In this document: positions 1-64,000 of the stretch, one piece after another
Layout: each line of letters opens with the position of its first letter
Position numbering within the stretch: the stretch's first letter is position 1
Made by a program: the position numbers and the translations under genes
From: Synergistales bacterium
GTDB taxonomy: Bacteria; Synergistota; Synergistia; Synergistales; Aminithiophilaceae
Direction: 5' to 3'
DNA: 64,000 nucleotides
Assembly (NCBI GenBank): GCA_018433595.1
Contig: JAHDQY010000058.1
Coordinates: forward strand, 1 to 64,000
Notes under the pieces: generated by a model
What the model saw: only the letters and a program-made list of their open reading frames with translations
What the model was told of the DNA's origin: nothing
Databases searched by the model: none

Positions 1-3
1 AAA

Positions 4-83
4 ATGACGGAGGCGGCATTTCAGAGTCTAGTAAGTTCCGGCCGAAACCGGACTACGGACCCCGCGAGCCACACCTCCGTCAT
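4..83. repeat. Dispersed 80-bp imperfect palindrome, copy 1
   Basis: The ends are a 10-bp perfect inverted repeat (ATGACGGAGG at 4-13, CCTCCGTCAT at 74-83). Inside is a hairpin with a GAAA-containing loop (CCGG...GAAACCGG). A second copy lies at 20533-20613 in the same orientation, with the ends, the TTTCAGAG.CTAG stretch and the inner hairpin kept while other bases differ. This copy sits just past the 3' end of the minus-strand gene ending at 165. It could be an ERIC/MITE-like intergenic repeat or a structured RNA; I do not recognise a named family. Confidence 0.75.
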
Positions 84-164
84 TGCTTATGATAACTGAT
101 TTAGCTCAGGGGGCCACCTGTTTTTTCAATGGTAGACCCCGACCTTGCACCCTTGGGTTTTGCC

Positions 165-512
165 TTAGGGAACCGTGTAGGTCGTTTCCAGCGATCCGAA
201 GATGTTGCACTGGGCCTTGACGCGGATCTCCATCCCCGGGAGAAGCCTGCCCAGAGAGAAGATTTCGCTCAATCCTTCAGGTCCGGGCTGGGAGGAGTAA
301 TGTCTTTCGGCAACGACTGTCCCGTCAACGCGGACCTCGATTTTCTCGATGAAATGTTTTGAGCCGTCGTCGACGCCGTGAAAAACGCGAACGGTCAGCT
401 CATCTTTCCCGTCGTAGGAAAGGCGGATTTCCCGAGGCGGATGCGCCGTCGCCGCGGAAACCAGAAAAAACACAAAAAACACCGCAGCCAACGCCTTGAA
501 CTTCACGCTCAT
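165..512 (-). CDS. Small secreted protein of unknown function
   Basis: A protein of about 115 residues with a clear Sec signal peptide (KFKALAAVFFVFFLVSAATA) followed by a mature domain starting HPPREIRLSYD. The mature part looks like a single beta-sandwich, with alternating hydrophobic strands and a late single cysteine (KAQCNIFGS). Similar small exported proteins occur in anaerobes, but I know no assigned function. I chose the ATG at 512 because it overlaps the TGA of the upstream peroxiredoxin gene (TGATG), which implies translational coupling; an in-frame GTG 15 bases upstream also has a purine-rich stretch before it. Because it is coupled to a peroxiredoxin gene, a role in oxidative or envelope stress is conceivable but unproven. 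Confidence 0.7.
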   Translation of the reverse strand: MSVKFKALAAVFFVFFLVSAATAHPPREIRLSYDGKDELTVRVFHGVDDGSKHFIEKIEVRVDGTVVAERHYSSQPGPEGLSEIFSLGRLLPGMEIRVKAQCNIFGSLETTYTVP

Positions 513-1015
513 CACCCCTTTCCGCACTTTTCCTCCTCGATTCCACGAAAACCCTCAAGGGCTCCAAGAACGGCTTTGACATGCCCTTTCACCTTGACAT
601 TACGCCAGATCCTGCGCACCGTTCCTTCACCGTCGATGAGGACGGTGCTTCTGAGAACGCCCTGAAACTCTCTGCCGTACATCTTTTTCGTCCCCCAGGC
701 CCCGTAGGCCCTGAGCGTCTCCCTCGGCTCGTCACTCAGAAGAGTGACGGCAAGATTCCTTTTTTCGGCGAAACGACGGTGAGATTCGACGGAATCGGGG
801 CTCACACCGACAACAGCGGCTCCGAGATCCTTGAATGCCTCCAGTTCCGTTGAAAAATCGACGGCCTCCTGGCTGCAGGCGCTGGTGTTATCCTTGGGGT
901 AGAAATAAATCACAAGCCACAGCCCGCGATAGTCGGAAAGAGAATGCTCTTGTCCTCCTCCATCGGGAAGGCGGAAGTCGGGAGCCTTTCCCCCCTCAAG
1001 AAGCGCTTCGGGCAT
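512..1015 (-). CDS. bcp: Peroxiredoxin, Bcp/PrxQ type
   Basis: A 167-residue thioredoxin-fold thiol peroxidase that reduces H2O2 and organic hydroperoxides in the cytoplasm. The peroxidatic cysteine is Cys47 in the family motif (YPKDNTSACSQEA). Many Bcp proteins have a resolving cysteine five residues later; here that position is valine, so this is a form without that resolving Cys, and the only other cysteine is near the C-terminus (EEKCGKG). The conserved Arg of the active site is probably in GVLRSTVLID. It overlaps the secreted-protein gene downstream, and a second peroxiredoxin lies about 100 bp upstream, so both probably protect the nearby oxygen-sensitive ferredoxin oxidoreductase. Confidence 0.92.
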   Translation of the reverse strand: MPEALLEGGKAPDFRLPDGGGQEHSLSDYRGLWLVIYFYPKDNTSACSQEAVDFSTELEAFKDLGAAVVGVSPDSVESHRRFAEKRNLAVTLLSDEPRETLRAYGAWGTKKMYGREFQGVLRSTVLIDGEGTVRRIWRNVKVKGHVKAVLGALEGFRGIEEEKCGKG

Positions 1016-1112
1016 CGTTTTTCTCCTCCCTGCGTCTTTTCAGAAACCCGCTCTCCCCGGCGGCGGCTTCCAGTCGTGGCCGTCACCGACACCGACAACT
1101 CCGCGCCGGTTT

Positions 1113-1625
1113 TTACACGTGCCGAACCTTCACGTCAGCCTCGATTTTCGCACCCGTGTATTCCCTGACAAAAGCGACGATTTCCTCAATGTCGGGGAGC
1201 TGCTTGACGGGATAGACCTTGACGAAGACTACGACGCCCTCGCCGTTGACGATGACGTTGGCCCGCTCCGAGAAACCGTGCTTTTCACGGAAGAGTCCCA
1301 GGGATCGGGCGACGCCGCCGTGAGGCCAGAAATCGGCCAGGATCTGAAGGTTTTCCAGGCCGATAGCCTCGGCCCAGGCCGTCTTGGAGGGGACGGAGTC
1401 GACGCTGAACCCCAGGGGGACGGTGTTCATCTTTTCAAAAAGCTCATGGTTGAGATCGAGCTCCTTCATCTGGTCGCGGCAGACGGGCGTCCAGGCCAGG
1501 GGGTGAAAGGAGAGGATGACGTTCCTGCCGCGGAAGGAATCGAGGGTGACTTCCTCGCCCTTCTGGTTTTTCAGGATGAAATCGGGAGCGGAAGATCCCA
1601 CTTCGATGGGCTTGGTTTCGGACAT
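1113..1625 (-). CDS. Peroxiredoxin, AhpE/Prx1-like, strictly 1-Cys
   Basis: A 170-residue AhpC/TSA-family peroxiredoxin. The catalytic motif is HPLAWTPVC with the peroxidatic Cys49, and there is no other cysteine in the protein, so an external thiol must regenerate it. Length and the thioredoxin fold (APDFILKNQKGEEVTL...FRGRNVILSFHP) are normal for the family. It lies between the Bcp gene and korB on the same strand, 40 bp after korB, which is consistent with co-transcription. The electron donor cannot be told from the sequence. Confidence 0.9.
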   Translation of the reverse strand: MSETKPIEVGSSAPDFILKNQKGEEVTLDSFRGRNVILSFHPLAWTPVCRDQMKELDLNHELFEKMNTVPLGFSVDSVPSKTAWAEAIGLENLQILADFWPHGGVARSLGLFREKHGFSERANVIVNGEGVVVFVKVYPVKQLPDIEEIVAFVREYTGAKIEADVKVRHV

Positions 1626-1665
1626 GATTTTTCCTCCTCACTGAATCTGCAAAAGGATCGGCCGT

Positions 1666-2517
1666 TTACAGGGACTGGATCAGGGCGTCGAGCTTTCCGA
1701 GGTCCGGCGACCGGGCATAGAGCGGACGGTCATCGTCCCGATAAGGAGCCAGGGACGTTTCGAAAGAGGGACGCTCCTTGCGGTAGAGAACCCCCAGGGT
1801 GAAACGATCGGGCTCCAGGGCCTTTTCCAAAGCCTTCATGAGATCCGTCCGGTCGTGGCTCTCGTCGAGGTAGCGGATCCTCTCCTTGAACCAGGCGTAG
1901 GTGTTGACTTTGTTGAAAGAGACACAGGGCTGGAGGATATCGACAAGGGCATAGCCTCTGAAGGCGATGGCCTCCTTCATGATCTCCTTCGTCTGTTCGA
2001 CGTCACCGGCGAAGGCCCGGGCCACGAAGGGGGCCCCCTGGACCAAAGCCAGGGCGACGGGGTTGACGGGCGTCGCAAAGACGCCGTCGACCTGGACCGG
2101 GGTCTTGAAGCCGACCTGGCTCGTCGGCGAGGCCTGGCCCTTCGTCAGTCCATAGACCATGTTGTTATGGACGAAGTTGGCGATGTCGGGGTTCCTCCGG
2201 ATCGTGTGGATGAAGTGATTGCCCCCCTCGCCGTACATGTCGCCGTCGCCGCCGATGGCGATGACTTTCAGCGAAGGGTTGGCCGCCTTGATCGCCGTGG
2301 CGTTGGAAAGGGCCCGTCCGTGAAGGCCGTTGAAGAAATGACCCTTGATGTAGTGAGGCAGCTTGGCCGCCTGGCCGATGCCGGAGACGAAGACCACATC
2401 CTTGGGCATCAGATCCAGCTCGGTAAGAGCCTTTTTCAACGACTCCAGAATGGGGAAGTCGCCGCAGCCGGGACACCAGGAGATTTCGGCATTTTCCAGA
2501 TCGAACCGGTTGGCCAT
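1666..2517 (-). CDS. korB: 2-oxoacid:ferredoxin oxidoreductase, beta (TPP) subunit
   Basis: A 283-residue thiamine-diphosphate subunit. It would decarboxylate a 2-oxoacid to an acyl-CoA and reduce ferredoxin together with the gamma-alpha subunit encoded upstream. The N-terminal WCPGCGD motif (Cys15, Cys18) and the TPP/Mg signature ([13 protein letters not shown]) are clear. Only one other cysteine exists (LQPCVSF), so three cysteines are present where better-known relatives use four for a [4Fe-4S] cluster: the [11 protein letters not shown] region lacks the extra Cys. Substrate (2-oxoglutarate versus other ketoacids) cannot be fixed from sequence. In an amino-acid fermenter it may oxidise transamination products. 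Confidence 0.9.
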
Positions 2518-2532
2518 CGTCGTTCTCCCTCC

Positions 2533-4254
2533 CTAGTCCCAGAGGGCCCGCAGGCCGTCGCGGACTCTCTCGACGGAAAACTGAAGCCCCGAGTAGTTGA
2601 GCAGCCGTTCCTTGATTTCAATGCCCGTTTCGCGGCGGATAAGCCTGGCCAGCTGGGCCGTGGCATTCCCTTCGACGGTGGCAAGGCGGCGGGCCTTCCC
2701 GAGGAGACCGGCCGTCGACGGATGAAGAGGCCAGATCTGGCTGAAATGGAGCATCGCAACGCCCGGTCGGTTCCGTTCGGCCAAGGCCTCTTCGACGATG
2801 AGCCGCGTCGACCCCCAGCAGAGAACGAGATCTTCATAATCTGCGGGTCCCACGAGCGTCGGAGCCAATGCCTCGGCCAGGATGGCCTCGAACTTGCGAA
2901 GGCGCTTGTCGTTCATCCGCGTCCGCAGACGGAAATCCTCGTAGACGTGCCCGACCTCGTCGTGCTCGTGGCTGTCGGCGCCGACGAGTCCCTCTCCCCA
3001 GCCGGGGACGGCTCGGGGCGAGATGCCGTCGGGGCTCTCTTCGTAACGGCGGTAATCGGGGCCGGCCTCGACGAGGTACTTCTCGGGCGTCCTGTCGCCC
3101 ACCTCGAAAGGAGGCAGATCGTAGAAGGAGTTGACAAAATACTGGTCCGTGAGCACGACGGCCGGCGACTGAAAACGCGAGGCCAGATCGAAGGCCCGCC
3201 TCGTCAGAGAGAAGGCCTCCTCCAGAGTCCCGGGGGCAAAAAGCATGCGGGGGAATTCACCGTGACCGCCGTAGAGGGCCAGTTCGAGGTCGGCCTGTTC
3301 GGTACGCGTCGCCATTCCCGTCGCCGGGCCGGGGCGCTGGGCCAGGTGGATGACGACGGGCACTTCCATGACACCGGCCAGGCTCAGCCCTTCCGTCATG
3401 AGGGCGAACCCTCCGCCGGAGGTGGTTACCAGGGGGCGCGCCCCGGCATAGGCGCCTCCGACGGCCCAGTTGATGGCGGCGATCTCGTCTTCGACCTGTT
3501 CGACGACGATGCCGAAGTCACGGGCCTTCTGGGCCATGAAGGAGAGCACTCCTGCAGCAGGCGACATGGGATAGGCCGTCACCATGTCGCACCCTCCGGC
3601 CAAAGCGCCGATGCAGACGGCATCATTGCCGTTGACGGCCATTCTCTTTTCGCCCCGGTGAGGCTTCACCTCGATGGAGAAACGCTTCCGTTCGAGGAGA
3701 TCGCGGGCCATGGTCAGCCCGCGGTTCAGGGCATCCCGATTCTGGGCGACGACCTTTTCCCCCTTGGAGCCGAAGCGTTTGACGAAGTAGCTCTCTACGG
3801 GTTCCGTTGAAACTCCGAAGAGTCCCGCAAGGATTCCGGCGGCGATGACGCTTGCGTAGACCTTGCCGCCAACCTGACGGGCCCCTTCAAGGACGGGAGC
3901 GTTGAGAAACTGATCCTCATAGCCGGCAAATTCCGTACCCAGCTCCTCACCGTCGCCGATGATGATCGTTCCCTCGTCGATGCGCTCCCTGATGTTGGCT
4001 CGAACTCCCCCGTTGAGAGGGATCAAAAGATCGATCCGGTCGACGAGGGCTCGCACCGGTCGGGAGGAGACCCGGATTTCCGTGGAGTTGCTCCCCCCTC
4101 GAACGCGGGACATGTACTCGCGACTTCCGAAGACGTGATAACCCTCGCCTCGGAGAACATGGACGAGGAGATCTTCCACCGTCTGGATGCCCTGTCCTGC
4201 AGCACCGCAGATGACAACGGAAACATCTTCGCCGTGCCTTGGGAAACGGGTCAT
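2533..4254 (-). CDS. korA: 2-oxoacid:ferredoxin oxidoreductase, fused gamma-alpha subunit
   Basis: A 573-residue protein in two parts: an N-terminal gamma domain of about 180 residues (ICGAAGQGIQTVEDLL, with SRVRGGSNSTEIRVS) and a C-terminal alpha/pyrimidine-binding domain (GNDAVCIGALAGG, AYPMSPAAG, QVEDEIAAINWAVGGAYAGA). The gamma-alpha fusion is common in KorA of anaerobes. I placed the start at the ATG at 4254, which follows GAGGAGG by six bases, and not at the longer frame start. The stop lies 15 bp before the start of korB, so the two form an operon. The product partners KorB in the cytoplasm to make acyl-CoA and reduced ferredoxin. Confidence 0.92.
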   Translation of the reverse strand: MTRFPRHGEDVSVVICGAAGQGIQTVEDLLVHVLRGEGYHVFGSREYMSRVRGGSNSTEIRVSSRPVRALVDRIDLLIPLNGGVRANIRERIDEGTIIIGDGEELGTEFAGYEDQFLNAPVLEGARQVGGKVYASVIAAGILAGLFGVSTEPVESYFVKRFGSKGEKVVAQNRDALNRGLTMARDLLERKRFSIEVKPHRGEKRMAVNGNDAVCIGALAGGCDMVTAYPMSPAAGVLSFMAQKARDFGIVVEQVEDEIAAINWAVGGAYAGARPLVTTSGGGFALMTEGLSLAGVMEVPVVIHLAQRPGPATGMATRTEQADLELALYGGHGEFPRMLFAPGTLEEAFSLTRRAFDLASRFQSPAVVLTDQYFVNSFYDLPPFEVGDRTPEKYLVEAGPDYRRYEESPDGISPRAVPGWGEGLVGADSHEHDEVGHVYEDFRLRTRMNDKRLRKFEAILAEALAPTLVGPADYEDLVLCWGSTRLIVEEALAERNRPGVAMLHFSQIWPLHPSTAGLLGKARRLATVEGNATAQLARLIRRETGIEIKERLLNYSGLQFSVERVRDGLRALWD

Positions 4255-4365
4255 GTCCAACCTCCTCTGCAAAAAAATTAAGATACCCTTCTTCTTCAAG
4301 AAATCATAGCATAGGGGCCCCCTCTCCGACAGAGCGGAGCCCCCTAAAAAGAAAGTCTTTTCAAT

Positions 4366-4393
4366 TTGCAGAAAACCCTCCCGACAGTAAAAT
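4366..4393 (+). promoter_or_regulatory. Sigma70-type promoter for the ZIP gene
   Basis: TTGCAG at 4366-4371, a 16-bp spacer, then TAAAAT at 4388-4393, about 50 bp before the TTG start of the metal transporter. A GC-rich inverted repeat (GGGGC...GCCCC, about 4315-4353) lies just upstream between the divergent korA and ZIP genes. Confidence 0.55.
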
Positions 4394-4446
4394 AAGATCA
4401 GGCTTCCTGTAAAGATAAAAGGGACTTTTCAGAAAGGAGCGTCGTC

Positions 4447-5256
4447 TTGGAATACCTCGCCGGACTTCACCCGATCCAACAGGCTCTTGTCGGCACGCTT
4501 TTCACCTGGGGCATGACGGCCCTGGGTGCCGCCTTCGTCTTTCTGCGGCGCAATCCCGGCCAGAAGATGCTCGACGTCATGCTCGGCTTTGCCGCCGGCG
4601 TCATGATCGCCGCCAGCTACTGGTCCCTCCTGGCCCCGGCTATCGAGATGTCCGAAGAGATGGACTTCATCGTCTGGCTCCCCGCCGCCGTCGGTTTCCT
4701 CGCCGGCGGAGCGGCACTGAGACTTCTGGATTTCTTTGTCCCCCATCTTCACATCGGCCTGCCCCGGTCCGAAGCCGAAGGCATTCCGACGGACTGGCGA
4801 CGGTCGACGCTGCTGATTCTGGCCATCACTCTCCATAACATTCCCGAGGGAATGGCCGTGGGCGTCGCCTTCGGTGCCGTGGCCTCGGGCATTCCTTCGG
4901 CCTCCCTGGCCGGCGCCGTGACCTTGGCCTTGGGCATCGGCATCCAGAACTTCCCTGAGGGAATGGCCGTCTCCATGCCTCTCCGCCGCGACGGCCTCTC
5001 TGCGGGGAAAAGCTTCTGGTACGGCCAGCTTTCAGGTCTCGTCGAGCCTCTTTCGGCCGTCATCGGCGCCGCCCTGGTCACCCTCTCCCGCCCCATCCTT
5101 CCCTTTGCCCTCGCCTTCGCCGCCGGCGCCATGATCTACGTCGTCGTCGAAGAGGTCATCCCCGAATCGCAGCAGAAGGGGAACAGCGACCTGGCCACAT
5201 TGGGAGTCATGGTCGGCTTCACGATGATGATGATCCTCGACGTGGCCCTCGGATAG
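4447..5256 (+). CDS. ZIP-family divalent metal transporter
   Basis: A 269-residue inner-membrane protein with about eight predicted membrane segments. The two metal-binding motifs of ZIP transporters are both present, HNIPEG near residue 130 and QNFPEG near 166, and a further conserved Glu pair is seen in VVVEEVIPE. It probably imports Zn2+ or a related divalent ion (ZupT/GufA type). The start is TTG, supported by AAAGGAG eight bases upstream. It is transcribed divergently from korAB and convergently with the metallochaperone gene that follows. Confidence 0.9.
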
Positions 5257-5289
5257 AACCGGAGCCCCTGTGCCTGAAGGAGCCGTCGC

Positions 5290-5499
5290 TTAGGCCGGTC
5301 CCTCCTGGATCGTGCCGGGATAGCCGGCATCGTCAAGGGAACGAAGGACGGCGTCGACGTCCTCCGTCTCGATTTCGACGGTCTTTCCCTCCAGAAGGAC
5401 CCTGTAGGCGGTCAGCCCTTCACCTTCCAGAACCTTCGTGATCCGGGACACGCAGTGATGGCAGGTCATATCGGGAAGACTGAGAACATAACGACTCAA
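5290..5499 (-). CDS. Heavy-metal-associated (CopZ-like) metallochaperone
   Basis: A 69-residue ferredoxin-like HMA domain. The metal site reads MTCHHC where most copper chaperones read MxCxxC, so two His sit between the cysteines. The start is probably the TTG at 5499 with AAAGGAG eight bases before it; the longer frame has no ribosome-binding site and non-coding-looking residues. It is probably a soluble cytoplasmic carrier of copper or zinc. It sits tail to tail with the ZIP transporter. No P-type ATPase partner lies nearby. Confidence 0.8.
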   Translation of the reverse strand: MSRYVLSLPDMTCHHCVSRITKVLEGEGLTAYRVLLEGKTVEIETEDVDAVLRSLDDAGYPGTIQEGPA

Positions 5500-5583
5500 G
5501 AAAGACACTCCTTTCCTGACAGAGGGGATGGCTCCATTATCCCATAAGGTCCCGCCCTGCGGCGACACCCCGCCCGAAGGCGC

Positions 5584-6702
5584 TCAGATCCGGGAAAGGA
5601 TGGCGTCGCCTACGGCCGTCGTCTTCCCTCGGCCGCCCATCTCCTCGGGGAACTCTTCGGGGCGGGCCGTTTCGAGGAAGGCCTCGACGGCGTTTTCGAC
5701 GACCCTGGCCGCCTCGCTCTCTCCGAGGCAGTCGAGCATCAGGCCCGCCGAAAGGATGGCCGCCACGGGATTGGCGCGGTTCTGACCGGCGATGTCCGGC
5801 GCCGAACCGTGGACGGGCTCAAACATGCCCAGGCTGTCGCCGATGTTGGCCCCGGCGGCAACGCCCAGCCCGCCGCTCAGGGCGGCGAGCAGGTCACTGA
5901 CGATATCGCCGAACATGTTGGGACAGAGGACGACGTTCCACTTCCAGGGCGTGCGGACCAGATGGTAGCAGAGGGCGTCGACGTTGACCGTCTCGAAGTC
6001 GAAGCCGCGCCGCGTCATCTCGTCGCGGGCGATCTCCTCCCAGAAGCCGTAAAGCTGGGGCATGGCGTTGGCCTTCGTCGCCAGGGTGATGCGTTTTTCT
6101 CCCCGCGCCTCGGCCCTCCGACAGGCGTCGGCGGTGATGCGCCGGACGCCCTCTTCCGTGGCCAAACCGATCTGGAAGGCCGACCGCTGGGCCGTCGAGA
6201 AGCGCACCTTCATCTCGCCCTCCATCGTGTAAAGGCCCCGCCGGAGGCCGAGGTCGATGGGAGCATCCCCTTCGCCGCCGAGGCCGACGTAGAAGTCCTC
6301 GGTGTTCTCACGGACGACGAGAAGGTCCATGGCCTTCCCCTCGGGCAAAGGGACGGGAAGGGGAACGCGGGGAAAGGCCTTGGCGGGACGGAGGTTGACG
6401 TACATGTCGAAGAAGAAGCGGAGCTTGAGCAGGATGCCCCGTTCGAGGATGCCCGGCTTGACCCTCGGGTCGCCGACGGCCCCCAGCAGAAGGGCCTGGC
6501 AGGACTTGAGCTCGGCTAGGACCGATTCGGGAAGGACCTCGCCCGTTTTGAGGTAGTGCTCGGCGCCGAAGGGATAGTCGACCCAAGAGAGGTCGAAACC
6601 CTTCTTCGCGGCGGCGGCCTCGACGACCTTGCGGGCCTGGCCGACGACTTCGGGACCGATGCCGTCACCGGCCATCTGGGCGATGCGGTAGGAACGGCTC
6701 AT
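5584..6702 (-). CDS. leuB: 3-isopropylmalate dehydrogenase
   Basis: A 372-residue NAD-dependent beta-hydroxyacid oxidative decarboxylase for the third step of leucine synthesis. Family signatures are visible: GDGIGPEV near the N-terminus, LLKLRFFFDMYVNLRP for substrate binding, and FEPVHGSAPDIAG near the C-terminus, followed by NPVAAILS. Length matches LeuB. It is the last gene of leuCDB and its ATG overlaps the leuD stop (ATGA). No leuA is in the window. Confidence 0.95.
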   Translation of the reverse strand: MSRSYRIAQMAGDGIGPEVVGQARKVVEAAAAKKGFDLSWVDYPFGAEHYLKTGEVLPESVLAELKSCQALLLGAVGDPRVKPGILERGILLKLRFFFDMYVNLRPAKAFPRVPLPVPLPEGKAMDLLVVRENTEDFYVGLGGEGDAPIDLGLRRGLYTMEGEMKVRFSTAQRSAFQIGLATEEGVRRITADACRRAEARGEKRITLATKANAMPQLYGFWEEIARDEMTRRGFDFETVNVDALCYHLVRTPWKWNVVLCPNMFGDIVSDLLAALSGGLGVAAGANIGDSLGMFEPVHGSAPDIAGQNRANPVAAILSAGLMLDCLGESEAARVVENAVEAFLETARPEEFPEEMGGRGKTTAVGDAILSRI

Positions 6703-7217
6703 GACAGGGACTCCTTTCCTTTCTTCTGCTCCAGGCGCCGCCTCACGAAGGGGACGAGCCCGCCCGTGGCGACCAGCTCCTGAAGATAGGGGGGGAAGGG
6801 AGCCACGGGAAAGGTGAGCCTCTTGGTGCGGTTCGTCACCGTCCCCGCCTCGGGATCAACTTCCACGACGTCGCCCGTCTCGATGGAGGCGGCCGCCTCA
6901 GGCGAGGCGACGATGGGGAGCCCCACGTTGATGGCGTTACGGAAGAAGATCCGGGCGAAGGAAGCAGCGATGACACAGGCGATGCCGGCTCCCTTGATGG
7001 CCAGAGGGGCGTGCTCGCGGCTCGATCCGCAGCCGAAGTTCTCGCCGCCGACGATGATGTCGCCGGGAGCGATCTTCTTCACGAAATCGGGATCGGCGTC
7101 CTCCATGCAGTGCCGGCCCAGCTCGGCGGCGTCACCGGTGACGAGATAGCGGGCCGGGATGATGACGTCCGTATCCACATCGTCGCCGAAGCGCCAGGCC
7201 TTACCCTCAAAACGCAT
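6699..7217 (-). CDS. leuD: 3-isopropylmalate dehydratase small subunit
   Basis: A 172-residue swivel-domain subunit of isopropylmalate isomerase. It carries the FGCGSSREHAP motif and ends close to the compact archaeal/Thermotoga-type LeuD length; the enterobacterial form is longer. It pairs with the large subunit encoded just upstream; the genes overlap by 11 bp, which suggests coupled translation and equal dose. Related homoaconitase or citraconate-type small subunits look similar, but leuB next to it favours the leucine assignment. Confidence 0.93.
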   Translation of the reverse strand: MRFEGKAWRFGDDVDTDVIIPARYLVTGDAAELGRHCMEDADPDFVKKIAPGDIIVGGENFGCGSSREHAPLAIKGAGIACVIAASFARIFFRNAINVGLPIVASPEAAASIETGDVVEVDPEAGTVTNRTKRLTFPVAPFPPYLQELVATGGLVPFVRRRLEQKKGKESLS

Positions 7218-8505
7218 CGTCTTCGACCTCCTTCAGCTCCGATTCGCTCAGGATCTCTCTCGGGTCGGTGATGACGCCGGTCACAGCCGTCGCGGCGGCC
7301 ACGAGAGGACCGGCCAGGTAGAGTTCGCTCCCGGGATGGCCCATGCGGCCCACGAAGTTGCGGTTGCTCGTGGCCAGGCACCGCTCGCCCTCGGCCAGGA
7401 TGCCCATGTGGCCGCCCAGACAGGGGCCGCAGGTGGGGGCCGACACGACGGCTCCGGCCTCGGCGAAGGTCGCCAGGTAGCCCCGCTTGAGCGACTCCGT
7501 CCAGACTTCGTAGGAGGCGGGAATGACGATGCAGCGGACGCCCTCCTTGATCTGACGCCCCTTGAGGATCCTGGCGGCCAGGGCCATGTCCCGGAGCCTA
7601 CCGTTGGTGCAGGAGCCGATGAAAACCTGATCGACGGCAACTTCGGACGCGGCGCTGACGGGCCTGACATTGGCCGGAGAATGGGGGAAGGCCACCTGAG
7701 GCTCCAGGGAGGCGACGTCGATTTCGACGGTCTTGTCGTAAGAGGCCCCGTCGTCGGGATAGAGGGCGCTGAAGGGGCGCGTCGCCCGGGCCTTCGCGTA
7801 GGCCAGGGTCCTCTCGTCGGGGACGAAGAGGCCGGCCTTGGCGCCGCCCTCGACGGCCATATTGGAGATGGTGAAACGGTCGTCCATGGGCAGGTCGGCC
7901 AGGGCTTCGCCCTCGAACTGGAAGGCCTTGTAGCGGGCCCCCTGGGTGCCTGTCCGGCCCAGAAGAACCAGGACGAGATCCTTGCCGGTGATCCAGGGGC
8001 TCCGGCGGCCGGAAAAGAGGACCCGCACCGTCGGGGGCACGAGCAGCCACGACTCGCCCAGAGCCCAGATGGCGGCGAGGTCCGTCGATCCCACGCCCGT
8101 CGAAAAGGCCCCCAGGGCGCCGCCGGTGCAGGTGTGGCTGTCGGCGCCGAAGACGAGCTCGCCGGGAAGGATATAGCCCTTTTCGGGCAGGAAGGCATGT
8201 TCGACGCCGACGCGCCCGACCTCCCAGTAGAGCATCTCCTGCTCGCGGGCGAACAGACGGGCCACCTTGGCCTGCTCGGCAGCGGCGATATCCTTGTTGG
8301 GCGTGAAGTGATCGGGGAGGATGGCGCAGCGATTCCTGTCAAAGACCTTTTCAGCCCCCATGTCGCGGAAGGCATTGATGGCCGGGGCAGCCGTGATGTC
8401 GTTGGCAAAGGCGAAGTCGACCTTCACCGGACAGATGGCACCCACATCGACGGCACCACGGCTGTGCGACGCGATCAGAGCCTCTGCCAGGGTTCTCTTT
8501 TTCAC
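7207..8505 (-). CDS. leuC: 3-isopropylmalate dehydratase large subunit
   Basis: A 432-residue aconitase-family catalytic subunit. The [4Fe-4S] ligands are evident: one Cys in GSCTNGR and two in CGPCLGG. The substrate-binding HTCTGGALGAF region is also present. It is of the shorter LeuC2/HacA length. The start is a GTG at 8505 preceded by GAAGAGGTGA. A leader peptide and intrinsic terminator lie directly upstream, so expression should be attenuated when branched-chain aminoacyl-tRNA is plentiful. Confidence 0.94.
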   Translation of the reverse strand: MKKRTLAEALIASHSRGAVDVGAICPVKVDFAFANDITAAPAINAFRDMGAEKVFDRNRCAILPDHFTPNKDIAAAEQAKVARLFAREQEMLYWEVGRVGVEHAFLPEKGYILPGELVFGADSHTCTGGALGAFSTGVGSTDLAAIWALGESWLLVPPTVRVLFSGRRSPWITGKDLVLVLLGRTGTQGARYKAFQFEGEALADLPMDDRFTISNMAVEGGAKAGLFVPDERTLAYAKARATRPFSALYPDDGASYDKTVEIDVASLEPQVAFPHSPANVRPVSAASEVAVDQVFIGSCTNGRLRDMALAARILKGRQIKEGVRCIVIPASYEVWTESLKRGYLATFAEAGAVVSAPTCGPCLGGHMGILAEGERCLATSNRNFVGRMGHPGSELYLAGPLVAAATAVTGVITDPREILSESELKEVEDDAF

Positions 8506-8615
8506 GAAATGTCACCTCTTCTTCCCGGATTTTCGGCACCTTGCATCAGGATCTCCACTCGGCTTGATTACGGCTCGGCTGGAACACCTCCTTGGGGATG
8601 AACCGCCCCGGAAAA

Positions 8616-8656
8616 GACAAAAAAGGCCGGGCCCCGACTGGAGGGGGTCCCGGCCC
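8616..8656 (-). terminator. Attenuator terminator upstream of leuC
   Basis: On the minus strand a very stable hairpin (GGCCGGG-A-CCCC paired with GGGGCCCGGCC, one bulged A, 8-base loop) is followed by TTTTTT. It starts about 20 bases after the leader-peptide stop codon and ends about 110 bases before leuC, the classical position for a ribosome-mediated attenuator. Confidence 0.85.
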
Positions 8657-8675
8657 TTGGGCGCTCAAAGCCGCG

Positions 8676-8762
8676 CTACGGCACGGCCAAGGCGGCCTCG
8701 GGAAAGACCCCGAGGTCGATAATAAGTCGCAGGACGAAGGAGACGCCGCGTTTGCTATTCAT
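8676..8762 (-). CDS. leu operon leader peptide
   Basis: A 28-residue open frame missed by length cut-offs. It starts at an ATG with GGAGGGAGAGG upstream and stops with TAG just before the terminator hairpin. Its middle is dense in branched-chain residues: VSFVLRLIIDLGVF holds three Val, three Leu and two Ile. The promoter, leader, terminator, leuC order and this composition are what a branched-chain amino-acid attenuator needs. The codons are spread out, unlike the tandem Leu run of enterobacterial leuL, so sensing of Ile, Val and Leu together is possible. Confidence 0.75.
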   Translation of the reverse strand: MNSKRGVSFVLRLIIDLGVFPEAALAVP

Positions 8763-8817
8763 TTGAGCCTCTCCCTCCTTCGCATCCACGGTGAATCGAA
8801 TGCGGAAATTGGGACGT

Positions 8818-8846
8818 ATCCTAACGTCAGGAAAGGGATCTGTCAA
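8818..8846 (-). promoter_or_regulatory. leuCDB promoter
   Basis: Minus-strand TTGACA (8841-8846), exact 17-bp spacer, TAGGAT (8818-8823). Transcription would begin near 8811, giving a roughly 50-base leader before the leader-peptide ATG. Confidence 0.8.
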
Positions 8847-8870
8847 CCGCAGCCGGATAACGAAGAAAGC

Positions 8871-10040
8871 TTACCGGCTTTCGTCGAGATAATCGAGGGA
8901 GAAACGGGCGTAGAGAGCGGCTCCGCAGGGAAGAGCCCCTTCGTCGATATCGAAGCGGGGATGGTGATGGGGCCGGCTTGACCCGTCGGCGGCGCCGACG
9001 CCGAGAAAGGCCAGAAGAGCGGGAACCGAGAGTCCGTAGAAGGCGAAATCCTCGCTCACCAGGACGGGAGCCATCGCAACGAGACGGTCCGCTCCGTAAA
9101 GGGAGGCAACACTCGCCCGCCCCAACGCGGCAAGGCTCTCATCATTGAATGTGACGGGGCAGAGTTCCTCGAAAACCACGTCCGCCTCGGCCTGAAAGGC
9201 CGCAGCTGTCGATCGGGCAATCCGTTCGATCCGGGCTCCGGCCCCCTCTCCGACAGCCTTGTCAAAGGCCCGAACCGTCCCCTCGATCCGCCCCTCGCCG
9301 GAAATGATGTTCCAGAGGGAGCCGCTGCGCATCGTCCCTAAGGAGAGCACCATCGGCTGAAGGGGGTCGGTCTCCCGACTGACGACGGTCTGAAGGTTCA
9401 TGACGACGGCCGCCGTCGCAACGAGGGCGTCGACGGTCTGGTGGGGTTTTCCGGCATGACCTCCCCTTCCCTTGATATCAATGGCCAGACGATGACAGGA
9501 GGCCATCCGGGGACCGGCTTCGACGGAAAAGATCCGAGAGGGCAGATCGGCCCAGACATGGATGGCGAAAAGGGCATCGACGCCGTCGAGAGCCCCTCCC
9601 TCGATAAGCATCCTGGCTCCGGCGCCGATCTCCTCGGCGGGCTGGAAGAGAAGACGGACGGATCCGCAGAAAGTCTCCCGCCTCTCCACGAGAAGCCGCG
9701 CCGCTCCCAGAAGCATGGCCATATGGGCATCGTGACCGCAGCCGTGCATCAGCCCCGGCCGGCGGGAGGCGTAGTCCGTCTCGTTCTCTTCTTCGAGAAA
9801 GAGAGCATCCATATCGGCTCTGAGAGCCACCCTCTTCCCGGGCGCCTTTCCCGCGATGTCGGCGACGACGCCCGTTTCGCCGACACGGCGGGGCGTCAGC
9901 CCCAGGCGGCGAAGCTCCTCTTCCACGTATGAAGCCGTCTCGTGCTCCTCCAGGCCGGGCTCGGGATAGCGGTGGAAATGCCGTCTCAGCGCCACGAGAT
10001 CTTCCGCCAGAAGCTCGGCGGCGCGGGCGATCGTTTCCAT
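8871..10040 (-). CDS. M20 amidohydrolase (hippurate/IAA-amino acid hydrolase type)
   Basis: A 389-residue M20D metallohydrolase that would cleave N-acyl amino acids or small amidated compounds. Metal-site motifs are present: MHGCGHDAHM, PAEEIGAGA, HVWADLP and a C-terminal HHHPRFDID. The dimerisation lid domain is in the middle (DIKGRGGHAGKPHQTVDA). The start ATG has GGAGGAG five bases upstream and overlaps the stop of a small upstream frame (TAATG). The exact substrate cannot be read from sequence; an aminoacylase role fits a peptide-using organism. Confidence 0.9.
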   Translation of the reverse strand: METIARAAELLAEDLVALRRHFHRYPEPGLEEHETASYVEEELRRLGLTPRRVGETGVVADIAGKAPGKRVALRADMDALFLEEENETDYASRRPGLMHGCGHDAHMAMLLGAARLLVERRETFCGSVRLLFQPAEEIGAGARMLIEGGALDGVDALFAIHVWADLPSRIFSVEAGPRMASCHRLAIDIKGRGGHAGKPHQTVDALVATAAVVMNLQTVVSRETDPLQPMVLSLGTMRSGSLWNIISGEGRIEGTVRAFDKAVGEGAGARIERIARSTAAAFQAEADVVFEELCPVTFNDESLAALGRASVASLYGADRLVAMAPVLVSEDFAFYGLSVPALLAFLGVGAADGSSRPHHHPRFDIDEGALPCGAALYARFSLDYLDESR

Positions 10041-10147
10041 TACCGCTCCTCCGGGGCGGAGGCGGAGCGCACCACGCCCCCGCCGGGCGCCTTTACCCGG
10101 CGGGCGAGGTTTTTGACGTCTCTTTCAATGGGCTTCCTGAAAATCAT
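10040..10147 (-). CDS. Possible small protein coupled to the M20 gene
   Basis: A 35-codon frame with an ATG start, AAGGAGG thirteen bases upstream (longer than usual), and a TAA that overlaps the ATG of the amidohydrolase. The product would be basic (MIFRKPIERDVKNLARRVK...) and matches nothing I know. A GC-rich hairpin (CCCGCCGGG...CCCGGCGGG) falls inside it, so the segment could instead be a structured 5' leader, with translation of the small frame opening the hairpin. Confidence 0.35.
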   Translation of the reverse strand: MIFRKPIERDVKNLARRVKAPGGGVVRSASAPEER

Positions 10148-10179
10148 GGGTTTGCGAAAGCCTCCTTCCCGCCATCAGG

Positions 10180-10208
10180 CTGTCACGACAAAACCAGGGC
10201 GATGACAG
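10180..10208. promoter_or_regulatory. Inverted repeat CTGTCA-N17-TGACAG
   Basis: Half-sites at 10180-10185 and 10203-10208 are separated by 17 bp. The same architecture with longer arms recurs at 10284-10316. It is a candidate operator between divergent genes; no regulator gene is adjacent. Confidence 0.4.
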
Positions 10209-10283
10209 GCTCCGTCGAGAGCTCCTTCGTCAACGCCTTGAGCCGAGCCTGAAGGCCGTTAAATCGTGCCCCATGGTCCAATG

Positions 10284-10316
10284 CCTGTCAATCATGTCGC
10301 TTTTCACCTTGACAGG
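10284..10316. promoter_or_regulatory. Inverted repeat CCTGTCAA-N17-TTGACAGG
   Basis: Perfect 8-bp half-sites at 10284-10291 and 10309-10316 with a 17-bp gap. Each arm contains a consensus -35 hexamer (TTGACA) on opposite strands, so this may be a divergent promoter pair as well as, or in place of, a protein-binding site. Confidence 0.45.
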
Positions 10317-10521
10317 CGGTCTTTCTCAAGGGTAAGGTTCTTCTCATCCTTTCGCCCGACGCGCCGCACTAATTCGGGAGGCAATCCCTCTGACGGGCAG
10401 GGACGTTTGGAGAACTCGCCTGCTTCGGTCGGAACCTGAAAACAACGCGGCCGGAAATAGCCGGAATCTCATCGGAGCCGACGGCCCGGATGACACCCTT
10501 TTTCGGAAAGGAGATATCGGC

Positions 10522-11592
10522 ATGATCGGTTACAACGCGCTGAAAGACCTCACGAAAAAAATCCTCATCCACTTCGGCTACAGGACCGAAGCGGCAGAGG
10601 AGACGGCCCGGATTCTCGTCGAGGCCGACGCCCGGGGCGTCGCCTCCCATGGTGTGGCCCGCCTCGCCTTCTACGAGTCCAACCTCAAGGGCGGCTTCGT
10701 CGATCTCGGGGCCGAGCCTGAGATCGTCCACGAGACCCCCCTCTCCCTCGTCATCGACGGGCACGGAGGCGTAGGCCCCACGATTTCGCGCTTCGCCGTG
10801 GACCGCTGCCTCGAAAAGGCCCGTGCCGCAGGAGCCGGATTCGCCTCCGTCCGCAATTCCAACCATTTCGGCATGGCCGGGCTCTGGGCCGAAGAGGCCG
10901 CCGCCGAAGGCATGATCGGCATGGCGTTCACCAACACCCTCCGCTGCTCCATCGTCACCTTCGGTAAAGAAGGCATCCTGGGGACCAATCCCATCGCCGT
11001 CGCCATTCCCGCCCAAAAGACTCCCTTTCTCCTCGACATGGCCACGACAACGGTGTCATACGGGAAGATCGAGGTCTGCGACCGCCGCAGCAAGGCCATG
11101 CCTCTCGGCTGGGCCGTCGACGAGTTCGGCAGGGGGACGACGGACGCCCACCTCGTCGTCGGCAACTTTGAAAAAGGTGCTCTTTACGGCGGTCAGCTTT
11201 TCCTTGGAGGAGAGGGCGAAGCTCTGGGCGGCCACAAGGGGTACGGTCTGGCCCTGCTCGTGGAACTTCTCTGCGCGGGCCTCTCCCTGGGGACCTGGAG
11301 CGCCCATGTCTGCGAGGGAAAAGGGAGAGAAAACGGCATCACCCACTTCTTCGCCGCCTTTCGCCTCGACCTCTTCGGCGACCGAGAGAAAATCGAAAGC
11401 CATATCGCCTCCATCCTGGAAGAGATCCGAGCCAGCGAACGTGTCGAAGGAGCGGAGCGCATCTACATCCACGGGGAGAAAGAACGTGAACGCCGCCATC
11501 GGACGATGAAAGAAGGCATCACCCTCGACGAGGCGACGGAGGACCTTCTTGAAAGCTACTGCCGCCGTTTCGGTCTTGAGGTCCCCTTCTAG
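10522..11592 (+). CDS. Malate/L-lactate dehydrogenase family oxidoreductase
   Basis: A 356-residue member of the Ldh_2 family (malate, L-lactate, ureidoglycolate or 2,3-diketogulonate dehydrogenases), which use NAD(P) in a fold unrelated to classical MDH. Family features: DARGVASHGVARL, GHGGVGP, the active-site region VRNSNHFGMAGLW with its catalytic His, GTNPIAVAIP, and a C-terminal GHKGYGLALLVELL. The ATG has a good ribosome-binding site. Substrate is unresolved; sulfolactate and related 2-hydroxyacids are other options within the family. Confidence 0.9.
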   Translation: MIGYNALKDLTKKILIHFGYRTEAAEETARILVEADARGVASHGVARLAFYESNLKGGFVDLGAEPEIVHETPLSLVIDGHGGVGPTISRFAVDRCLEKARAAGAGFASVRNSNHFGMAGLWAEEAAAEGMIGMAFTNTLRCSIVTFGKEGILGTNPIAVAIPAQKTPFLLDMATTTVSYGKIEVCDRRSKAMPLGWAVDEFGRGTTDAHLVVGNFEKGALYGGQLFLGGEGEALGGHKGYGLALLVELLCAGLSLGTWSAHVCEGKGRENGITHFFAAFRLDLFGDREKIESHIASILEEIRASERVEGAERIYIHGEKERERRHRTMKEGITLDEATEDLLESYCRRFGLEVPF

Positions 11593-11641
11593 CAAAGAAA
11601 CAGAGGCCCCGACCAAAAAGTCGAAGCCTCTGCGGCGATTC

Positions 11642-11718
<77 letters not shown>

Positions 11719-11846
11719 ATAATGTTGTTGCGAGCTTACAAGCAAGCATTATAGCACATTATCTTACAAAGGCCAGGGGCACCTTGCCCCGTTGCCCTTC
11801 GATCCAATCTACAGTAACCTGAAGCGAAAGAAATCAGGAGGCTCCC

Positions 11847-12551
11847 ATGGAAAACTTCTTCTCTCATCTGCCCGCCGCAGGAACCCTCGTCAACGCTCTC
11901 GCCGTCATCGCCGGCAGCACGGCGGGGCTTCTCATCCGTTCCCGACTTCCGGAAAAACTGATGAGGGCCATCTTTCAGTCCCTCGGCCTTTTCACGCTCT
12001 TTCTGGGCGTCCATATGGCCTCCCAGACCGGCAACTTTCTCGTCCTCATCTTCAGCCTCGTCATCGGCTCCCTCGCCGGGGAGATGCTCGATCTCGACGG
12101 ACTTCTCCAGAAGATGGGAGAGAGCCTCAAGAGGCGATTCAGCAAAAACAACGACCACTTCGTCGAAGGGTTCATCACGGCCTCGCTCCTCTTCTGCTCG
12201 GGATCGATGGCCATTCTCGGCGCCATCGAAGAGGGCCTTGGAGGCTTCCCCAACCTTCTCTTCGCCAAGTCTCTTCTCGACGGCGTCTCCTCCCTGGCCC
12301 TGGCCGCCTCTCTCGGCTCGGGAGTCCTCTTCTCCGCCCTCCCCATCCTGGTCTATCAGGGAGGAATCACCCTATTTGCCGAAGCGGCCCAGGCTCACCT
12401 CTCTCAGGCCGTCATCAACGAAATGAGTGCCGTCGGCGGGCTCATCCTCCTCGGTCTGAGCCTGGCCATTCTCGACATCAAGGCCATCAAGGTCACCAAC
12501 ATGCTCCCGGGCCTTCTCCTCGCGGCAGTCATGGCGGCGTTCTTCCTTTAG
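11847..12551 (+). CDS. DUF554 membrane protein
   Basis: A 234-residue integral membrane protein of the DUF554 (YdfK/YqgA) family, about seven hydrophobic segments. The family-typical stretches are LPAAGTLVNALAVIAGSTAG at the start, FITASLLFCSGSMAILGAIEEG in the middle, and NMLPGLLLA near the end. Transport is often suggested but no substrate is established. It starts at an ATG after AGGAGG and stands alone on the plus strand between tRNA-fMet and the zinc-ribbon gene. Confidence 0.88.
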   Translation: MENFFSHLPAAGTLVNALAVIAGSTAGLLIRSRLPEKLMRAIFQSLGLFTLFLGVHMASQTGNFLVLIFSLVIGSLAGEMLDLDGLLQKMGESLKRRFSKNNDHFVEGFITASLLFCSGSMAILGAIEEGLGGFPNLLFAKSLLDGVSSLALAASLGSGVLFSALPILVYQGGITLFAEAAQAHLSQAVINEMSAVGGLILLGLSLAILDIKAIKVTNMLPGLLLAAVMAAFFL

Positions 12552-12640
12552 GACCGGCAGCGCTGGAAGAGTCCTTTCAATTCAGCTATACTATGCACAG
12601 GTGATCCCCTTGTTGATACGATCCGATGGAGGTGACCAAG

Positions 12641-12814
12641 GTGCGTAAGTTTCGTTGTCTCAGCTGCAAACATGAGTTCGAAGCGGCCCCCAACGTCGTT
12701 CCAGCCCACTGTCCCAAGTGCTACAACCGTTTCGTCGAGCTCGTCGAGGGTCCCGCCCTGAAAGGCAAGTCCTGGGGCAGCAAGAGCTACAGCATCGCCC
12801 CGAAGAAGAGTTGA
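12641..12814 (+). CDS. Small zinc-ribbon protein
   Basis: A 57-residue protein with two CxxC-type pairs (RCLSCKHEF and HCPKCYNRF), enough for one Zn2+ ribbon, followed by a short basic tail. I start it at the GTG at 12641 because GGAGGTGA lies five bases before it; the ATG 15 bases upstream would place that site inside the gene. It ends 15 bp before a strong terminator. Similar stand-alone ribbons are common but uncharacterised; nucleic-acid binding is a guess. Confidence 0.75.
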   Translation: MRKFRCLSCKHEFEAAPNVVPAHCPKCYNRFVELVEGPALKGKSWGSKSYSIAPKKS

Positions 12815-12829
12815 TTCCCGAACAGCATC

Positions 12830-12861
12830 GGGGAGACGCGAGAAAGCGTCTCCCCTTTTTT
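12830..12861 (+). terminator. Intrinsic terminator after the zinc-ribbon gene
   Basis: GGGGAGACGC paired with GCGTCTCCCC over a six-base loop, followed by a run of Ts. There is no T-run on the other strand. Confidence 0.9.
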
Positions 12862-12886
12862 GATCTTTTTGCAGGAGGCGAAACCC

Positions 12887-13669
12887 TCAACGCCCCTTCC
12901 ACGCTGGGGGGCGCTTGGTCAGAAAGGCTTCGAGCCCTTCCCGGGCGTCTTCCGTCACCGCCAGAGAAGCGAAGTGTTCCCCCGCTACGTCGATGGCCCG
13001 CTCCAGCATCATCGTTTCGATCTGGTGCATCCCCCTCTTGCCCGTCTTGAGCGAGAGGGGACTTTTAACGGCCAGCCTTTTCGCTAAATCCAGAGTCGCC
13101 TCCTCAAGGCTCTCCACGGGGACTACCCTGTAGGCGATACCCAGCCTCTCGGCGGCGTCGGCCGGAATGAAGTCCCCGGAGAGGACGTATTGGAGAGCTC
13201 TTTTCGGCCCGATCCAGCGGGCCAGCTGGTAACCGGGCTCAAGGCAGATCAGGCCGACGTTGACGGCCGTCGTCCCCAGGACGGCGTCATCGGCGGCGAC
13301 GATGAAATCACAGGCCAGAGCCAGGCCGGCGCCGTTGGCGAGGGTGTAGCCACGAATGGAGGCGATGACAGGCTTCGTCATCGAAGCGAGGCGGTAGTTG
13401 TGACGATCCATGAGAGCAAGGAAGGGGCGCATCTCGTGGCGTTCCTTCCCCAGAATCTCCTTCAGATCGATCCCCGTCGAGAAGTGCTTCCCCGCCCCCT
13501 CGATCACGACGACGAACACGCCGGAATCGGCCTCCATGGCCCCGAGAGCCTCGTCGAGCTCCAAGGCGAGAGCCGTATTGAAGGTATTCATCGCCTCGGG
13601 ACGATGGAGAGTCACGAAGCCGATCCCTTCTTCAATGCGGCAGAGGACGCAGGTCTGACCTTCATTCAT
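12887..13669 (-). CDS. Enoyl-CoA hydratase/isomerase family protein
   Basis: A 260-residue crotonase-fold protein acting on acyl-CoA thioesters. The oxyanion-hole segments are recognisable (AGKHFSTGIDLKE and YTLANGAGLALACDF), and the C-terminal helical region has usual length. The ATG at 13669 has a G-rich ribosome-binding site seven bases before it; the longer frame is non-coding-looking. It stands alone, so the pathway (butyrate-type, amino-acid or aromatic degradation) is open. I see no adjacent acyl-CoA dehydrogenase or ligase. Confidence 0.88.
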   Translation of the reverse strand: MNEGQTCVLCRIEEGIGFVTLHRPEAMNTFNTALALELDEALGAMEADSGVFVVVIEGAGKHFSTGIDLKEILGKERHEMRPFLALMDRHNYRLASMTKPVIASIRGYTLANGAGLALACDFIVAADDAVLGTTAVNVGLICLEPGYQLARWIGPKRALQYVLSGDFIPADAAERLGIAYRVVPVESLEEATLDLAKRLAVKSPLSLKTGKRGMHQIETMMLERAIDVAGEHFASLAVTEDAREGLEAFLTKRPPAWKGR

Positions 13670-13805
13670 GTCGTTACCCCCCTGGGAGTGATCGTCTCGC
13701 CGTAGCGGGGCCGTTCCCTCTCGTTTCCGGCCCGGCGGACGCTCTCCTATTTTATCCTCACCGCGGACAAAAGGGGAAAGATGCCCGCCGGGCACGGGAA
13801 AAGCG

Positions 13806-15431
13806 TTACTTCGTCCCGGGCATTGCCGACGGAGCCTCCTCTCCGGATCTCAAGGCGTCGAAAGCCTCTTTGACAAGGAGCGCGGCGAGGACGAGAAGGA
13901 CAACGGAAATCCCCGAGAGAAGAGGATTCTTCAGATTGGCCTTGATGAGAAGGAAGAGGGCCGCGACGGTCGTCACGAGCATAAATCCCATGGGCAACAT
14001 GAGGAAGGCGGCATTCTTCTTCAGCCCCCTGGTTACCCAGACGCCGACGGCAAGCAGCGCCAGGACCGCCACGAGCTGGTTCGCGGCACCGAAGACAGGC
14101 CAGATGAGGGCCCACGCCGGCTTGCTCCCCGTCTTGTAGAACAGGAGGACCATGGCCAAGGCCACTCCGGCAGCCGTCGCCGTGTAGCGGTCAAGTCTCA
14201 TGCCCGTCAGCTCCTGTAGCTGGTAGCGGGCCAGGCGGGTCGCCGTATCGAGAGAGGTGAGCAAGAAGGAGTTGAGGGCCAAAAGCCCCAAGGAAGTGCC
14301 GATTCTGGGACTGATCCCGATGAGCCCCGCAAACCGGCCGATTCCCTCGGCATAGGTGACGGTGGGGCCCCCCTTGGCGATGGAGCCGGAAATCATGACG
14401 GTGCCGATGGCGATAACGGCCACGAGCCCCTCAAGAAGCATACCGCCATAGCCGATGAGACGAGCGTCTGTCTCCCTTCGAAGCTGCTTGGCAGTCGTTC
14501 CGCTGCCAACAAGGGAGTGAAATCCCGAAATAGCACCGCAGGCAACGACGACAAAAAGAATGGGCCAGATAAACTGGCCGTCGCCTGTCGTGAAACCCTT
14601 GAAGGCGGGCAAGGCCACCTCGTAACGGCCGCCGAAGAGCATGCCGACCGTTCCGATGAAAACGGAGAAATAGAGCATGTAGGAGGCCAGATAGTCCCGG
14701 GGCTGAAGGAGAAGCCAGACGGGAAGTATGGAGGCAACGAAAATATAACCGACCAGCAGGAGGCGCCAGGCATTGACATCCAGCGAGAAAAACTTCTGGA
14801 CCCATTCAGCGCCGGAGGCATAAAAGATGGCCCCGATAACGACAGGCACCATGACGGCCGTGATCACCCAGAGAGAGACGCCCATGCGGTAGATGAGGAC
14901 GCCGAAAAGGAGGGCCATCCCGATGTAGAGCGTGGCTGAAAAGGCGACGGCGGGATCGGCCGCGAAGCTCTGGGCCGAGAGTTCGAGGAAGACGGCGACG
15001 ACAAGCACCAACGTCAGCCAGGTAAAGCAGAGGAAGATCTTCTTGCCTCTGTGCCCGATCCAGCGGTCGACGACCTCGCCTACGGAAAAGCCCCTGTGCC
15101 GGATCGAGGCGACGATGGCCCCCATGTCATGGACGCCTCCGAAAAAGACGGATCCGAGGAGACACCAGAGATAGGCCGGAAGCCATCCAAAAAGGGACGC
15201 CGCCGTGATGGGACCGACGATGGGACCGGCTCCGGCAATGGAGGCAAAATGGTGACCCAGCAGAACTTCCGGATGGGTAGGCACATAGTCCATGCCGTCG
15301 AAATAGACCTCCGACGGCGTCTTGGCCTGGGAGTCAAGCCCGTAAAGCCGGTTCTGAAACCTCCCGTATATGACATAGCCAACGGCGAAAAAGGCGACGG
15401 CAATGAGAAACACAACCATCAACATCAGCAT
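13806..15431 (-). CDS. cstA: CstA-family transporter (carbon starvation protein)
   Basis: A polytopic inner-membrane protein of about 541 residues, shorter at the C-terminus than the roughly 700-residue E. coli CstA but typical of the compact form in anaerobes. Signatures: DYVPTHPEVLLGHHFASIAGAGPIVGP (written here as the family region near residue 50), GGVHDMGA, and many membrane helices. Relatives import peptides or pyruvate during carbon limitation. I use the ATG at 15431 after GGGAGGTG; a second in-frame ATG six bases later is equally possible. Confidence 0.92.
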   Translation of the reverse strand: MLMLMVVFLIAVAFFAVGYVIYGRFQNRLYGLDSQAKTPSEVYFDGMDYVPTHPEVLLGHHFASIAGAGPIVGPITAASLFGWLPAYLWCLLGSVFFGGVHDMGAIVASIRHRGFSVGEVVDRWIGHRGKKIFLCFTWLTLVLVVAVFLELSAQSFAADPAVAFSATLYIGMALLFGVLIYRMGVSLWVITAVMVPVVIGAIFYASGAEWVQKFFSLDVNAWRLLLVGYIFVASILPVWLLLQPRDYLASYMLYFSVFIGTVGMLFGGRYEVALPAFKGFTTGDGQFIWPILFVVVACGAISGFHSLVGSGTTAKQLRRETDARLIGYGGMLLEGLVAVIAIGTVMISGSIAKGGPTVTYAEGIGRFAGLIGISPRIGTSLGLLALNSFLLTSLDTATRLARYQLQELTGMRLDRYTATAAGVALAMVLLFYKTGSKPAWALIWPVFGAANQLVAVLALLAVGVWVTRGLKKNAAFLMLPMGFMLVTTVAALFLLIKANLKNPLLSGISVVLLVLAALLVKEAFDALRSGEEAPSAMPGTK

Positions 15432-15476
15432 AACACCTCCCAAATCCGGACTGGAAGAGCTTTCGCACCTCGAGGC

Positions 15477-15662
15477 TCAGGGCCGGGAAGCACCCTCCAC
15501 CCCCTCCTGCCGATGCCGCACGATGCAGGCCGCCACCTGATCCACCAGCCAGGCCAGATCCCGGAACTTCCGGTGCGGCCTTTCACCCGGCTTGTAACGC
15601 TGAACCTCCACCCATCCCCGCAGACCGAGGCAAAATCCCTTTGAGCGGCGGGGAGCCGTCAC
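15477..15662 (-). CDS. Hypothetical small basic protein
   Basis: A 61-codon frame starting with GTG (MTAPRRSKGF...) and ending 45 bp before cstA on the same strand. The translation has the look of a real protein, with a central GLRGWVEVQRYKPGERP and a helical HRKFRDLAWLVDQVAACIVR, and third positions are GC-rich as in neighbours. I find no family. It is not the YbdD-type protein that often follows cstA. The ribosome-binding site is weak, so this is tentative. Confidence 0.35.
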   Translation of the reverse strand: MTAPRRSKGFCLGLRGWVEVQRYKPGERPHRKFRDLAWLVDQVAACIVRHRQEGVEGASRP

Positions 15663-15682
15663 CTCATCGAGAAGGCGGAAGC

Positions 15683-15711
15683 TTTCAGACCGGGGGGTGA
15701 AGACGTATAAT
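15683..15711 (+). promoter_or_regulatory. Promoter for the YeiH-type gene
   Basis: TTTCAG (15683-15688), 17-bp spacer, perfect TATAAT (15706-15711), about 40 bp before the ATG at 15753. The -35 is poor, so an activator may help. Confidence 0.55.
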
Positions 15712-15752
15712 GCCGGGAGCGAAAAAATCACAGGAACGGAGAATCGCAAACG

Positions 15753-16700
15753 ATGCAAACCTTTTTGAGACACCCCCTCTTCCGACCGGCCCTGGCCCTC
15801 ATCCTCGCCGCCGCAACACCCTCGCCCGCCACGGGGCTCTGCCTCGGAGTCCTGCTGGGCTTGACCATGGGGAACGCCGCCGGTTCCATCACATCGGAAG
15901 TGGGGAAACAATGGCTCCAGCTCTCGGTCATCCTCCTGGGCTTCGGCCTCCCTATCGGCCTGGTCTGCAAGGTGGGAAGCGCCTCTGTCGGCCTGACCTT
16001 CTTCTCCATCACAGGCACTCTCGCCGCCGGGTTCTTTCTAGGGAGAGTCTTCTCCGTCGGGAAAGATCTCTCCATGCTTATCTCCGGCGGAACGGCCATC
16101 TGCGGGGGAAGCGCCATCGCCGCCATCGCTCCGGCCATCGGTGCCTCCTCGACCCATACGGCCGTGGCCATGGTCATCGTCTTCCTGCTCAACGGCGTCG
16201 CCCTGCTGATTTTCCCCCCGCTGGGCCATCTGGCCCAGCTGACCCAGGAGCAATTCGGCCTCTGGGCGGCTCTGGCCATCCACGACACGAGCAGCGTCGT
16301 CGGCGCCGGGGCGGCTTACGGTCCCGAGGCCCTCGCCTTGGCAACGACGATCAAGCTGACACGGGCTCTCTGGATTCTCCCTGTTTCCTTCCTGGCCGCC
16401 CGGCTTCACGGGCAGAAAAGCGGCGCCCGGGTTCCCTGGTTCCTCTTCGGCTTTCTCCTCGCGGCGCTGGCTCGAAGCCTCTTCCCCACCGTAGCTCCTC
16501 TATGGGCCGGCCTTACCCTCATCGGCAAGAGGCTCATGGTCGGGACCCTCTTCCTCGTCGGCGCCACGCTGACCCGGGAGGACCTCAAAAAGGCCGGAGG
16601 ACGTCCCCTCTTCGAGGCCCTTGTCCTCTGGGGCTTCGTCGCAGGCCTCTCCCTGGCCGTCATCAAATTAGGAGGCTTCCACCTCAGCCTGCCTCTTTGA
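15753..16700 (+). CDS. YeiH/UPF0324 family putative anion exporter
   Basis: A 315-residue membrane protein with about ten helices, member of the conserved-hypothetical-698 family. The most conserved stretch, GGTAICGGSAIAAIAPAI followed by later AIHDTSSVVGAG, is intact. Some relatives are linked to sulfite or sulfonate-derived sulfate export (TauZ), but the substrate here is unknown. It has its own promoter and is followed by tRNA-Val. Confidence 0.88.
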   Translation: MQTFLRHPLFRPALALILAAATPSPATGLCLGVLLGLTMGNAAGSITSEVGKQWLQLSVILLGFGLPIGLVCKVGSASVGLTFFSITGTLAAGFFLGRVFSVGKDLSMLISGGTAICGGSAIAAIAPAIGASSTHTAVAMVIVFLLNGVALLIFPPLGHLAQLTQEQFGLWAALAIHDTSSVVGAGAAYGPEALALATTIKLTRALWILPVSFLAARLHGQKSGARVPWFLFGFLLAALARSLFPTVAPLWAGLTLIGKRLMVGTLFLVGATLTREDLKKAGGRPLFEALVLWGFVAGLSLAVIKLGGFHLSLPL

Positions 16701-16743
16701 CGGAGAGGCAAGGACAGGGGCGGGGCATGCCGCCGATCAAGCC

Positions 16744-16772
16744 TTGTCAAGGGCGGGTCCGTCCCCTATAAT
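16744..16772 (+). promoter_or_regulatory. tRNA-Val promoter
   Basis: TTGTCA (16744-16749), exact 17-bp spacer, perfect TATAAT (16767-16772), with the mature tRNA starting 13 bp later. Confidence 0.85.
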
Positions 16773-16784
16773 GTTCCCTGTCAA

Positions 16785-16859
<75 letters not shown>

Positions 16860-16868
16860 GCAAAGACA

Positions 16869-16902
16869 GGGGTTCGCGGGATTTCCCGCGAACCCCTTTT
16901 TT
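16869..16902 (+). terminator. Terminator after tRNA-Val
   Basis: GGGGTTCGCGGG and CCCGCGAACCCC form a 12-bp perfect stem with a three-base loop, followed by TTTTTT. Confidence 0.93.
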
Positions 16903-17478
16903 CTATCGGTCACGACATGGTCACGGGTCACGACGCGGTCACAAAAAAGCCGCCCGCCTCGCCGAGGTAGGGTGACAACGGCCTGTATTCGGTCAGGCTT
17001 GGCGTGGGACCGGGAAATAGCACAACGGCCCCAATATTTTGATGCGAAGGCTACCGAATAGAAACTGAAGGCAAGGGCAGAAGAAGCGCATTGAATTGAA
17101 GAGGCGAGGTCCTTGCATCGGGAACCTCGCCTCTTCAATTCATGGAGCCTTCAAAGCAGCGCATCCCCTCATTAAGTCATGTCAGTGGATCTAATTCCTC
17201 AAGGAGCAATACACACACTTGATATGAAGCGGGATCACCTTAATTTTCTCTTTTTGAATACATGGGCGCTTTTCTGCGCCTCTAGGAATTAAAAATTTTA
17301 TTTTTAGTTATCAGTGAAATTTAGGATTACAAAAACCAGCAAAACAAGCGTCTTATTGCATTTAAGCTATAAACAAAATCATTTAGTCATAAACTATATG
17401 CATACACCACATCATAACAATAGCACAACTTAAACAAATAACAGCTGTACAGTTGCATTTAAATAGTATTATTTCTGC
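16903..17478. other. Gene-free AT-shift region after tRNA-Val
   Basis: No credible gene. At 16906-16942 a short imperfect tandem of GGTCACGAC/GGTCAC units occurs. On the minus strand it reads CDRVVTRDHVVTDRKKGF, of the kind I associate with the C-terminal tails of phage-type integrases; this is a weak resemblance only. From about 17160 the base composition turns strongly AT-rich and stays so up to the tyrosine phenol-lyase gene, consistent with a junction of acquired DNA. Confidence 0.5.
17092..17142. repeat. 19-bp perfect inverted repeat
   Basis: Arms 17092-17110 (TGAATTGAAGAGGCGAGGT) and 17124-17142 with a 13-base loop. Neither strand has a T-run after the stem, so it is not an ordinary intrinsic terminator. 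It marks the point after which the sequence becomes AT-rich. Confidence 0.7.
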
Positions 17479-18960
<1,482 letters not shown>

Positions 18961-18980
18961 CAGTTGTAAACCTCATCCAG

Positions 18981-19018
18981 AATGAGTTGCCTTGGTGAAA
19001 TTCTCAGGGCAACTCATT
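18981..19018 (+). other. Intercistronic hairpin between tpl and transporter
   Basis: AATGAGTTGCC and GGCAACTCATT form an 11-bp perfect stem with a 16-base loop. There is no T-run after it, so it more likely sets relative mRNA stability or read-through than full termination. Confidence 0.55.
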
Positions 19019-19064
19019 CCACAATAATGCCATATCGGTTCATCCACATGAAAGGAGTACCGAC

Positions 19065-20387
19065 ATGACACAAGAAAGACAATTCAGATCAAAATGGGGG
19101 TTCATCCTGGCCTGTGTGGGCTCAGCAGTCGGAATGGCCAACGTATGGGGATTTCCTTACCGATTAGGTATGTACGGAGGCAGCGCGTTTCTGATCGCTT
19201 ACCTTTTCTTTATCGTGATATTCTCTTTCACAGGACTGGCCGCCGAATATGCCATAGGACGGCGTGCTCGAACAGGGACCTTGGGCTCTTACGCCTACGC
19301 GTGGGAACATGGCAAAAATAACCGCGAGAGGACCGGGACCATCCTGGGCTGGATACCCTTAGCCGGGTCCATGTGCATCGCTATTGGGTACGCCATTATC
19401 ATTGCCTATGTTTTGAAGGCATTAGTTGCCTCTGTTGGAGGGACACTCATGACAGAGGATCCCAGTTTGTGGTTCAAATCCTTCTCCCTCACTCCCTACT
19501 CTGTGATTCCCTACCATTTGATAGTCATCGTGGTAACTATTCTCACCCTGTTTTTCGGTGCTGAGAGCATCGAGAAGACCAATAAGATAATGATGCCACT
19601 ATTTTTCGTCATTTTTGTAATTTTAGCCATTCGTATCTCTTTTTTAGATGGGGCCATAGAAGGATACAAGTTTATGCTTATGCCTCGATGGGAGGCTCTA
19701 AAAAACCCCATAACCTGGATATTTGCCATGGGACAGGCTTTTTTCTCGCTGTCCATCACTGGGAGCGGTATGATCGTTTACGGCGCTTATCTCTCCGAGA
19801 AAGAAAATATTGTGGAGAGCGCCGCTTACACTGGTTTTTTCGATACCATCGCCGCTTTAGTGGCCGCTTTGGTCATGATTCCGGCATGTTGTGCCTATGA
19901 TATGGACTTGGCCGGAGGCCCGGGACTTCTGTTTGTAATTATCCCCACCATACTCCAGGACATCCCTATGGGGCAGTTATTCTCCGTGATCCTGTACATA
20001 GCGGTAATCTTCGCAGGAATCAGTTCCCTTCAAAACATGCTTGAGGTTGTGGCCGAATCGCTGATGCATCGGTTCCCCAAAATCCGGCGCAAAGTCATGC
20101 TCACTATTTTGGCCCTGATCTGTTTCGTCATCGGGGTTAATATGGAGGCCATCTTCTATTGGGGGCCCTGGATGGACTTCGTTTGCATTTATATCATTCC
20201 TATCGGCGCCATGCTCGGAGCCATTTCATGGTTCTGGATCATGAAAAAAGAGGTTCTCTTGGACGAGATTAACAAGGGAGCATCAAAAATCTACGGCGAC
20301 TTCTGGTACGCTGTAGGGCGCTATCCCTATGTGATTGTGACGATGGTAATCAACCTCTACTCCCTGATCAACAGGGTCTCCCTGTAA
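19065..20387 (+). CDS. SNF-family Na+-dependent transporter, probably for tyrosine
   Basis: A 440-residue neurotransmitter:sodium symporter homologue (LeuT fold, 11-12 membrane helices). The TM1 sodium/substrate-site signature is present (GFILACVGSAVGMANVWGFP, with unwound-helix GMANVWGFPY), as are the TM6 AFFSLSITGSG region and later helices. SNF proteins next to tryptophanase or TPL genes are known or presumed aromatic amino-acid importers, so tyrosine is the likely substrate by context. It follows tpl with a GAAAGGAG ribosome-binding site and ends before a terminator. Confidence 0.9.
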   Translation: MTQERQFRSKWGFILACVGSAVGMANVWGFPYRLGMYGGSAFLIAYLFFIVIFSFTGLAAEYAIGRRARTGTLGSYAYAWEHGKNNRERTGTILGWIPLAGSMCIAIGYAIIIAYVLKALVASVGGTLMTEDPSLWFKSFSLTPYSVIPYHLIVIVVTILTLFFGAESIEKTNKIMMPLFFVIFVILAIRISFLDGAIEGYKFMLMPRWEALKNPITWIFAMGQAFFSLSITGSGMIVYGAYLSEKENIVESAAYTGFFDTIAALVAALVMIPACCAYDMDLAGGPGLLFVIIPTILQDIPMGQLFSVILYIAVIFAGISSLQNMLEVVAESLMHRFPKIRRKVMLTILALICFVIGVNMEAIFYWGPWMDFVCIYIIPIGAMLGAISWFWIMKKEVLLDEINKGASKIYGDFWYAVGRYPYVIVTMVINLYSLINRVSL

Positions 20388-20401
20388 TCTTGGAAGAACA
20401 C

Positions 20402-20434
20402 AAGGCCCCCGTCAGATACGGATGGGGGCCTTTA
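20402..20434 (+). terminator. Terminator of the tpl-transporter unit
   Basis: AAGGCCCCC paired with GGGGGCCTT over a 13-base loop, followed by T-rich sequence, 14 bp after the transporter stop. Confidence 0.85.
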
Positions 20435-20532
20435 TGTCGCCATTTTCTCCAGAAATCAAGCCGCTTTCGAGGCTTGTCGTCCCGGGTATCTCTTGGATGA
20501 GCCATACCGGGACACGTCGACGTGCGACAAAA

Positions 20533-20613
20533 ATGACGGAGGCGATATTTCAGAGCCTAGCAAACACCGGCTGAAACCGGGCTGCGACCTCGGCGAGGCC
20601 GCGCCTCCGTCAA
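20533..20613. repeat. Dispersed 80-bp imperfect palindrome, copy 2
   Basis: Second copy of the element at 4-83, same orientation. It keeps the terminal ATGACGGAGG/CCTCCGTCA arms, the TTTCAGAGCCTAG stretch and the CCGG..GAAACCGG hairpin. It gains an extra inner stem, CCTCGGCGAGG, where copy 1 differs. It lies between the convergent transporter and M24 peptidase genes. Confidence 0.75.
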
Positions 20614-20663
20614 TTATGCACGGATACCACCTTGCCTTCCTGCAACGGCGGACCCCGAGGTCT

Positions 20664-21836
20664 TTACAGGATGATCAGCTCATCCTGCAACGGCGTCAGG
20701 ACTTCGCAACCTTCATCCGTCACCAGGATGTTCTGCTCTATCCCCAAGCTCCCGACACCCGGCTCATAGATGTACGGCTCGATGGCGAAGGCCATTCCGG
20801 GCTCCAGCAATTTCGTCGTCGTGGAATCCAACATGGGGAACTCATGCACACCGACGCCGATGCCGTGCCCGCACCAATTCTTATACACATTCAAATTCGC
20901 ATATCTGCTTTTATCCAGGAAGTCGTCGACAGCCTTGCTTACCGTGCTTATCGGCTCTCCCGGCTTCACCGCCTCGATTCCTCTATAGCATGCCTCACGC
21001 GCGACGTTAAAGACATCCTGCTGATGCGGTGTCGGTTTTCCGATGACGGCTTCCCTGATGATGTCGGAGCAGTAGCCCCGGTATATGGGCCCCCCGTCGA
21101 CGAGGATGATATCCCCTCTCCCGATCGGGCGATACGACGGCGGGCAGTTGCTCTGCGAATACCTTTCCGCCCCTGCCCGAATGCCTAACGGCAGGGCCCT
21201 GTCAGCGCCCATAAGAAAATATTCGGCCATGATTTTCCCGTACAGGTCCATCTCGGTCATGCCTTCCTCTAGCGCCTTGAAACCCTTGATGATCGACCTT
21301 ACGTTGATGTCGCAGCCCTTCCGCAGGATTGCTATTTCAAGCTCCGATTTGACCGATCGGACATTCCACAGGATCTCGGAGGCGTCTACCCTTGCTGCGT
21401 CTTTCAGCTCGCCGAAGAGGTCTTGAGTCATCCTGTTGTTGAGGTGCATTTTATGCCCGTTGTCAAATTCAAATCCGATTTTCCCGCCCATAAGCCCACG
21501 CTCTTTCAATGGAGAAACGATTGCCTCCACATACGTGGGGTAGCCATCCTTGCCATAGGTCCTTATGTCTTCAACAATGGATGTGGCCCGTGCGGTAAAG
21601 GAGCCATTCCGGGAAGTCGCAAGAGAAATGGAGCCATCCTTTGTTATGATCACTGTTGCCGGGGTGGACACCTTGCTGTCCCAGACGATGCTTCTGAACC
21701 CGGAAAAATAATAGGTGTTTTCGTCGCTGGTAAGAATCAGCGCGTCAAAACCCGTAAGATCCATTTCAGAAACGATTTTCTTCAGCCTGTTTTGATACTC
21801 TCGTTCCGGAAAGTGCAACATCGAAAAGGTCTTCAT
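20664..21836 (-). CDS. M24 family metallopeptidase (Xaa-Pro peptidase type)
   Basis: A 390-residue pita-bread-fold peptidase with an N-terminal creatinase-like domain (about 1-160) and a catalytic C-terminal domain. The five metal ligands are in place: Asp in ILVDGG, Asp in GYCSDI, His in GHGIGVGVHEFP, Glu in FAIEP and Glu in GIEQN. It probably cleaves X-Pro dipeptides or related small molecules in the cytoplasm. It is the last gene of the deacylase-dipeptidase-Dpp cluster, 16 bp after dppF, so it would process imported peptides. Confidence 0.9.
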   Translation of the reverse strand: MKTFSMLHFPEREYQNRLKKIVSEMDLTGFDALILTSDENTYYFSGFRSIVWDSKVSTPATVIITKDGSISLATSRNGSFTARATSIVEDIRTYGKDGYPTYVEAIVSPLKERGLMGGKIGFEFDNGHKMHLNNRMTQDLFGELKDAARVDASEILWNVRSVKSELEIAILRKGCDINVRSIIKGFKALEEGMTEMDLYGKIMAEYFLMGADRALPLGIRAGAERYSQSNCPPSYRPIGRGDIILVDGGPIYRGYCSDIIREAVIGKPTPHQQDVFNVAREACYRGIEAVKPGEPISTVSKAVDDFLDKSRYANLNVYKNWCGHGIGVGVHEFPMLDSTTTKLLEPGMAFAIEPYIYEPGVGSLGIEQNILVTDEGCEVLTPLQDELIIL

Positions 21837-21852
21837 CCTATTACGCCCCTTT

Positions 21853-22827
21853 TTATTTGATCATATGGCACGCAACGACATGACCCGGTTCAATTTCTCT
21901 CAACAGCGGCTTGGTTTCGAGGCACTCTTTTTCGGCAAACTTGCACCGAGTATGGAAACAGCAGCCTGTCGGCGGATTGAGCGGGCTGGGGACATCTCCT
22001 TCAAGCGGCTCCTTCAGGCTCCTGATTTCCGGGTCGGGCACCGGTATGGCGCCCAAGAGGGCATTGGTGTAGGGGTGCCGGGGATTGCCGAAAAGTCTGC
22101 CTTTGCCGGCCAGTTCCACGATGTTGCCCAGATACATGACCGCAACCCGGTCACAGAGGTGCTTCACCACGCTCAGGTTGTGCGAGATGAAGATATAGGC
22201 CAGGTTGTATTTCTGCTGGAGATCCTTCATCAGGTTGAGAATCTGCGCCTGAATGGAGACATCGAGAGCGGAGACGGGCTCGTCGCAAACCAGCAGCCTG
22301 GGGTGCAGCGCCAGAGCCCTTGCCACCCCGATCCGCTGCCGCTGCCCGCCGCTGAATTCGTGGGGATAGCGATTCAGGAATTCGGGCCTTATGCCCACAT
22401 CCTCCATAAGCCGGAGGATGATGTTTCTGCGTTCCTTCCTGTCGGTCATGCCGTTTACGACAAGCGGTTCACCGATGATGCGCTCCACCGTAAAACGGGG
22501 GTCAAGCGAGGAGTAAGGGTCCTGGAAGACCATCTGGATCTTTTTTTTATAGTCTCTTTCCTCTTTTTTGGGCATCTTGAAAATATCCCGGCCCTCAAAC
22601 CTGATGCACCCCTCAGTGGGTTCCAAGAGCTTTACGATGGCCTTGCCTGCGGTGGATTTGCCGCATCCGCTCTCCCCGACGATGCCGAATGTCTCGCCTT
22701 CGGAGACGGCAAATGAAATCCCATCGACTGCCTTGACGTGCTGCTTTTTCGGGAAGAGACCGCCGCCCTTCGTTTTCACGGGGTAATAGACCTTCAGGTC
22801 GTTCACCTCAAGCAATATCTTCCTCAC
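21853..22827 (-). CDS. dppF: Peptide ABC transporter ATPase (DppF/OppF type)
   Basis: A 324-residue ABC ATPase: Walker A GESGCGKST, Q-loop, signature FSGGQRQRIG, Walker B LLVCDEPVSALD, H-loop ISHNLSVV. The oligopeptide-type C-terminal extension with the Cys motif (GCCFHTRCKFAEKEC) is present, a feature of Opp/Dpp ATPases that can hold an iron-sulfur cluster. I start it at the GTG at 22827, which overlaps the dppD stop; the longer frame has no ribosome-binding site. It pairs with DppD to power DppBC. Confidence 0.93.
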   Translation of the reverse strand: MRKILLEVNDLKVYYPVKTKGGGLFPKKQHVKAVDGISFAVSEGETFGIVGESGCGKSTAGKAIVKLLEPTEGCIRFEGRDIFKMPKKEERDYKKKIQMVFQDPYSSLDPRFTVERIIGEPLVVNGMTDRKERRNIILRLMEDVGIRPEFLNRYPHEFSGGQRQRIGVARALALHPRLLVCDEPVSALDVSIQAQILNLMKDLQQKYNLAYIFISHNLSVVKHLCDRVAVMYLGNIVELAGKGRLFGNPRHPYTNALLGAIPVPDPEIRSLKEPLEGDVPSPLNPPTGCCFHTRCKFAEKECLETKPLLREIEPGHVVACHMIK

Positions 22828-23819
22828 AGCAGGCCACCCCCCTCTTCGTCTCCTCTCTCGTACAGCCAGCACCTGACGTGCCTGCCGTTGCAGGCGAAAA
22901 GCCCCGGTTTTTTCGTCATGCATTTTTCGAAGGCTCTCTCGCAGCGAGGGGAAAACCTGCATCCCTTGGGGTAATTCTTCGGGCTGGGCACGGATCCTTC
23001 GATGTTGTAGAGCTTCTCCTGCTCTTCGTTGATCTTGGGAAGCGACTTCAGGAGACCGACCGTGTAGGGGTGGAGGGGGTCCGAAAAGATCGACTTGACT
23101 TCGGCAGATTCAACTACCTCTCCGGCGTACATGACTATGACTCTTTCGGCAATCTGAGCCACAATGCCCAAGTCATGGGTGATGAGGATGATAGACGTGT
23201 CGGTCTTCTCTTTCAGATCGGTCATAAGCCTCAGAATCTGGGCCTGGACCGTGACATCCAGGGCTGTCGTCGGCTCGTCGGCGATCAGTATCTGCGGCCT
23301 GCACGCCAGGGCCATCGCGATCATGATCCTCTGGCGCATGCCTCCGCTGAGCTGGTGGGGATAGTAGTCCGCGCATTTTTCAGGGGTGGGAATGCCGACA
23401 AGCTTGATCATCTCGATCGAGCGCCTGCGCGCATCGTTTTTGCCCATGTTCTGGTGGAAGACGAGCGATTCCATGATCTGGCGGCCGACGGTAAATACGG
23501 GGTTCAACGAAGTCATAGGCTCCTGGAAGATCATGGAGATCTCGTTGCCCCTGATGCTGCGCATCTCCTTTTCCTTGAGCTCCAGCAGGTCTCGCCCCCT
23601 GTAATAGATATGTCCACCGGTTATCTTCCCCGGAGGAAAGGGGATCAGCCTGAGTACGGAAAGGGAGGTCACCGTCTTCCCGCAGCCCGATTCCCCGACG
23701 ATGGCGAGCGTTTCTCCCTCATCGAGGTGAAAGCTGACGTTATCGACAGCGCGGACAATCCCCTCATCGGTGTAGAATGCCGTTTCAAGGTTTTCTACGT
23801 TCAGTATTCTCTTGGTCAT
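22824..23819 (-). CDS. dppD: Peptide ABC transporter ATPase (DppD/OppD type)
   Basis: A 331-residue ABC ATPase with Walker [12 protein letters not shown], signature LSGGMRQRI, Walker [13 protein letters not shown] and H-loop ITHDLGIV, plus the C-terminal Dpp/Opp extension with [15 protein letters not shown]. It forms a heterodimer with DppF on the inner face of the membrane. Order and spacing (23 bp after dppC, overlap into dppF) show a single operon. Confidence 0.93.
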
Positions 23820-23842
23820 GGCTATCCCTCTATCCGGCAGCG

Positions 23843-24679
23843 CTAATTGTTCTTCAGCTTCGGGTCGAGCGCATCGCGCAAACCATCGCCGACGATGCTG
23901 AAGCTCATTACCACCAGGGTAATCGCCACGCCGGGGACAATTGCCGCAAGCGGGAAATACCGTATGACCTCACGCCCCTGGCTGAGCATGGCGCCCCATT
24001 CGGGGTTCGGCGGCGTGACACCGAGTCCCAAAAAGGAGAGCGACGACGCGGTGAGTATGGCCGTACCCAGGTTCAATGTGGTGTTTACGATTATCTGAGA
24101 CATCGAATTGGGGATGATGTGGGTGATGATGATCCGAGAATCGGAAGCCCCCATGACCCTGCATGCCTGCACGTATTCGGAGTCTTTCAGGGTGATGACG
24201 ATCCCGCGCACCATCCGCGCGATATAGGGGATGGAATAGAACGCGATGGCGGCCATGGTGTTGGGTATGCCATTCCCCAGTATGGCCACGACGACAATCG
24301 CGAGCAGAAGCCCCGGAAAGGCCAGCAGCAGGTCGACAAAGCGCGAGATGACGGAGTCGATTTTGCCTCCGAAATATCCCGCCGTAACCCCAAGAATCAT
24401 CCCGAGAAAGGAACCGACGATCGTTCCTACAAAACTGACGAGCAGAGAGATGCGCGCACCGATGACCAGGCGGGAAAAGGTGTCCCTTCCGAGATTGTCA
24501 GTACCCAGGATGTGTTCGGCACTGGGAGGCTGGTACACGCTGGTCAGATCGATCCGGTTGGGATCGTAGGCGCAGAGAACGGGACCCAGCACAGCCATGG
24601 CGAGAAACAGGAAAAGGATGGCGCTTCCGCCTATGGTCGCCTTGTTCTTGATGAATCTCTTGAAAACCTGCGAGTCCAT
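23843..24679 (-). CDS. dppC: Peptide ABC transporter permease (DppC type)
   Basis: A 278-residue inner-membrane permease with an N-terminal OppC-type segment and five to six helices. The EAA-loop is visible (YVQACRVMGASDSRIIITHIIPN). The TNxLGRDxFSR motif typical of DppC/OppC occurs as TDNLGRDTFSRL near residue 60. It forms the channel with DppB. Confidence 0.92.
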   Translation of the reverse strand: MDSQVFKRFIKNKATIGGSAILFLFLAMAVLGPVLCAYDPNRIDLTSVYQPPSAEHILGTDNLGRDTFSRLVIGARISLLVSFVGTIVGSFLGMILGVTAGYFGGKIDSVISRFVDLLLAFPGLLLAIVVVAILGNGIPNTMAAIAFYSIPYIARMVRGIVITLKDSEYVQACRVMGASDSRIIITHIIPNSMSQIIVNTTLNLGTAILTASSLSFLGLGVTPPNPEWGAMLSQGREVIRYFPLAAIVPGVAITLVVMSFSIVGDGLRDALDPKLKNN

Positions 24680-24691
24680 GAGGGCGCCCTC

Positions 24692-25612
24692 CTACTCGTA
24701 CTTGATTCTCGGGTCAACTACGGCGTAGAGAAGATCGACGATCATGTTGACGACAACGAACGAAAAGGCAAGGACAAGTACGGTCCCCTGGACGACGGGG
24801 AAATCCCGTTTGAGAACGCCGTCGACAAGATACCTCCCGATCCCGGGAATGGAAAAAACCGTCTCGACCAGCGTGGAGCCTGCCAGCAAACCGCCGAACC
24901 GGAGTCCCACTACGGTTATTACGGGGATCATCGCGTTTTTCAGCGCGTGGCAGTAAATGATCACCTTTTCGGGAATGCCTCGCGACCTCGACGTTCTTAT
25001 GTAATCCTGATTGAGCACATCGAGCATCGCCGAGCGCGTTGTCCTTGCGATAAGCCCCACGGACTGCATGCCGAGAGTCGCAATGGGAAGGATGTAGTGC
25101 ATCGGGGTTCTGAGACCGATGCTGGGAAGCCAGTGCAGGTTCAGGGCAAAAATCAGCATCATCATCAACGCGAGGAAAAATGAAGGGGTAGAGACAGCCA
25201 CCAAGGAGACCACCACCAGGGAGCTATCGGTAACGGTCCCTCTCCTGACGGCACATGTGATGCCGATCAGGACTCCGACCACCGTGGCAAAGAGGGTTCC
25301 GCCAACCGCGAGCTTCACCGTATAGGGATACCGCTGGAGTATCTCTTGGGTGATGGTTTTTTTTGTGAAGATGGACCTCCCCAGGTCGCCTTTCATTGCG
25401 CCCGATATGAAACGGAAATACTGTGTCGGCAAAGGATCGTTAAGCCCCAGCCTCTCCCTTTCCGCCTCTATCGCCTCCTTGGATGCCTCCAGACCCAGCA
25501 TGTTTTTTACGGGATCGCCCGGAATGATATGCATCATCAAAAAAACCAGGAGGGAGATCACAAAAAGGACCGGTATCAGTTGGAAAATCCTTCTTATGGA
25601 GTAAGCCAGCAT
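24692..25612 (-). CDS. dppB: Peptide ABC transporter permease (DppB type)
   Basis: A 306-residue permease of about six helices, beginning with the conserved LAYSIRRIFQLIPVLFVIS helix and a PGDP motif near residue 31. The EAA-loop reads YIRTSRSRGIPEKVIIYCHAL. Usually dppB follows dppA closely; here about 640 bp of transposase debris separates them, so expression may need its own promoter or read-through. Twelve bp separate it from dppC. Confidence 0.92.
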   Translation of the reverse strand: MLAYSIRRIFQLIPVLFVISLLVFLMMHIIPGDPVKNMLGLEASKEAIEAERERLGLNDPLPTQYFRFISGAMKGDLGRSIFTKKTITQEILQRYPYTVKLAVGGTLFATVVGVLIGITCAVRRGTVTDSSLVVVSLVAVSTPSFFLALMMMLIFALNLHWLPSIGLRTPMHYILPIATLGMQSVGLIARTTRSAMLDVLNQDYIRTSRSRGIPEKVIIYCHALKNAMIPVITVVGLRFGGLLAGSTLVETVFSIPGIGRYLVDGVLKRDFPVVQGTVLVLAFSFVVVNMIVDLLYAVVDPRIKYE

Positions 25613-25779
25613 CGGCGCTCTCTTCCTTTCTCGCTTAGGGTTCCGGCGATGCAGGTTCCTGTCTTGCCTGGCGGAGGAACGTCAACAACGGAGGACCGGA
25701 GTCCCGTTTCTCCGATCCCCTGACGGAGCCGCTTCGCCAGGGAGCCCGGGGATTGTCGCCAGGGCAGTCGAATCCGAGT

Positions 25780-26044
25780 TCAAAGGAGGTCTCGGCCAAG
25801 GCCGTCTCCCGCCTTGAAACCGGCGGGACCTATCTCAGGGACCCCACGACTACAGGTAGACACCGACGGGATCTGCCGCAACGCCCGCACAGACGCCAGG
25901 CTCTGCCTTCTCGCGATCGTCGGCGTCAACGAGGACGGGGCCCAAGAGGCGCTCCCGGACCTGGACGGCCGCGACACGGGGAGGAACAGACAGGGGCTTC
26001 GGCAGCACCCCGGAGCGTTTCGGGGACAAGCGCCCCCAAGGTGA
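25780..26044 (+). pseudogene. IS256/mutator-type transposase fragment
   Basis: One frame holds SSKEVSAKAVSRLE, and after a shift another frame holds VDTDGICRNARTDARLCLLAIVG followed by VNEDGAQEAL (quoted in parts). These match the order of segments around the first catalytic Asp of mutator-family transposases (SANTVSRLK... then WVDGIYLNVR...CLLVVIGV..DG.KELL, from memory). There is no start, no rest of the enzyme, and at least one frameshift, so it is a relic. It is on the strand opposite to the surrounding dpp genes. Confidence 0.6.
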
Positions 26045-26203
26045 TATGGGGAGCTTGGAAGGATCGGCAAAAGAGCTCCTGACCGCAGAAGTCGTCATCC
26101 ATGGTGCCGGAGAGTTCCCAGAGAGGACACAGCGGCTGTACCTGTCGATGACAGCCGCAAGATAGATGAAAGCTCTAAAAGATCGGTTCCGTCGGCGGCG
26201 CAT
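26040..26203 (-). pseudogene. IS3-type (rve) transposase fragment
   Basis: The minus strand reads FIYLAAVIDRYSRCVLS, the motif around the first catalytic Asp of IS3-family OrfB integrases. The match then continues in a different frame as LWELSGTMDDDFCGQELF, like the family's LSNTLDxDFCVEAL. So a fragment survives with a frameshift and no ends. It abuts the IS256-type relic. Together they show repeated insertion and decay at this spot. Confidence 0.65.
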
Positions 26204-26254
26204 CCTTCCCAGCTGAGCTGAAAGGATGCGCCGCCCGTTCTTTCGTTTTCTCGG

Positions 26255-27829
26255 CTATTTCAGGATTTTCGCTCTCTCGAAGGTAATGTTGTTGATCGGG
26301 CTCAACGTGACGTCCTCGACCTTGCTGGACATTGCGCACATCCCGTACATGTCGAAGAGCCAGATAGCGACGGGGTCATCAAGGTAGAGGATTTTTTGCG
26401 CGTCGGCGTAAAGTTTTGCCCTCTTTTCCTTGTTCGTTTCGCTCATGCCCGCAAAAATCAGCCTGTCGGCCTCGGCATTCGAATAGAAACCGTAATTCCT
26501 GTCGTTGAGTCCGCTCTCGGATGTCGTATAGAGCCCCCTCAGGCCGCCATCAGCGTCACGCATTGAGGGACCGGCGCCCATGACGAAAATGGGCTGATCG
26601 AATTCTTCGGGGGGAACTCCATCCCAGCTAGCGGAGAGGGCGCTCCACTCCCAGACCTCGATTTTCGCCTTGATACCGACCTCTGCGAGCTGTGCGGCAA
26701 TGACCTCTGCCATCTGCGTGCCTTTCTGATATCTTTCGCACGTCACAATCTTCGTCTCGAAACCGTCCGGATAACCGGCCTCTTTCAAGAGAGCCTTCGC
26801 CTTTTCGAGATCCCGTTCAATTTTACCGAGGTTCGTATAGCCCCACGTGACAGGGGCAAGCGGCGCCGTCGACGGATATGCCGTGCCGGCAAACAGCGAA
26901 TCAATGATCACTTGCCTGTCCAAGGCATACACGACCGCCTGTCTGACTTTCGTCTTGCCCATAATCGGATCGTCGCAACCGAAGCGGAAGAGTCTCTGGC
27001 TTATGGTGGGCTTTTTGAGCACCTTAAGGTCCTTGTTGGCCTCAAGGGCAGGAAGGTCGTTGGCACTGATGCCTCCGATCACATCCACTTCGCCGTTCTC
27101 AAGTGCGATGACACGTGCTGCCGCTTCGGGAATCGGCCTGATCTTGACATATTTTGTCAACGCCTTTTCGCCGAAGTAGTCATCAAACTTCTCCAGGACC
27201 ACTTCATCGTCCTTCACCCATTTCGTGACACGATAGGGTCCTGTCCCGTTCTCCGCCTTCACATCGTAACCCAGGTCGAGGCCGTATTTTTCGATATACT
27301 CCGAGTCCATCACGGCAAGCGAGAGGTTGCAGAGCAACGCCTCCATCGGGCCGTAAGGAGCATCTGTTTTGATGACCACGGTGTACGTGTCGGGAGCCTC
27401 GACGGACTCGAACATCTTGATTATTTCCGTCGTCTTCAGTCCGCCGGCCGTCGCCTTCATGGCCCTGTCATAAGTGGCCTTCACGTCGGCGGCGGTCATC
27501 TCCTTACCGTTGTGGAATTTGACGCCCTGCTTCAGGTTAAACGTCCAGGTGAGGCCGTCTTCCGAAACGCTCCAGCTTTCCGCCAGATCTCCGACGACAC
27601 TCCCGTCATCAAGGAACTTGAGCAGATTGTTATAGAGCATCTTGACGACCTGTTCGGTTGTCGTGTCATTCTGAAACTGGGGATCGAGGGTCAGGATGTC
27701 GGTATTCGTCGCAAAAATGATCGTATCCCTGTACTCTTCAGAACAGGCTTCTCTCATCTGGCCCGGAGCTATCAGCACCAGAGCCGCCACCACCATACAA
27801 GCCAATCCGATCCACATTTTCCGCTGCAT
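26255..27829 (-). CDS. dppA: Peptide ABC transporter substrate-binding protein (DppA type)
   Basis: A 524-residue family-5 solute-binding protein with an N-terminal signal peptide (MWIGLACMVVAALVLIAPG) and no convincing lipobox, so it is probably free in the periplasm. Family motifs: TLDPQFQND, LAESWSVSEDGLTWTF, and GTGPYRVTKW. It would deliver dipeptides or related compounds to DppBCDF. Its ATG at 27829 follows AGGGAGGG. It lies between the M19 dipeptidase gene and the transposase relics. Confidence 0.92.
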   Translation of the reverse strand: MQRKMWIGLACMVVAALVLIAPGQMREACSEEYRDTIIFATNTDILTLDPQFQNDTTTEQVVKMLYNNLLKFLDDGSVVGDLAESWSVSEDGLTWTFNLKQGVKFHNGKEMTAADVKATYDRAMKATAGGLKTTEIIKMFESVEAPDTYTVVIKTDAPYGPMEALLCNLSLAVMDSEYIEKYGLDLGYDVKAENGTGPYRVTKWVKDDEVVLEKFDDYFGEKALTKYVKIRPIPEAAARVIALENGEVDVIGGISANDLPALEANKDLKVLKKPTISQRLFRFGCDDPIMGKTKVRQAVVYALDRQVIIDSLFAGTAYPSTAPLAPVTWGYTNLGKIERDLEKAKALLKEAGYPDGFETKIVTCERYQKGTQMAEVIAAQLAEVGIKAKIEVWEWSALSASWDGVPPEEFDQPIFVMGAGPSMRDADGGLRGLYTTSESGLNDRNYGFYSNAEADRLIFAGMSETNKEKRAKLYADAQKILYLDDPVAIWLFDMYGMCAMSSKVEDVTLSPINNITFERAKILK

Positions 27830-27993
27830 TGCAATCCCTCCCTTTAACACCTGTCATGTCGTCCGCTTCCGACAACCAGACGCCATCTTCCGCAGCCACT
27901 GCGCCAGAAACCTACCCTCTCGGACCCAAGAACCCCTCCAGGCCCTCGAAGCTCTCGGGTGAAATCACACCGGCACTTGGCTTCTCGCCTCCG

Positions 27994-28995
27994 CTATTTC
28001 CAGCTTTCACCCAAGACTCTCAGGAGATTGCCGCCCGAGAATTTCGATATGTCCTCTTCCGAATACCCCCTGTGCGCCATCTCGGCGTAGACGTTCTCAA
28101 TGTCCCAAGGTCCGGTGATACCGATAGCGTTGCGCTCGTCAGGATTGACACCGACATGGCTGTTGTATTCTTCGACGACCTTGCCATACAGGGTCGACTG
28201 TTCCTGAAGGCCCGACTGGTCCTGTGCGTCATCGGGCATGCTGTCGCTTCCGAAACCGACGTGATCCATGCCGATGAGGTCCACCACGTAATCGATGTGG
28301 TCGACGAAATCCGACAGCGTGGGGCGCTTCTTCTGATGGTCGTTCTTCCAGCAGAGAGGTCCCCACGAGGAAAGTCCGATCACTCCGCCGTTTTCCTTCA
28401 GCAGCTGAAGCATTTCATCGCTCTTGTTCCGGACATTCTTCGTAAGCGCATCGGGGCAGGCATGGGAAATGACGATCGGCTTCTGACTGGTTCTGAGCAC
28501 ATCAAGGGTAGTTTGCGGGCCGCAGTGCGAGACATCCGCCACAATGCCCCACTCATTCATTTTCTCAAGCGCCTTCCTGCCGAAATCCGTAAGCCCCCGG
28601 TCCGTGGTCTCGACACATCCGCTCCCGATGTAATTGCTTATGTTGTACGTCATCTGCATCACGCGAAGCCCCAGCTCGTACATGACACGAAGCTTGTCCA
28701 GCGAGTTTTCTATCGACTGGGGATCCTGAAAGGCAATGACAGCGGCTTTGATCCCCTTTTTCTTCGCTTCATGAATGTCTTCTATGGTCTTTGCTATCAT
28801 CACCCCGTTCGCCGGGTCATCCGCAAAATTATAGAGAGCGCCGATTTCCTCCGTGCATCCCCTGTAGCCCTGCGTAACACCGGGCATGGTCAGGAAAAAT
28901 GCCGTTAACGACGAATTCCGGACCCTCGGCGCAAACCCGTTGAAAACTCCCTCGGTGAAGACACACCCGTCGATAAAATATCGTGAATCGCTCAT
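27994..28995 (-). CDS. M19 family dipeptidase, divergent metal site
   Basis: A 333-residue amidohydrolase-fold protein of the renal-dipeptidase family, which hydrolyses dipeptides including those with a D-residue. The later metal ligands are visible: His in DVSHCGPQ, His in VISHACPD, and the Asp in GFGSDSM. The N-terminal His-x-Asp of classical members is absent (it reads FIDGCVFTEG) and the bridging Glu region reads AFQDPQSIEN, so this belongs to a subfamily with a changed first metal site. The ATG at 28995 has GGAGG upstream. It sits between the deacylase and dppA. Confidence 0.83.
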   Translation of the reverse strand: MSDSRYFIDGCVFTEGVFNGFAPRVRNSSLTAFFLTMPGVTQGYRGCTEEIGALYNFADDPANGVMIAKTIEDIHEAKKKGIKAAVIAFQDPQSIENSLDKLRVMYELGLRVMQMTYNISNYIGSGCVETTDRGLTDFGRKALEKMNEWGIVADVSHCGPQTTLDVLRTSQKPIVISHACPDALTKNVRNKSDEMLQLLKENGGVIGLSSWGPLCWKNDHQKKRPTLSDFVDHIDYVVDLIGMDHVGFGSDSMPDDAQDQSGLQEQSTLYGKVVEEYNSHVGVNPDERNAIGITGPWDIENVYAEMAHRGYSEEDISKFSGGNLLRVLGESWK

Positions 28996-29015
28996 GGTCG
29001 GCCTCCTGCGAAACC

Positions 29016-30764
29016 TTATTTTTTTAGAATCCTGCCGGATCGGCAGCATGTGCAGCCATCCCGGTCAACAGCAACCCTTCCGTTGACCACCACGTAATCT
29101 ATCCCCTCGGGGTAAACCCTGGGCTCAACGTAATTCTCGTTGGTTTTCAGGCGATCCCTATCCAGAACGAGAAGATCCGCGTAATTTCCCTCCCTGATGA
29201 CGCCCCTGCCTGGGATGCCCATAAACTCCGCGGGGGCACCGGTCAGTTTCCGGACCGTCTCTTCAATTCCGCCTTCGGCATAGGCAAGGATGTACTTGGG
29301 GAAGGCACAGTACGTGTGCGGATGAGGAAGCACCTCGGCAAGCTCCATCCCCTCGCCGTACATGCCGCGGAGATCAAAGGCATAGGTGTCGGTGCACACG
29401 AATCCTCTATCGTGCTTCAGGAGCGCGGACACCTCCTCGTCTGTCTTGTTCACGCTCATTGTCCCGATCCTGGGGCATTCGATCATGAGCTCCACCACGG
29501 CTTCCAGGGGATCAACCGCCTTCTCCCGTGCGATCTCCCTGATATTCTTTCCCGCATAATCCTCAGGGCCGACTATGATGAAAATCTTTTTATCCCAGCA
29601 CTCGTCGACCACCGGATTGATGCTGTACCACTTGCCCCCCTGCAGGTAGGAAATCAGCATCTGCCTGTAGTCTTTGGCTTTCAGGTTCCGCACGAACTGA
29701 GCGAGCGAGCCCGACTGCTTGATCCAGGGGATGAACCGTGAGGCCAGAAAGGGAGTGGTGCATATGCCCCCGCTCGTGCCGGGGATCACGTCGAAGGCGA
29801 CGTCGGCGCCTCTTGAAATGTAATCGTCTATATGCTGAAGGGTTATTTCCGCGGCGCATACGTCCATTTGCGGGTCTGGAGGGAAGACATCAAACCCCGT
29901 CGACAGATGAGACACCTGTGTTTTAATGCCAGTTTCAAGCCCTATCTGGAGAGCCTCAAGGATTCCCTCAAGCTTGTTGGGCTTTCGGGGCGTCCCGATC
30001 CTTGGGCCCGTCCTTCTCCAATGGGTGAAATAATAGCCCCCGAAGCCCTTCGCATACCTGGAGAGCTCCAGAATCTCGTCGAAATCGGCATAGGCGCTGG
30101 GTGGATAATCTCTTCCCGTCGAAAAACCCCAAACTCCGGCGTCAAAGGCCTCCGCCAAGTGTTCCTTCATCTTGCCCATTTCAGAGGAAGTGGGCCTTCT
30201 CGCCTCGTCGAGCCCCATGACATCCGCGCGTATCTGGCTGTGACCTGCGAGGGTGATCATGTTGCAACCGATCCCGGACGTCTCAACCACCTTGAAATAG
30301 TCTGAAAACGACTTCCACCCGATCCTGTAGCCGGTTTTCTCGTAGACCACGTCAATGACCTTTTGCACGGGTTGGATCGTCTGAGGCGTAAAGACAAAGG
30401 GGTCTATATCGTTCCACAAGTCGTATTCCCAGTACTTGCGCATCCAGTAGTTATTGATTGGGGCATTGGAATCCCCACATTGACCGCCGATAAACGTAGT
30501 AATGCCCTGCCTCAGATAACTCTCGCAGTCAGGGTAGAGAAAGACGGAACAGTCGGCGTGAGAGTGGGTATCGATGAACCCCGGAAGGACATACTTGCCC
30601 CTTGCGTTGATGACCTGACAGCTCATGGAGTCCCCCAAATCGATCTGACCCATGTGGACTATCTTGTCATTTAATATTCCGACATCAGATGAAAATGATT
30701 TTCTCCCGGTTCCGTCAACGACAAGTCCGTCTTTTATAACCAGATCGAAATTGATCGTCCTCAC
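29016..30764 (-). CDS. N-acyl-D-amino-acid deacylase family amidohydrolase
   Basis: A 582-residue amidohydrolase (D-aminoacylase/dihydroorotase-like superfamily). The metal HxH is in GFIDTHSHAD. A Cys follows in GGQCGDSN, further His in QVSHLSTG, and the catalytic Asp is probably in CTDTYAFD. Members release D-amino acids from N-acyl forms. As first gene of the cluster with a dipeptidase and Dpp importer, it suggests use of D-amino-acid conjugates such as wall or fermentation products. The start is likely the GTG at 30764, though its ribosome-binding site is weak. Start-site choice is uncertain by a few codons. Confidence 0.85.
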   Translation of the reverse strand: MRTINFDLVIKDGLVVDGTGRKSFSSDVGILNDKIVHMGQIDLGDSMSCQVINARGKYVLPGFIDTHSHADCSVFLYPDCESYLRQGITTFIGGQCGDSNAPINNYWMRKYWEYDLWNDIDPFVFTPQTIQPVQKVIDVVYEKTGYRIGWKSFSDYFKVVETSGIGCNMITLAGHSQIRADVMGLDEARRPTSSEMGKMKEHLAEAFDAGVWGFSTGRDYPPSAYADFDEILELSRYAKGFGGYYFTHWRRTGPRIGTPRKPNKLEGILEALQIGLETGIKTQVSHLSTGFDVFPPDPQMDVCAAEITLQHIDDYISRGADVAFDVIPGTSGGICTTPFLASRFIPWIKQSGSLAQFVRNLKAKDYRQMLISYLQGGKWYSINPVVDECWDKKIFIIVGPEDYAGKNIREIAREKAVDPLEAVVELMIECPRIGTMSVNKTDEEVSALLKHDRGFVCTDTYAFDLRGMYGEGMELAEVLPHPHTYCAFPKYILAYAEGGIEETVRKLTGAPAEFMGIPGRGVIREGNYADLLVLDRDRLKTNENYVEPRVYPEGIDYVVVNGRVAVDRDGCTCCRSGRILKK

Positions 30765-30865
30765 CCCTAGCAGGAAGATACGTGTCTCTGGAATTTTTAA
30801 CTAAAATCAAATAATAAGGCTGATATCCAGAATTCTTTTAAATTAAACCAATCGTGCACGGTCAG

Positions 30866-30873
30866 TTGTACAA
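30866..30873. promoter_or_regulatory. Candidate GntR operator TTGTACAA
   Basis: A perfect 8-bp palindrome about 9-16 bases past the predicted start of transcription of the deacylase operon, where a bound repressor would block it. FCD-type GntR proteins often bind TNGTnnnACNA-like sites; this one lacks the central bases, so the match is only suggestive. Confidence 0.35.
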
Positions 30874-30888
30874 TCTCGTATTTTTCAA

Positions 30889-30917
30889 AACATATAGCCT
30901 TATGCTATAGTTGTCAA
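30889..30917 (-). promoter_or_regulatory. Promoter of the deacylase-Dpp operon
   Basis: Minus-strand TTGACA (30912-30917), 17-bp spacer, TATGTT (30889-30894). The 359-bp interval 30765-31123 between the divergent deacylase and GntR genes holds this promoter, the candidate operator and AT-rich sequence, and no gene. A further dyad (ATAGCATAAGGCTAT) overlaps the spacer. Confidence 0.7.
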
Positions 30918-31123
30918 TATCCGTCGAAGATATTTTTCCGATATCCGGTGCGAGCTCCCCATGTTGACAACAAGACCGGATACATCGTCCCACAGGCGTC
31001 ATGCGATATCTCGGCAGGAGACATAAAAATTTCATTAACTCCTGGCTCCATGTTTTCCTTGCACCAGGCTTTTTAGAATGCCAACAGGAAATTCAAGCCA
31101 TGAAAATTCCTAGAGGTGATCTG

Positions 31124-31798
31124 ATGACAAAATTATCTGTCGAAGAAACTGCGTATCGGGCTATTATCGATATGGTTGTCTCAAGAGATTTTTTACCGGG
31201 ATCTGCTGTCCCAGAATCCCTTGTCGCAGAAAAATTAAATATCAGCAGGACGCCGGCACGCAGTGCCTTGAAACGTCTGGTGTCGGATGGCTTACTTGAA
31301 TATAAAATCAATAAGGGTTGCTTTGTCCCCTGTCTTACAAAAAAAGACCTTGATTCTCTTACTAACTTTCGACAAGTAATAGAACCAGCTTGCGCAGCGG
31401 AAGCTGCAAATAAATACACCCCAGAATTCAAGCCCCAAATGGATGCTCTCCTTTTGGAAGAAGAAGATTGCATTAAGAACAACGGGATAGATTTACATAT
31501 AATAAACGAAAAAATACACGGCTTAGTTATAGAAATATCAGGAAATGACTATTACGCCCGACCCATAAGGCAATCCATGTGGAGATATCAGCTATATCTT
31601 TTTTTCTTTCATAATTTCTACAGCGACTATCAAAAACGAATAGCTGAATTAAAAAACTTGAAAAAAGAATACAAAAGCCCCATACAACACCTTTTGCTTT
31701 TTAAGGCGATCGCAACCCACGATGCGGAATCTGCTTCCAATATCATGAAGGAACACATATCCGGCGTGTATAAATACTTGACACGGAAAGAGTGGTAG
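31124..31798 (+). CDS. GntR-family transcriptional regulator (FCD type)
   Basis: A 224-residue regulator: winged helix-turn-helix in the first 70 residues (ESLVAEKLNISRTPARSALKRLVSDGLLE) written in parts, and an all-helical FCD ligand domain after about residue 85. Codons are much more A/T-rich than elsewhere in the window, a sign of foreign origin. I prefer the ATG at 31124 with GAGGTGA before it; the upstream part of the frame looks non-coding. It is divergent from the deacylase-dipeptidase-Dpp operon and is most likely its local repressor. Confidence 0.87.
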   Translation: MTKLSVEETAYRAIIDMVVSRDFLPGSAVPESLVAEKLNISRTPARSALKRLVSDGLLEYKINKGCFVPCLTKKDLDSLTNFRQVIEPACAAEAANKYTPEFKPQMDALLLEEEDCIKNNGIDLHIINEKIHGLVIEISGNDYYARPIRQSMWRYQLYLFFFHNFYSDYQKRIAELKNLKKEYKSPIQHLLLFKAIATHDAESASNIMKEHISGVYKYLTRKEW

Positions 31799-31802
31799 TT
31801 CA

Positions 31803-31831
31803 GGGACCGACACCATGTCCCTGTCGGTTCC
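31803..31831 (+). terminator. Hairpin after the GntR gene
   Basis: GGGACCGACA pairs with TGTCGGTTCC (one G-T pair) five bases after the stop codon. The T-run is poor, so termination may be weak. Confidence 0.5.
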
Positions 31832-31954
31832 GACAAACACTTTCTCACAAAGACTTTTTTCGGCATCGGGAAGACATGCTCCATCTTCGTCCTTGCCTTG
31901 AATAGTGTCCGGTGATGATCATCGAATCCGGCGCTCCATGAACCGCTAAAGTGA

Positions 31955-32000
31955 AGAATGAACGAGGGGAAGGCCCTAGGGCCTTCCCCTCGTTCATTCT
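31955..32000 (-). terminator. 46-bp perfect palindrome, probable terminator of the HerA-like gene
   Basis: Positions 31955-32000 are self-complementary without a mismatch, centred between 31977 and 31978. The palindrome begins 11 bp after the HerA-like stop. On the minus strand it is followed by TTCACTTT, so it can act as a terminator. The absence of any loop sequence is unusual and would form a cruciform-prone site. Confidence 0.7.
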
Positions 32001-32011
32001 CTCCAAGTGCC

Positions 32012-33505
32012 TCATCGTTTGCGGGAGCTTCCCAGGAGGCCTCCCAAGACCCCTCTCAGAATCTGGCGCCCCACCTGACTGCCGACGGTGCGGGCCGCCT
32101 GTTTGGCCATCGTCTCGACCATACCCTGGCGACGCTTCGTCCCCCAGAGGAATTCTCCCACGACACTCCGTTCCTCGCCGGCGCCGGGAGGGGCGGCCTC
32201 GTCGGATGGGGCCTGAGATGCCGCGCTTTCCAGGGCACGCTTCGCCAGCATTTCGTAAGCCGATTCCCGGTTGACGGCCCGGTCGTACTTGATGCCGACA
32301 GAACTTCGGGCAATCACCGAGGCCCGTTCCTCCTCCGAGATAGCCCCCATACGGCACCGTGGAGGGCAGATGAGGGTGCGTTCGACGGGCATGGGAACAC
32401 CTTTTTCCTGAAGGGTCGAGACGAGGGCCTCGCCGACGGCGAGCTGGGAGATAGCCTCGGCGACGTTGAAGGCGGGGTTTTTGACAAAGGTCTCCGCCGC
32501 AGTACGGACGGCCTTCTGATCCCTCGGCGTGTAGGCTCTGAGAGCGTGCTGGATCCGGTTGCCGAGCTGGCCCAGGATCTCGCCGGGAACGTCGTCGGGA
32601 AACTGGGAGCAGAAGTAGACGCCCACCCCTTTGGAGCGGATGATCCGCACCACCTGCTCCACCTTCTGACGCAGCGCCGGCGGGGCATCGTCGAAGAGGA
32701 GGTGGGCCTCGTCGAAGATGAAGACGAGACGGGGCTTTTCCAGATCGCCCACCTCGGGCAGATTTTCGAAGAACTCCGACAGGAGCCAGAGGAGAAGGCT
32801 CGAATAGAGGCGGGGCTTGAGAATGAGCTGATCGGCGGCGAGGACACTGATGACGCCACGCCCCGAGAGATCCGTTCTGAGGAGGTCCGTCAGCTCAAGG
32901 GCCGGTTCGCCGAAGAGGGCGTCGCCTCCTTCCCTCTCGAGGGTCAGGAGAGCCCTCTGGATGGCGCCAACGGATTGGGAACTGACAAGTCCGTAGGTCG
33001 TGGAGATCTCTTTGCGGTTTTCGACGACGAAGCCGAGAAGGGCCCGCAGATCATCGAGGTCGAGGAGCAGCAGTCCCTCGTCGTCGGCGATGCGGAAGAC
33101 AATCTCCATGACTCCCGTCTGGGTGTCGTTGAGCTCGAGGATTCGAGACATCAGGCCAGGCCCGATCTCGCTCACCGTTGTCCGCACCTTGTGGCCCGAC
33201 CGGCCGAAGACATCCCAGAAGAGGACGGGGCTGGCCTCATTGACATAGCCCTCGATGCCGATCTGGGTGACCCGCTGGCGGATCCTGTCGTTGGCGGCAC
33301 CGGCCAGGGCCAGGCCGGCGACGTCACCTTTGACGTCCGCCATGAAAACCGGGACGCCCATCCGCGAAAAGCCCTCGGCCAGGACCATGACGGATACGGT
33401 CTTGCCCGTTCCCGTCGCCCCGGCGATGAGGCCGTGACGGTTGCCGTACTGCCCGAGGAGCGAGACGGGGTTCTCCCCCTTCCCGATCAGTATCTGGTTG
33501 TTCAT
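32012..33505 (-). CDS. HerA-like ATPase, DUF853 family
   Basis: A 497-residue FtsK/HerA-superfamily ATPase. Walker A is AGATGTGKTVSVM near residue 28, Walker B LVFIFDEAHLLFDD near 265, and an arginine-finger/sensor region follows (VYFCSQFPDDVP). E. coli YjgR is the usual reference and has no firm role; DNA translocation or repair is suspected. The ATG at 33505 has AAGGAGG seven bases before it. It is a single-gene unit, apart from the catabolic cluster, and has normal GC-rich codons, so I take it as backbone. I see no nuclease partner typical of HerA-based defence. Confidence 0.88.
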   Translation of the reverse strand: MNNQILIGKGENPVSLLGQYGNRHGLIAGATGTGKTVSVMVLAEGFSRMGVPVFMADVKGDVAGLALAGAANDRIRQRVTQIGIEGYVNEASPVLFWDVFGRSGHKVRTTVSEIGPGLMSRILELNDTQTGVMEIVFRIADDEGLLLLDLDDLRALLGFVVENRKEISTTYGLVSSQSVGAIQRALLTLEREGGDALFGEPALELTDLLRTDLSGRGVISVLAADQLILKPRLYSSLLLWLLSEFFENLPEVGDLEKPRLVFIFDEAHLLFDDAPPALRQKVEQVVRIIRSKGVGVYFCSQFPDDVPGEILGQLGNRIQHALRAYTPRDQKAVRTAAETFVKNPAFNVAEAISQLAVGEALVSTLQEKGVPMPVERTLICPPRCRMGAISEEERASVIARSSVGIKYDRAVNRESAYEMLAKRALESAASQAPSDEAAPPGAGEERSVVGEFLWGTKRRQGMVETMAKQAARTVGSQVGRQILRGVLGGLLGSSRKR

Positions 33506-33843
33506 GCAGACCTCCTTTCGACGGCGCAGAACCCGATCTCTCCTCCCTCTTGCAATGGGAGCACGCCTCATATAGCTCGGATATGACTTCTGCAATCAGT
33601 ATAGCAAAACCCACCCGGTGACAACCAAGGCGACAGGCTCGACTTATGATCAGGAAGCGTCACCTCGCAGCGATTTGCCTTGGCGGATCCCCCCCTCTTC
33701 GGCCATGTCGGCAAGGATGCGGAAAAGGGGCTTCGGTGCCGTTGTCGGCCCTCCTCCCACCCAACGCGGCCAGTTTTACCCGCACATCGTCAAGACCGAA
33801 GCGGCCGCCATGATGGCCGGCAAGTAAATTCATCAAGGGTTGC
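33506..33843. other. Intergenic region without a clear gene
   Basis: It carries the promoter of the HerA-like gene: on the minus strand a TATACT (about 33598-33603) with TTGTCA about 15 bp upstream. A plus-strand open frame ending at 33827 has a few protein-like segments (GQFYPHIVKTEAAAMMAGK) but no start signal or known family, so I leave it uncalled; it may be a gene relic. Confidence 0.45.
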
Positions 33844-33889
33844 AAAAAACCCCGGAGCCTCCTGCGGCAAAAGCCGCAGGAGGCTCCGG
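33844..33889 (-). terminator. Terminator of the rnj-rimI superoperon
   Basis: A 17-bp perfect stem (33852-33868 with 33873-33889), loop of four, followed on the minus strand by six Ts. It lies about 85 bp after the rimI stop. Confidence 0.93.
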
Positions 33890-33974
33890 ATGGAAACGGC
33901 AACGGACGGAAGGCCGTCTCTTCACCGATCACAGGCACCGCTCCATCCGTGATCCGGCGCAGCCACGACCGTCG

Positions 33975-34436
33975 TCAGTCAACGACCAAAGGCAGGCACG
34001 CCGCCATGACGTAGGAGTCTTCGCCGTCGCTATAGTAGCCGCGGGTGCGTCCGATAACGCGGAAGCCGAAACCGCGGTAGAGGGTCTGGGCGCTGCCGTT
34101 GCTTTCCCGGACATCGAGGGCGACGCTTTTCAGTTCCCAGGTGAGACCGATTTCGCAGAGGGCCAGAAGGAGCTGAGAGGCGATACCCTTACGGCGATAA
34201 TCGGGATGAACGGCCAGATTCATGATGTAGAGCCTTTTTTTCTGGCGTTTACAGGCTCCGAAACCGACGAGGCGTTTTTTTCTGCGGGCTCCGAGATAGC
34301 AGACGAGACCATTTTCCAGGGAGAGGTCCCGCTCGATCCACCCTTTATCCCAAGGAGTCGGGTTACAGAGGCTCTCGATCGCGTGTATCTCGTCGAGGGA
34401 CTCGATGCCGCAGAAGCCGATATCGACGAGATACAT
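33975..34436 (-). CDS. rimI: GNAT acetyltransferase, RimI-like
   Basis: A 153-residue GNAT protein with the acetyl-CoA loop VHPDYRRKGIASQLL and the C-terminal GFRVIGRTRGYYSDGEDSYVM typical of RimI, which acetylates the N-terminus of ribosomal protein S18 or related substrates. I start it at the ATG at 34436, eight bases past the purA stop, with GAGGCAG before it. Last gene of the long minus-strand run. Confidence 0.87.
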   Translation of the reverse strand: MYLVDIGFCGIESLDEIHAIESLCNPTPWDKGWIERDLSLENGLVCYLGARRKKRLVGFGACKRQKKRLYIMNLAVHPDYRRKGIASQLLLALCEIGLTWELKSVALDVRESNGSAQTLYRGFGFRVIGRTRGYYSDGEDSYVMAACLPLVVD

Positions 34437-34443
34437 CGCTGCC

Positions 34444-35730
34444 TCAGAGGCCGCGGAGAATCGTCTGTTCCCTTTTGGGACCGACACCGATGAGCGCGAC
34501 AGGGACACCCGTCGCCTTTTCGATGTAGGTCACATAATTGCGTGCCGCCTCAGGCAGTGCCTCGAAGGAGCGACAGCCGTCGATCCTTTGGCTCCAGCCG
34601 GGAAGGCTCTCGTAAAGGGGACGCACCCTGGAGAGAACCGTGCTGTTGCCGGTGAAGTTCTCTTGCTTTTTGCCGTCGATCTCATAGGCCGTGCAGATCT
34701 TGATCTCGTCGAGGCCATCGAGGACATCCAGCTTGGTGAGAGCGATGGCAGTGATTCCGTTGACGCGGACGGCATAGCGGAGAGCCACCATATCCAGCCA
34801 GCCGCAGCGGCGGGGCCGCCCCGTGGTCGCGCCGAACTCGCCTCCCTTGTCGCGGAGATAGGCGCCCTTTTCCCCATGATCCTCCGTCGGGAAAGGTCCG
34901 TCGCCGACACGGGTGCAGTAGGCCTTGACGATGCCGATGACGCGATCGATCCGGGTAGGGCCGATGCCTGCGCCGAGACAGCCGCCGGAAGCCGTGGGAT
35001 GGGAGCTGGTGACGAAAGGATAGGTGCCGTGATCGGCATCGAGAAGGGTGCCCTGAGCGCCTTCCAGGAGGATCGATTTCCCCTCCTGAAGGGCCTGATC
35101 GACAACTAAAGAGGCGTCGTCGACATAGGGGGCAAGAGCTCTTCCCCAGGCCAGAGCCTTTTCGTAAATCTCGTCGAAGGCCAGAGGAGATTCGTCGTAA
35201 ACGCGGCTGAGAACAAGGTTTTTGATCTCCAGGTTGAAAGAAAGTTTTTCCCTGAGCACGTCGGCGTCCAGGAGATCTTCGATGCGGATGCCGACGCGGT
35301 TGTACTTGTCGACGTAACAGGGACCGATGCCTCGTTTTGTCGTGCCGATCTGCCTGTCCTTGCCGCGGAATTTCTCATCCAGCCCGTCAAGGACCTTATG
35401 ATAGGGCATGACAACGTGAGCCGCACCGCTCACGACGAGACAGGCCCGATCCTTGCCCTGCTCCTGAAGTTCCTTGAGTTCCTTGAGAAGCTGATCGGGG
35501 TCGACGACGACGCCGTTGCCGATGACGCAAAGTTTCCCCGAGTAGAGCATTCCGGAAGGGAGAAGATGGAACACGTGCTTTTCATCACCGACGATGACGG
35601 TGTGACCGGCGTTGGCGCCGCCCTGGTAGCGGACGATGACATCCATGCGTCCTGCAAGGGCGTCGACAACCCGCCCCTTGCCTTCATCTCCCCATTGCGC
35701 TCCAATGATGACGTCAACCTGTCCTGCCAT
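34444..35730 (-). CDS. purA: Adenylosuccinate synthetase
   Basis: A 428-residue GTP-dependent enzyme joining IMP and aspartate in AMP synthesis. Signatures are complete: GAQWGDEGKGRVVD with the P-loop, GGANAGHTV, GTTKRGIGPCY (as TTKRGIGPCYVDK), and the GRPRRCGWLD motif. Length matches the bacterial family. It lies 15 bp after the polysaccharide-deacetylase-like gene in the superoperon. Confidence 0.97.
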   Translation of the reverse strand: MAGQVDVIIGAQWGDEGKGRVVDALAGRMDVIVRYQGGANAGHTVIVGDEKHVFHLLPSGMLYSGKLCVIGNGVVVDPDQLLKELKELQEQGKDRACLVVSGAAHVVMPYHKVLDGLDEKFRGKDRQIGTTKRGIGPCYVDKYNRVGIRIEDLLDADVLREKLSFNLEIKNLVLSRVYDESPLAFDEIYEKALAWGRALAPYVDDASLVVDQALQEGKSILLEGAQGTLLDADHGTYPFVTSSHPTASGGCLGAGIGPTRIDRVIGIVKAYCTRVGDGPFPTEDHGEKGAYLRDKGGEFGATTGRPRRCGWLDMVALRYAVRVNGITAIALTKLDVLDGLDEIKICTAYEIDGKKQENFTGNSTVLSRVRPLYESLPGWSQRIDGCRSFEALPEAARNYVTYIEKATGVPVALIGVGPKREQTILRGL

Positions 35731-35745
35731 CGAGTTAATTCCTCC

Positions 35746-36681
35746 TCACTTGGGATGGATCACTCCCAGAAGCTCGGGAAGGGTCACGAGACGCAAACCC
35801 TCCCGAAGGTGCGGATCCATCGTTTCGAAAAAGCTGACCGTCATCGGCCGGACATGGCCGATGACAACAACCCAGCCCCGGCGCATCGCCAGGTTCCTGG
35901 CTTGCTCCCACTGTCTAGTCATGAAGCCGTGGTCAGCTTCATGGTCGAGAAAGATGCTGTTATAGGCCGATCGTACGTTCATTTCCTGAGCCTTCCGGAA
36001 GGCGACGGATCGGGAGCTGGTCCGGCTATCGACAAAGGCGAGGCCTCTTTCGGCGATCGGCTTCAGGACCGCGGCCATGACCCGCTCATCGGCGGTCGCC
36101 AATGAACCGCGATGGTTGTTGACGCCGACGAGGCCGGGCATTTCATCAAGGAGCGTTGCAACGGTCCTGCTGATTTCCTCCTCCTCCATGCTGACGCCGA
36201 CCAGGAAGGGGCCCTTCTCCCCGTCTTTCTCGGCCTGCATGGGCAGGTGAAGAATGGCCGGGTAGCCTCTTATCTTGAGCAGTGCGGCCACATCGAGGCT
36301 GTGCCGCTCCCGAGGAAGGATGGCGAAGGTCATCGGAATTCCCAGATCCGTCAGGCGTCGCGGAAATTCAACGTTGAAGCCGCAATCGTCGATAATGAGA
36401 CAGACCAGCCCTTCCCCGACGACAGGGCTTCCCGACCGTGACGAAGGATCTCGCGAGAACGGCGTCGTTCCGCCGCTCCCGCAGTCATCGGCATCCGCTT
36501 CAGGGTGTTCGGTTGCTGCTCGCCCTGAAGTAGGCAGGAAGACCTCCGCGGCCGGCAAACCGCCGGAGCCTCCGTCTCTTTTCAGGGCAGCTCCAATCAG
36601 AAGGCCTCCCAAAAAAAACATGGAAAGAATAACAAGCCAGTAACGAGCCACCCCTCGCCTGCGGGAAGAAGGACCGGGCAT
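35746..36681 (-). CDS. Divergent polysaccharide deacetylase (YibQ family)
   Basis: A 311-residue protein with one N-terminal membrane anchor (WLVILSMFFLGGLLIGAAL), a low-complexity linker, and a divergent polysaccharide deacetylase domain (CLIIDDCGFN, FAILPRERHS, VNNHRGSLATAD, FVDSRTSSRS). The NodB-like metal residues are partly kept (Asp in IIDD, His in NHRGS). The gene commonly sits after envC/ctpA and is presumed to act on the cell wall in the periplasm; activity is not proven for the family. Confidence 0.85.
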   Translation of the reverse strand: MPGPSSRRRGVARYWLVILSMFFLGGLLIGAALKRDGGSGGLPAAEVFLPTSGRAATEHPEADADDCGSGGTTPFSRDPSSRSGSPVVGEGLVCLIIDDCGFNVEFPRRLTDLGIPMTFAILPRERHSLDVAALLKIRGYPAILHLPMQAEKDGEKGPFLVGVSMEEEEISRTVATLLDEMPGLVGVNNHRGSLATADERVMAAVLKPIAERGLAFVDSRTSSRSVAFRKAQEMNVRSAYNSIFLDHEADHGFMTRQWEQARNLAMRRGWVVVIGHVRPMTVSFFETMDPHLREGLRLVTLPELLGVIHPK

Positions 36682-36686
36682 AGGCC

Positions 36687-37895
36687 TCAGGAGGCTTCCC
36701 GCCGGTCTGGAGAGACGATGTGATGCAGCTCCTCAAGGGCCCGCTGGAGCTGAAGATCCTTTTCGTGCTCCTTGACCATCTCGCCCTCGACTTCCAGGTC
36801 CGGTTCAAGGCCGTTGTGGTCGATATTGATCCCTTTCGGCGTGTGGTAACGGGCGATGGTGACATAAATTCCCGATCCGTCAGGCAGGTTGAAAAGGGTC
36901 TGGACCGACCCCTTGCCGAAGCTCTTCCTGCCGATGAGAGGAACGTCACTCCGGTCCCGAAGGGCACCCGCGACGATCTCCGAGGCGCTGGCGCTGCCTT
37001 CGTTGATAAGGACGACGAGAGGCAGCTCCGTCTTCACGCCCGACCTGGCATAGAGAGTGTCATTGGAACGCTCGACACGACCCTTCATCCCGACGACGAG
37101 ACCTCCGTCGAGGAAGAGATCGGCAACATCGACAGCCACGTTGAGGAGCCCTCCGGGGTTATTGCGAACATCGAGGATCAGCCCTTCGACACCCTGACCG
37201 ATGACATCGTCCAGAGCCGCCACAAGCTCCTCTGTGGTCTTCTGATTGAACTGAATGAGGCGGATATAGCCCCAGCGTTCCTGTAAGACCTCGTGACGGA
37301 CAGAGTGAATCTGGATGTTTTCCCGGACAATGTCAAACTGAAGGAGTTCGTCAGATCCTTCCCGTCGGATCCAAATCGTCACCGCCGTGCCGGGAGCGCC
37401 ACGCAGCATTTTGACGACTTCGTTCTGATCCATGCCGACGATGACTTCGTCATTGACCTTGACGATTTCATCCATCGGCTTGAGGCCCACCCGGTCGGCC
37501 GGCGTTCCCTCGATGGGGCTGATGATCATCGTCCGCCCGTCTTTTTTCCCGATGTAGATGCCCAAGCCGCCGTACTCACCCTGCATTTCGATCTCTTCCT
37601 GCTTCATCTGATCGGGATCGACATAGCGGGTGTAAGGATCATCCCAGGCGGAGACCATACCTCGAAGCGCTCCGTGAACCAGCTTGTCCTCCACATCTTG
37701 CTGCGTGTCGGCATCAACATGGTAGGTCTCGAGAATCGCCCGAGCCTGTTTCATGAGCCAGAGCCCCTGATTACCGAAGGGAGCCACACGAAGGTCGAAT
37801 CCCTCGACAAGGCCCGTCCGGAAGACAAGGATGCCCCCGGAAAGAGTCAGACCGATCAGAATGCCGATGACAATGTCACGTGTTCGCTTCCACAT
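36687..37895 (-). CDS. ctpA: S41 carboxyl-terminal processing protease
   Basis: A 402-residue periplasmic serine protease with an N-terminal membrane helix (DIVIGILIGLTLSGGILVF), a PDZ domain around 90-175 (GGLGIYIGKKDGRTMI, PADRVGLKPMDEI), and an S41 domain. The catalytic Ser is in NEGSASASEIVAGAL and the Lys in GRKSFGKGSVQT, 25-26 residues later as expected. The ATG at 37895 has AGGTGA eight bases upstream. Next to envC and ftsEX it probably trims wall-remodelling proteins. Confidence 0.93.
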   Translation of the reverse strand: MWKRTRDIVIGILIGLTLSGGILVFRTGLVEGFDLRVAPFGNQGLWLMKQARAILETYHVDADTQQDVEDKLVHGALRGMVSAWDDPYTRYVDPDQMKQEEIEMQGEYGGLGIYIGKKDGRTMIISPIEGTPADRVGLKPMDEIVKVNDEVIVGMDQNEVVKMLRGAPGTAVTIWIRREGSDELLQFDIVRENIQIHSVRHEVLQERWGYIRLIQFNQKTTEELVAALDDVIGQGVEGLILDVRNNPGGLLNVAVDVADLFLDGGLVVGMKGRVERSNDTLYARSGVKTELPLVVLINEGSASASEIVAGALRDRSDVPLIGRKSFGKGSVQTLFNLPDGSGIYVTIARYHTPKGINIDHNGLEPDLEVEGEMVKEHEKDLQLQRALEELHHIVSPDRREAS

Positions 37896-37924
37896 TGCAA
37901 GTTTCACCTTCCAGCCGATGGGCC

Positions 37925-39142
37925 TTATCGCCCGCCAAGATAGCGCATCGGATCTCGAGCCTCTCCGTTGACGCGTACTTCAAAGTGGAGGTGATGACCT
38001 GTGGCGACTCCCGTATCGCCGACGAGGCCAACCGTCTGACCCACCGCCACTCGGTCGCCTTCGGCGACGGAGATCTTCGAAAGATGGGCGTATACGGTGG
38101 TCAGGTCTCCGCCATGGTCGAGGACGACGATCTGCCCGTAGCCCCGGAGCCAGCCGGCGAAAAGAACCTCGCCGGCGGCAGCGGCCCCCACGGGATCACC
38201 GCGCTTCCCGTCGATATCGATGCCGGTGTGGACCGTTTTTGTCTTGAAGGTGGGATGGACTCTTGTCCCGAAGGGACTCATGACCCTGCCTTTGAGCGGC
38301 CACTGCAGCTTGCCTCCCGGCTTGTAGGTCGGCATGGGCTCCTTCGGTTTCTGGCCGGGGCGCTCCAGGGCCGCACGCCGTGCCTCCTCGACGAGGCGCT
38401 GTTTCTCCTGGAGAAGGCGACGGATGCGCTGTTCCAATTCGGCCTGAGCCTGAACAAGCTCCTTCTCAGCCTTTTCGTAGTTCGACTTCTGACGGCGGAT
38501 CTCCTCAAGGGCCTTATTCCTCCGGGCCAAGGATTGATTATACTCCTTTTTCTGCCTTTCCAGATCGGCCCTCTGTTTCCTGAGCTCTCCCCGTTGCTCC
38601 TCCAGCTCCCCCAGGGCCGATTCGAGGCGTCGGCTCTTTCGGGTCAAGTCTTCGAAAAAGGCCCTGTCCTGATCGGTGATCCTCTTCAGGAGATACGTGG
38701 TGGCGAGAGCCTCCTGGACATCGCCCGTTGAAAGGAGAAGATCAAGGTCCGTACCGTTTCCGTACTTGTAGAGGGCCAGAAGACGTCTATGGAGCAATTC
38801 CTGGACGTCGGCCAGGTCTTTTCGCGTCATCGCGATTTCCGTCTCCAGCTCTTCGATGCGAGCGGTGACCTTCTTCTGCTTCAGGTCGAGAACGACGATC
38901 TTCTGTGCGGCTACGACGGTCTTCTCATTGATGACGGAAAGCTCATCAAGAAGGCTCTTTTCTTTGCGGACCGTCTCACTCATCTTCTGGCGATGCTGGG
39001 AAACCTGCGCTTCGATCTGGGCGAGACGGATCTCCTCCTGACGGAGGCGCTGATCGACCTCCTGTCGGGTGAGAGCCTCGGCCGAAGGAACCGCAAGGGC
39101 CAATGCAGCGAAAATCATCACGATGAGGGCTTTGCCTTTCAT
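37925..39142 (-). CDS. envC: EnvC-like murein hydrolase activator with M23 domain
   Basis: A 405-residue exported protein: signal peptide (ALIVMIFAALALAVPSAEA), two long coiled coils from about 25 to 240, then a LytM/M23 domain to the C-terminus. Unlike E. coli EnvC, whose LytM site is degenerate, the zinc residues look complete (HTGIDID, VYAHLSK, HLHFEVR), so it may itself be an endopeptidase. FtsEX upstream would gate it. About 34 bp separate it from ftsX. Confidence 0.9.
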   Translation of the reverse strand: MKGKALIVMIFAALALAVPSAEALTRQEVDQRLRQEEIRLAQIEAQVSQHRQKMSETVRKEKSLLDELSVINEKTVVAAQKIVVLDLKQKKVTARIEELETEIAMTRKDLADVQELLHRRLLALYKYGNGTDLDLLLSTGDVQEALATTYLLKRITDQDRAFFEDLTRKSRRLESALGELEEQRGELRKQRADLERQKKEYNQSLARRNKALEEIRRQKSNYEKAEKELVQAQAELEQRIRRLLQEKQRLVEEARRAALERPGQKPKEPMPTYKPGGKLQWPLKGRVMSPFGTRVHPTFKTKTVHTGIDIDGKRGDPVGAAAAGEVLFAGWLRGYGQIVVLDHGGDLTTVYAHLSKISVAEGDRVAVGQTVGLVGDTGVATGHHLHFEVRVNGEARDPMRYLGGR

Positions 39143-39176
39143 GAAGAATCCCCCCTCTCAAAAACTCCGGGGCCGA

Positions 39177-40061
39177 TCAAAGCGGCTTCACGGCGTCTCG
39201 GATGTAACGGACCACGGCAAACCAGCTGGCAATCCATCCGAGGCAGATGCCGGCTCCGACAAGAACGACGCCGAGCTTTGCCAGAAGAGCGCCGTCACGA
39301 AGGAACAGAAGGAACGGCATCGTCGCCGCAAGGACGCTGATGGCGGAAGAATAGCCCTTGAGGAGAGTCAGCGCGGCGAAGGCGGCCCCCATCATACCCA
39401 ACAGCATCCCCTGGAGAACGAAGGGGAGAGCCACATAGGTTTGCGTCGCTCCGACCTGGAGCATGACATGGATCTCGTCGCGCCTGGAGTAAACGGCCAT
39501 GCGGACGGTGTTGAAAAGGACCATGACGGCGGCGACGACGGCGATAACAAGGATCCCGACGGAAAGTCGCCCGACGAAAACCGAGAGTCGGGAAAGTTTT
39601 TCCGCCAGGCCGCCGGCATAGACGACATCCTCAACCTCAGCCATCGCCACCAGGCGCCTCGCCAGAGACGAGACGTGAGCGGCCCGCTCGACACGGATTT
39701 CCAACGCCGGAGGTAGGGGGTTCTCCCCTACGAGGGTGATCACCTCCGCCCGGTTGCCGAGGCGGGCCTTAAGGTGCTCCAGCGCCTCATCGGGCGTGAT
39801 GGCGACGATCTGAACGATGTTGCCGAATGTCTGAACCTTTTTTCTGGCGGCCTCCAGGTCACTGCCGGGCTTGAGGTAGGCCTGAACCGTCAGCTGGCCC
39901 TCGATGTTGCCCAGAAGATGGCGGGTGTTGAGGCTCAAAAGGGAGCTGGCACCGAGAAGGAAGAAGACTGCGGAGATGGAAAAGAGCGTCAGAAGGCTCA
40001 TGCCCCAATGGCGGAAGATCAGGCGGAAAGTATCCCGCAAGAGGTACCTAAAGGTCGACAT
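39177..40061 (-). CDS. ftsX: Cell-division permease-like protein FtsX
   Basis: A 294-residue four-helix membrane protein with the large periplasmic loop after the first helix (about 45-165) and three C-terminal helices. It couples FtsE ATP hydrolysis to activation of wall hydrolases such as the adjacent EnvC homologue. I start at the ATG at 40061, eight bases after GGGGAGGT; the gene overlaps the end of ftsE by 14 bp. Confidence 0.93.
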   Translation of the reverse strand: MSTFRYLLRDTFRLIFRHWGMSLLTLFSISAVFFLLGASSLLSLNTRHLLGNIEGQLTVQAYLKPGSDLEAARKKVQTFGNIVQIVAITPDEALEHLKARLGNRAEVITLVGENPLPPALEIRVERAAHVSSLARRLVAMAEVEDVVYAGGLAEKLSRLSVFVGRLSVGILVIAVVAAVMVLFNTVRMAVYSRRDEIHVMLQVGATQTYVALPFVLQGMLLGMMGAAFAALTLLKGYSSAISVLAATMPFLLFLRDGALLAKLGVVLVGAGICLGWIASWFAVVRYIRDAVKPL

Positions 40062-40743
40062 CGGCCGCATACCTCCCCTGGTTTTCGTCCCGAATGATCC
40101 TGCCTCGGCTTAGCTCGACCACGCGATGACGGTAGGCATCGACGAGGTACTGGTTGTGCGTCGCCATGATCACCGTCGTTCCCGAAGCGTTGATGGAGGT
40201 CAGCAGCTGGACGATCTCATCGGACGTGCGGGGATCGAGATTACCCGTCGGCTCGTCGGCCAGGAGAACGGCGGGGGCGTTGACGATGGCCCTGGCTATG
40301 GCGACCCGCTGTTGTTCTCCCCCTGAGAGCTGAGGCGGCTTCAGGAAACGCCGATGCCACATTCCCACACGTTCAAGAATGAAGCCGGAACGGTCACGGA
40401 CCTCCCTGGGAGGCACGCCCATAGCCTCCAGAATAAAGGCGACATTCTCCAAGACCGTCAGGTGAGAGAGCAGGCGGAAATCCTGAAAGACGATCCCCAG
40501 ATCCCTCCGATAGTAGGCCAGGTCGTTGTAGCGCATCCGCCGCAAGTCGAATCCCCCGACCAGGACCTGCCCCTTCGTAGGCAGGACTTCCCTTGAGATG
40601 ACCCGAAGAAGTGTCGTCTTGCCCGAGCCCGTCGTTCCGACAAGGTAGACGAACTCCCCGGCTCCCACCGCGAAATAGACACCATCGAGAGCGACGATAT
40701 CGCCTTCAAAGACCTTCGTCACCCCTGAGATGCGGATATCCAT
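40048..40743 (-). CDS. ftsE: Cell-division ATP-binding protein FtsE
   Basis: A 231-residue ABC ATPase with Walker [12 protein letters not shown], signature [10 protein letters not shown], Walker [12 protein letters not shown] and H-loop ATHNQYLV. N-terminal ISGVTKVF and the length are typical FtsE. Operon order ftsE-ftsX-envC-ctpA is conserved widely and supports the call. Confidence 0.95.
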
Positions 40744-40746
40744 GGC

Positions 40747-41697
40747 TTACCTCCTCCGCATCGCCCAAGCCTGGGCGGCCGCTCCAACGATCTCCTTATA
40801 GCTGAGACCGTAATATTCCTGCAGGTTGGCCGTCGTTCCACTCTGACCGAAGCGCTCTCCGGCCGTGACGTAACGCAACGGGACGGGGCAGCGCTGGGAA
40901 ATCAGCTCCGCAAGGGCTCCGCTCAACCCGCCGGAAGAACCGTGCTCCTCGGCGATGACACAACAGCCGGTCCGTCGGATCGAGGAAAGGATGAGCTGTT
41001 CCGGCAGAGGCTTCACGCTGTAACAGTCGATCACTTCCGGTTCAAGGCCCTGCTGAGAAAGAATCTCGGCCGCCTCGAGCACCTCCTGCACCATGATACC
41101 GCAGGCGCAGAGCGTGACCTCGTCACCCTCCCGCAACAGGCGCCCCTCTCCGACGGCAAACCGGGCATCGCCGTCATCATAGACGGAAACCCTCTTCTGA
41201 CCGCCAAGGCGGAGATAGGCCGGGCCGTCACAGCGGCAGGCCTCCATCGTGAGGCGGTAAGAAGAGACATAGTCACAAGGGACCAAAACAGCCAGGCCGG
41301 GCAGGGCCCTCATGAGAGTCAGGTCCTCGAGCATCTGGAAAGGAGCGCCCTCTTCTCCCAGCGAGAACCCGCTTGCCATGCCGGCGATACAGACGGGAAG
41401 ACGGGGCAGTGCGACGACATTGCGTATCTGATCATAAGCTTTCCCGACCAGAAAGGAAGCCGTTGATCCGACAACGGCCCGGTACCCGGCAAGACTCAGT
41501 CCGGCGGCGGTCAGGACCAGATCTTCTTCGGAAAAGCCTCCCTGGACATACCGGTCGGGGAAACGCTCCCGGAAGCTCTGGAATCCCTGCGGCTCCGGTG
41601 CCAGCTCGCAGAAGAGGAGATGATCGTCACCTTCAGCCAGAGCCAAAAGAGCATCTTTGAATCCGTCGAGGACGCTTCGAGAATCTCTCGCGTTCAT
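40747..41697 (-). CDS. tktB: Transketolase, C-terminal half subunit
   Basis: A protein of about 316 residues holding the pyrimidine-binding and C-terminal domains of a split transketolase (FSEEDLVLTAAGLSLAGYRAVV, SGFSLGEEGAPFQMLEDLTLMR in parts, VIDCYSVKPLP, AEEHGSSGGL). With the N-terminal subunit it transfers C2 units between sugar phosphates. Two adjacent ATGs overlap the stop of the N-half gene; I took the second because of spacing to GGAGG. The split form is common in anaerobes and archaea; a DXS-like role is less likely. Confidence 0.9.
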   Translation of the reverse strand: MNARDSRSVLDGFKDALLALAEGDDHLLFCELAPEPQGFQSFRERFPDRYVQGGFSEEDLVLTAAGLSLAGYRAVVGSTASFLVGKAYDQIRNVVALPRLPVCIAGMASGFSLGEEGAPFQMLEDLTLMRALPGLAVLVPCDYVSSYRLTMEACRCDGPAYLRLGGQKRVSVYDDGDARFAVGEGRLLREGDEVTLCACGIMVQEVLEAAEILSQQGLEPEVIDCYSVKPLPEQLILSSIRRTGCCVIAEEHGSSGGLSGALAELISQRCPVPLRYVTAGERFGQSGTTANLQEYYGLSYKEIVGAAAQAWAMRRR

Positions 41698-42542
41698 CAT
41701 CTGACCTCCGGATCTTCGCCCCGGTCGTTCAGCTCCCGCAGGGCTCTCTCGACATCGTCCCGCCCGGGCGCGATGTTGGAATGAGGCCACCGTCCTCCCT
41801 CGAAAAGGGTGACGCCCTTGCCCAGGCAGGTGCGGACCAGGATCGCCACAGGGCGGGAAAGGTCGGCCAAAGCCTTCCCGAAAACCTCTTCCATGGCCGA
41901 AAGGCTATGGCCGTCGACCTGGAAGACATCCCATCCGAAGACCCGAAAAGAACTTTCAAAGCTCTGAACGGCGCGGCGCCCCTGAACATTCGACCAGTCG
42001 CCCACGTTGCAATCGGCGAGGAGGATCAGCTGCCTCACGTCCAGGCGGGAAGAGTTGCCGACGGACTCCCAGAAGACTCCCGTCTCCAGCTCCGAATCGC
42101 CGACAAGGCAGAAGACCCGCGAGGGGAGAGCCGCCTTCCTCATTCCCAGGGCCAGGCCGTTGGCAAGACCGAGCCCCAGTCCTGAAGAACCCGTCGGAGC
42201 ATCGACGCCGGGCGTCCGCCTCAGGTGGGGGTGATGCTGCAGGATTCCTCCGAGACTCCGGAAATTCCAGAGCTCTTCACGGGGAAAGAAACCCCGATGA
42301 GCCAACACCGTATAGAGAGCCGGGCAACCGTTACGTTTGCCCATAACAAAACGATCCCTCTCGGGCCATTGGGGTTCTTCGCTGCGAACCCTCAGCTCCT
42401 GCCAGTACAGATACACCAAAAGGTCGACGAGAGAAAGAGACGAGGCCAAATGCCCCGATCGGGCCACGCCGACCATGCGTATCACATCCCTACGGACGTC
42501 AAGAGCCCGTGCTTGCAGTGTTTTCAACGTTTCATCGTTCAA
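41697..42542 (-). CDS. tktA: Transketolase, N-terminal half subunit
   Basis: A 281-residue thiamine-diphosphate domain. Key motifs: SGHLASSLSLVDLLVYLYW, GSSGLGLGLANGLALG, and the TPP/Mg signature VGDSELETGVFWES followed by DCNV. It partners the C-half encoded immediately downstream. It overlaps csaB by four bases upstream. Confidence 0.92.
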   Translation of the reverse strand: MNDETLKTLQARALDVRRDVIRMVGVARSGHLASSLSLVDLLVYLYWQELRVRSEEPQWPERDRFVMGKRNGCPALYTVLAHRGFFPREELWNFRSLGGILQHHPHLRRTPGVDAPTGSSGLGLGLANGLALGMRKAALPSRVFCLVGDSELETGVFWESVGNSSRLDVRQLILLADCNVGDWSNVQGRRAVQSFESSFRVFGWDVFQVDGHSLSAMEEVFGKALADLSRPVAILVRTCLGKGVTLFEGGRWPHSNIAPGRDDVERALRELNDRGEDPEVR

Positions 42543-43588
42543 CGTCTGGAACCCTCCTCCATTTGACGCCAGGCCGCAGCCAGGTCGGAACGGATCGCCG
42601 CTCTGGCGCGCCTCAAGCTCTCGGCGTCCGCTTCCTCCTCCCGCCGGAATACCTCAAGAGGGATCGTCTCCTCTCCCTCCCAGAGGGGAATCCGCCAGGC
42701 TTCAGCGAAAGCTCTGACTTTCGGGTCATAAGGCACGGCCACGGAAGGGACACCTGCAAGAAGAGAGAGCATGTTGAAATGAAGGCGCATTCCAAAGGCG
42801 AGATGCCCTTCGGCAAAACCCACGCCGATATCGTCCCAGCCGCGGAGGCGACGTAAACGGGCCAGGGGCAGTCGCCCCTCGTCGCGAAGCTTCTCCATCA
42901 GCACTTCATCTTCAGGCGCCAGGGCCAGCCCCACCAGAGGGAGGCCAAGACCCGAAGCCAATCGCTTCACCGCCGAGGCCGCCCGCTCCGGGAGTCCGCC
43001 GTGCCAGGGCCGGAGGTTGACGAGAAGCGCCTCCCCCCTCAGGGCAAGGCGATGACGCTTCAGGGCAAAGACGGGGTCCGCCGACAGAGAGGCCGGAATG
43101 CCCCATCCCTGCAGAAGAGAAGCCGAAGGGAGGTCCCGGGCGACACAAGGGTCGCAAAGGCAAAGAGCCGAGCGGGCCAGGCGCCGCCCCCAGGTGCTCC
43201 TGAGGGGACCTACGGACTGGCCGAAACACCAGGGACGGCACTGGAAAAACTTCGCCATATGAACGACACCCCAATAATAAAGGGGCGAACGCAGGCTCGT
43301 GATGTCCTGGAAAAGCCCTCCCCCGCCCAAAAGCAGCGTCCGACTTCGTCTCAGAGCACCGGCGACTTCCCGGCAGGACCAACGATCGAAGGCATCGACG
43401 CCGAGAGAGCGCCGGGAATCCTCCGGGGAGGACGACAGCAGGGCCAGTTCCTCACGCTCCAGACCCGTTTCCAGGAGAAGATCGATCAATGCTTTGGCGA
43501 GGAGTTCGTCGCCAAGGTTGCCGAAACCGTAATAGCCGCAGAGAAGCACCCGAAAGGGGCGCCTCAATCGAGAAGATGCCGTCCCCAT
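42539..43588 (-). CDS. csaB: Polysaccharide pyruvyl transferase CsaB
   Basis: A 349-residue enzyme that adds ketal-linked pyruvate to a cell-wall polymer, the ligand bound by SLH domains of surface proteins. Family features: YYGFGNLGDELLAKALIDLL at the start (quoted to 20), LLLGGGGLFQD, GQSVGPL, and the C-terminal FGMRLHFNMLSLLAGVPSVAVPYDPK region in parts (GMRLHFNM, AVPYDPK). In a diderm this hints at OmpM-type outer-membrane anchoring through pyruvylated wall polymers. It overlaps the DUF5693 gene by 25 bp, a usual pairing. Confidence 0.93.
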   Translation of the reverse strand: MGTASSRLRRPFRVLLCGYYGFGNLGDELLAKALIDLLLETGLEREELALLSSSPEDSRRSLGVDAFDRWSCREVAGALRRSRTLLLGGGGLFQDITSLRSPLYYWGVVHMAKFFQCRPWCFGQSVGPLRSTWGRRLARSALCLCDPCVARDLPSASLLQGWGIPASLSADPVFALKRHRLALRGEALLVNLRPWHGGLPERAASAVKRLASGLGLPLVGLALAPEDEVLMEKLRDEGRLPLARLRRLRGWDDIGVGFAEGHLAFGMRLHFNMLSLLAGVPSVAVPYDPKVRAFAEAWRIPLWEGEETIPLEVFRREEEADAESLRRARAAIRSDLAAAWRQMEEGSRR

Positions 43589-45477
43589 CTCCGCCAGGAA
43601 GGGCCCAGGAAACGCAAAACGACGAAGGCGATGACGGCCCCGAGAAGACAGCCCAGGACGAAACCGTTACCCACACGCCAGAGCGTGAAAAAGAGGTGGG
43701 TATGGAAATGGCAGAAGCTGTTGGCCGCCGAAGTGAAGGCAAGCGTGCTGCCCATACGGAAAAGCTCGCGGTAGCGGCCCCAGAGATCGTGGCGGCGGAA
43801 GGCGTACCAGAGGATCAGGGAAGGATAGCCGACGAAGGTCTCCTTTGTCCTCGGTCGGGCGACGAGCCACTGTTCGAGGAAGTCGCGCAGGCGGATCTCC
43901 CAGGCCGGCACGGATTCGATGTTGCCGCTTCGGACAGCGACGACGACGGCTCCGCCCAAAAGGAGGGCCAAAAGGAAAATCTCGCTCCAGAGAGGAGGCC
44001 GCTGAAGGAATTCCCCCAGCCCCTCGGGGTGAACGCGCCGTTTGAAGTCATGAAAAAGCACGATCAGAGGAGGGAGAAGCAGCGTCAGCTTGACACCGGA
44101 AAAGGCTCTCAGCCGCAACATGAAAAGGGGGGTACCGAAGAAGGAGGCTACAGCCAGGCCGCCGGCAAGGATGATGAAAAGCCCTTCCAGAAGCCCCTTC
44201 CGAGGAGTTTTCCACTCTTCGAGAGCCGCAAGACAGGCAGCGGCCGCGAAAAACGGCACGGTGAAAGCTCCGACAAGACGGGCGACGGAGGCGACTTTCC
44301 AGGCGCCGACACCGACAGCGGCGGCAAGACAACCGAGCAGGACCAGCGGCAGGGCGCTGATCGGCTCATCGTAACGGCCGCCGATTCTCCAAACCAGGGC
44401 TATCGCCGTGAAGACAAACACTAAAGCCAGCGCCAGGGAGTCCGGCAAGCCGGCATTCCAGAGAGGCATCGGCTCGGGCCAGGCAATGCGGGGGCCATGG
44501 CTGCCGAGTCCGCGGACAATAGCCTCCAGGTCGGATCCAAAGGCCTCCAGAGACTGAGGCCCTGCGATGGAAGCGGGGCGCATGACCAGAACTCGAAGGG
44601 AGCGTTCTCGGGCGGCTCGGACCATCCGTTCCACAATCTGGCGGCTGTCGAGAGCCCGGCTCCGGATCTCTTCCGCCGTCACGCTGTGAAGAGGAAGAAG
44701 CGCGGGAAAAACCCGCCACTCCAGGGGCACGGCCCCGATCTGGCGGGAAAATTCAACCTTGGCAAGGGGAAGCTCCCGCTCCCGGAGAACCTCGCCGAGG
44801 AGGAGGCTGTCGGGATAGCCGGTAACGACAGGGCCGGAGGGGGCAATGCCCCGAATCTGGGGGTGGTCGTCGAGTACGGCTCTCAAGGCCGAGACGACGG
44901 ATTCGGCTTCAAAACCCAGAGAGGGAGCCGGACGGAAGAGGATGGGGATCCCCGCCTCCCGCGAGAGATTGAGCCCCTTGAAATCGGGCAGCACAGCCGC
45001 CTCTTCGAGTGCCTTGAAAGAAAGAGGAAGCAAAAGGAGACAGCCTTCCTCACTTTCATAGATCGGGACATCGCCGAAGCGGGCCGAAATATGCCTTCTG
45101 ACCTGGGCGGGATCAAGATCACCCTGGCGAAGCCAGATCACGGCGGCGTCCGAATCGCCTTCGATGGCCCCGGGCCAAGTTGAAGGAAGGCGATTTTTGG
45201 GGCCGAACCAGAGCGGCAAAGCGCCGTTGCTCAGCTCAAGTCCCGTCAGATCGCCCACCATCAGTCCCGTCAGCCCTTGCTCGCCGAGGCGATCAAAGGC
45301 GACATCGTCGTCAATTCCTTCCTGGTCGGCCAGAAAGGCGAGATCGCGATAGTCAGCGACGATACCGACCGTGTTGGAGAGTCTTTCAACGGTCCATCGC
45401 TGGAAAAGACCGGGAAAGGCCAGCACCAGAGCGATGAGAAGTGCGCTCCAGAGGGCTTTGCATCGACTGTAGTTCAT
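43564..45477 (-). CDS. DUF5693 multi-pass membrane protein
   Basis: A 637-residue protein: an N-terminal membrane helix, a soluble part of about 300 residues that looks like a TIM-barrel/GH-type periplasmic domain (GIVADYRDLAFLADQEG, VEFSRQIGA), then eight or so membrane helices to the C-terminus. The family nearly always accompanies csaB and is thought to help make or export the pyruvylated polymer; the mechanism is unknown. The ATG at 45477 overlaps the maf stop (ATGA). Confidence 0.85.
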   Translation of the reverse strand: MNYSRCKALWSALLIALVLAFPGLFQRWTVERLSNTVGIVADYRDLAFLADQEGIDDDVAFDRLGEQGLTGLMVGDLTGLELSNGALPLWFGPKNRLPSTWPGAIEGDSDAAVIWLRQGDLDPAQVRRHISARFGDVPIYESEEGCLLLLPLSFKALEEAAVLPDFKGLNLSREAGIPILFRPAPSLGFEAESVVSALRAVLDDHPQIRGIAPSGPVVTGYPDSLLLGEVLRERELPLAKVEFSRQIGAVPLEWRVFPALLPLHSVTAEEIRSRALDSRQIVERMVRAARERSLRVLVMRPASIAGPQSLEAFGSDLEAIVRGLGSHGPRIAWPEPMPLWNAGLPDSLALALVFVFTAIALVWRIGGRYDEPISALPLVLLGCLAAAVGVGAWKVASVARLVGAFTVPFFAAAACLAALEEWKTPRKGLLEGLFIILAGGLAVASFFGTPLFMLRLRAFSGVKLTLLLPPLIVLFHDFKRRVHPEGLGEFLQRPPLWSEIFLLALLLGGAVVVAVRSGNIESVPAWEIRLRDFLEQWLVARPRTKETFVGYPSLILWYAFRRHDLWGRYRELFRMGSTLAFTSAANSFCHFHTHLFFTLWRVGNGFVLGCLLGAVIAFVVLRFLGPSWRRWGRHLLD

Positions 45478-46085
45478 TCTTTGTCCAGCCTCCATTGCCG
45501 ATCCAATGTCAGCCCCGCTTTGACAAGAAGACGGCTCAACCGAGCCAGAGGCAGGCCGACGACGTTGAAGTAGCAACCACAGATGGAATCGACCAGCAGC
45601 GCCCCTTTCCCCTGAATGGCGTAGGAACCGGCCTTGTCATCGCCCTCGCCCGTTTCGACATAGGCCGCCATCTCCTCCTCCGACAGGGGACGAAAGGTGA
45701 CCTCCGTTCTTTCGGAAGAGGAAAAGATCTCGCCCCTGCAGACGACAGCGACGCCGCTGAAGACTTCATGGGTGCGCCCGGCCAGTCGGCGCAGCATCGA
45801 AAGCCCTTCGTCCCGATCGGTCGGTTTGCCCAAGAGGGTCTCGCCGACGGCGACAACCGTATCGGCGGCGACGACGCAGACATCGGGTTTCCCGCCTGCG
45901 ACGGCAAGAGCCTTCATCCGCGCCAGGCGCTCGACGGCATCGGTCGGAGGCTCCCCCTCAAAAAAACGCTCGTCGACCCGGGGCACCTCGACGGAAAAAG
46001 GCCAACCCAGCTCGTCAAAGAGCTCTCGCCGACGGGGACTTCCCGAAGCCAAAACCAGGGGAGGAAAGATCGCGGAGAGCGTCAT
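45474..46085 (-). CDS. maf: Maf family nucleoside-triphosphate pyrophosphatase
   Basis: A protein of about 203 residues with the signature LASGSPRRRELFDELG, EARRLARMKA-like (ERLARMKALAV), VVAADTVVAVG and GKPTDRDEGLSMLRRLAG. It hydrolyses non-canonical NTPs or dTTP/UTP and limits septation in Bacillus. The ATG at 46085 overlaps the TGA of the DUF4321 gene; an ATG four codons upstream is the alternative. Confidence 0.93.
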   Translation of the reverse strand: MTLSAIFPPLVLASGSPRRRELFDELGWPFSVEVPRVDERFFEGEPPTDAVERLARMKALAVAGGKPDVCVVAADTVVAVGETLLGKPTDRDEGLSMLRRLAGRTHEVFSGVAVVCRGEIFSSSERTEVTFRPLSEEEMAAYVETGEGDDKAGSYAIQGKGALLVDSICGCYFNVVGLPLARLSRLLVKAGLTLDRQWRLDKE

Positions 46086-46324
46086 CGGAGAATCCATAGA
46101 CTGGCAAGACCTCCCAGGAGACTTCCAAGATTAAGCCTCAGGTAGAAAGAAAGCCCGAAGCGCATGAAAACGAGATCGACATCGCGAAGGCTGAAGCCGG
46201 AATGGACGACGTCGCGGAAAAAGGGCGCCGTCGCCTCAAAGCGTTGGAGATAGACGCCGAGCAAGGTTCCCAGCAGGACGAGGAGAATGACGAAATACCA
46301 GCGGGCTCCCGTTTTTCCAGCCAT
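46082..46324 (-). CDS. DUF4321 small membrane protein
   Basis: An 80-residue protein with two hydrophobic segments, one near the N-terminus (WYFVILLVLLGTLLGVYL) and one at the end (LNLGSLLGGLASLWIL). DUF4321 genes usually precede maf in Firmicutes-like and related operons; function unknown. It lies 9 bp after uppP. Confidence 0.8.
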   Translation of the reverse strand: MAGKTGARWYFVILLVLLGTLLGVYLQRFEATAPFFRDVVHSGFSLRDVDLVFMRFGLSFYLRLNLGSLLGGLASLWILR

Positions 46325-46333
46325 GACTGCACC

Positions 46334-47140
46334 TCACCCCTTGAAAAAGAAAAGTCCCAGGGCTCCGAGCCCCACTAAAAGACAGTAACAGGCAAAGCCC
46401 TTCCACCTGCCCAGTGTAACGGCCCGACGAAGGATCGCAAGAGAGGCGTAGCCCGCCACGAAAGCGGCCGCCGTCCCCCAAAGCCACCCCTCGGGAAGAA
46501 CCGCCGTGAAACGGCCCCAGTCGCCAAGTTCTCGCCATTGAAGAAGGGTCGCGCCGAAAATGGCCGGGATGGACAGAAGGAAGGAGAAGCGAAAGGCCTC
46601 TTCAGGCTTCAGGCCCGCAGCGAGACCGGCAATGATCGTCGAGCCGGAACGGGAGATGCCGGGGATGACGGCCAGCCCCTGGACGAAGCCGACAAGAAGT
46701 CCGGAAGAGAGTGAAACCTGTCCAGACCTTCGAGGGAGACGGCAGGTCGAAAAGAGCAGCAAAGAGGTCACCAGCAGAGCGGCGGCAACGGCCCAGGGGA
46801 AATGGATCATCCTTTCGACCAGGCTTTTCAATCCCAGGGCGGGAAAGGCCGTCACAATCGTCCCGACGGCGACGGCCCAGCCGTAACGCCAGCCTTCTTT
46901 CCGCCGATTATCGGCCGAAAGGAACCCGCCGATCCAGTCGAGGAGGAAGCGGAGAAGATCCTTCCGGAAATAGACCACGGTGACGGCCATCGTCGCCACA
47001 TGAAGCAGGAGATCGAAGGGAAGAGGCGCCTCCCTGAAACCCAGAAGCCACTGGGCCAGCGCCAGATGGCCCGAGCTGCTCACCGGGAGGAACTCCGTCA
47101 CCCCCTGGAGGAGGCCGAGAAGAAGGCTATGCACGGGCAC
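46334..47140 (-). CDS. uppP: Undecaprenyl-diphosphatase
   Basis: A 268-residue BacA/UppP integral membrane phosphatase that recycles the lipid carrier for wall synthesis. The two active-site regions are present: LQGVTEFLPVSSSGHL and IPGISRSGSTI. About eight helices. I chose the GTG at 47140 with GAGGGGG nine bases before it; it overlaps the end of the Na/Pi gene. Confidence 0.93.
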   Translation of the reverse strand: MPVHSLLLGLLQGVTEFLPVSSSGHLALAQWLLGFREAPLPFDLLLHVATMAVTVVYFRKDLLRFLLDWIGGFLSADNRRKEGWRYGWAVAVGTIVTAFPALGLKSLVERMIHFPWAVAAALLVTSLLLFSTCRLPRRSGQVSLSSGLLVGFVQGLAVIPGISRSGSTIIAGLAAGLKPEEAFRFSFLLSIPAIFGATLLQWRELGDWGRFTAVLPEGWLWGTAAAFVAGYASLAILRRAVTLGRWKGFACYCLLVGLGALGLFFFKG

Positions 47141-48761
47141 GAATGGGAACCCCCTCACGAAGGCGGACAACGTCGGAGACACCGAGGGCGAGGTTTCGGG
47201 AGTGATCGCCGATACGCTCGAGATTGCTCAGGATATCGATGAAGATGACGCTCGCCGAAGGCGAACAGACGCCGGCGTTCAGACGGCCGATATGGCGTTT
47301 GCGAAGCGTCTTCTCGTCGTTGTCGATCTCGTCTTCGATCCTGTCGACCTCGTCCATGTCGGGCATGGTTTCGAGGCGGATCGTTTCAACGGAGGCGGCG
47401 AAGGCGCCCCTCACCTTGTCGAACATGGAGACGAATTCCTCCATCGCCGTCTGAGAAAACTCGATGTGCTGATCCTGCTTCATCTCAAAAAGCTCGATCA
47501 GGTTCTGGGCGTGATCGCCGACGCGCTCCACGTCACCGATGCCGTTGGCGTAGAGGGAGAGGACGCTGGCGAGATCCGAAGCAAGCCCCGCCTGACCGAG
47601 CTCCGAGACGAAGCGGGTGATCTCCCGGTTGAGCTCATTGACGAGCTTCTCGTTCTCGTTGACCATTTCGATCTTCTTCGGATCGTTGTTGGTGAAGGCC
47701 TCTCGGACAAAATCGAGCATCTCCAGGGCCAGCACGCCCATCCGGACCATCTCCATGCGGACGGCGTCGACGGCGGCGGCGGGAGCCGCCGTGATCAGGA
47801 GCCTGTCGAGGAAGCGGGGACCCGCCTGGCGGGCCATGCCCTTGCTCGGCACAAGATGCTCGATGAACCTGACGAAAGGAGCCGTAAAGGGGAGGAAGAT
47901 CAGGGTGCAGGAGATATTGAAAAGGCTGTGGGCATTGGCAAGCTGGCGCGCCACGTCATCGGAAGTCAGCTCGACGACCCGCACGAAGACGGGCAGGATC
48001 AACATGAAGATCACAACGCCGAAGACGTTGAAGAAGACATGGGCGGCAGCCGCCTGTTTGGCCTCTCGGCTCGACCCCGTCGAGGCCAGAACGGCCGTGA
48101 CGGTGGTACCAATATTGTCGCCCAAAAGAATCGCGATAGCCGCTCCCAGGGGAAGGAGCCCCTGGGAGGCCATCGCGATCGTCAGCCCCACCGTGGCCGA
48201 GCTTGCCTGTACAAGAGCGGTCAGCCCCACGCCGGCCAGAACTGCCAGAAGGGGATGGCGGGAGAAGGCCAGGAAGATATCCTGGCGGTCGGCAAGAAAC
48301 GACATGGCCCCTTCCATGGTCGTCATTCCCAGAAAGAGCAACCCGAAGCCGATAAGACCGTTGCCCAAATATCTCCACCGCTTGGACCGGCCCATGAAAG
48401 TCAGAGCGACGCCGAGAGCAACGGCGGGCAGGGCGTAGTCCTTGATCTTGAAGGCGATCAGCTGAGCCGTCACCGTCGTCCCGATGTTGGCGCCCATGAT
48501 GACCCCTACGGCCTGCTTCAGCGTCATCAGGCCGGCATGGACGAAACTGACCGTCATGACTGTCGTACCGCTGCTGCTCTGGATGAGAACCGTCACCAGA
48601 GCTCCCACGAAAACCCCTCGAAGGGGGGTTTTCGTCAGTGTCGCAATAAGGCGGCGAAGCCTGTCTCCCGCCATGTCCTGAAGGGCTTCGCCCATCAGTT
48701 TGATGCCGAAGAGGAAAAGACCAACCCCGCCTAAAAGCCGCATCAGGGTCATCATCGACAC
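47127..48761 (-). CDS. Na/Pi cotransporter family protein with PhoU domain
   Basis: A 544-residue protein: two repeated NptA-type sodium/phosphate membrane domains in the first 320 residues (QSSSGTTVMTVSFV and QASSATVGLTIAM, each with the QSS/QAS repeat signature), then a cytoplasmic helical PhoU-like domain. It probably takes up or exports phosphate with Na+. The GTG at 48761 has GGGAGTGA six bases upstream. It is the second gene of the superoperon, 35 bp after rnj. Confidence 0.9.
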   Translation of the reverse strand: MSMMTLMRLLGGVGLFLFGIKLMGEALQDMAGDRLRRLIATLTKTPLRGVFVGALVTVLIQSSSGTTVMTVSFVHAGLMTLKQAVGVIMGANIGTTVTAQLIAFKIKDYALPAVALGVALTFMGRSKRWRYLGNGLIGFGLLFLGMTTMEGAMSFLADRQDIFLAFSRHPLLAVLAGVGLTALVQASSATVGLTIAMASQGLLPLGAAIAILLGDNIGTTVTAVLASTGSSREAKQAAAAHVFFNVFGVVIFMLILPVFVRVVELTSDDVARQLANAHSLFNISCTLIFLPFTAPFVRFIEHLVPSKGMARQAGPRFLDRLLITAAPAAAVDAVRMEMVRMGVLALEMLDFVREAFTNNDPKKIEMVNENEKLVNELNREITRFVSELGQAGLASDLASVLSLYANGIGDVERVGDHAQNLIELFEMKQDQHIEFSQTAMEEFVSMFDKVRGAFAASVETIRLETMPDMDEVDRIEDEIDNDEKTLRKRHIGRLNAGVCSPSASVIFIDILSNLERIGDHSRNLALGVSDVVRLREGVPIRARA

Positions 48762-48796
48762 AAAACGTCACTCCCGACCTTGCGATTTTGAGAGAG

Positions 48797-50512
48797 CTAG
48801 CCCTCCACGATGGAAATCAACGGCATGATAACGGGGTCACTGCGGGTATGGCGCCGCAAGAGATCCTTCACCCGTCCTCTGATACGAAGGATGAGCGCCT
48901 CCCTGTCGAAATCTCCCTTTCGGGATTTCGCCTCAACGATCTTCGTCACCAGCTGCCGAACCTCACGATGGAGGTCTTCGGCCATGTCGGTGTGGAGGAA
49001 ACCGCGGCTTTCGGTAACGACGGGCCCCAAAAGAGCCCCTTCCGACGAAAGGACGATGGAGATGGCCAGCAGGCCCTCCTCGGAGAGGTCGCGCCTTTCC
49101 TGCATGATGCTTCCTTCCAGCTCACCCAAGACACGGCCGTCGACGAGAATGCTCCCGACGGAGACATTCCCTTCTCGCAGCTGGGCCTTCTCCTTGCCGA
49201 TCTGGAGGACATCGCCGTTCTGAAGCAGGAAAACGTTCTTGGCCGGAATGCCCATCTCCTGGGCCAGCTGACTGTGACGAACCAGGTGACGGTACTCGCC
49301 GTGAACGGGGACGAAATAACGGGGGCGAACGATGGCCAACATCATCTTCAGCTCTTCCTGCGAGGCATGGCCCGAAACGTGAATCTCCTTCTCCCGCTCG
49401 TAGACGACATCGCAGCCACAGGCGAAAAGACGGTTCACCGTTCGGCTGACGAGCTTCTCATTCCCCGGAATCGGCGTCGCGCTGACGACGACAAGATCCT
49501 TGCCGGACAGCTTGATGTGATGGTGTTCCCCCTTGCTCATCAGAACAAGGCCGGAAAAGGGCTCTCCCTGGCTTCCCGTCGTCAGGACCACCAGACGGTT
49601 GTGAGGAATCTTGTCGATATCCTGAGGAGCGACAATAAGCCCCTCGTCAACGTCGAGGTAGCCCAGTTCGCGGGCGAGATCGACGTTATTGATCATGCTT
49701 CTCCCCATGAGGACGACCTTGCGGTTGAAACGGGCCGCCGTGTCGAAGACCTGCTGGGCCCGGTGAAGGTTGCTGGCAAAGGTGGCCAGAACGATCCGGC
49801 GGTTCCGGTGAAGACGGAAGATCTCCTCGAGAGTCCGGCCGACGAGCCTCTCCGAATGAGTGAACCCGGAGCGCTCCACATTGGTCGAGTCGGACATCAT
49901 CAGCAGAACACCGCGCCGTCCCAGCTCTGCAAAGGCGCTGTAATCGGTGATCCTGCCATCGATGGGCGTCGGGTCGAGTTTGAAGTCGCCCGTATGGACC
50001 ACCGTCCCCAGAGGAGTGTGGACAGCGAGGCCCACTCCATCGGGGATAGAGTGGCAGACGGCGATGAATTCGAAACTGAAGGCTCCCAGCTCGATGACGT
50101 CACCGGTTCGGATCTCGTGGAAACGCGGCTCGTAGGTCGGGGCCGCCTCCTTCAGCTTGTTTCGGATCAGGCCCAACGTCAGTTTTGTGGCATAGACGGG
50201 GACATCGAGACGGGGAAGGACAAACGAAAGGGCTCCGATATGATCTTCGTGGCCGTGGGTCACGACGATCCCCCGGAGACGCTCCCTGCGCTCCTCGACG
50301 TAGCTCACGTCGGGAATGACGAAATCGATGCCCAACATGTCCTCTTCAGGGAACATGAGGCCGCAATCGACCATCACAATGTCCTCTCCATACTCGAAGA
50401 GAGTGCAGTTCTTACCGATCTGCCCCAGGCCTCCCAGGGGAATGACCCGCAGATCCCCGGCGTCGGAAGCGGGTTTGCCTCCTCTACGCCTTCTTGTTCT
50501 CGATTTAGCCAA
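48797..50512 (-). CDS. rnj: Ribonuclease J
   Basis: A 571-residue metallo-beta-lactamase/beta-CASP ribonuclease. Signatures: VVTHGHEDHIGAL (HxHxDH), VHTGDFKLD, SDSTN, SGHAS, and VPVHGEYRHL. The N-terminus is a basic stretch (KSRTRRRRGGK). It processes and degrades mRNA from the 5' end or internally. The TTG start at 50512 has AGGAGGTGAT before it. First gene of the superoperon, after the fba terminator. Confidence 0.95.
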   Translation of the reverse strand: MAKSRTRRRRGGKPASDAGDLRVIPLGGLGQIGKNCTLFEYGEDIVMVDCGLMFPEEDMLGIDFVIPDVSYVEERRERLRGIVVTHGHEDHIGALSFVLPRLDVPVYATKLTLGLIRNKLKEAAPTYEPRFHEIRTGDVIELGAFSFEFIAVCHSIPDGVGLAVHTPLGTVVHTGDFKLDPTPIDGRITDYSAFAELGRRGVLLMMSDSTNVERSGFTHSERLVGRTLEEIFRLHRNRRIVLATFASNLHRAQQVFDTAARFNRKVVLMGRSMINNVDLARELGYLDVDEGLIVAPQDIDKIPHNRLVVLTTGSQGEPFSGLVLMSKGEHHHIKLSGKDLVVVSATPIPGNEKLVSRTVNRLFACGCDVVYEREKEIHVSGHASQEELKMMLAIVRPRYFVPVHGEYRHLVRHSQLAQEMGIPAKNVFLLQNGDVLQIGKEKAQLREGNVSVGSILVDGRVLGELEGSIMQERRDLSEEGLLAISIVLSSEGALLGPVVTESRGFLHTDMAEDLHREVRQLVTKIVEAKSRKGDFDREALILRIRGRVKDLLRRHTRSDPVIMPLISIVEG

Positions 50513-50555
50513 GGCATCACCTCCTATTCAAATAATCATAGTACCACGAGGGCAC

Positions 50556-50585
50556 AAAAAGCGGGGAGGGCCGCCACCCTCCCCG
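50556..50585 (-). terminator. Terminator of the aldolase gene
   Basis: GGGGAGGG and CCCTCCCC form the stem on the minus strand, followed by GCTTTTT. It separates fba from rnj. Confidence 0.88.
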
Positions 50586-50629
50586 GGGCAAAAGCCTCTG
50601 ATGAGAGACCTCAGGGCTTGAGAAAAGGA

Positions 50630-51901
50630 TCAGTCGGAATAATCGGCGCCATCGCCCTTTCCGGAGGACCGGTGATCGGGAGCCGTCTCGGGGCGGAACT
50701 CGGAACGGGCATTAAGGACCTTGCGCTCGGGAGCGCAGTTATGATCACGCCTGGTGGCCATGATCTCCAGAACGGTCTGCGCCGTTCCCTCGGCACGGAA
50801 AGCCTTGATGAAGCGCTCGGCCCAATCCTGAGTCTCATCGACGATCCGTTCCTGGATGGGCTGAGGAAGGGCCAGAATCTCGTCACCGAAGGGTTTGTTG
50901 GCCTTCTTGTAGTCTCCGCTCTTGCGGGAGTACCCCTGCCCGTCGGCCCAGGCCACCATGCGCTCCCACAGCTCGGCGGGGATCCCCCGATCGGGCTCCT
51001 TGACATAGCTGCCGCCTTCGGTCAGAGCGTTTCCCGTCTGGGGATCCATCTTGACGCCGAAGACGATGTTCTGGAAGAGCGTCGCCACGTTACCCTTGTT
51101 GATGCCGTAATGAGAGAAGCGGCCGCACTTGTCGAGAGGCGTCCCCGAGATCCCGTGCTGGGCGATGGAGACACCGTAGGGCGCGATCGCATCGGCGATG
51201 GCCTTTGTCGCCTCCAGATCGATTCCCTCGACCTGCCCCATGGCCGGATCGTAGGTACCGTGAAGAGATCCGTTGGAAATGGCCAAAAGATCGGGGAAGA
51301 CGCCCCAGGAATTGAGTCCGCCGACAAAGAAAAGGGCCTCTTCGGGAGTCGAGACCTCGCCGGCTCCCTTGATCTCCCCCACTTCGACCTCCAGGCCAAT
51401 GTAGGGGGGGATATGCATGGCCACGTCACGGGTGAAACAGAAGTTTTCCCAGTCGGGACAGTGTGAGGCGTCGATGGCCACCGACGTCCACCCTTTTTCC
51501 AGGGCCTGCCGGATCTGGGAGATCGCCTTGAGCAGATCGGCCTCGGACTTGACAGCGTAGTGATCCATGTGGAGAGCGAAAAGGACGCCGTGCCCCAGTT
51601 CCGCCGAATAGCGGACGGCGTACTCGACCATGTTGTCGAAGGTGCTGGCACAGTAGGTCGACTCCGACTTGGCCAGCTCCAGCACGACGGCGGCATCAAG
51701 CTTCTTGGCAGCCCGAAGGACACCTTTGATCGTCAGAGGGTTCCGCGCGTTGGCGGCCAGCATGATGGCTCCGGCCTTCTTGGCGGCCGCGAAAACGTCA
51801 CGTCCACTGACCAGACCGACGGGCTCATCGCCGTAAACGACCTGGACGTTGAGCGGTCTCTTGCGCAGCATCTCCCTGTAGGCCGCACTTTCAACATTCA
51901 T
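50630..51901 (-). CDS. fba: Class II fructose-bisphosphate aldolase
   Basis: A 423-residue zinc aldolase, longer than the E. coli enzyme. Metal and active-site segments: FALHMDHYA with the zinc His, DASHCPDWEN, EVEVGEIKGAGE, and SNGSLHGTYD; a late AQHGISGTP region gives the remaining His. The ATG at 51901 has GGGAGGTGG upstream. The long form could act on related sugar phosphates, so the natural substrate is probable, not certain. The C-terminal 40 residues are polar and poorly conserved. Confidence 0.88.
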   Translation of the reverse strand: MNVESAAYREMLRKRPLNVQVVYGDEPVGLVSGRDVFAAAKKAGAIMLAANARNPLTIKGVLRAAKKLDAAVVLELAKSESTYCASTFDNMVEYAVRYSAELGHGVLFALHMDHYAVKSEADLLKAISQIRQALEKGWTSVAIDASHCPDWENFCFTRDVAMHIPPYIGLEVEVGEIKGAGEVSTPEEALFFVGGLNSWGVFPDLLAISNGSLHGTYDPAMGQVEGIDLEATKAIADAIAPYGVSIAQHGISGTPLDKCGRFSHYGINKGNVATLFQNIVFGVKMDPQTGNALTEGGSYVKEPDRGIPAELWERMVAWADGQGYSRKSGDYKKANKPFGDEILALPQPIQERIVDETQDWAERFIKAFRAEGTAQTVLEIMATRRDHNCAPERKVLNARSEFRPETAPDHRSSGKGDGADYSD

Positions 51902-52070
51902 GAGACAGCCACCTCCCAAAGGGTTCATCGTTATACCGTCGCCTCAGAAAAAAGCGACCATCCCCAGCTCTGCGCTCTATTCTACATCAAGAACCTGTCA
52001 ATTCAGCGGCAACCCTTGCGGGAAGCCTTCCCTTCGCCGAGCCCCTTGCGACCGATCGCCTCTCAGACCC

Positions 52071-52099
52071 TTGCATCGCCCCATCATTCATGTTAACAT
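52071..52099 (+). promoter_or_regulatory. Promoter of the tRNA-Gln/tRNA-Glu unit
   Basis: A TTGCAT, 17-bp spacer and TAACAT lie about 35 bp before tRNA-Gln. The two tRNA genes are 12 bp apart and share the terminator at 52306-52339. Confidence 0.6.
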
Positions 52100-52132
52100 C
52101 TCTCCCGAACGGGGCTTTCAGCCCCTAGACGC

Positions 52133-52206
52133 TGGGGAATGGTGCAACGGCAGCACGCCTGACTCTGGATCAGGTAATCGTGGTTCGAATCCACGTTCCC
52201 CAGCCA
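52133..52206 (+). tRNA. tRNA-Gln (CTG)
   Basis: 74-nt cloverleaf with CCA: acceptor TGGGGAA/TTCCCCA, anticodon loop ACTCTGGA, T-arm GTGGTTCGAATCCAC. Confidence 0.95.
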
Positions 52207-52218
52207 AGCAGATAACGC

Positions 52219-52294
52219 GGTCCCTTCGTCTAGCGGTCTAGGATAGCGGGTTCTCAGCCCGTTGGCAGGGGTTCGAATCCCCTAGGGACTGCCA
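52219..52294 (+). tRNA. tRNA-Glu (CTC)
   Basis: 76-nt cloverleaf with CCA: acceptor GGTCCCT/AGGGACT, anticodon loop TTCTCAG, T-arm GGGGTTCGAATCCCC. Confidence 0.95.
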
Positions 52295-52305
52295 ACCGAT
52301 AAAAG

Positions 52306-52339
52306 CGCCGGATCTCCCTTGCGGGGTCCGGCGTTTTGT
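52306..52339 (+). terminator. Terminator after tRNA-Glu
   Basis: CGCCGGA paired with TCCGGCG with further pairing towards the loop, followed by TTTTGTT. Confidence 0.8.
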
Positions 52340-52402
52340 TGCGCGCTCCGATCGGGAGTCTCCCGCTCCAGCTTCTATGAAGCGGAGAGACACCCCGCCG
52401 CT

Positions 52403-53170
52403 TCATCGGCAAGGAGCCTTTTCAGGCTCTCCGACATCCCGGACATCCTCGCCCCTTTCGGAAAGGACAAGCCGGTAAGGAGCAAAGGCCCGTGTCTCCC
52501 ACTGCTCTCTCAGGACGTGACAGAGAAGCCCGGGAAGACGCCCCGCCATGAAAAACGCTCTCCCCGCCTGAAAAGGAAAACCCAGATCGGAAAGCAGGGC
52601 GCCACAGATGCCATCGACATTGAGAGCGATGGCCTTTCTGCGCATCAGCTCTTTTTCCAAGGCCAAAACGAGATCGACGTTCCGACCGGAAAATTCCAGG
52701 GACCGTCGCAGCGCAAGAAGAGGCGCCACACGAGGATCGTGCCGATGCACCCGGTGACCGAAACCGGGAACCCGCGCACCCTCCGCGAGCAGGGAATCGA
52801 CGAGATCGGCGGCTTGATGGACCTGAAGGTCGGGATAACCTTCCTGGAGAAACCTCATGACGCCTTCGATCGCCCCTGCATGGTGATCCCCGAAGGCGAG
52901 AAAACCGGCGGCCATGGCGCTCTGAAGAGGCACCCCCGTCGAGGCGACGAGACGTGCCGCCTGAGTGCTGGCAGGCGTCTGTCCATGGTCGGCCATGGCC
53001 ACGAAAACGGCCTCGAGAAGCCTCCGCTCCGGGAAGGATGGGCTCCGCCCCTGGAGCAGCCGGAACCAGACATCCGAGACGGAACCCTTTTCGATCCAGG
53101 AGCCGATGGGCTGGCCGTCGAGAAAAATGGCATCCCTGGCGACAACCGTCGGCGATCCGGTCACCACCAT
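52403..53170 (-). CDS. Citryl-CoA lyase / short citrate-synthase-fold protein
   Basis: A 255-residue protein covering only the conserved core of citrate synthase. The three catalytic positions seem kept: His97 in GDHHAGAIEG, His139 in PGFGHRVHR, and Asp186 in ALNVDGICG; an upstream ADHGQTPAS corresponds to the DHELNAST-type segment. Short homologues such as citryl-CoA lyase of Aquificales are about this size, so cleavage or synthesis of citryl-CoA or another acyl-CoA is likely. It is too short for a full citrate synthase. It overlaps a small upstream frame by 10 bp. Confidence 0.75.
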   Translation of the reverse strand: MVVTGSPTVVARDAIFLDGQPIGSWIEKGSVSDVWFRLLQGRSPSFPERRLLEAVFVAMADHGQTPASTQAARLVASTGVPLQSAMAAGFLAFGDHHAGAIEGVMRFLQEGYPDLQVHQAADLVDSLLAEGARVPGFGHRVHRHDPRVAPLLALRRSLEFSGRNVDLVLALEKELMRRKAIALNVDGICGALLSDLGFPFQAGRAFFMAGRLPGLLCHVLREQWETRAFAPYRLVLSERGEDVRDVGEPEKAPCR

Positions 53171-53475
53171 TCTCCATCCCTCCCTATATGGCCGGGGTCG
53201 ACCGCAGCGGCCCTTCCCGTGATCTTTTCTTTCTCTGAAGCCCGGCTTTTCGCCGGACCGAGGCGCAACTCCAGAGACAGGACATCGCCTTCTATCAGAT
53301 CAACGCTGACAACGGCTTTTTTCCCCACAGATCCCGTCAAAGCATTCTCTCCTCTCAGCAACCCGCCTCCTGCCGCCTGAACCACGACCAAGGCTGGGAC
53401 TCGCTTTCGCCTTTCCAAATCGAGGAAGACACACCGCGGGGACCGACGACAGAAGAAGCCCCGATCGCCCCCCAT
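53161..53475 (-). CDS. Hypothetical protein upstream of the citryl-CoA lyase gene
   Basis: An open frame of up to 104 codons whose stop overlaps the lyase start. A good promoter lies just before it, so close that the ATG at 53475 would be almost leaderless. A TTG start near 53350 (about 60 residues, GAGGAG eight bases upstream) is more plausible. The C-terminal half (KKAVVSVDLIEGDVLSLELR) is protein-like, but I recognise no family. It may be a small subunit of the lyase or only a leader. Confidence 0.4.
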   Translation of the reverse strand: MGGDRGFFCRRSPRCVFLDLERRKRVPALVVVQAAGGGLLRGENALTGSVGKKAVVSVDLIEGDVLSLELRLGPAKSRASEKEKITGRAAAVDPGHIGRDGEWW

Positions 53476-53483
53476 GATTCGGA

Positions 53484-53512
53484 ATTCTACCCTTTTTACA
53501 CCTTTGGGTCAA
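53484..53512 (-). promoter_or_regulatory. Promoter for the lyase unit
   Basis: Minus-strand TTGACC, 17-bp spacer, TAGAAT (53484-53489). The -35 is part of an inverted repeat TTTGGGTC (about 53503-53510) ... GACCCAAA (about 53543-53550) that also encloses a plus-strand TATAAT (53522-53527). A regulator could bind the two arms. Confidence 0.6.
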
Positions 53513-53677
53513 CTCATTTGTTATAATTTTTGCGTATGGGTCGACCCAAACACAAAAAGCCCCCAAGCCTTCACCAGGATCGCAAGACAGCGCATCCGGG
53601 CGGCACCTTCGAGCCTCAGACAGGGAACAAGTTTTTGCTGGACAAGGCTTCTTTGAGCCATTATCATTAAAATTCGT

Positions 53678-53764
53678 GGAGGGCTGGCCGAGTGGTCGAA
53701 GGCGGCTGACTTGAAATCAGTTGTGGGTCTCCCACCGCGGGTTCGAATCCTGCGCCCTCCGCCA
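53678..53764 (+). tRNA. tRNA-Ser (TGA)
   Basis: 87-nt class II cloverleaf with a long variable arm (GTGGGTCTCCCAC) and CCA: acceptor GGAGGGC/GCCCTCC, anticodon loop TTGAAAT. Confidence 0.96.
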
Positions 53765-53774
53765 ACAGCCCATT

Positions 53775-53814
53775 AGCCGCCTGCGGGGAGTGTGACACCC
53801 TCTTGCAGGCGGCT
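53775..53814 (+). terminator. Hairpin after tRNA-Ser
   Basis: AGCCGCCTGC (53775-53784) pairs with GCAGGCGGCT (53805-53814), with further pairing inside. The T-run is short, so termination strength is uncertain. Confidence 0.6.
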
Positions 53815-53837
53815 TGATCGTATATGCTCCTTTAGGA

Positions 53838-53886
53838 CGGCAACCAGGCCTGTCCGAAAACCCTTTTTGGACAGGCCTGGTTGCCG
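53838..53886. repeat. 18-bp perfect inverted repeat after larC
   Basis: Arms 53838-53855 and 53869-53886 with a 13-base loop; no T-run follows on either strand. It lies about 100 bp past larC and may be its 3' end signal or a processing hairpin. Confidence 0.65.
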
Positions 53887-53984
53887 ATCATTTCATTCAC
53901 GGATCACCCAATAGAGGAGACGGAAGGCTCCTTCAATCTTCACCTCACCGCGCCGGCGAGGCGACAAAAGCGGCTCCGGGCCCG

Positions 53985-54851
53985 CTATTCCTCCCTTTGG
54001 AAGCTGGCCTCCGCTCCGTCATCGTCGCCGTGAGGATCGACGGGACGGGGCTCCCGGGACCCTTTCCCGCCGTCAGAGGTGTGGCTGTGGCTGTGCCGGT
54101 GGTCCCGGCAAGGGAGAGGGACCCCGCACGGAGAGGCGGCATCTTCGAGGAGCACCGCCTGAAGGAGGTTGGGCAGATCGCTGTCACGATCGCCCAGCCC
54201 GTAGCCGCTTTTGACGACGACTCCCGAAGGCATGAGGCCGTAGCGGTCGACGAAGAGGCGAAGCAGGATGGCCCCTGTCGGGGTGGTGCGCTCCATGGGG
54301 TCGCCCGAGCCGTAGACGGGGACGCCTTCGAGGAGCTTAAGCGTCGCCGGTGCGGGGACGGGGAACTCGCCGTGGGCGCAGCGGACCGTTCCGGAGCCGA
54401 CGTTGACGGGAGAGGCGACGATCTCGTCGGGGGCGAGGGCCTCCATGAGGACGCAGGCACCGACAATGTCGACGATGGCATCGACGGCTCCGACTTCATG
54501 AAAATGGATCTTTTCGGGTGAACGGCCGTGAACGGCTCCCTCCGCCTCGGCCAGAAGGCGGAAGGCCCTTTCGGCCTTTTCGGCGACAAAGGGGCTGAGA
54601 TCACTCTTTTCGATGACGGCAAGAATATCGGTCAGGCCGCGGTGAACGTGGCCCTCGTCAGAGAGGACTTTCACGTCGAGGCCGGCGATTCCCGACCGGA
54701 TTCCCCTCTCGGCGGTCACGTCCCACCCCTCAAGAGCCAATCCCTTCAGGAAAGGGCGGAGATCCCGCTCCCCCAGAAGTTCTAGAAGAGCCCCGAGGGT
54801 CATGTCACCGCTGATGCCCGCAAAACAGTTCAAGTAAAGGATCCGCTTCAT
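53985..54851 (-). CDS. larC: LarC-type nickel-insertion protein lacking the LarC2 domain
   Basis: A 288-residue protein matching the LarC1 half of the nickel-pincer-cofactor cyclometallase (LYLNCFAGISGDMTLGALLE in parts, EKIHFHEVGAVDAIVDIVG, GTVRCAHGEFPVPAPAT, TPTGAILL, GYGLGDRDS). It ends with a His-rich tail (RDHRHSHSHTSDGG). No LarC2 (CTP-binding) domain is found in any frame downstream; in Lactobacillus LarC2 is added by ribosomal frameshifting. So either the domain is elsewhere, or this form works without it. Overlaps larB by four bases (ATGA). Confidence 0.83.
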   Translation of the reverse strand: MKRILYLNCFAGISGDMTLGALLELLGERDLRPFLKGLALEGWDVTAERGIRSGIAGLDVKVLSDEGHVHRGLTDILAVIEKSDLSPFVAEKAERAFRLLAEAEGAVHGRSPEKIHFHEVGAVDAIVDIVGACVLMEALAPDEIVASPVNVGSGTVRCAHGEFPVPAPATLKLLEGVPVYGSGDPMERTTPTGAILLRLFVDRYGLMPSGVVVKSGYGLGDRDSDLPNLLQAVLLEDAASPCGVPLPCRDHRHSHSHTSDGGKGSREPRPVDPHGDDDGAEASFQREE

Positions 54852-55627
54852 CGATCTTCTCCTTCCGGAAGGTTTTCCCCGCCGTGCCGGGCCACGAGGG
54901 CGGCCGAATAGCCGGCTCCGACGCCGTTGTCGATGTTGACGACGGAGACGCCCAGCGCGCAGGCGTTGAGCATCGTCAGGAGGGGGCCGATCCCCCCGAG
55001 GGCGGCCCCGTAGCCGACGCTGGTGGGGACGGCGATGACGGGAGAAGCCACCAGGCCGGCGATGACGCCGGGGAGAGCCCCGTCCATGCCGGCCGCGGCG
55101 ACGATGGCGTCGGCCCGGCTGAGAGCGTCGAAATGGGCCAGAAGCCGATGGAGCCCGGCCACTCCGACGTCGAAGAGGCGCTCGACGGGACATCCCATCG
55201 TCTCGGCCGTAACGGCCGCCTCCTCGGCGACGGGGACGTCGCCGCTTCCGCCGGTGACGACGAGAACCCGGCCCCGACAGGGCTCCTGTCTTTCCCTCCA
55301 GTGACGCCCCATGCGGGCCGTCGCAAGGAATTCCAGCTCCGGGAGAATGGGCAGAAGCAGCCGATGCTGCTCTTCCGTCATCCGGGAAAAGAGGACCGGG
55401 CCCGGCCCTTCGGCGACGGCGGAAGCGATGCGTCGAAGCTGATCGGGGGATTTTCCGGGGCAGTAGATGATCTCGGAAAAACCGTTTCTCAGGGCCCGGT
55501 GGGTATCGAGCTTGACCTCACCGAGGTCCCGGAAGGGCAGGTTCTTGAGACATGCCAGGAAGGCTTCGACGCTGATTTCCTCTTGGCGCAGTCTGTCGAC
55601 CAGAAGTCGCAGTTCCCTTTCATCCAT
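54848..55627 (-). CDS. larB: LarB: nicotinic acid adenine dinucleotide carboxylase/hydrolase
   Basis: A 259-residue protein of the LarB family (AIR-carboxylase fold), first enzyme of the nickel-pincer nucleotide cofactor used by lactate racemase and relatives. The C-terminal core shows VVTGGSGDVPVAEEAA, AGMDGALPGVIAGLV, VPTSVGYGA and NIDNGVGAG, the PurE-like signatures. I use the ATG at 55627. larE and larA are not in the window; the malate/lactate-type dehydrogenase at 10522 is unrelated to LarA. Confidence 0.9.
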   Translation of the reverse strand: MDERELRLLVDRLRQEEISVEAFLACLKNLPFRDLGEVKLDTHRALRNGFSEIIYCPGKSPDQLRRIASAVAEGPGPVLFSRMTEEQHRLLLPILPELEFLATARMGRHWRERQEPCRGRVLVVTGGSGDVPVAEEAAVTAETMGCPVERLFDVGVAGLHRLLAHFDALSRADAIVAAAGMDGALPGVIAGLVASPVIAVPTSVGYGAALGGIGPLLTMLNACALGVSVVNIDNGVGAGYSAALVARHGGENLPEGEDR

Positions 55628-55702
55628 GAAATTTCGGGGTCCTTTCCTCATCCGTCAAATGATCGTCGCGCCGCTCGCAAGACGTCACTGAAAACCGTTC
55701 CC

Positions 55703-55730
55703 ATCCTACCCCATCAGCGCGCCGTGGCAA
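55703..55730 (-). promoter_or_regulatory. larBC promoter
   Basis: Minus-strand TTGCCA (55725-55730), 16-bp spacer, TAGGAT (55703-55708), in the 125-bp gap after the CitG-FolP gene. This makes larBC a separate transcription unit from the H4MPT cluster, though read-through is possible. Confidence 0.6.
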
Positions 55731-55752
55731 GGGATATCGGGACGGAAAGAGG

Positions 55753-57546
55753 TCAAACTCCCCGTCTGACGGCTTCAAGGGTCCTGAGGAGACGGCGGTT
55801 GGAGGCGATATCGTGAACGCGGAGGATTTCGACCCCCCTTTCGGCGCAGAAGGCCGTGACGGCCAGGGTCTCTTCGAGCCTTTCGGCGGGATCGGGCGAT
55901 CCCTCGCCGGCGGGGTCGAGGAAGGCCTTCCGGGAGTGGCCGATGAGGAGAGGGAAGCCCAGCTCCATCAGGCGCCCGATTTCTCTCAGGAGGGTCAGAT
56001 TGTGAACCCGTCTCTTGCCGAAACCGATGCCGGGGTCGAGCAGGATCCGGTCCCGCGGGATGCCGGATCGGACGGCAACATCGACGCGATCCATCAGGAA
56101 AGCGATGACCTCGCCCAGGAGGTCATCGTAACGGGCCTCTTCCCGCGTGGTGCGAGGCGTCCCCTTCATGTGCATCAAAACGACGGGGACCCCGGCTGCG
56201 GCGATGACGGCGGCCATGTCGGGGTCGGCCAAGGCCGTGACGTCGTTGATGAGGTCCGCTCCCCACCGGATCGCCTCTTGAGCGACGGAGGCCCGGCTCG
56301 TGTCGACGGAAAGCACCGCCTCGGGCAGGCTCGACCTGACGGCGGCGACGACGTCGATCAGGCGTCTTTTCTCCTCCTCTTCGCTAATTTCGGACGCGCC
56401 GGGACGGGTCGATTGAGCGCCGATGTCGACGAGATCCGCTCCGTCGTCGATCATGTCCCGGGCCCGCGCGACGGCCGCGTCGACGCAGTTGACGCGGCTT
56501 CCCTCGAAAAAGGAGTCGGGAGTGACGTTGACAACTCCCATGAGAAGGGTTCTCCCCCCCAGCTCGATCCCTCGCCGCCGCGGCAGCCGGAGCACCATCC
56601 GCCTCCGTGCCCCCTCGGCACCGGGAAAAGCGGCGGTCACCGGAAGTCGGGGGCCGGCGGAAGCGTCCTTCCAGCGGGCCAGAAGCTCCGCTTCCGACCA
56701 GGGGCCCTCGGCGAGGAGAACGAAGAGGCCTGCCGTCGTCAGGTCGGCCGTCGTGCCCGGATTGAGCCGGTTGCCGAAGGCCCGGAGCTCCCCGTCAAAA
56801 CGTTCGAGGCCGGAGGGAGCGATGAAAAGCCTCTTCGAAGCCGTTTCAAGAAGTTCTGCCGCCCTGCGGGAGACGTCGCGGGCCCTTTCGATCCCCTCTT
56901 TTCTCGAAATCAGCGTATCGGGGACGGAGGCGAGGACGACGAGATAGGCCCGAACGACGGCATCGGCCAACCCGAGACCCGCCTCCAGCCCCTTGTGCAG
57001 TTCGGGAACGACGAGATCGAAGGTGAGGGCGAAGTCCGTTCCGTACTCGCGGGCCACGGAGTCCCGCGAAGCCGCCTCCTTCATGGCATCCAGCAGCGAC
57101 GGCGGCGCCTCTTCGGCCACGTCGTCCCTGTCGACCCGCCCCAGGCCGCCGGGAGCGGCCAGACGTATCGCCTCGTAGACGAGGCGGGCATCCTCTCCGT
57201 CCATCGATCGGAGCGTTTCGGCCGTCCTGGCCCTTAAGGTCCCCCTGGGACCGGATGAGGCGGCCATAGCCAGAGGGGCAAGCAGGAGAAGAATGCCCAG
57301 ATTGGTGTTGCTCCCGACGACGGCCGCCCTGGCCCTGACGGCGCGATGAACGAGGGAGCCGACGCTCCACCGCCGGGTCCCCCGCAGGGATTCCGCGGCG
57401 ACGACGGCGCTGGACAGAAAGTCGGGCAGCGTGGCGTCGTGAAAGTCGAAACGCCGGTTGACGTTGCCCGGTTTGGGGGCACAGGCCTCCCAGAGCGAGG
57501 CCAGTTCGACCCAGCGGGCGATTCGGGCGCGGCTTCTCCCCCTCAC
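55753..57546 (-). CDS. Fusion: CitG-family domain + dihydropteroate synthase
   Basis: A 597-residue single frame. Residues 1 to about 300 are CitG/MdcB-like (triphosphoribosyl-dephospho-CoA synthase family): CAPKPGNVNRRFDFHD, VGSNTNLGILLLLAPL, LNPGTTADLTTAGLFVLL in parts. Residues about 330-597 are a complete DHPS/FolP: LLMGVVNVTPDSF, DIGAQSTRPGA, INDVTALADPD, DPGIGFGK, LIGHSRKAFL. In methylotrophs a stand-alone CitG-like protein (Orf5) belongs to H4MPT/methanofuran synthesis with unknown chemistry. The join to FolP is, to my knowledge, unusual and suggests a two-step pterin condensation. GTG start overlaps the RimK-type stop (GTGA), with GAGGGGG before it. Confidence 0.88.
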   Translation of the reverse strand: MRGRSRARIARWVELASLWEACAPKPGNVNRRFDFHDATLPDFLSSAVVAAESLRGTRRWSVGSLVHRAVRARAAVVGSNTNLGILLLLAPLAMAASSGPRGTLRARTAETLRSMDGEDARLVYEAIRLAAPGGLGRVDRDDVAEEAPPSLLDAMKEAASRDSVAREYGTDFALTFDLVVPELHKGLEAGLGLADAVVRAYLVVLASVPDTLISRKEGIERARDVSRRAAELLETASKRLFIAPSGLERFDGELRAFGNRLNPGTTADLTTAGLFVLLAEGPWSEAELLARWKDASAGPRLPVTAAFPGAEGARRRMVLRLPRRRGIELGGRTLLMGVVNVTPDSFFEGSRVNCVDAAVARARDMIDDGADLVDIGAQSTRPGASEISEEEEKRRLIDVVAAVRSSLPEAVLSVDTSRASVAQEAIRWGADLINDVTALADPDMAAVIAAAGVPVVLMHMKGTPRTTREEARYDDLLGEVIAFLMDRVDVAVRSGIPRDRILLDPGIGFGKRRVHNLTLLREIGRLMELGFPLLIGHSRKAFLDPAGEGSPDPAERLEETLAVTAFCAERGVEILRVHDIASNRRLLRTLEAVRRGV

Positions 57547-58472
57547 GGCCGGTCCCCCTCAAGGCGCGCCAGGGCGCGGTCGACGATGATCGGAGCCATG
57601 GCGATTCCCGTAGCCACCTCCAGCCCCTTCCATCCGGGAATGCCGTTGACTTCGACGACGTGGAGCCTGCCGTCGTCACTTTTCATGAGATCGACGCCGG
57701 CATAAAAGGCTCCGACGGCCGAGACGGCGCGAAGGGCCAGCTCTTCCATCGCCTCGTCGGGACGGAAAGGCTCGCCCCGGGCCCCCTGGGCAATATTGGT
57801 GCGCCACCCCCTCCCCTTGCGGACCATGGCCGCCGCCACCTCGCCGTCGACGACGAAAAGGCGGTAATCCTCGTTGCCGTGGGCGATGAAACGCTGGACG
57901 TAGTGGACGTAGCGCCCCAGGTCAAGGGCCTTGAAGGCTCTCCAGGCGCTTTCGGGATCGGAGAGACGGACGATGCCCCGCCCCTCGGAACCAAAGAGCG
58001 GCTTGACGACGACGTCGCCGCCGAGCTCAGCAAAGGCCTCCATCGCCTCCTCGATCCTTTCGGTGACCCGGGTTTCCGGCGTCGGCAGCCCCGCCTCCTC
58101 GAAGAGGAGGGACGAGAGGAATTTGTCGACGGAGCGCTCCAGGGCGGCGGGACCGTTGACGACGAACCGGCCCCGCCGCTCCAGGAGGTGGAGGATATCC
58201 AGCCGGAAGATGACCTGTTCCAGCGATCCTGCGGGGAGCGCCCGGACGAAGAGAAGATCCGCCTCGGCCAGCGTCCGGCCCAGAGAGGCCGCAGGCGAGG
58301 GGAAGCTTCCTCCGCTTCCGTCGCCGGCGGCCCTTGCGGATCCGACGGCTCCCGTCATCCGCGTCGCCGGAAGGCATGTCACCGCAACCTTCCGGTGACG
58401 CAAGGCCGCCTCCAGGCGCTCGGCGTGCCAACCTTCGGGGTTGCCGACGATAAGGGCCTTCAGAGAAACCAT
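57543..58472 (-). CDS. RimK-type ATP-grasp ligase (MptN-like)
   Basis: A 309-residue ATP-grasp enzyme: nucleotide-binding VVKPLFGSEGRGIVRL, YVQRFIAHGNEDYRLFVVDG in parts, and the Mg-binding VVEVNGIPGWKGLE. RimK homologues in C1 clusters (MptN in methanogens, Orf17 in Methylorubrum) add glutamate to tetrahydromethanopterin/sarcinapterin or to methanofuran. I assign it by context and family. It overlaps both neighbours. Confidence 0.87.
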   Translation of the reverse strand: MVSLKALIVGNPEGWHAERLEAALRHRKVAVTCLPATRMTGAVGSARAAGDGSGGSFPSPAASLGRTLAEADLLFVRALPAGSLEQVIFRLDILHLLERRGRFVVNGPAALERSVDKFLSSLLFEEAGLPTPETRVTERIEEAMEAFAELGGDVVVKPLFGSEGRGIVRLSDPESAWRAFKALDLGRYVHYVQRFIAHGNEDYRLFVVDGEVAAAMVRKGRGWRTNIAQGARGEPFRPDEAMEELALRAVSAVGAFYAGVDLMKSDDGRLHVVEVNGIPGWKGLEVATGIAMAPIIVDRALARLEGDRP

Positions 58473-59422
58473 GATCGGGCCAGCAGATCCCCTCGGGTCT
58501 TTCCCACGTGGAAGGTGCGCCCCGAGAGAACGTTGTTGACGAAGACCTCGGCGGGACTGAAAAGCATGGGGTCGATTTTGTAGAAGTCACGGTCGTATTC
58601 CTGAAAAATCTCCAGGAAGGGGCGTCCGTAGTCGACGGAACAGGACGAGACAAGCCGCTCCGCCACGGCGGCGATGGCCTCGTCGTCACCTCTAAGGGCG
58701 TACCAGGCCGTCCCCCCGTAGAGGACGGCGTCGTTGGTCCGTCCCATGGCCGTCAGGTCATCGGCGGCGACGGGAGCGACGGGGCAGGTTCCCGAGGCCG
58801 TCAGAACGGCGTCGACGGGAAGCCCCAACTCGATCATCTTGTGGATGCCCGTCTCCACCATTCGGGCCGCGATCTGGACGGAGCCGACGACGCTAGCCGT
58901 AGGCGCGACGAGCATGGAGAGCCCCCCAGGCGAGATGGAACAACGTTCGGCGAGGAATTCGGCTACCGAGTCGTCGGGAAAAGCCCGTGTCTCCAGAGCG
59001 ATGACGGCCCGGCGGGAACGCTCCCTCAACTGCAGCCGGTCCAGGACCGGCTCCGACGAGCCGAGCATGCGGGCCGGTCCCGACCCCATGGCCCGCCAGG
59101 TCTTATCCTCTTCTTCGACGACCTTGACCTCCCATCCGGCGTACTGACAGCCGATGCAGAGCTTCACCGGATGAGGCAGTGTCACGGCCAGGGCGGGCCA
59201 GCGGGCCTCTTCGAGATCGACCTTCCAGAAGCTCAGTTCGCCCCAGCCTCCCAGGCAGGCCAGGGCGAAGAGACGCCCCGCCTCAAGCGAGCCCTCCGCC
59301 TCGATGCCGGCATCGATCCAGGTCGCGCCGCAGGCGAGGCGATGAACCTCAAGGCCCAGAATTTCGGCGTCGGCCGCCATCGCCTCGACGATATCGGCGC
59401 TTCGCTCATTGAGGCTCTTCAT
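58460..59422 (-). CDS. mch: Methenyl-tetrahydromethanopterin cyclohydrolase
   Basis: A 320-residue Mch, which interconverts methenyl-H4MPT and 5-formyl-H4MPT. Conserved stretches: IDAGIEAEGSLEAGR, PVKLCIGCQYAGW, SGTCPVAPVAADD, AMGRTNDAVLYGG and the C-terminal DPMLFSPAEVFVNN. The family occurs in methanogens, methylotrophic proteobacteria and some planctomycetes; finding it in a likely fermenter is noteworthy. The ATG is preceded by GGGGGAGA and overlaps fhcC. Confidence 0.94.
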   Translation of the reverse strand: MKSLNERSADIVEAMAADAEILGLEVHRLACGATWIDAGIEAEGSLEAGRLFALACLGGWGELSFWKVDLEEARWPALAVTLPHPVKLCIGCQYAGWEVKVVEEEDKTWRAMGSGPARMLGSSEPVLDRLQLRERSRRAVIALETRAFPDDSVAEFLAERCSISPGGLSMLVAPTASVVGSVQIAARMVETGIHKMIELGLPVDAVLTASGTCPVAPVAADDLTAMGRTNDAVLYGGTAWYALRGDDEAIAAVAERLVSSCSVDYGRPFLEIFQEYDRDFYKIDPMLFSPAEVFVNNVLSGRTFHVGKTRGDLLARSWFL

Positions 59423-60224
59423 AAGTCAGAATCTCCCCCTTTCCCAGGCTGGTCACATCACCGGTCCAGCGGCGGTAGGGTCCCAGGCGGTGAGCCTCCG
59501 TCACGGGGAAGCCCCGGTCGGCCAGAAAGCGCAGGAGAGGAAGGAGAAAGAGAGGACGGTAGAGGCAGCCCGCCTGGTAGGTCGGAAGGGGTTCGGTCTC
59601 CATGCCTCCCAGGGCGACGACGGTCCCCCGTTTCGATCCGGCTCCGGCCCGGGCGCCGAGGAGGCCGAAAACGACGACGGTTCCGGCGAGGATGTTGACG
59701 GCGGCGAAATCGCCGGCCCTCCCGCCGATGACAACGAGCCCCCGCCGCATCCGTTCCCCCGCCCTGACGGCGGCGTCGCCGTGCACGAGGATGACGCCTC
59801 CCGTCATGCCCTTCGTCTCGCCGGGATAGGCTCCGGCGAGGTAGGGCCCGGCCGATCCGGCGACCTCAAGGGTCCCGCCGGACATCATCGCGCCGGCCCA
59901 GGCGTCGACGTTCCCCTCGACGCGGATCGTTCCGCCCGACATGGCCGACCCCAGGTGCATCCCCCCGTCGCCCCGGACCACCAGAAGCCCCTCCTTCATG
60001 GCCCGTCCGATCTTTTTGACGCGGGAAAAATCCCCCTCCAGGACGAGCCCCTCCCCCCTTTCGACGTCGATCTCGAAAAGCTCGCCCAGAAGGCGGGTCC
60101 GGCGGCCGTAGGCCACGGTGTGGCGCCCCGCCCTCTCGGCGTTGACGCCGCAGAGATTCTCCGGCGTCAGGACCTCCGCCTCGACGGGGAGATCGAAGAC
60201 GAATCGCGGACGGAGGATCGTCAT
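59406..60224 (-). CDS. fhcC: Formylmethanofuran dehydrogenase/formyltransferase complex subunit C
   Basis: A 272-residue beta-helical subunit (FwdC/FhcC, GltB-C-like fold). It shows repeated Gly-rich turns (GGTIRVEGNVDAWAGAMMSGG in parts, GGVILVHGDAA, GLVVIGGRAGDFAAVNILAG) and the bacterial C-terminal tail (YRRWTGDVTSLGKGEIL). In bacteria FhcA-D form a formyltransferase/hydrolase complex releasing formate from formyl-H4MPT through methylofuran. Overlaps fhcD (ATGA). Confidence 0.92.
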   Translation of the reverse strand: MTILRPRFVFDLPVEAEVLTPENLCGVNAERAGRHTVAYGRRTRLLGELFEIDVERGEGLVLEGDFSRVKKIGRAMKEGLLVVRGDGGMHLGSAMSGGTIRVEGNVDAWAGAMMSGGTLEVAGSAGPYLAGAYPGETKGMTGGVILVHGDAAVRAGERMRRGLVVIGGRAGDFAAVNILAGTVVVFGLLGARAGAGSKRGTVVALGGMETEPLPTYQAGCLYRPLFLLPLLRFLADRGFPVTEAHRLGPYRRWTGDVTSLGKGEILTYEEPQ

Positions 60225-61132
60225 GGTCCTTCACCCTCCTTCCCCTCTCCGGCGACGATCTCCTGAAGGTGGAAGCGGTACTGACCCAGGCTGCCGCCGT
60301 AGTTTCCCGCCGAAATCCGGACGACGCCGGGCCGGGCGGCAGCTTCGATCCCGACCTTCATGGCCTTCCGGACAGCCTCCTCGTCGAGGCCGTCGATAAC
60401 GATTTCGTAGACGGCGTTGACCGTCTCGGGCAGCTCCGTGGCGACGAGCGAACGCAGGCTCGGACAGTAGGCGCTGTTCGTCGAGGCCGAGAGGAACTTG
60501 TAGCGCGATCCGACCTTGCTGCCGCTGCGGACGATCCCGCCGGGGAAGGGAAGAATCGCCCCCCCGACCGGCTCCATCGCCGCCACGGCCGCCTCGACCG
60601 AGGCCAGCGCCGAGGCGGCCGTCTCGGCGAGGACCAGGAAATTGCCGCCGCCGACGCTTCTCTGGATGGCGAAACGGTCCTCCACGAGGAACTCGCCGTC
60701 CATGACGGGGATACGCCAGTAGCGCCTGCCGCCGAGAACCTTGCTCCCCTGGTACCCGTCGCCGAAGTAGCGGAGCTTGCCGCCGACGGAGACCGCCTCC
60801 TCGCCTTCGAGACCGCAGAAGCAGGCCGTCGTGGCGCAGGTCATGACGCCCTGGCCGACCCGGAGAACAAGCTGCGCCTCCAGATCCTTGCGGGAGGGGG
60901 CGAAAAGGAGCACGGCCGTTCCGGGCCTGCCGTCGGGCGTCCTTTCCGGAGGCAGCATCTCCTCGATGCCCGCCTCGCAGCCACAGCCGATGACGGAAAT
61001 GGCAAATCCCGAGGCGGCCTCGGCGGCGATGCGGGCCCAGCGCGGGCTCTCGGCGGTGATCAGAAGGCGCGTTCCCCACATCTTGAAGGCCTCGGCATAG
61101 GTCTCTTCGATCTCAACGCCGTGAAGACGCAT
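60221..61132 (-). CDS. fhcD: Formylmethanofuran--tetrahydromethanopterin formyltransferase
   Basis: A 303-residue Ftr/FhcD: VEIEETYAEAFKMWGTRLLI at the N-terminus (20 residues), VIGCGCEAGIE, TCATTACF, KLRYFGDGYQ, and the C-terminal RISAGNYGGSLGQYRFHL in parts. It moves the formyl group between H4MPT and a methanofuran-type carrier. In bacteria it is part of the Fhc complex. ATG with GGAGGTG upstream; overlaps mptG. Confidence 0.95.
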   Translation of the reverse strand: MRLHGVEIEETYAEAFKMWGTRLLITAESPRWARIAAEAASGFAISVIGCGCEAGIEEMLPPERTPDGRPGTAVLLFAPSRKDLEAQLVLRVGQGVMTCATTACFCGLEGEEAVSVGGKLRYFGDGYQGSKVLGGRRYWRIPVMDGEFLVEDRFAIQRSVGGGNFLVLAETAASALASVEAAVAAMEPVGGAILPFPGGIVRSGSKVGSRYKFLSASTNSAYCPSLRSLVATELPETVNAVYEIVIDGLDEEAVRKAMKVGIEAAARPGVVRISAGNYGGSLGQYRFHLQEIVAGEGKEGEGP

Positions 61133-62099
61133 CAGGCACCTCCTCCCTGAAAGGGTCGATCCTCTCGATGCGGGCGCCTTCGTTCAAAGCGGAGGCCAGG
61201 ATCAGCTCCGTCCCGCGGGGCAGCGAACGCCGTTTCATCCTTCCCATGGCGGCCTCGGCGCGGTCAGGGTCGTCGAAGAAACCGAAGACGGCCGGTCCCC
61301 AGGAGCTCTGGCCGACGCCGAGAGCCCCTTCCGCGGAGAGAGCCCCCAGGAGGCTTTCCGCTTCGGGCGAGGCGAAAAGCCCCCCCTGGACGGCGGAAAA
61401 AGACGCCCCCACCAGCCGCTGAATCTCCGTCAGCGCGGCTCCGAAGGCGGGGCCGTCCTCCTCCTCCAGCGCCGGCAAAAGGCTCATCAGGACGAGACGG
61501 CAGAGCCCGGAGGCCAGTTCCGGCTCGGGAGGAGCCATCCGTTCCAGGGCCCGTTCCTCGGCGTCCCCCGACAGCCCCGCCTCATCGCAGGCGACGGCGA
61601 GAAGAAACCGCCACTCCGGAGGCGGAAAACGGCGGAGCAGGAGCGGCGGAGGCCCTTCCTGGCCGGGACGGAGACCTCCATCAAGGATGAAGCCACCGGC
61701 GGCGAAGGCCTCGACGCCGACACCGGACCGCCTCCCCCGGCCCAGGAGGGAGGCCAGGCGGCGGGGTTCACCGTCGAGGCCGAGAAGCTCGGCCACGATC
61801 CTCCCCACCGCCAGAGCCACCTGTGTGCCGGAGCCGAAGCCGACATGGGCTCTCGCCGTCTCCAGAAGACGCACCTCCAGAGGGGGAAGGTCCCCTCGGA
61901 AGCTTTTGGCGACAGCCTCCACCCTGAACCGGAACGATTCCGGCCCCTTGTAGCTCCAGCAGGCAGCCTCGCCGGCCTCGACAATCGTGCGGGGCCTGTC
62001 GATGGAGATGCCGAGGCTCCCGAAACGCCTGCCCAGCCCCCCGTGAAGGTCGAGAAAGCCGAGATGCAGTCTGGAACCCGTTTCGATGCGCAGCGTCAA
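61113..62099 (-). CDS. mptG: Beta-ribofuranosylaminobenzene 5'-phosphate synthase
   Basis: A 328-residue GHMP-superfamily-like enzyme that joins PRPP and 4-hydroxybenzoate/4-aminobenzoate with loss of CO2, the first committed step towards the H4MPT side chain. Signatures: RIETGSRLHLGFLDL, GSLGISIDRP, HVGFGSGTQVALAVG, GRGRRSGVGVEAF, GVGQSSWGPAVFGF. I prefer the TTG at 62099, which has GGAGGAGGG six bases upstream and overlaps the DUF447 stop (TTGA); the ATG two codons upstream is too close to that site. Confidence 0.94.
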   Translation of the reverse strand: MTLRIETGSRLHLGFLDLHGGLGRRFGSLGISIDRPRTIVEAGEAACWSYKGPESFRFRVEAVAKSFRGDLPPLEVRLLETARAHVGFGSGTQVALAVGRIVAELLGLDGEPRRLASLLGRGRRSGVGVEAFAAGGFILDGGLRPGQEGPPPLLLRRFPPPEWRFLLAVACDEAGLSGDAEERALERMAPPEPELASGLCRLVLMSLLPALEEEDGPAFGAALTEIQRLVGASFSAVQGGLFASPEAESLLGALSAEGALGVGQSSWGPAVFGFFDDPDRAEAAMGRMKRRSLPRGTELILASALNEGARIERIDPFREEVPDASSRR

Positions 62100-62656
62100 G
62101 AACATCCCTCCTCCACCAGCTTTTCCAGCAGCCTCAGGGCCAAGGCCTCCCGCTCCCCTCCCGTTTTCGCCGTCAGGAGACGGGCCCGGTCGAGGAGGGC
62201 GAGCCGCTGCTCTTTCGGAATCCAGGCCCTCCGCGTAACCGCCACCGTCGCCTCAAGGATCGCCGCCGCGGAGCGGTTGAACCCCAGAAACTCCCGGCCC
62301 CTTCCGGAGCCGACGACGCCGCAGAAGAAACGGCATCGCGCCCCTTCGTCGACGGAATCGACGAGACGGAGCTCCCGATAGGAGCAGACCTCTTCAAGAA
62401 TTCCTCCGGGGACGGTCCGTGAAAGGCGGTGAACCCGGTCTCTCCGGGCCGCCTCGACAAGGGAGCAGGCGACGAAGAGACCGACATCGTCGGTGATGTT
62501 GGCCACGGCTCCCCGTCCTGCGGCCAGGTTCGCAAAGGTGCGACTGCTCCTGTAGGGGAGGATCTCGATTTGCCGCTCCCCCCAGACGAGCCCCATGGGG
62601 GCGAAATGGGTGACGCCGTCGTCGTCGACCGTCGAGAGAATCGTCTCGATGATCAT
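62096..62656 (-). CDS. DUF447 flavoprotein-like protein
   Basis: A 186-residue protein of DUF447, a split-barrel FMN-binding fold. N-terminal IETILSTVDDDGVTHFAPMG and FANLAAGRGAVANITDDV are characteristic. DUF447 genes sit in methanogen genomes and bacterial H4MPT clusters, so a reductase step in cofactor synthesis or maintenance is likely but unproven. It overlaps both neighbours. Confidence 0.88.
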   Translation of the reverse strand: MIIETILSTVDDDGVTHFAPMGLVWGERQIEILPYRSSRTFANLAAGRGAVANITDDVGLFVACSLVEAARRDRVHRLSRTVPGGILEEVCSYRELRLVDSVDEGARCRFFCGVVGSGRGREFLGFNRSAAAILEATVAVTRRAWIPKEQRLALLDRARLLTAKTGGEREALALRLLEKLVEEGCS

Positions 62657-63975
62657 GGTCTTTCCCCCCGATAGCCGAAGCGGAGAGGCTCTTCCTGGAC
62701 GTACTTCTTGCCGAGCTTCCTGGCCGTATCGGCCCGTTCGAGCTCCCTTCCGAGATAGAAGGCGTGAGAGCTCTCGACGTCACCGAGACGGGAGAAGATC
62801 TCCGCCGGGTCATCGCCGACAACGAAAAGGCGGCTGTTGAAGACGTGGATCCGTCCCTGCGCGACGAAGATGCGGAAATTCCGGTCCTTCACCCGCGAGG
62901 CGAGGTCCCGAAGCTCCCCCTCGGAATAGCCTTCGAAGGGCAGCGCCTTGGCGACGACGAGGTCGCCCCTCAGGTGCTTGGGCAGCGTCCTGCGCCTTCC
63001 GGCCCAGTGCATCATGCGGCGGGCCCGGTCGAGTTCCCTCACCGACCCCGAAGCCCAGGAGACGACCTCCGTCGTGAGGAGATAGTCGATGGCAAGCTCT
63101 TCGGCTATCCCCGCCAGCAGGGCGTTGATGCCGACGCTGTCGGCTTCGACGAGCTCCGTCACGTTGCCCGCCCCCATGAGCATCGGGACCCCGGGGTAGC
63201 GCCTCCTCACCTCGACGTAACCGGCGACGGCCTCGGCGAAGCCGAAAAGGAGAGGCGAGAGCAGGGGGTCGGCGACGACGGGGAAACCGGCTTCAAGAGC
63301 CCGGTCGAGGTTCCGGAAGAGGCTCTCCAGACCGCCGCCGCCGTCGGGGATGACGACAGCGGGAGAGACAAAATCACCGAGAAGGTCGAGAGTCTCGCCG
63401 CTGACGCTCAGCAGAAGATCGGCCCCGGCCCGGGAGGCCTCCTGCAGCGTCGTCCTGTCGAGAGAGTCGACGCTGACCTGAAGTCCCTCGGCCTTGAGGA
63501 GGCGGACGGTTTCGCCCACTTCGGGGAAAGGTCCTCCCGGCGGACCGCCGAGATCGACGATGTCGGCACCGTCGTCGGTGAAGGCCCTGGCCGCGGCGAG
63601 GCATTCGGCGGGGGGAAGCCGCCAGGCGTCGACGATCTCGGCGACGATCCTCAGACGGTAGCCCTCGTAGACCACCGGCTCCCCCTCGCCGCCGAAATAG
63701 CGGGGCAGGTCCTTCAGGTCCTTCGGCCCCCGTCGGACGGGGACGCCGAGGCGCCGCTCCAGCGGCTCCAGCTCGCCCCGGGCCAACCCCGGCAGGAGGA
63801 TTTCGTCGCAGCCCCGGGCATCGGGAAGATGGCGACCGGCCCAGTCGGCGGTCATGAGGGCGGCAACGGAAATGGGAAGGACGGCGGGAACGGCCTCCAC
63901 GTCCCCAAACCTGGGAAGGAGAGCCTCCAGGTAGGGAGCCGCCAGAGTTCCCGTGACGAGAAGGACACGCCTCAA
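62653..63975 (-). CDS. Dihydropteroate synthase-like protein of H4MPT synthesis (DUF6513 type)
   Basis: A 440-residue protein with an N-terminal DUF6513-like region (RRVLLVTGTLAAPYLEALL) and a pterin-binding TIM barrel (GADIVDLGGPPGG, SVDSLDRTTLQEASRAGAD, MGAGNVTELVEADSVGINAL in parts). It corresponds to the Orf7/MJ0107-like family, which is expected to make the pterin-RFAP bond; this is separate from the FolP half encoded at 55753. The TTG at 63975 follows GGGAGAGGA; an ATG at 63996 is in frame but lacks a site. The window ends 25 bp upstream, so further genes of the cluster probably continue. Confidence 0.87.
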   Translation of the reverse strand: MRRVLLVTGTLAAPYLEALLPRFGDVEAVPAVLPISVAALMTADWAGRHLPDARGCDEILLPGLARGELEPLERRLGVPVRRGPKDLKDLPRYFGGEGEPVVYEGYRLRIVAEIVDAWRLPPAECLAAARAFTDDGADIVDLGGPPGGPFPEVGETVRLLKAEGLQVSVDSLDRTTLQEASRAGADLLLSVSGETLDLLGDFVSPAVVIPDGGGGLESLFRNLDRALEAGFPVVADPLLSPLLFGFAEAVAGYVEVRRRYPGVPMLMGAGNVTELVEADSVGINALLAGIAEELAIDYLLTTEVVSWASGSVRELDRARRMMHWAGRRRTLPKHLRGDLVVAKALPFEGYSEGELRDLASRVKDRNFRIFVAQGRIHVFNSRLFVVGDDPAEIFSRLGDVESSHAFYLGRELERADTARKLGKKYVQEEPLRFGYRGERP

Positions 63976-64000
63976 GGAAGATCCTCTCCCAGCCATCGGG

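Follow-up and report, generated by a model that had tools for sequence, protein, structure and literature searches.

Genes for tetrahydromethanopterin (H4MPT) have already been published for Synergistetes (Chistoserdova 2016, PMC5020050), as has an H4MPT gene set for Acetomicrobium hydrogeniformans OS1 (PMC6025917). These sets, as far as the accessible text of the two reports goes, likewise have Fwd subunits, Mch and Ftr, with fwdD and afp kept, and the A. hydrogeniformans operon is homologous to the operon analysed here almost gene for gene (loci L019 and L047). In the same portions, both reports give presence only; they describe neither DUF2193, a test of the FwdB ligand nor the absence of Fae, and neither the loss of MfnB and MfnF nor the CitG-FolP fusion of the present genus. 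The occurrence of H4MPT genes in such a host, which the earlier note on this DNA had taken as the surprise, was therefore known for the phylum; what is new is DUF2193 at the head of the operon and the loss of the furan-head genes.

Two further systems are close. With the tungsten/molybdenum Fwd/Fmd branch of methanogens, the operon shares FwdABCD with their Fe-S and metal-ligand residues, Ftr, Mch and the H4MPT synthesis genes; it differs in its NAD(P)-type MtdB, where methanogens have an F420-dependent Mtd, in lacking FwdF/G, MfnB and MfnF, and in belonging to a bacterium whose genus is without CODH/ACS. With the methylotroph pathway of Methylorubrum and other proteobacteria, it shares MtdB, Mch, the FhcACD homologues, MptG, DUF447, the DHPS-like protein and the RimK and ATP-grasp ligases, whereas here Fae is absent, FwdB has the metal ligand and FwdD is separate.

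Gene order, host and spread of the operon

The window, i.e., the whole 64,000-nucleotide stretch that was analysed, ends within the operon. All eight ORFs proposed in the earlier note were confirmed at their site, on the minus strand and collinear (positions 55753-63996), and coding on this strand is backed by codon-position GC. Neighbouring ORFs overlap in every case, by 4 to 20 bases, and the eight family assignments all agree; the reading of a single, transcription-unit-like H4MPT/methanofuran C1 cluster with its genes head to tail thus holds. These genes are the 3′ half of a single 16-gene operon that continues for about 9 kb beyond the window, in the order DUF2193-mtdB-ATP-grasp-fwdD-fwdB-fwdA-[HPPK-mptA]-flavoprotein, followed by the eight window genes (Table 1). 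The earlier note had proposed looking to the right for fhcA, fhcB, mtdA/B and mptA, and fwdA, fwdB, mtdB and mptA indeed lie, together with fwdD and DUF2193, further along this contig (C26, 75,899 bp), within 12 kb of the window. Its explanation that FhcA/B, MtdB and Fae were unseen because the window ends is therefore correct for FwdA/B and MtdB, but not for Fae, which the genome lacks.

Table 1. Positions of the operon genes and of the adjoining lar genes (window positions unless contig C26 is given)
Feature	Position	Strand	Match or remark
LarC N-terminal part	53985..54839	-	Ni_insertion 1-235 of 375
LarB-like (AIRC family) gene	54848..55651	-	~100 bases downstream of CitG-FolP gene
CitG-FolP fusion	55753..57546	-	PF01874 1e-61, TIGR01496 2.5e-92
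RimK-type ATP-grasp ligase	57543..58472	-	TIGR00768 9.7e-55
mch, methenyl-H4MPT cyclohydrolase	58460..59422	-	TIGR03120 3.1e-106
fwdC/fhcC, formylmethanofuran dehydrogenase subunit C	59406..60224	-	TIGR03122 1.2e-66
ftr (fhcD), formylmethanofuran:H4MPT formyltransferase	60221..61132	-	TIGR03119 4.7e-128
mptG family, beta-ribofuranosylaminobenzene 5′-phosphate synthase family	61113..62105	-	TIGR00144 2.7e-40
DUF447 protein, conserved cluster member	62096..62656	-	PF04289 6e-17
DHPS-like protein (DUF6513 + pterin-binding)	62653..63996	-	TIGR00284 4e-59, under the model's own cut-off
Flavoprotein, AfpA-like	C26 63972-64523; 3′ end in window 63972..64000	-	PF02441
HPPK-MptA fusion	C26 64499-65968	-	beyond window
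fwdA	C26 65935-67632	-	beyond window
fwdB	C26 67629-68897	-	beyond window
fwdD	C26 68894-69223	-	beyond window
ATP-grasp, MyfA/MfnD-like	C26 69105-70382	-	beyond window
mtdB	C26 70379-71245	-	beyond window
DUF2193	C26 71327-72859	-	beyond window; first gene of operon

The LarB-like gene keeps its position downstream of the CitG-FolP gene throughout the genus. Beside it, no continuation of the LarC N-terminal part was found in the three minus-strand frames downstream. The larB and larC genes flank the cluster in the present genus, and larC lies inside the cluster in two distant families.

The same island is found in three congeners, two of which are single-contig genomes, which excludes contamination; it is also present in several families of Synergistota. 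In the Ftr tree, our Ftr groups with its genus and is split from the aerobic proteobacteria at 100/100, so that it is not nested among those of methylotrophs, the placement that the earlier note had named as damaging to its host assignment. Congener islands, family spread and tree together rule out contamination or a methylotroph origin. The host is an anaerobic, amino-acid- or peptide-fermenting diderm, as anticipated, of the lineage Synergistota. Ftr occurs in 21 of the 188 Synergistota genomes. Taken together, we consider it likely that the window holds the distal half of a C1 operon of the H4MPT/methanofuran kind that is native to this lineage, most likely one that takes methylene-H4MPT to CO2 by way of a redox-type Fwd.

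The Fwd complex and the other C1 enzymes

FwdA, B, C and D are all encoded in the operon. FwdB aligns end to end with the methanogen FwdB (5t5i, E 6e-124), against 9e-12 for the Methylobacterium FhcB, and is conserved at 82% within the genus and at about 49-72% across the phylum. In the FwdB alignment, the anaerobe loci, ours included, retain the Fe-S residues Cys10/13/17/36 and the Mo/W-ligand Cys113. In four Firmicutes relatives, codon 113 is TGA, in frame and thus readable as selenocysteine; in the FhcB of six aerobic proteobacteria (loci L127-L132), position 113 is Ala, Gly or Asp. FwdD matches 2ki8 at 1.6e-23 and was not detectable in the examined aerobic loci. In FwdA, an alignment with 5t5i and 8rja, read by eye, showed that the dinuclear metal site (HxH, Lys, His, Asp) is kept, with the motifs DMHTH, VKIVNPGG, IHVHG and TTDHPNGG. 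Since the ligand Cys is kept and FwdD is present, FwdB reads as the redox type and not as the methylotroph hydrolase; the complex is, judging from these residues, most likely a CO2-linked redox enzyme. These residues separate the redox, CO2-linked Fwd of anaerobic bacteria from the hydrolytic Fhc of aerobes, and the redox group includes apparent selenocysteine forms in Firmicutes.

Mch matches 1qlm over its full length (E 4.2e-82), Ftr matches 1ftr (E 3e-94), and MtdB matches MtdA over its full length (4e-79). Fae (PF08714) was found in none of the 188 Synergistota genomes, our own included, with positive controls. Acetyl-CoA synthase CdhC/AcsB (PF03598) is absent from the genus and occurs in 11 of the 188 genomes. 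FTHFS is present, as found by a targeted search.

Cofactor synthesis and the formyl carrier

The cluster holds a set for H4MPT synthesis, made up of MptA, HPPK, MptG, the DHPS-like protein and the flavoprotein. The DHPS-like TIGR00284 protein, for which a PDB search gave no match, is by its family a candidate for the pterin-arylamine condensation. In the CitG-FolP protein, a CitG-like domain (aa 10-276) is followed by a dihydropteroate synthase domain (aa 335-592). The full-length fusion occurs only in the present genus, other Synergistota matching the CitG part only, and a second, stand-alone DHPS is encoded in the same genome (contig C67).

The RimK-type ligase scores below the cut-off of the MptN model (238 bits, cut-off 350) and directly follows mch, which is the position of Orf5/MyfB, the methylofuran glutamate ligase of Methylorubrum. 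Naming it MptN is therefore unsafe; based on family and position, it is probably a glutamate-tail ligase of the methylofuran type (MyfB/Orf5-like). In all, the operon keeps two ATP-grasp enzymes of the type that adds carrier tails. On the other hand, the furan-head genes MfnB (PF04476, furan synthase) and MfnF (TIGR03123, condensation) are absent from our genome and from three congeners, whereas the H4MPT cluster of Azospirillum has mfnB. The two genes occur together in only three of the 21 Ftr-bearing Synergistota genomes, and MfnB is also absent from Caldisericota and several Chloroflexi having complete-looking operons. Of two cultured relatives, A. hydrogeniformans has MfnB and Synergistota strain L-13 lacks it. 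This raises the question of how formylmethanofuran enzymes operate without the known furan-synthesis genes.

Direction of the pathway and the operon head protein

We infer that in this peptide fermenter without CODH/ACS the C1 route runs oxidatively. Methylene-H4MPT would be converted to methenyl-H4MPT and formyl-H4MPT by MtdB and Mch, yielding NAD(P)H; Ftr would move the formyl group to a methanofuran-type carrier; and FwdABCD would free CO2, not formate, passing low-potential electrons onward, probably to ferredoxin and H2. Less certainly, DUF2193 may bring the C1 unit to H4MPT, standing in for the absent Fae. With neither mfnB nor mfnF encoded, the carrier would have to obtain its furan head through a non-homologous pathway or from an outside source. 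No FwdF/FwdG polyferredoxin is encoded inside the operon; this weighs against the oxidative model, as does a carrier left unexplained without MfnB and MfnF.

The opposite, biosynthetic direction is possible but improbable. Reduced ferredoxin and NADPH would then drive CO2 to methylene-H4MPT for serine, glycine or methyl synthesis; this would be a methyl branch in part only, CODH/ACS being absent. FwdABCD is of the CO2-reducing type, every step is in principle reversible, and the operon has no proven dedicated C1 donor gene; nevertheless, FTHFS makes biosynthetic C1 units available from formate and folate, the genus has no CODH/ACS, and the NAD(P)-type MtdB of known bacteria acts in the direction of methylene oxidation.

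Far harder to credit is a methylotroph-style route of formaldehyde detoxification or formate release (Fae, MtdB, Mch, Fhc hydrolase), both of which had been suggested in the earlier note. In its favour, MtdB, Mch, Ftr and FwdA/C have homologues among the enzymes of methylotrophs; yet detoxification meets the lack of Fae across the phylum, formate release would need the hydrolase in place of a FwdB that keeps its metal ligand beside FwdD, both missing from the examined aerobic loci, and the Ftr tree sets the aerobic proteobacteria apart. This route appears contradicted already at the sequence level. Decay of the pathway, in which Fwd and Ftr would idle without methanofuran synthesis and only the H4MPT-bound steps, or none, would work, is very unlikely. 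It would fit the missing MfnB and MfnF and the 167 of 188 Synergistota genomes without Ftr, but every subunit is intact and shows conservation between families, the catalytic residues and both tail ligases are kept, and the MfnB-less operons of Caldisericota and Chloroflexi look like a real variant. The oxidative route to CO2 remains our preferred reading.

Of all the proteins encoded in the island, DUF2193 shows the highest conservation. It matches the Pfam family PF09959 at 2e-228 (759 bits over model positions 2-490 of 498, above the Pfam cut-off). A PDB sequence search returned nothing, and a PDB fold search with its confident model gave no match (best E 0.08, TM under 0.2). PF09959 is an uncharacterised archaeal family, whereas here it lies inside H4MPT operons of several bacterial phyla, in several of which it immediately precedes mtdB. 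Of the 188 Synergistota genomes, 20 encode DUF2193; Ftr is present in 18 of these 20, compared with 21 of the full 188. Among sampled DUF2193 genomes, Mch is present in 36 of 39 and Fae is missing in 28 of 35. In archaea, AqpM-type channels adjoin it.

In Methanococcus voltae, DUF2193 has been linked to iron-sulfur supply, and a metal-binding role has been proposed for it (PMC9431491). In the protein itself, Cys430/447/477/480 predict a site for Fe-S or Zn. The link to iron-sulfur supply weighs against DUF2193 as a substitute for Fae, as do archaea possessing both proteins. LarA adjoins DUF2193 in loci L051 and L036; the loci are too few for any inference of a LarA/2-hydroxyacid link. A fixed transporter partner in Synergistota was rejected: the neighbour is an MFS protein in L047 but a sodium:solute symporter in L068 and an amino-acid permease in L035, and this variation makes inference of a substrate impossible.

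Tentatively, and with more doubt than confidence, DUF2193 may be the first member of a new fold and may load C1 units on H4MPT, replacing Fae in anaerobic bacteria and, in archaea, working with a channel of the AqpM type; in this genus its partner would be a formyl carrier whose head is made by a route other than the known one. The operon thus raises the question of how C1 units enter H4MPT in Fae-less anaerobic bacteria, and it points at DUF2193.

Operon structure, host and surroundings

Based on the ORF reading of the window, eight ORFs overlap their neighbours by 4-20 bases, and family profile searches matched all of them to the expected families; the head-to-tail cluster described in the earlier note is thus borne out, with 8/8 ORFs in place and families as named. 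The contig (75,899 bp, of which the window takes up bases 1-64000; from a 2.53-Mb genome, 99.65% complete) continues past the window on the same - strand with, outward from the eight, genes for a flavoprotein (PF02441), an HPPK-MptA fusion, FwdA, FwdB and FwdD, followed by an ATP-grasp enzyme, a dehydrogenase of the MtdA/MtdB type and, separated from it by 81 bases, DUF2193, the first of 16 genes. Reading rightwards, as that note had proposed, recovered FwdA, FwdB, the dehydrogenase and MptA. The transcription unit probably begins with DUF2193, as a divergently oriented nitroreductase gene has its start 486 bases further upstream; a consensus promoter scan found no convincing promoter for the operon. 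The nitroreductase and a C-terminal part of pyruvate:ferredoxin oxidoreductase, both upstream of DUF2193 at the contig end, are a candidate electron-transfer context.

Coordinates of the features discussed (L numbers, loci outside the window)
Feature	Location	Strand	Remark
Eight-gene cluster	window 55753-63996	-	
larB/larC	window 53985-55651		downstream of cluster, own genus
Low third-position GC	window 17500-31800		
Nitroreductase	L003:13345-14160	+	contig end past window
Pyruvate:ferredoxin oxidoreductase part	L003:14237-15898	-	contig end past window
larC inside cluster	L012:4616-5296; L014:1379-2071		families f11 and f12
LarA beside DUF2193	L051:539-1822; L036:16316-17677		
FwdA in two pieces	L025:12354-14029		congener G022
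fwdB in-frame TGA	L071:17099		Peptococcaceae MAG
fwdB in-frame TGA	L074:19158		Moorella sulfitireducens
fwdB in-frame TGA	L075:18900		Formimonas warabiya
fwdB in-frame TGA	L076:19112		Desulfosporosinus lacus

Comparison of DUF2193 with named relatives places the host in the Synergistota, in the genus that includes 'Synergistota bacterium strain L-13' (CP074691) and Synergistaceae MAG3 JKF15_7, whose DUF2193 proteins are 88% and 90% identical to ours. H4MPT-type genes were previously known in this phylum; Ftr occurs in 21/188 genomes scattered across several families, with the island largely syntenic. Contamination is ruled out by two island-bearing congeners whose genomes are single contigs. 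In the Ftr tree, the check suggested earlier, our sequence groups with its genus (100/99), adjacent to family f4 and apart from the aerobic proteobacteria (100/100); the deeper branching order of phyla is weakly supported. FwdA is intact in congener G021; in G022 its matches fall into two pieces that overlap and are read in different frames, reflecting either a frameshift or a sequencing error in a single genome. Two termite-gut Synergistaceae (G155 and G156; loci L029 and L030) combine CODH/ACS (CdhC) with the Fwd/Ftr/DUF2193 set and may have a complete H4MPT-linked acetyl-CoA route.

The remaining window ORFs, judged from their starts only (2-oxoacid oxidoreductase-like, peptide-transport-like, LeuCD-like), suit a peptide fermenter, in agreement with the amino-acid-fermenting surroundings noted before. 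One stretch of transporter-like and amidohydrolase-like ORFs has a third-position GC of about 0.4-0.75, below its surroundings, and was possibly acquired. Nickel-pincer cofactor genes recur near the H4MPT cluster: larB and a 5' portion of larC lie downstream of its last gene, at one and the same position, in 4/4 genus members. Our larC covers roughly the first two thirds of the family model, with no continuation visible in any - strand frame of window 53500-54839, and is either truncated or split.

Redox or hydrolytic Fwd complex

In the Fhc of aerobic methylotrophs, the formyl group is hydrolysed to formate, and the B subunit has lost its metal site. Our FwdB aligns over its full length with the methanogen tungsten enzyme (E 6e-124) and weakly with the Methylobacterium subunit (9e-12). 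The FwdB alignment showed that Cys10, 13, 17 and 36 (Fe-S) and the metal ligand at position 113 are retained in anaerobes; six loci from aerobic proteobacteria have Ala, Gly or Asp at position 113. FwdD, which PMC5020050 gives as missing from Proteobacteria and Planctomycetes, is present in our operon and was not detected in those six loci. Since these residues, FwdD and the FwdA metal-site motifs are all kept, the FwdABCD-type complex should be a redox, CO2-linked formylmethanofuran dehydrogenase, a prediction that replaces the formate release proposed earlier. The residue test is informative because an anaerobe's Fwd can also be without tungstopterin motifs, as in a published Actinobacteria genome (PMC7325909).

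In four Firmicutes, position 113 is an in-frame TGA (SY-U-HGPG) followed by a GC-rich hairpin with modest folding z-scores (-1.2 to -2.4); these are apparent bacterial selenocysteine formylmethanofuran dehydrogenases. On plasmid pTs485 of the purple sulfur bacterium Candidatus Thiodictyon syntrophicum (L127), an fhcBA-fhcD-fhcC set, its FhcB without the metal ligand, adjoins photosynthesis genes.

C1 genes and the carrier

The earlier note had ascribed the missing Fae and MtdB to the window's end. This held for the MtdB-type gene, found next door; Fae is absent (0/188 Synergistota genomes, controls positive). CODH/ACS was not found in the genus. FTHFS is encoded, so a folate C1 route coexists with the H4MPT route. 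Since a stand-alone DHPS is encoded on another contig, the fused DHPS of the cluster is a second one and plausibly serves the H4MPT side specifically.

Neither of the furan-head enzymes, MfnB and MfnF, was found in our genome or its congeners; both occur together in 3 genomes only, all of the Acetomicrobium family. Of 35 sampled genomes with DUF2193, most of them from other phyla, 26 have MfnB. Both ATP-grasp ligases are retained and, by family and neighbourhood, are assigned the roles of MyfA (OrfY) and MyfB (Orf5), which attach the methylofuran glutamate tail in methylotrophs (PMC8141765). Tail enzymes in the absence of head enzymes could mean that the head is made by an undescribed pathway, that it is imported from nearby methanogens, or that the carrier has a different head.

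DUF2193

The 510-residue DUF2193 protein is the most conserved of the operon, its identity being 88-90% among congeners and 68-84% with the remaining Synergistota (FwdB, 82% and about 49-72%). It occurs in 20 Synergistota genomes; 18 of these have Ftr, out of 21 Ftr-bearing genomes in the phylum (Fisher p=4.2e-20, which overstates the case, as related genomes are not independent). A named-genome scan located 79 loci, distributed over Synergistota, Chloroflexi, Actinomycetota, deltaproteobacterial lineages, Caldisericota, Armatimonadetes, Firmicutes and archaea. In bacterial loci DUF2193 lies before mtdB and the genes for Fwd; it is followed by an AqpM-type MIP channel in 33 (17 archaeal; also many Firmicutes and Deltaproteobacteria) and has a sigma-54 activator ahead of it in most Firmicutes loci.

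A confident model of the 90%-identical L035 protein (pLDDT 91.3, pTM 0.92) is almost wholly helical, and its fold search against the PDB returned no match (best E 0.08, TM under 0.2). Because conservation is complete or almost complete at Cys430, 447, 477 and 480 and at several His/Asp/Glu residues, DUF2193 likely carries a metal or Fe-S site; PMC9431491, which names the family, also guesses a metal-related role. DUF2193 may supply Fe-S or metal to Fwd, or it may act in carrier synthesis. That it supplies C1 units to H4MPT is a tentative and rather doubtful proposal; among sampled DUF2193 genomes, 36/39 have Mch and 28/35 lack Fae.

Overall, the cluster is confirmed and its earlier interpretation is partly supported. 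Beyond that, the analysis predicts that Fwd is a redox enzyme, finds Fae and MfnB/MfnF missing genome-wide, records the gene fusions, and brings out DUF2193 as a widespread, enigmatic protein at the head of H4MPT operons in anaerobes.
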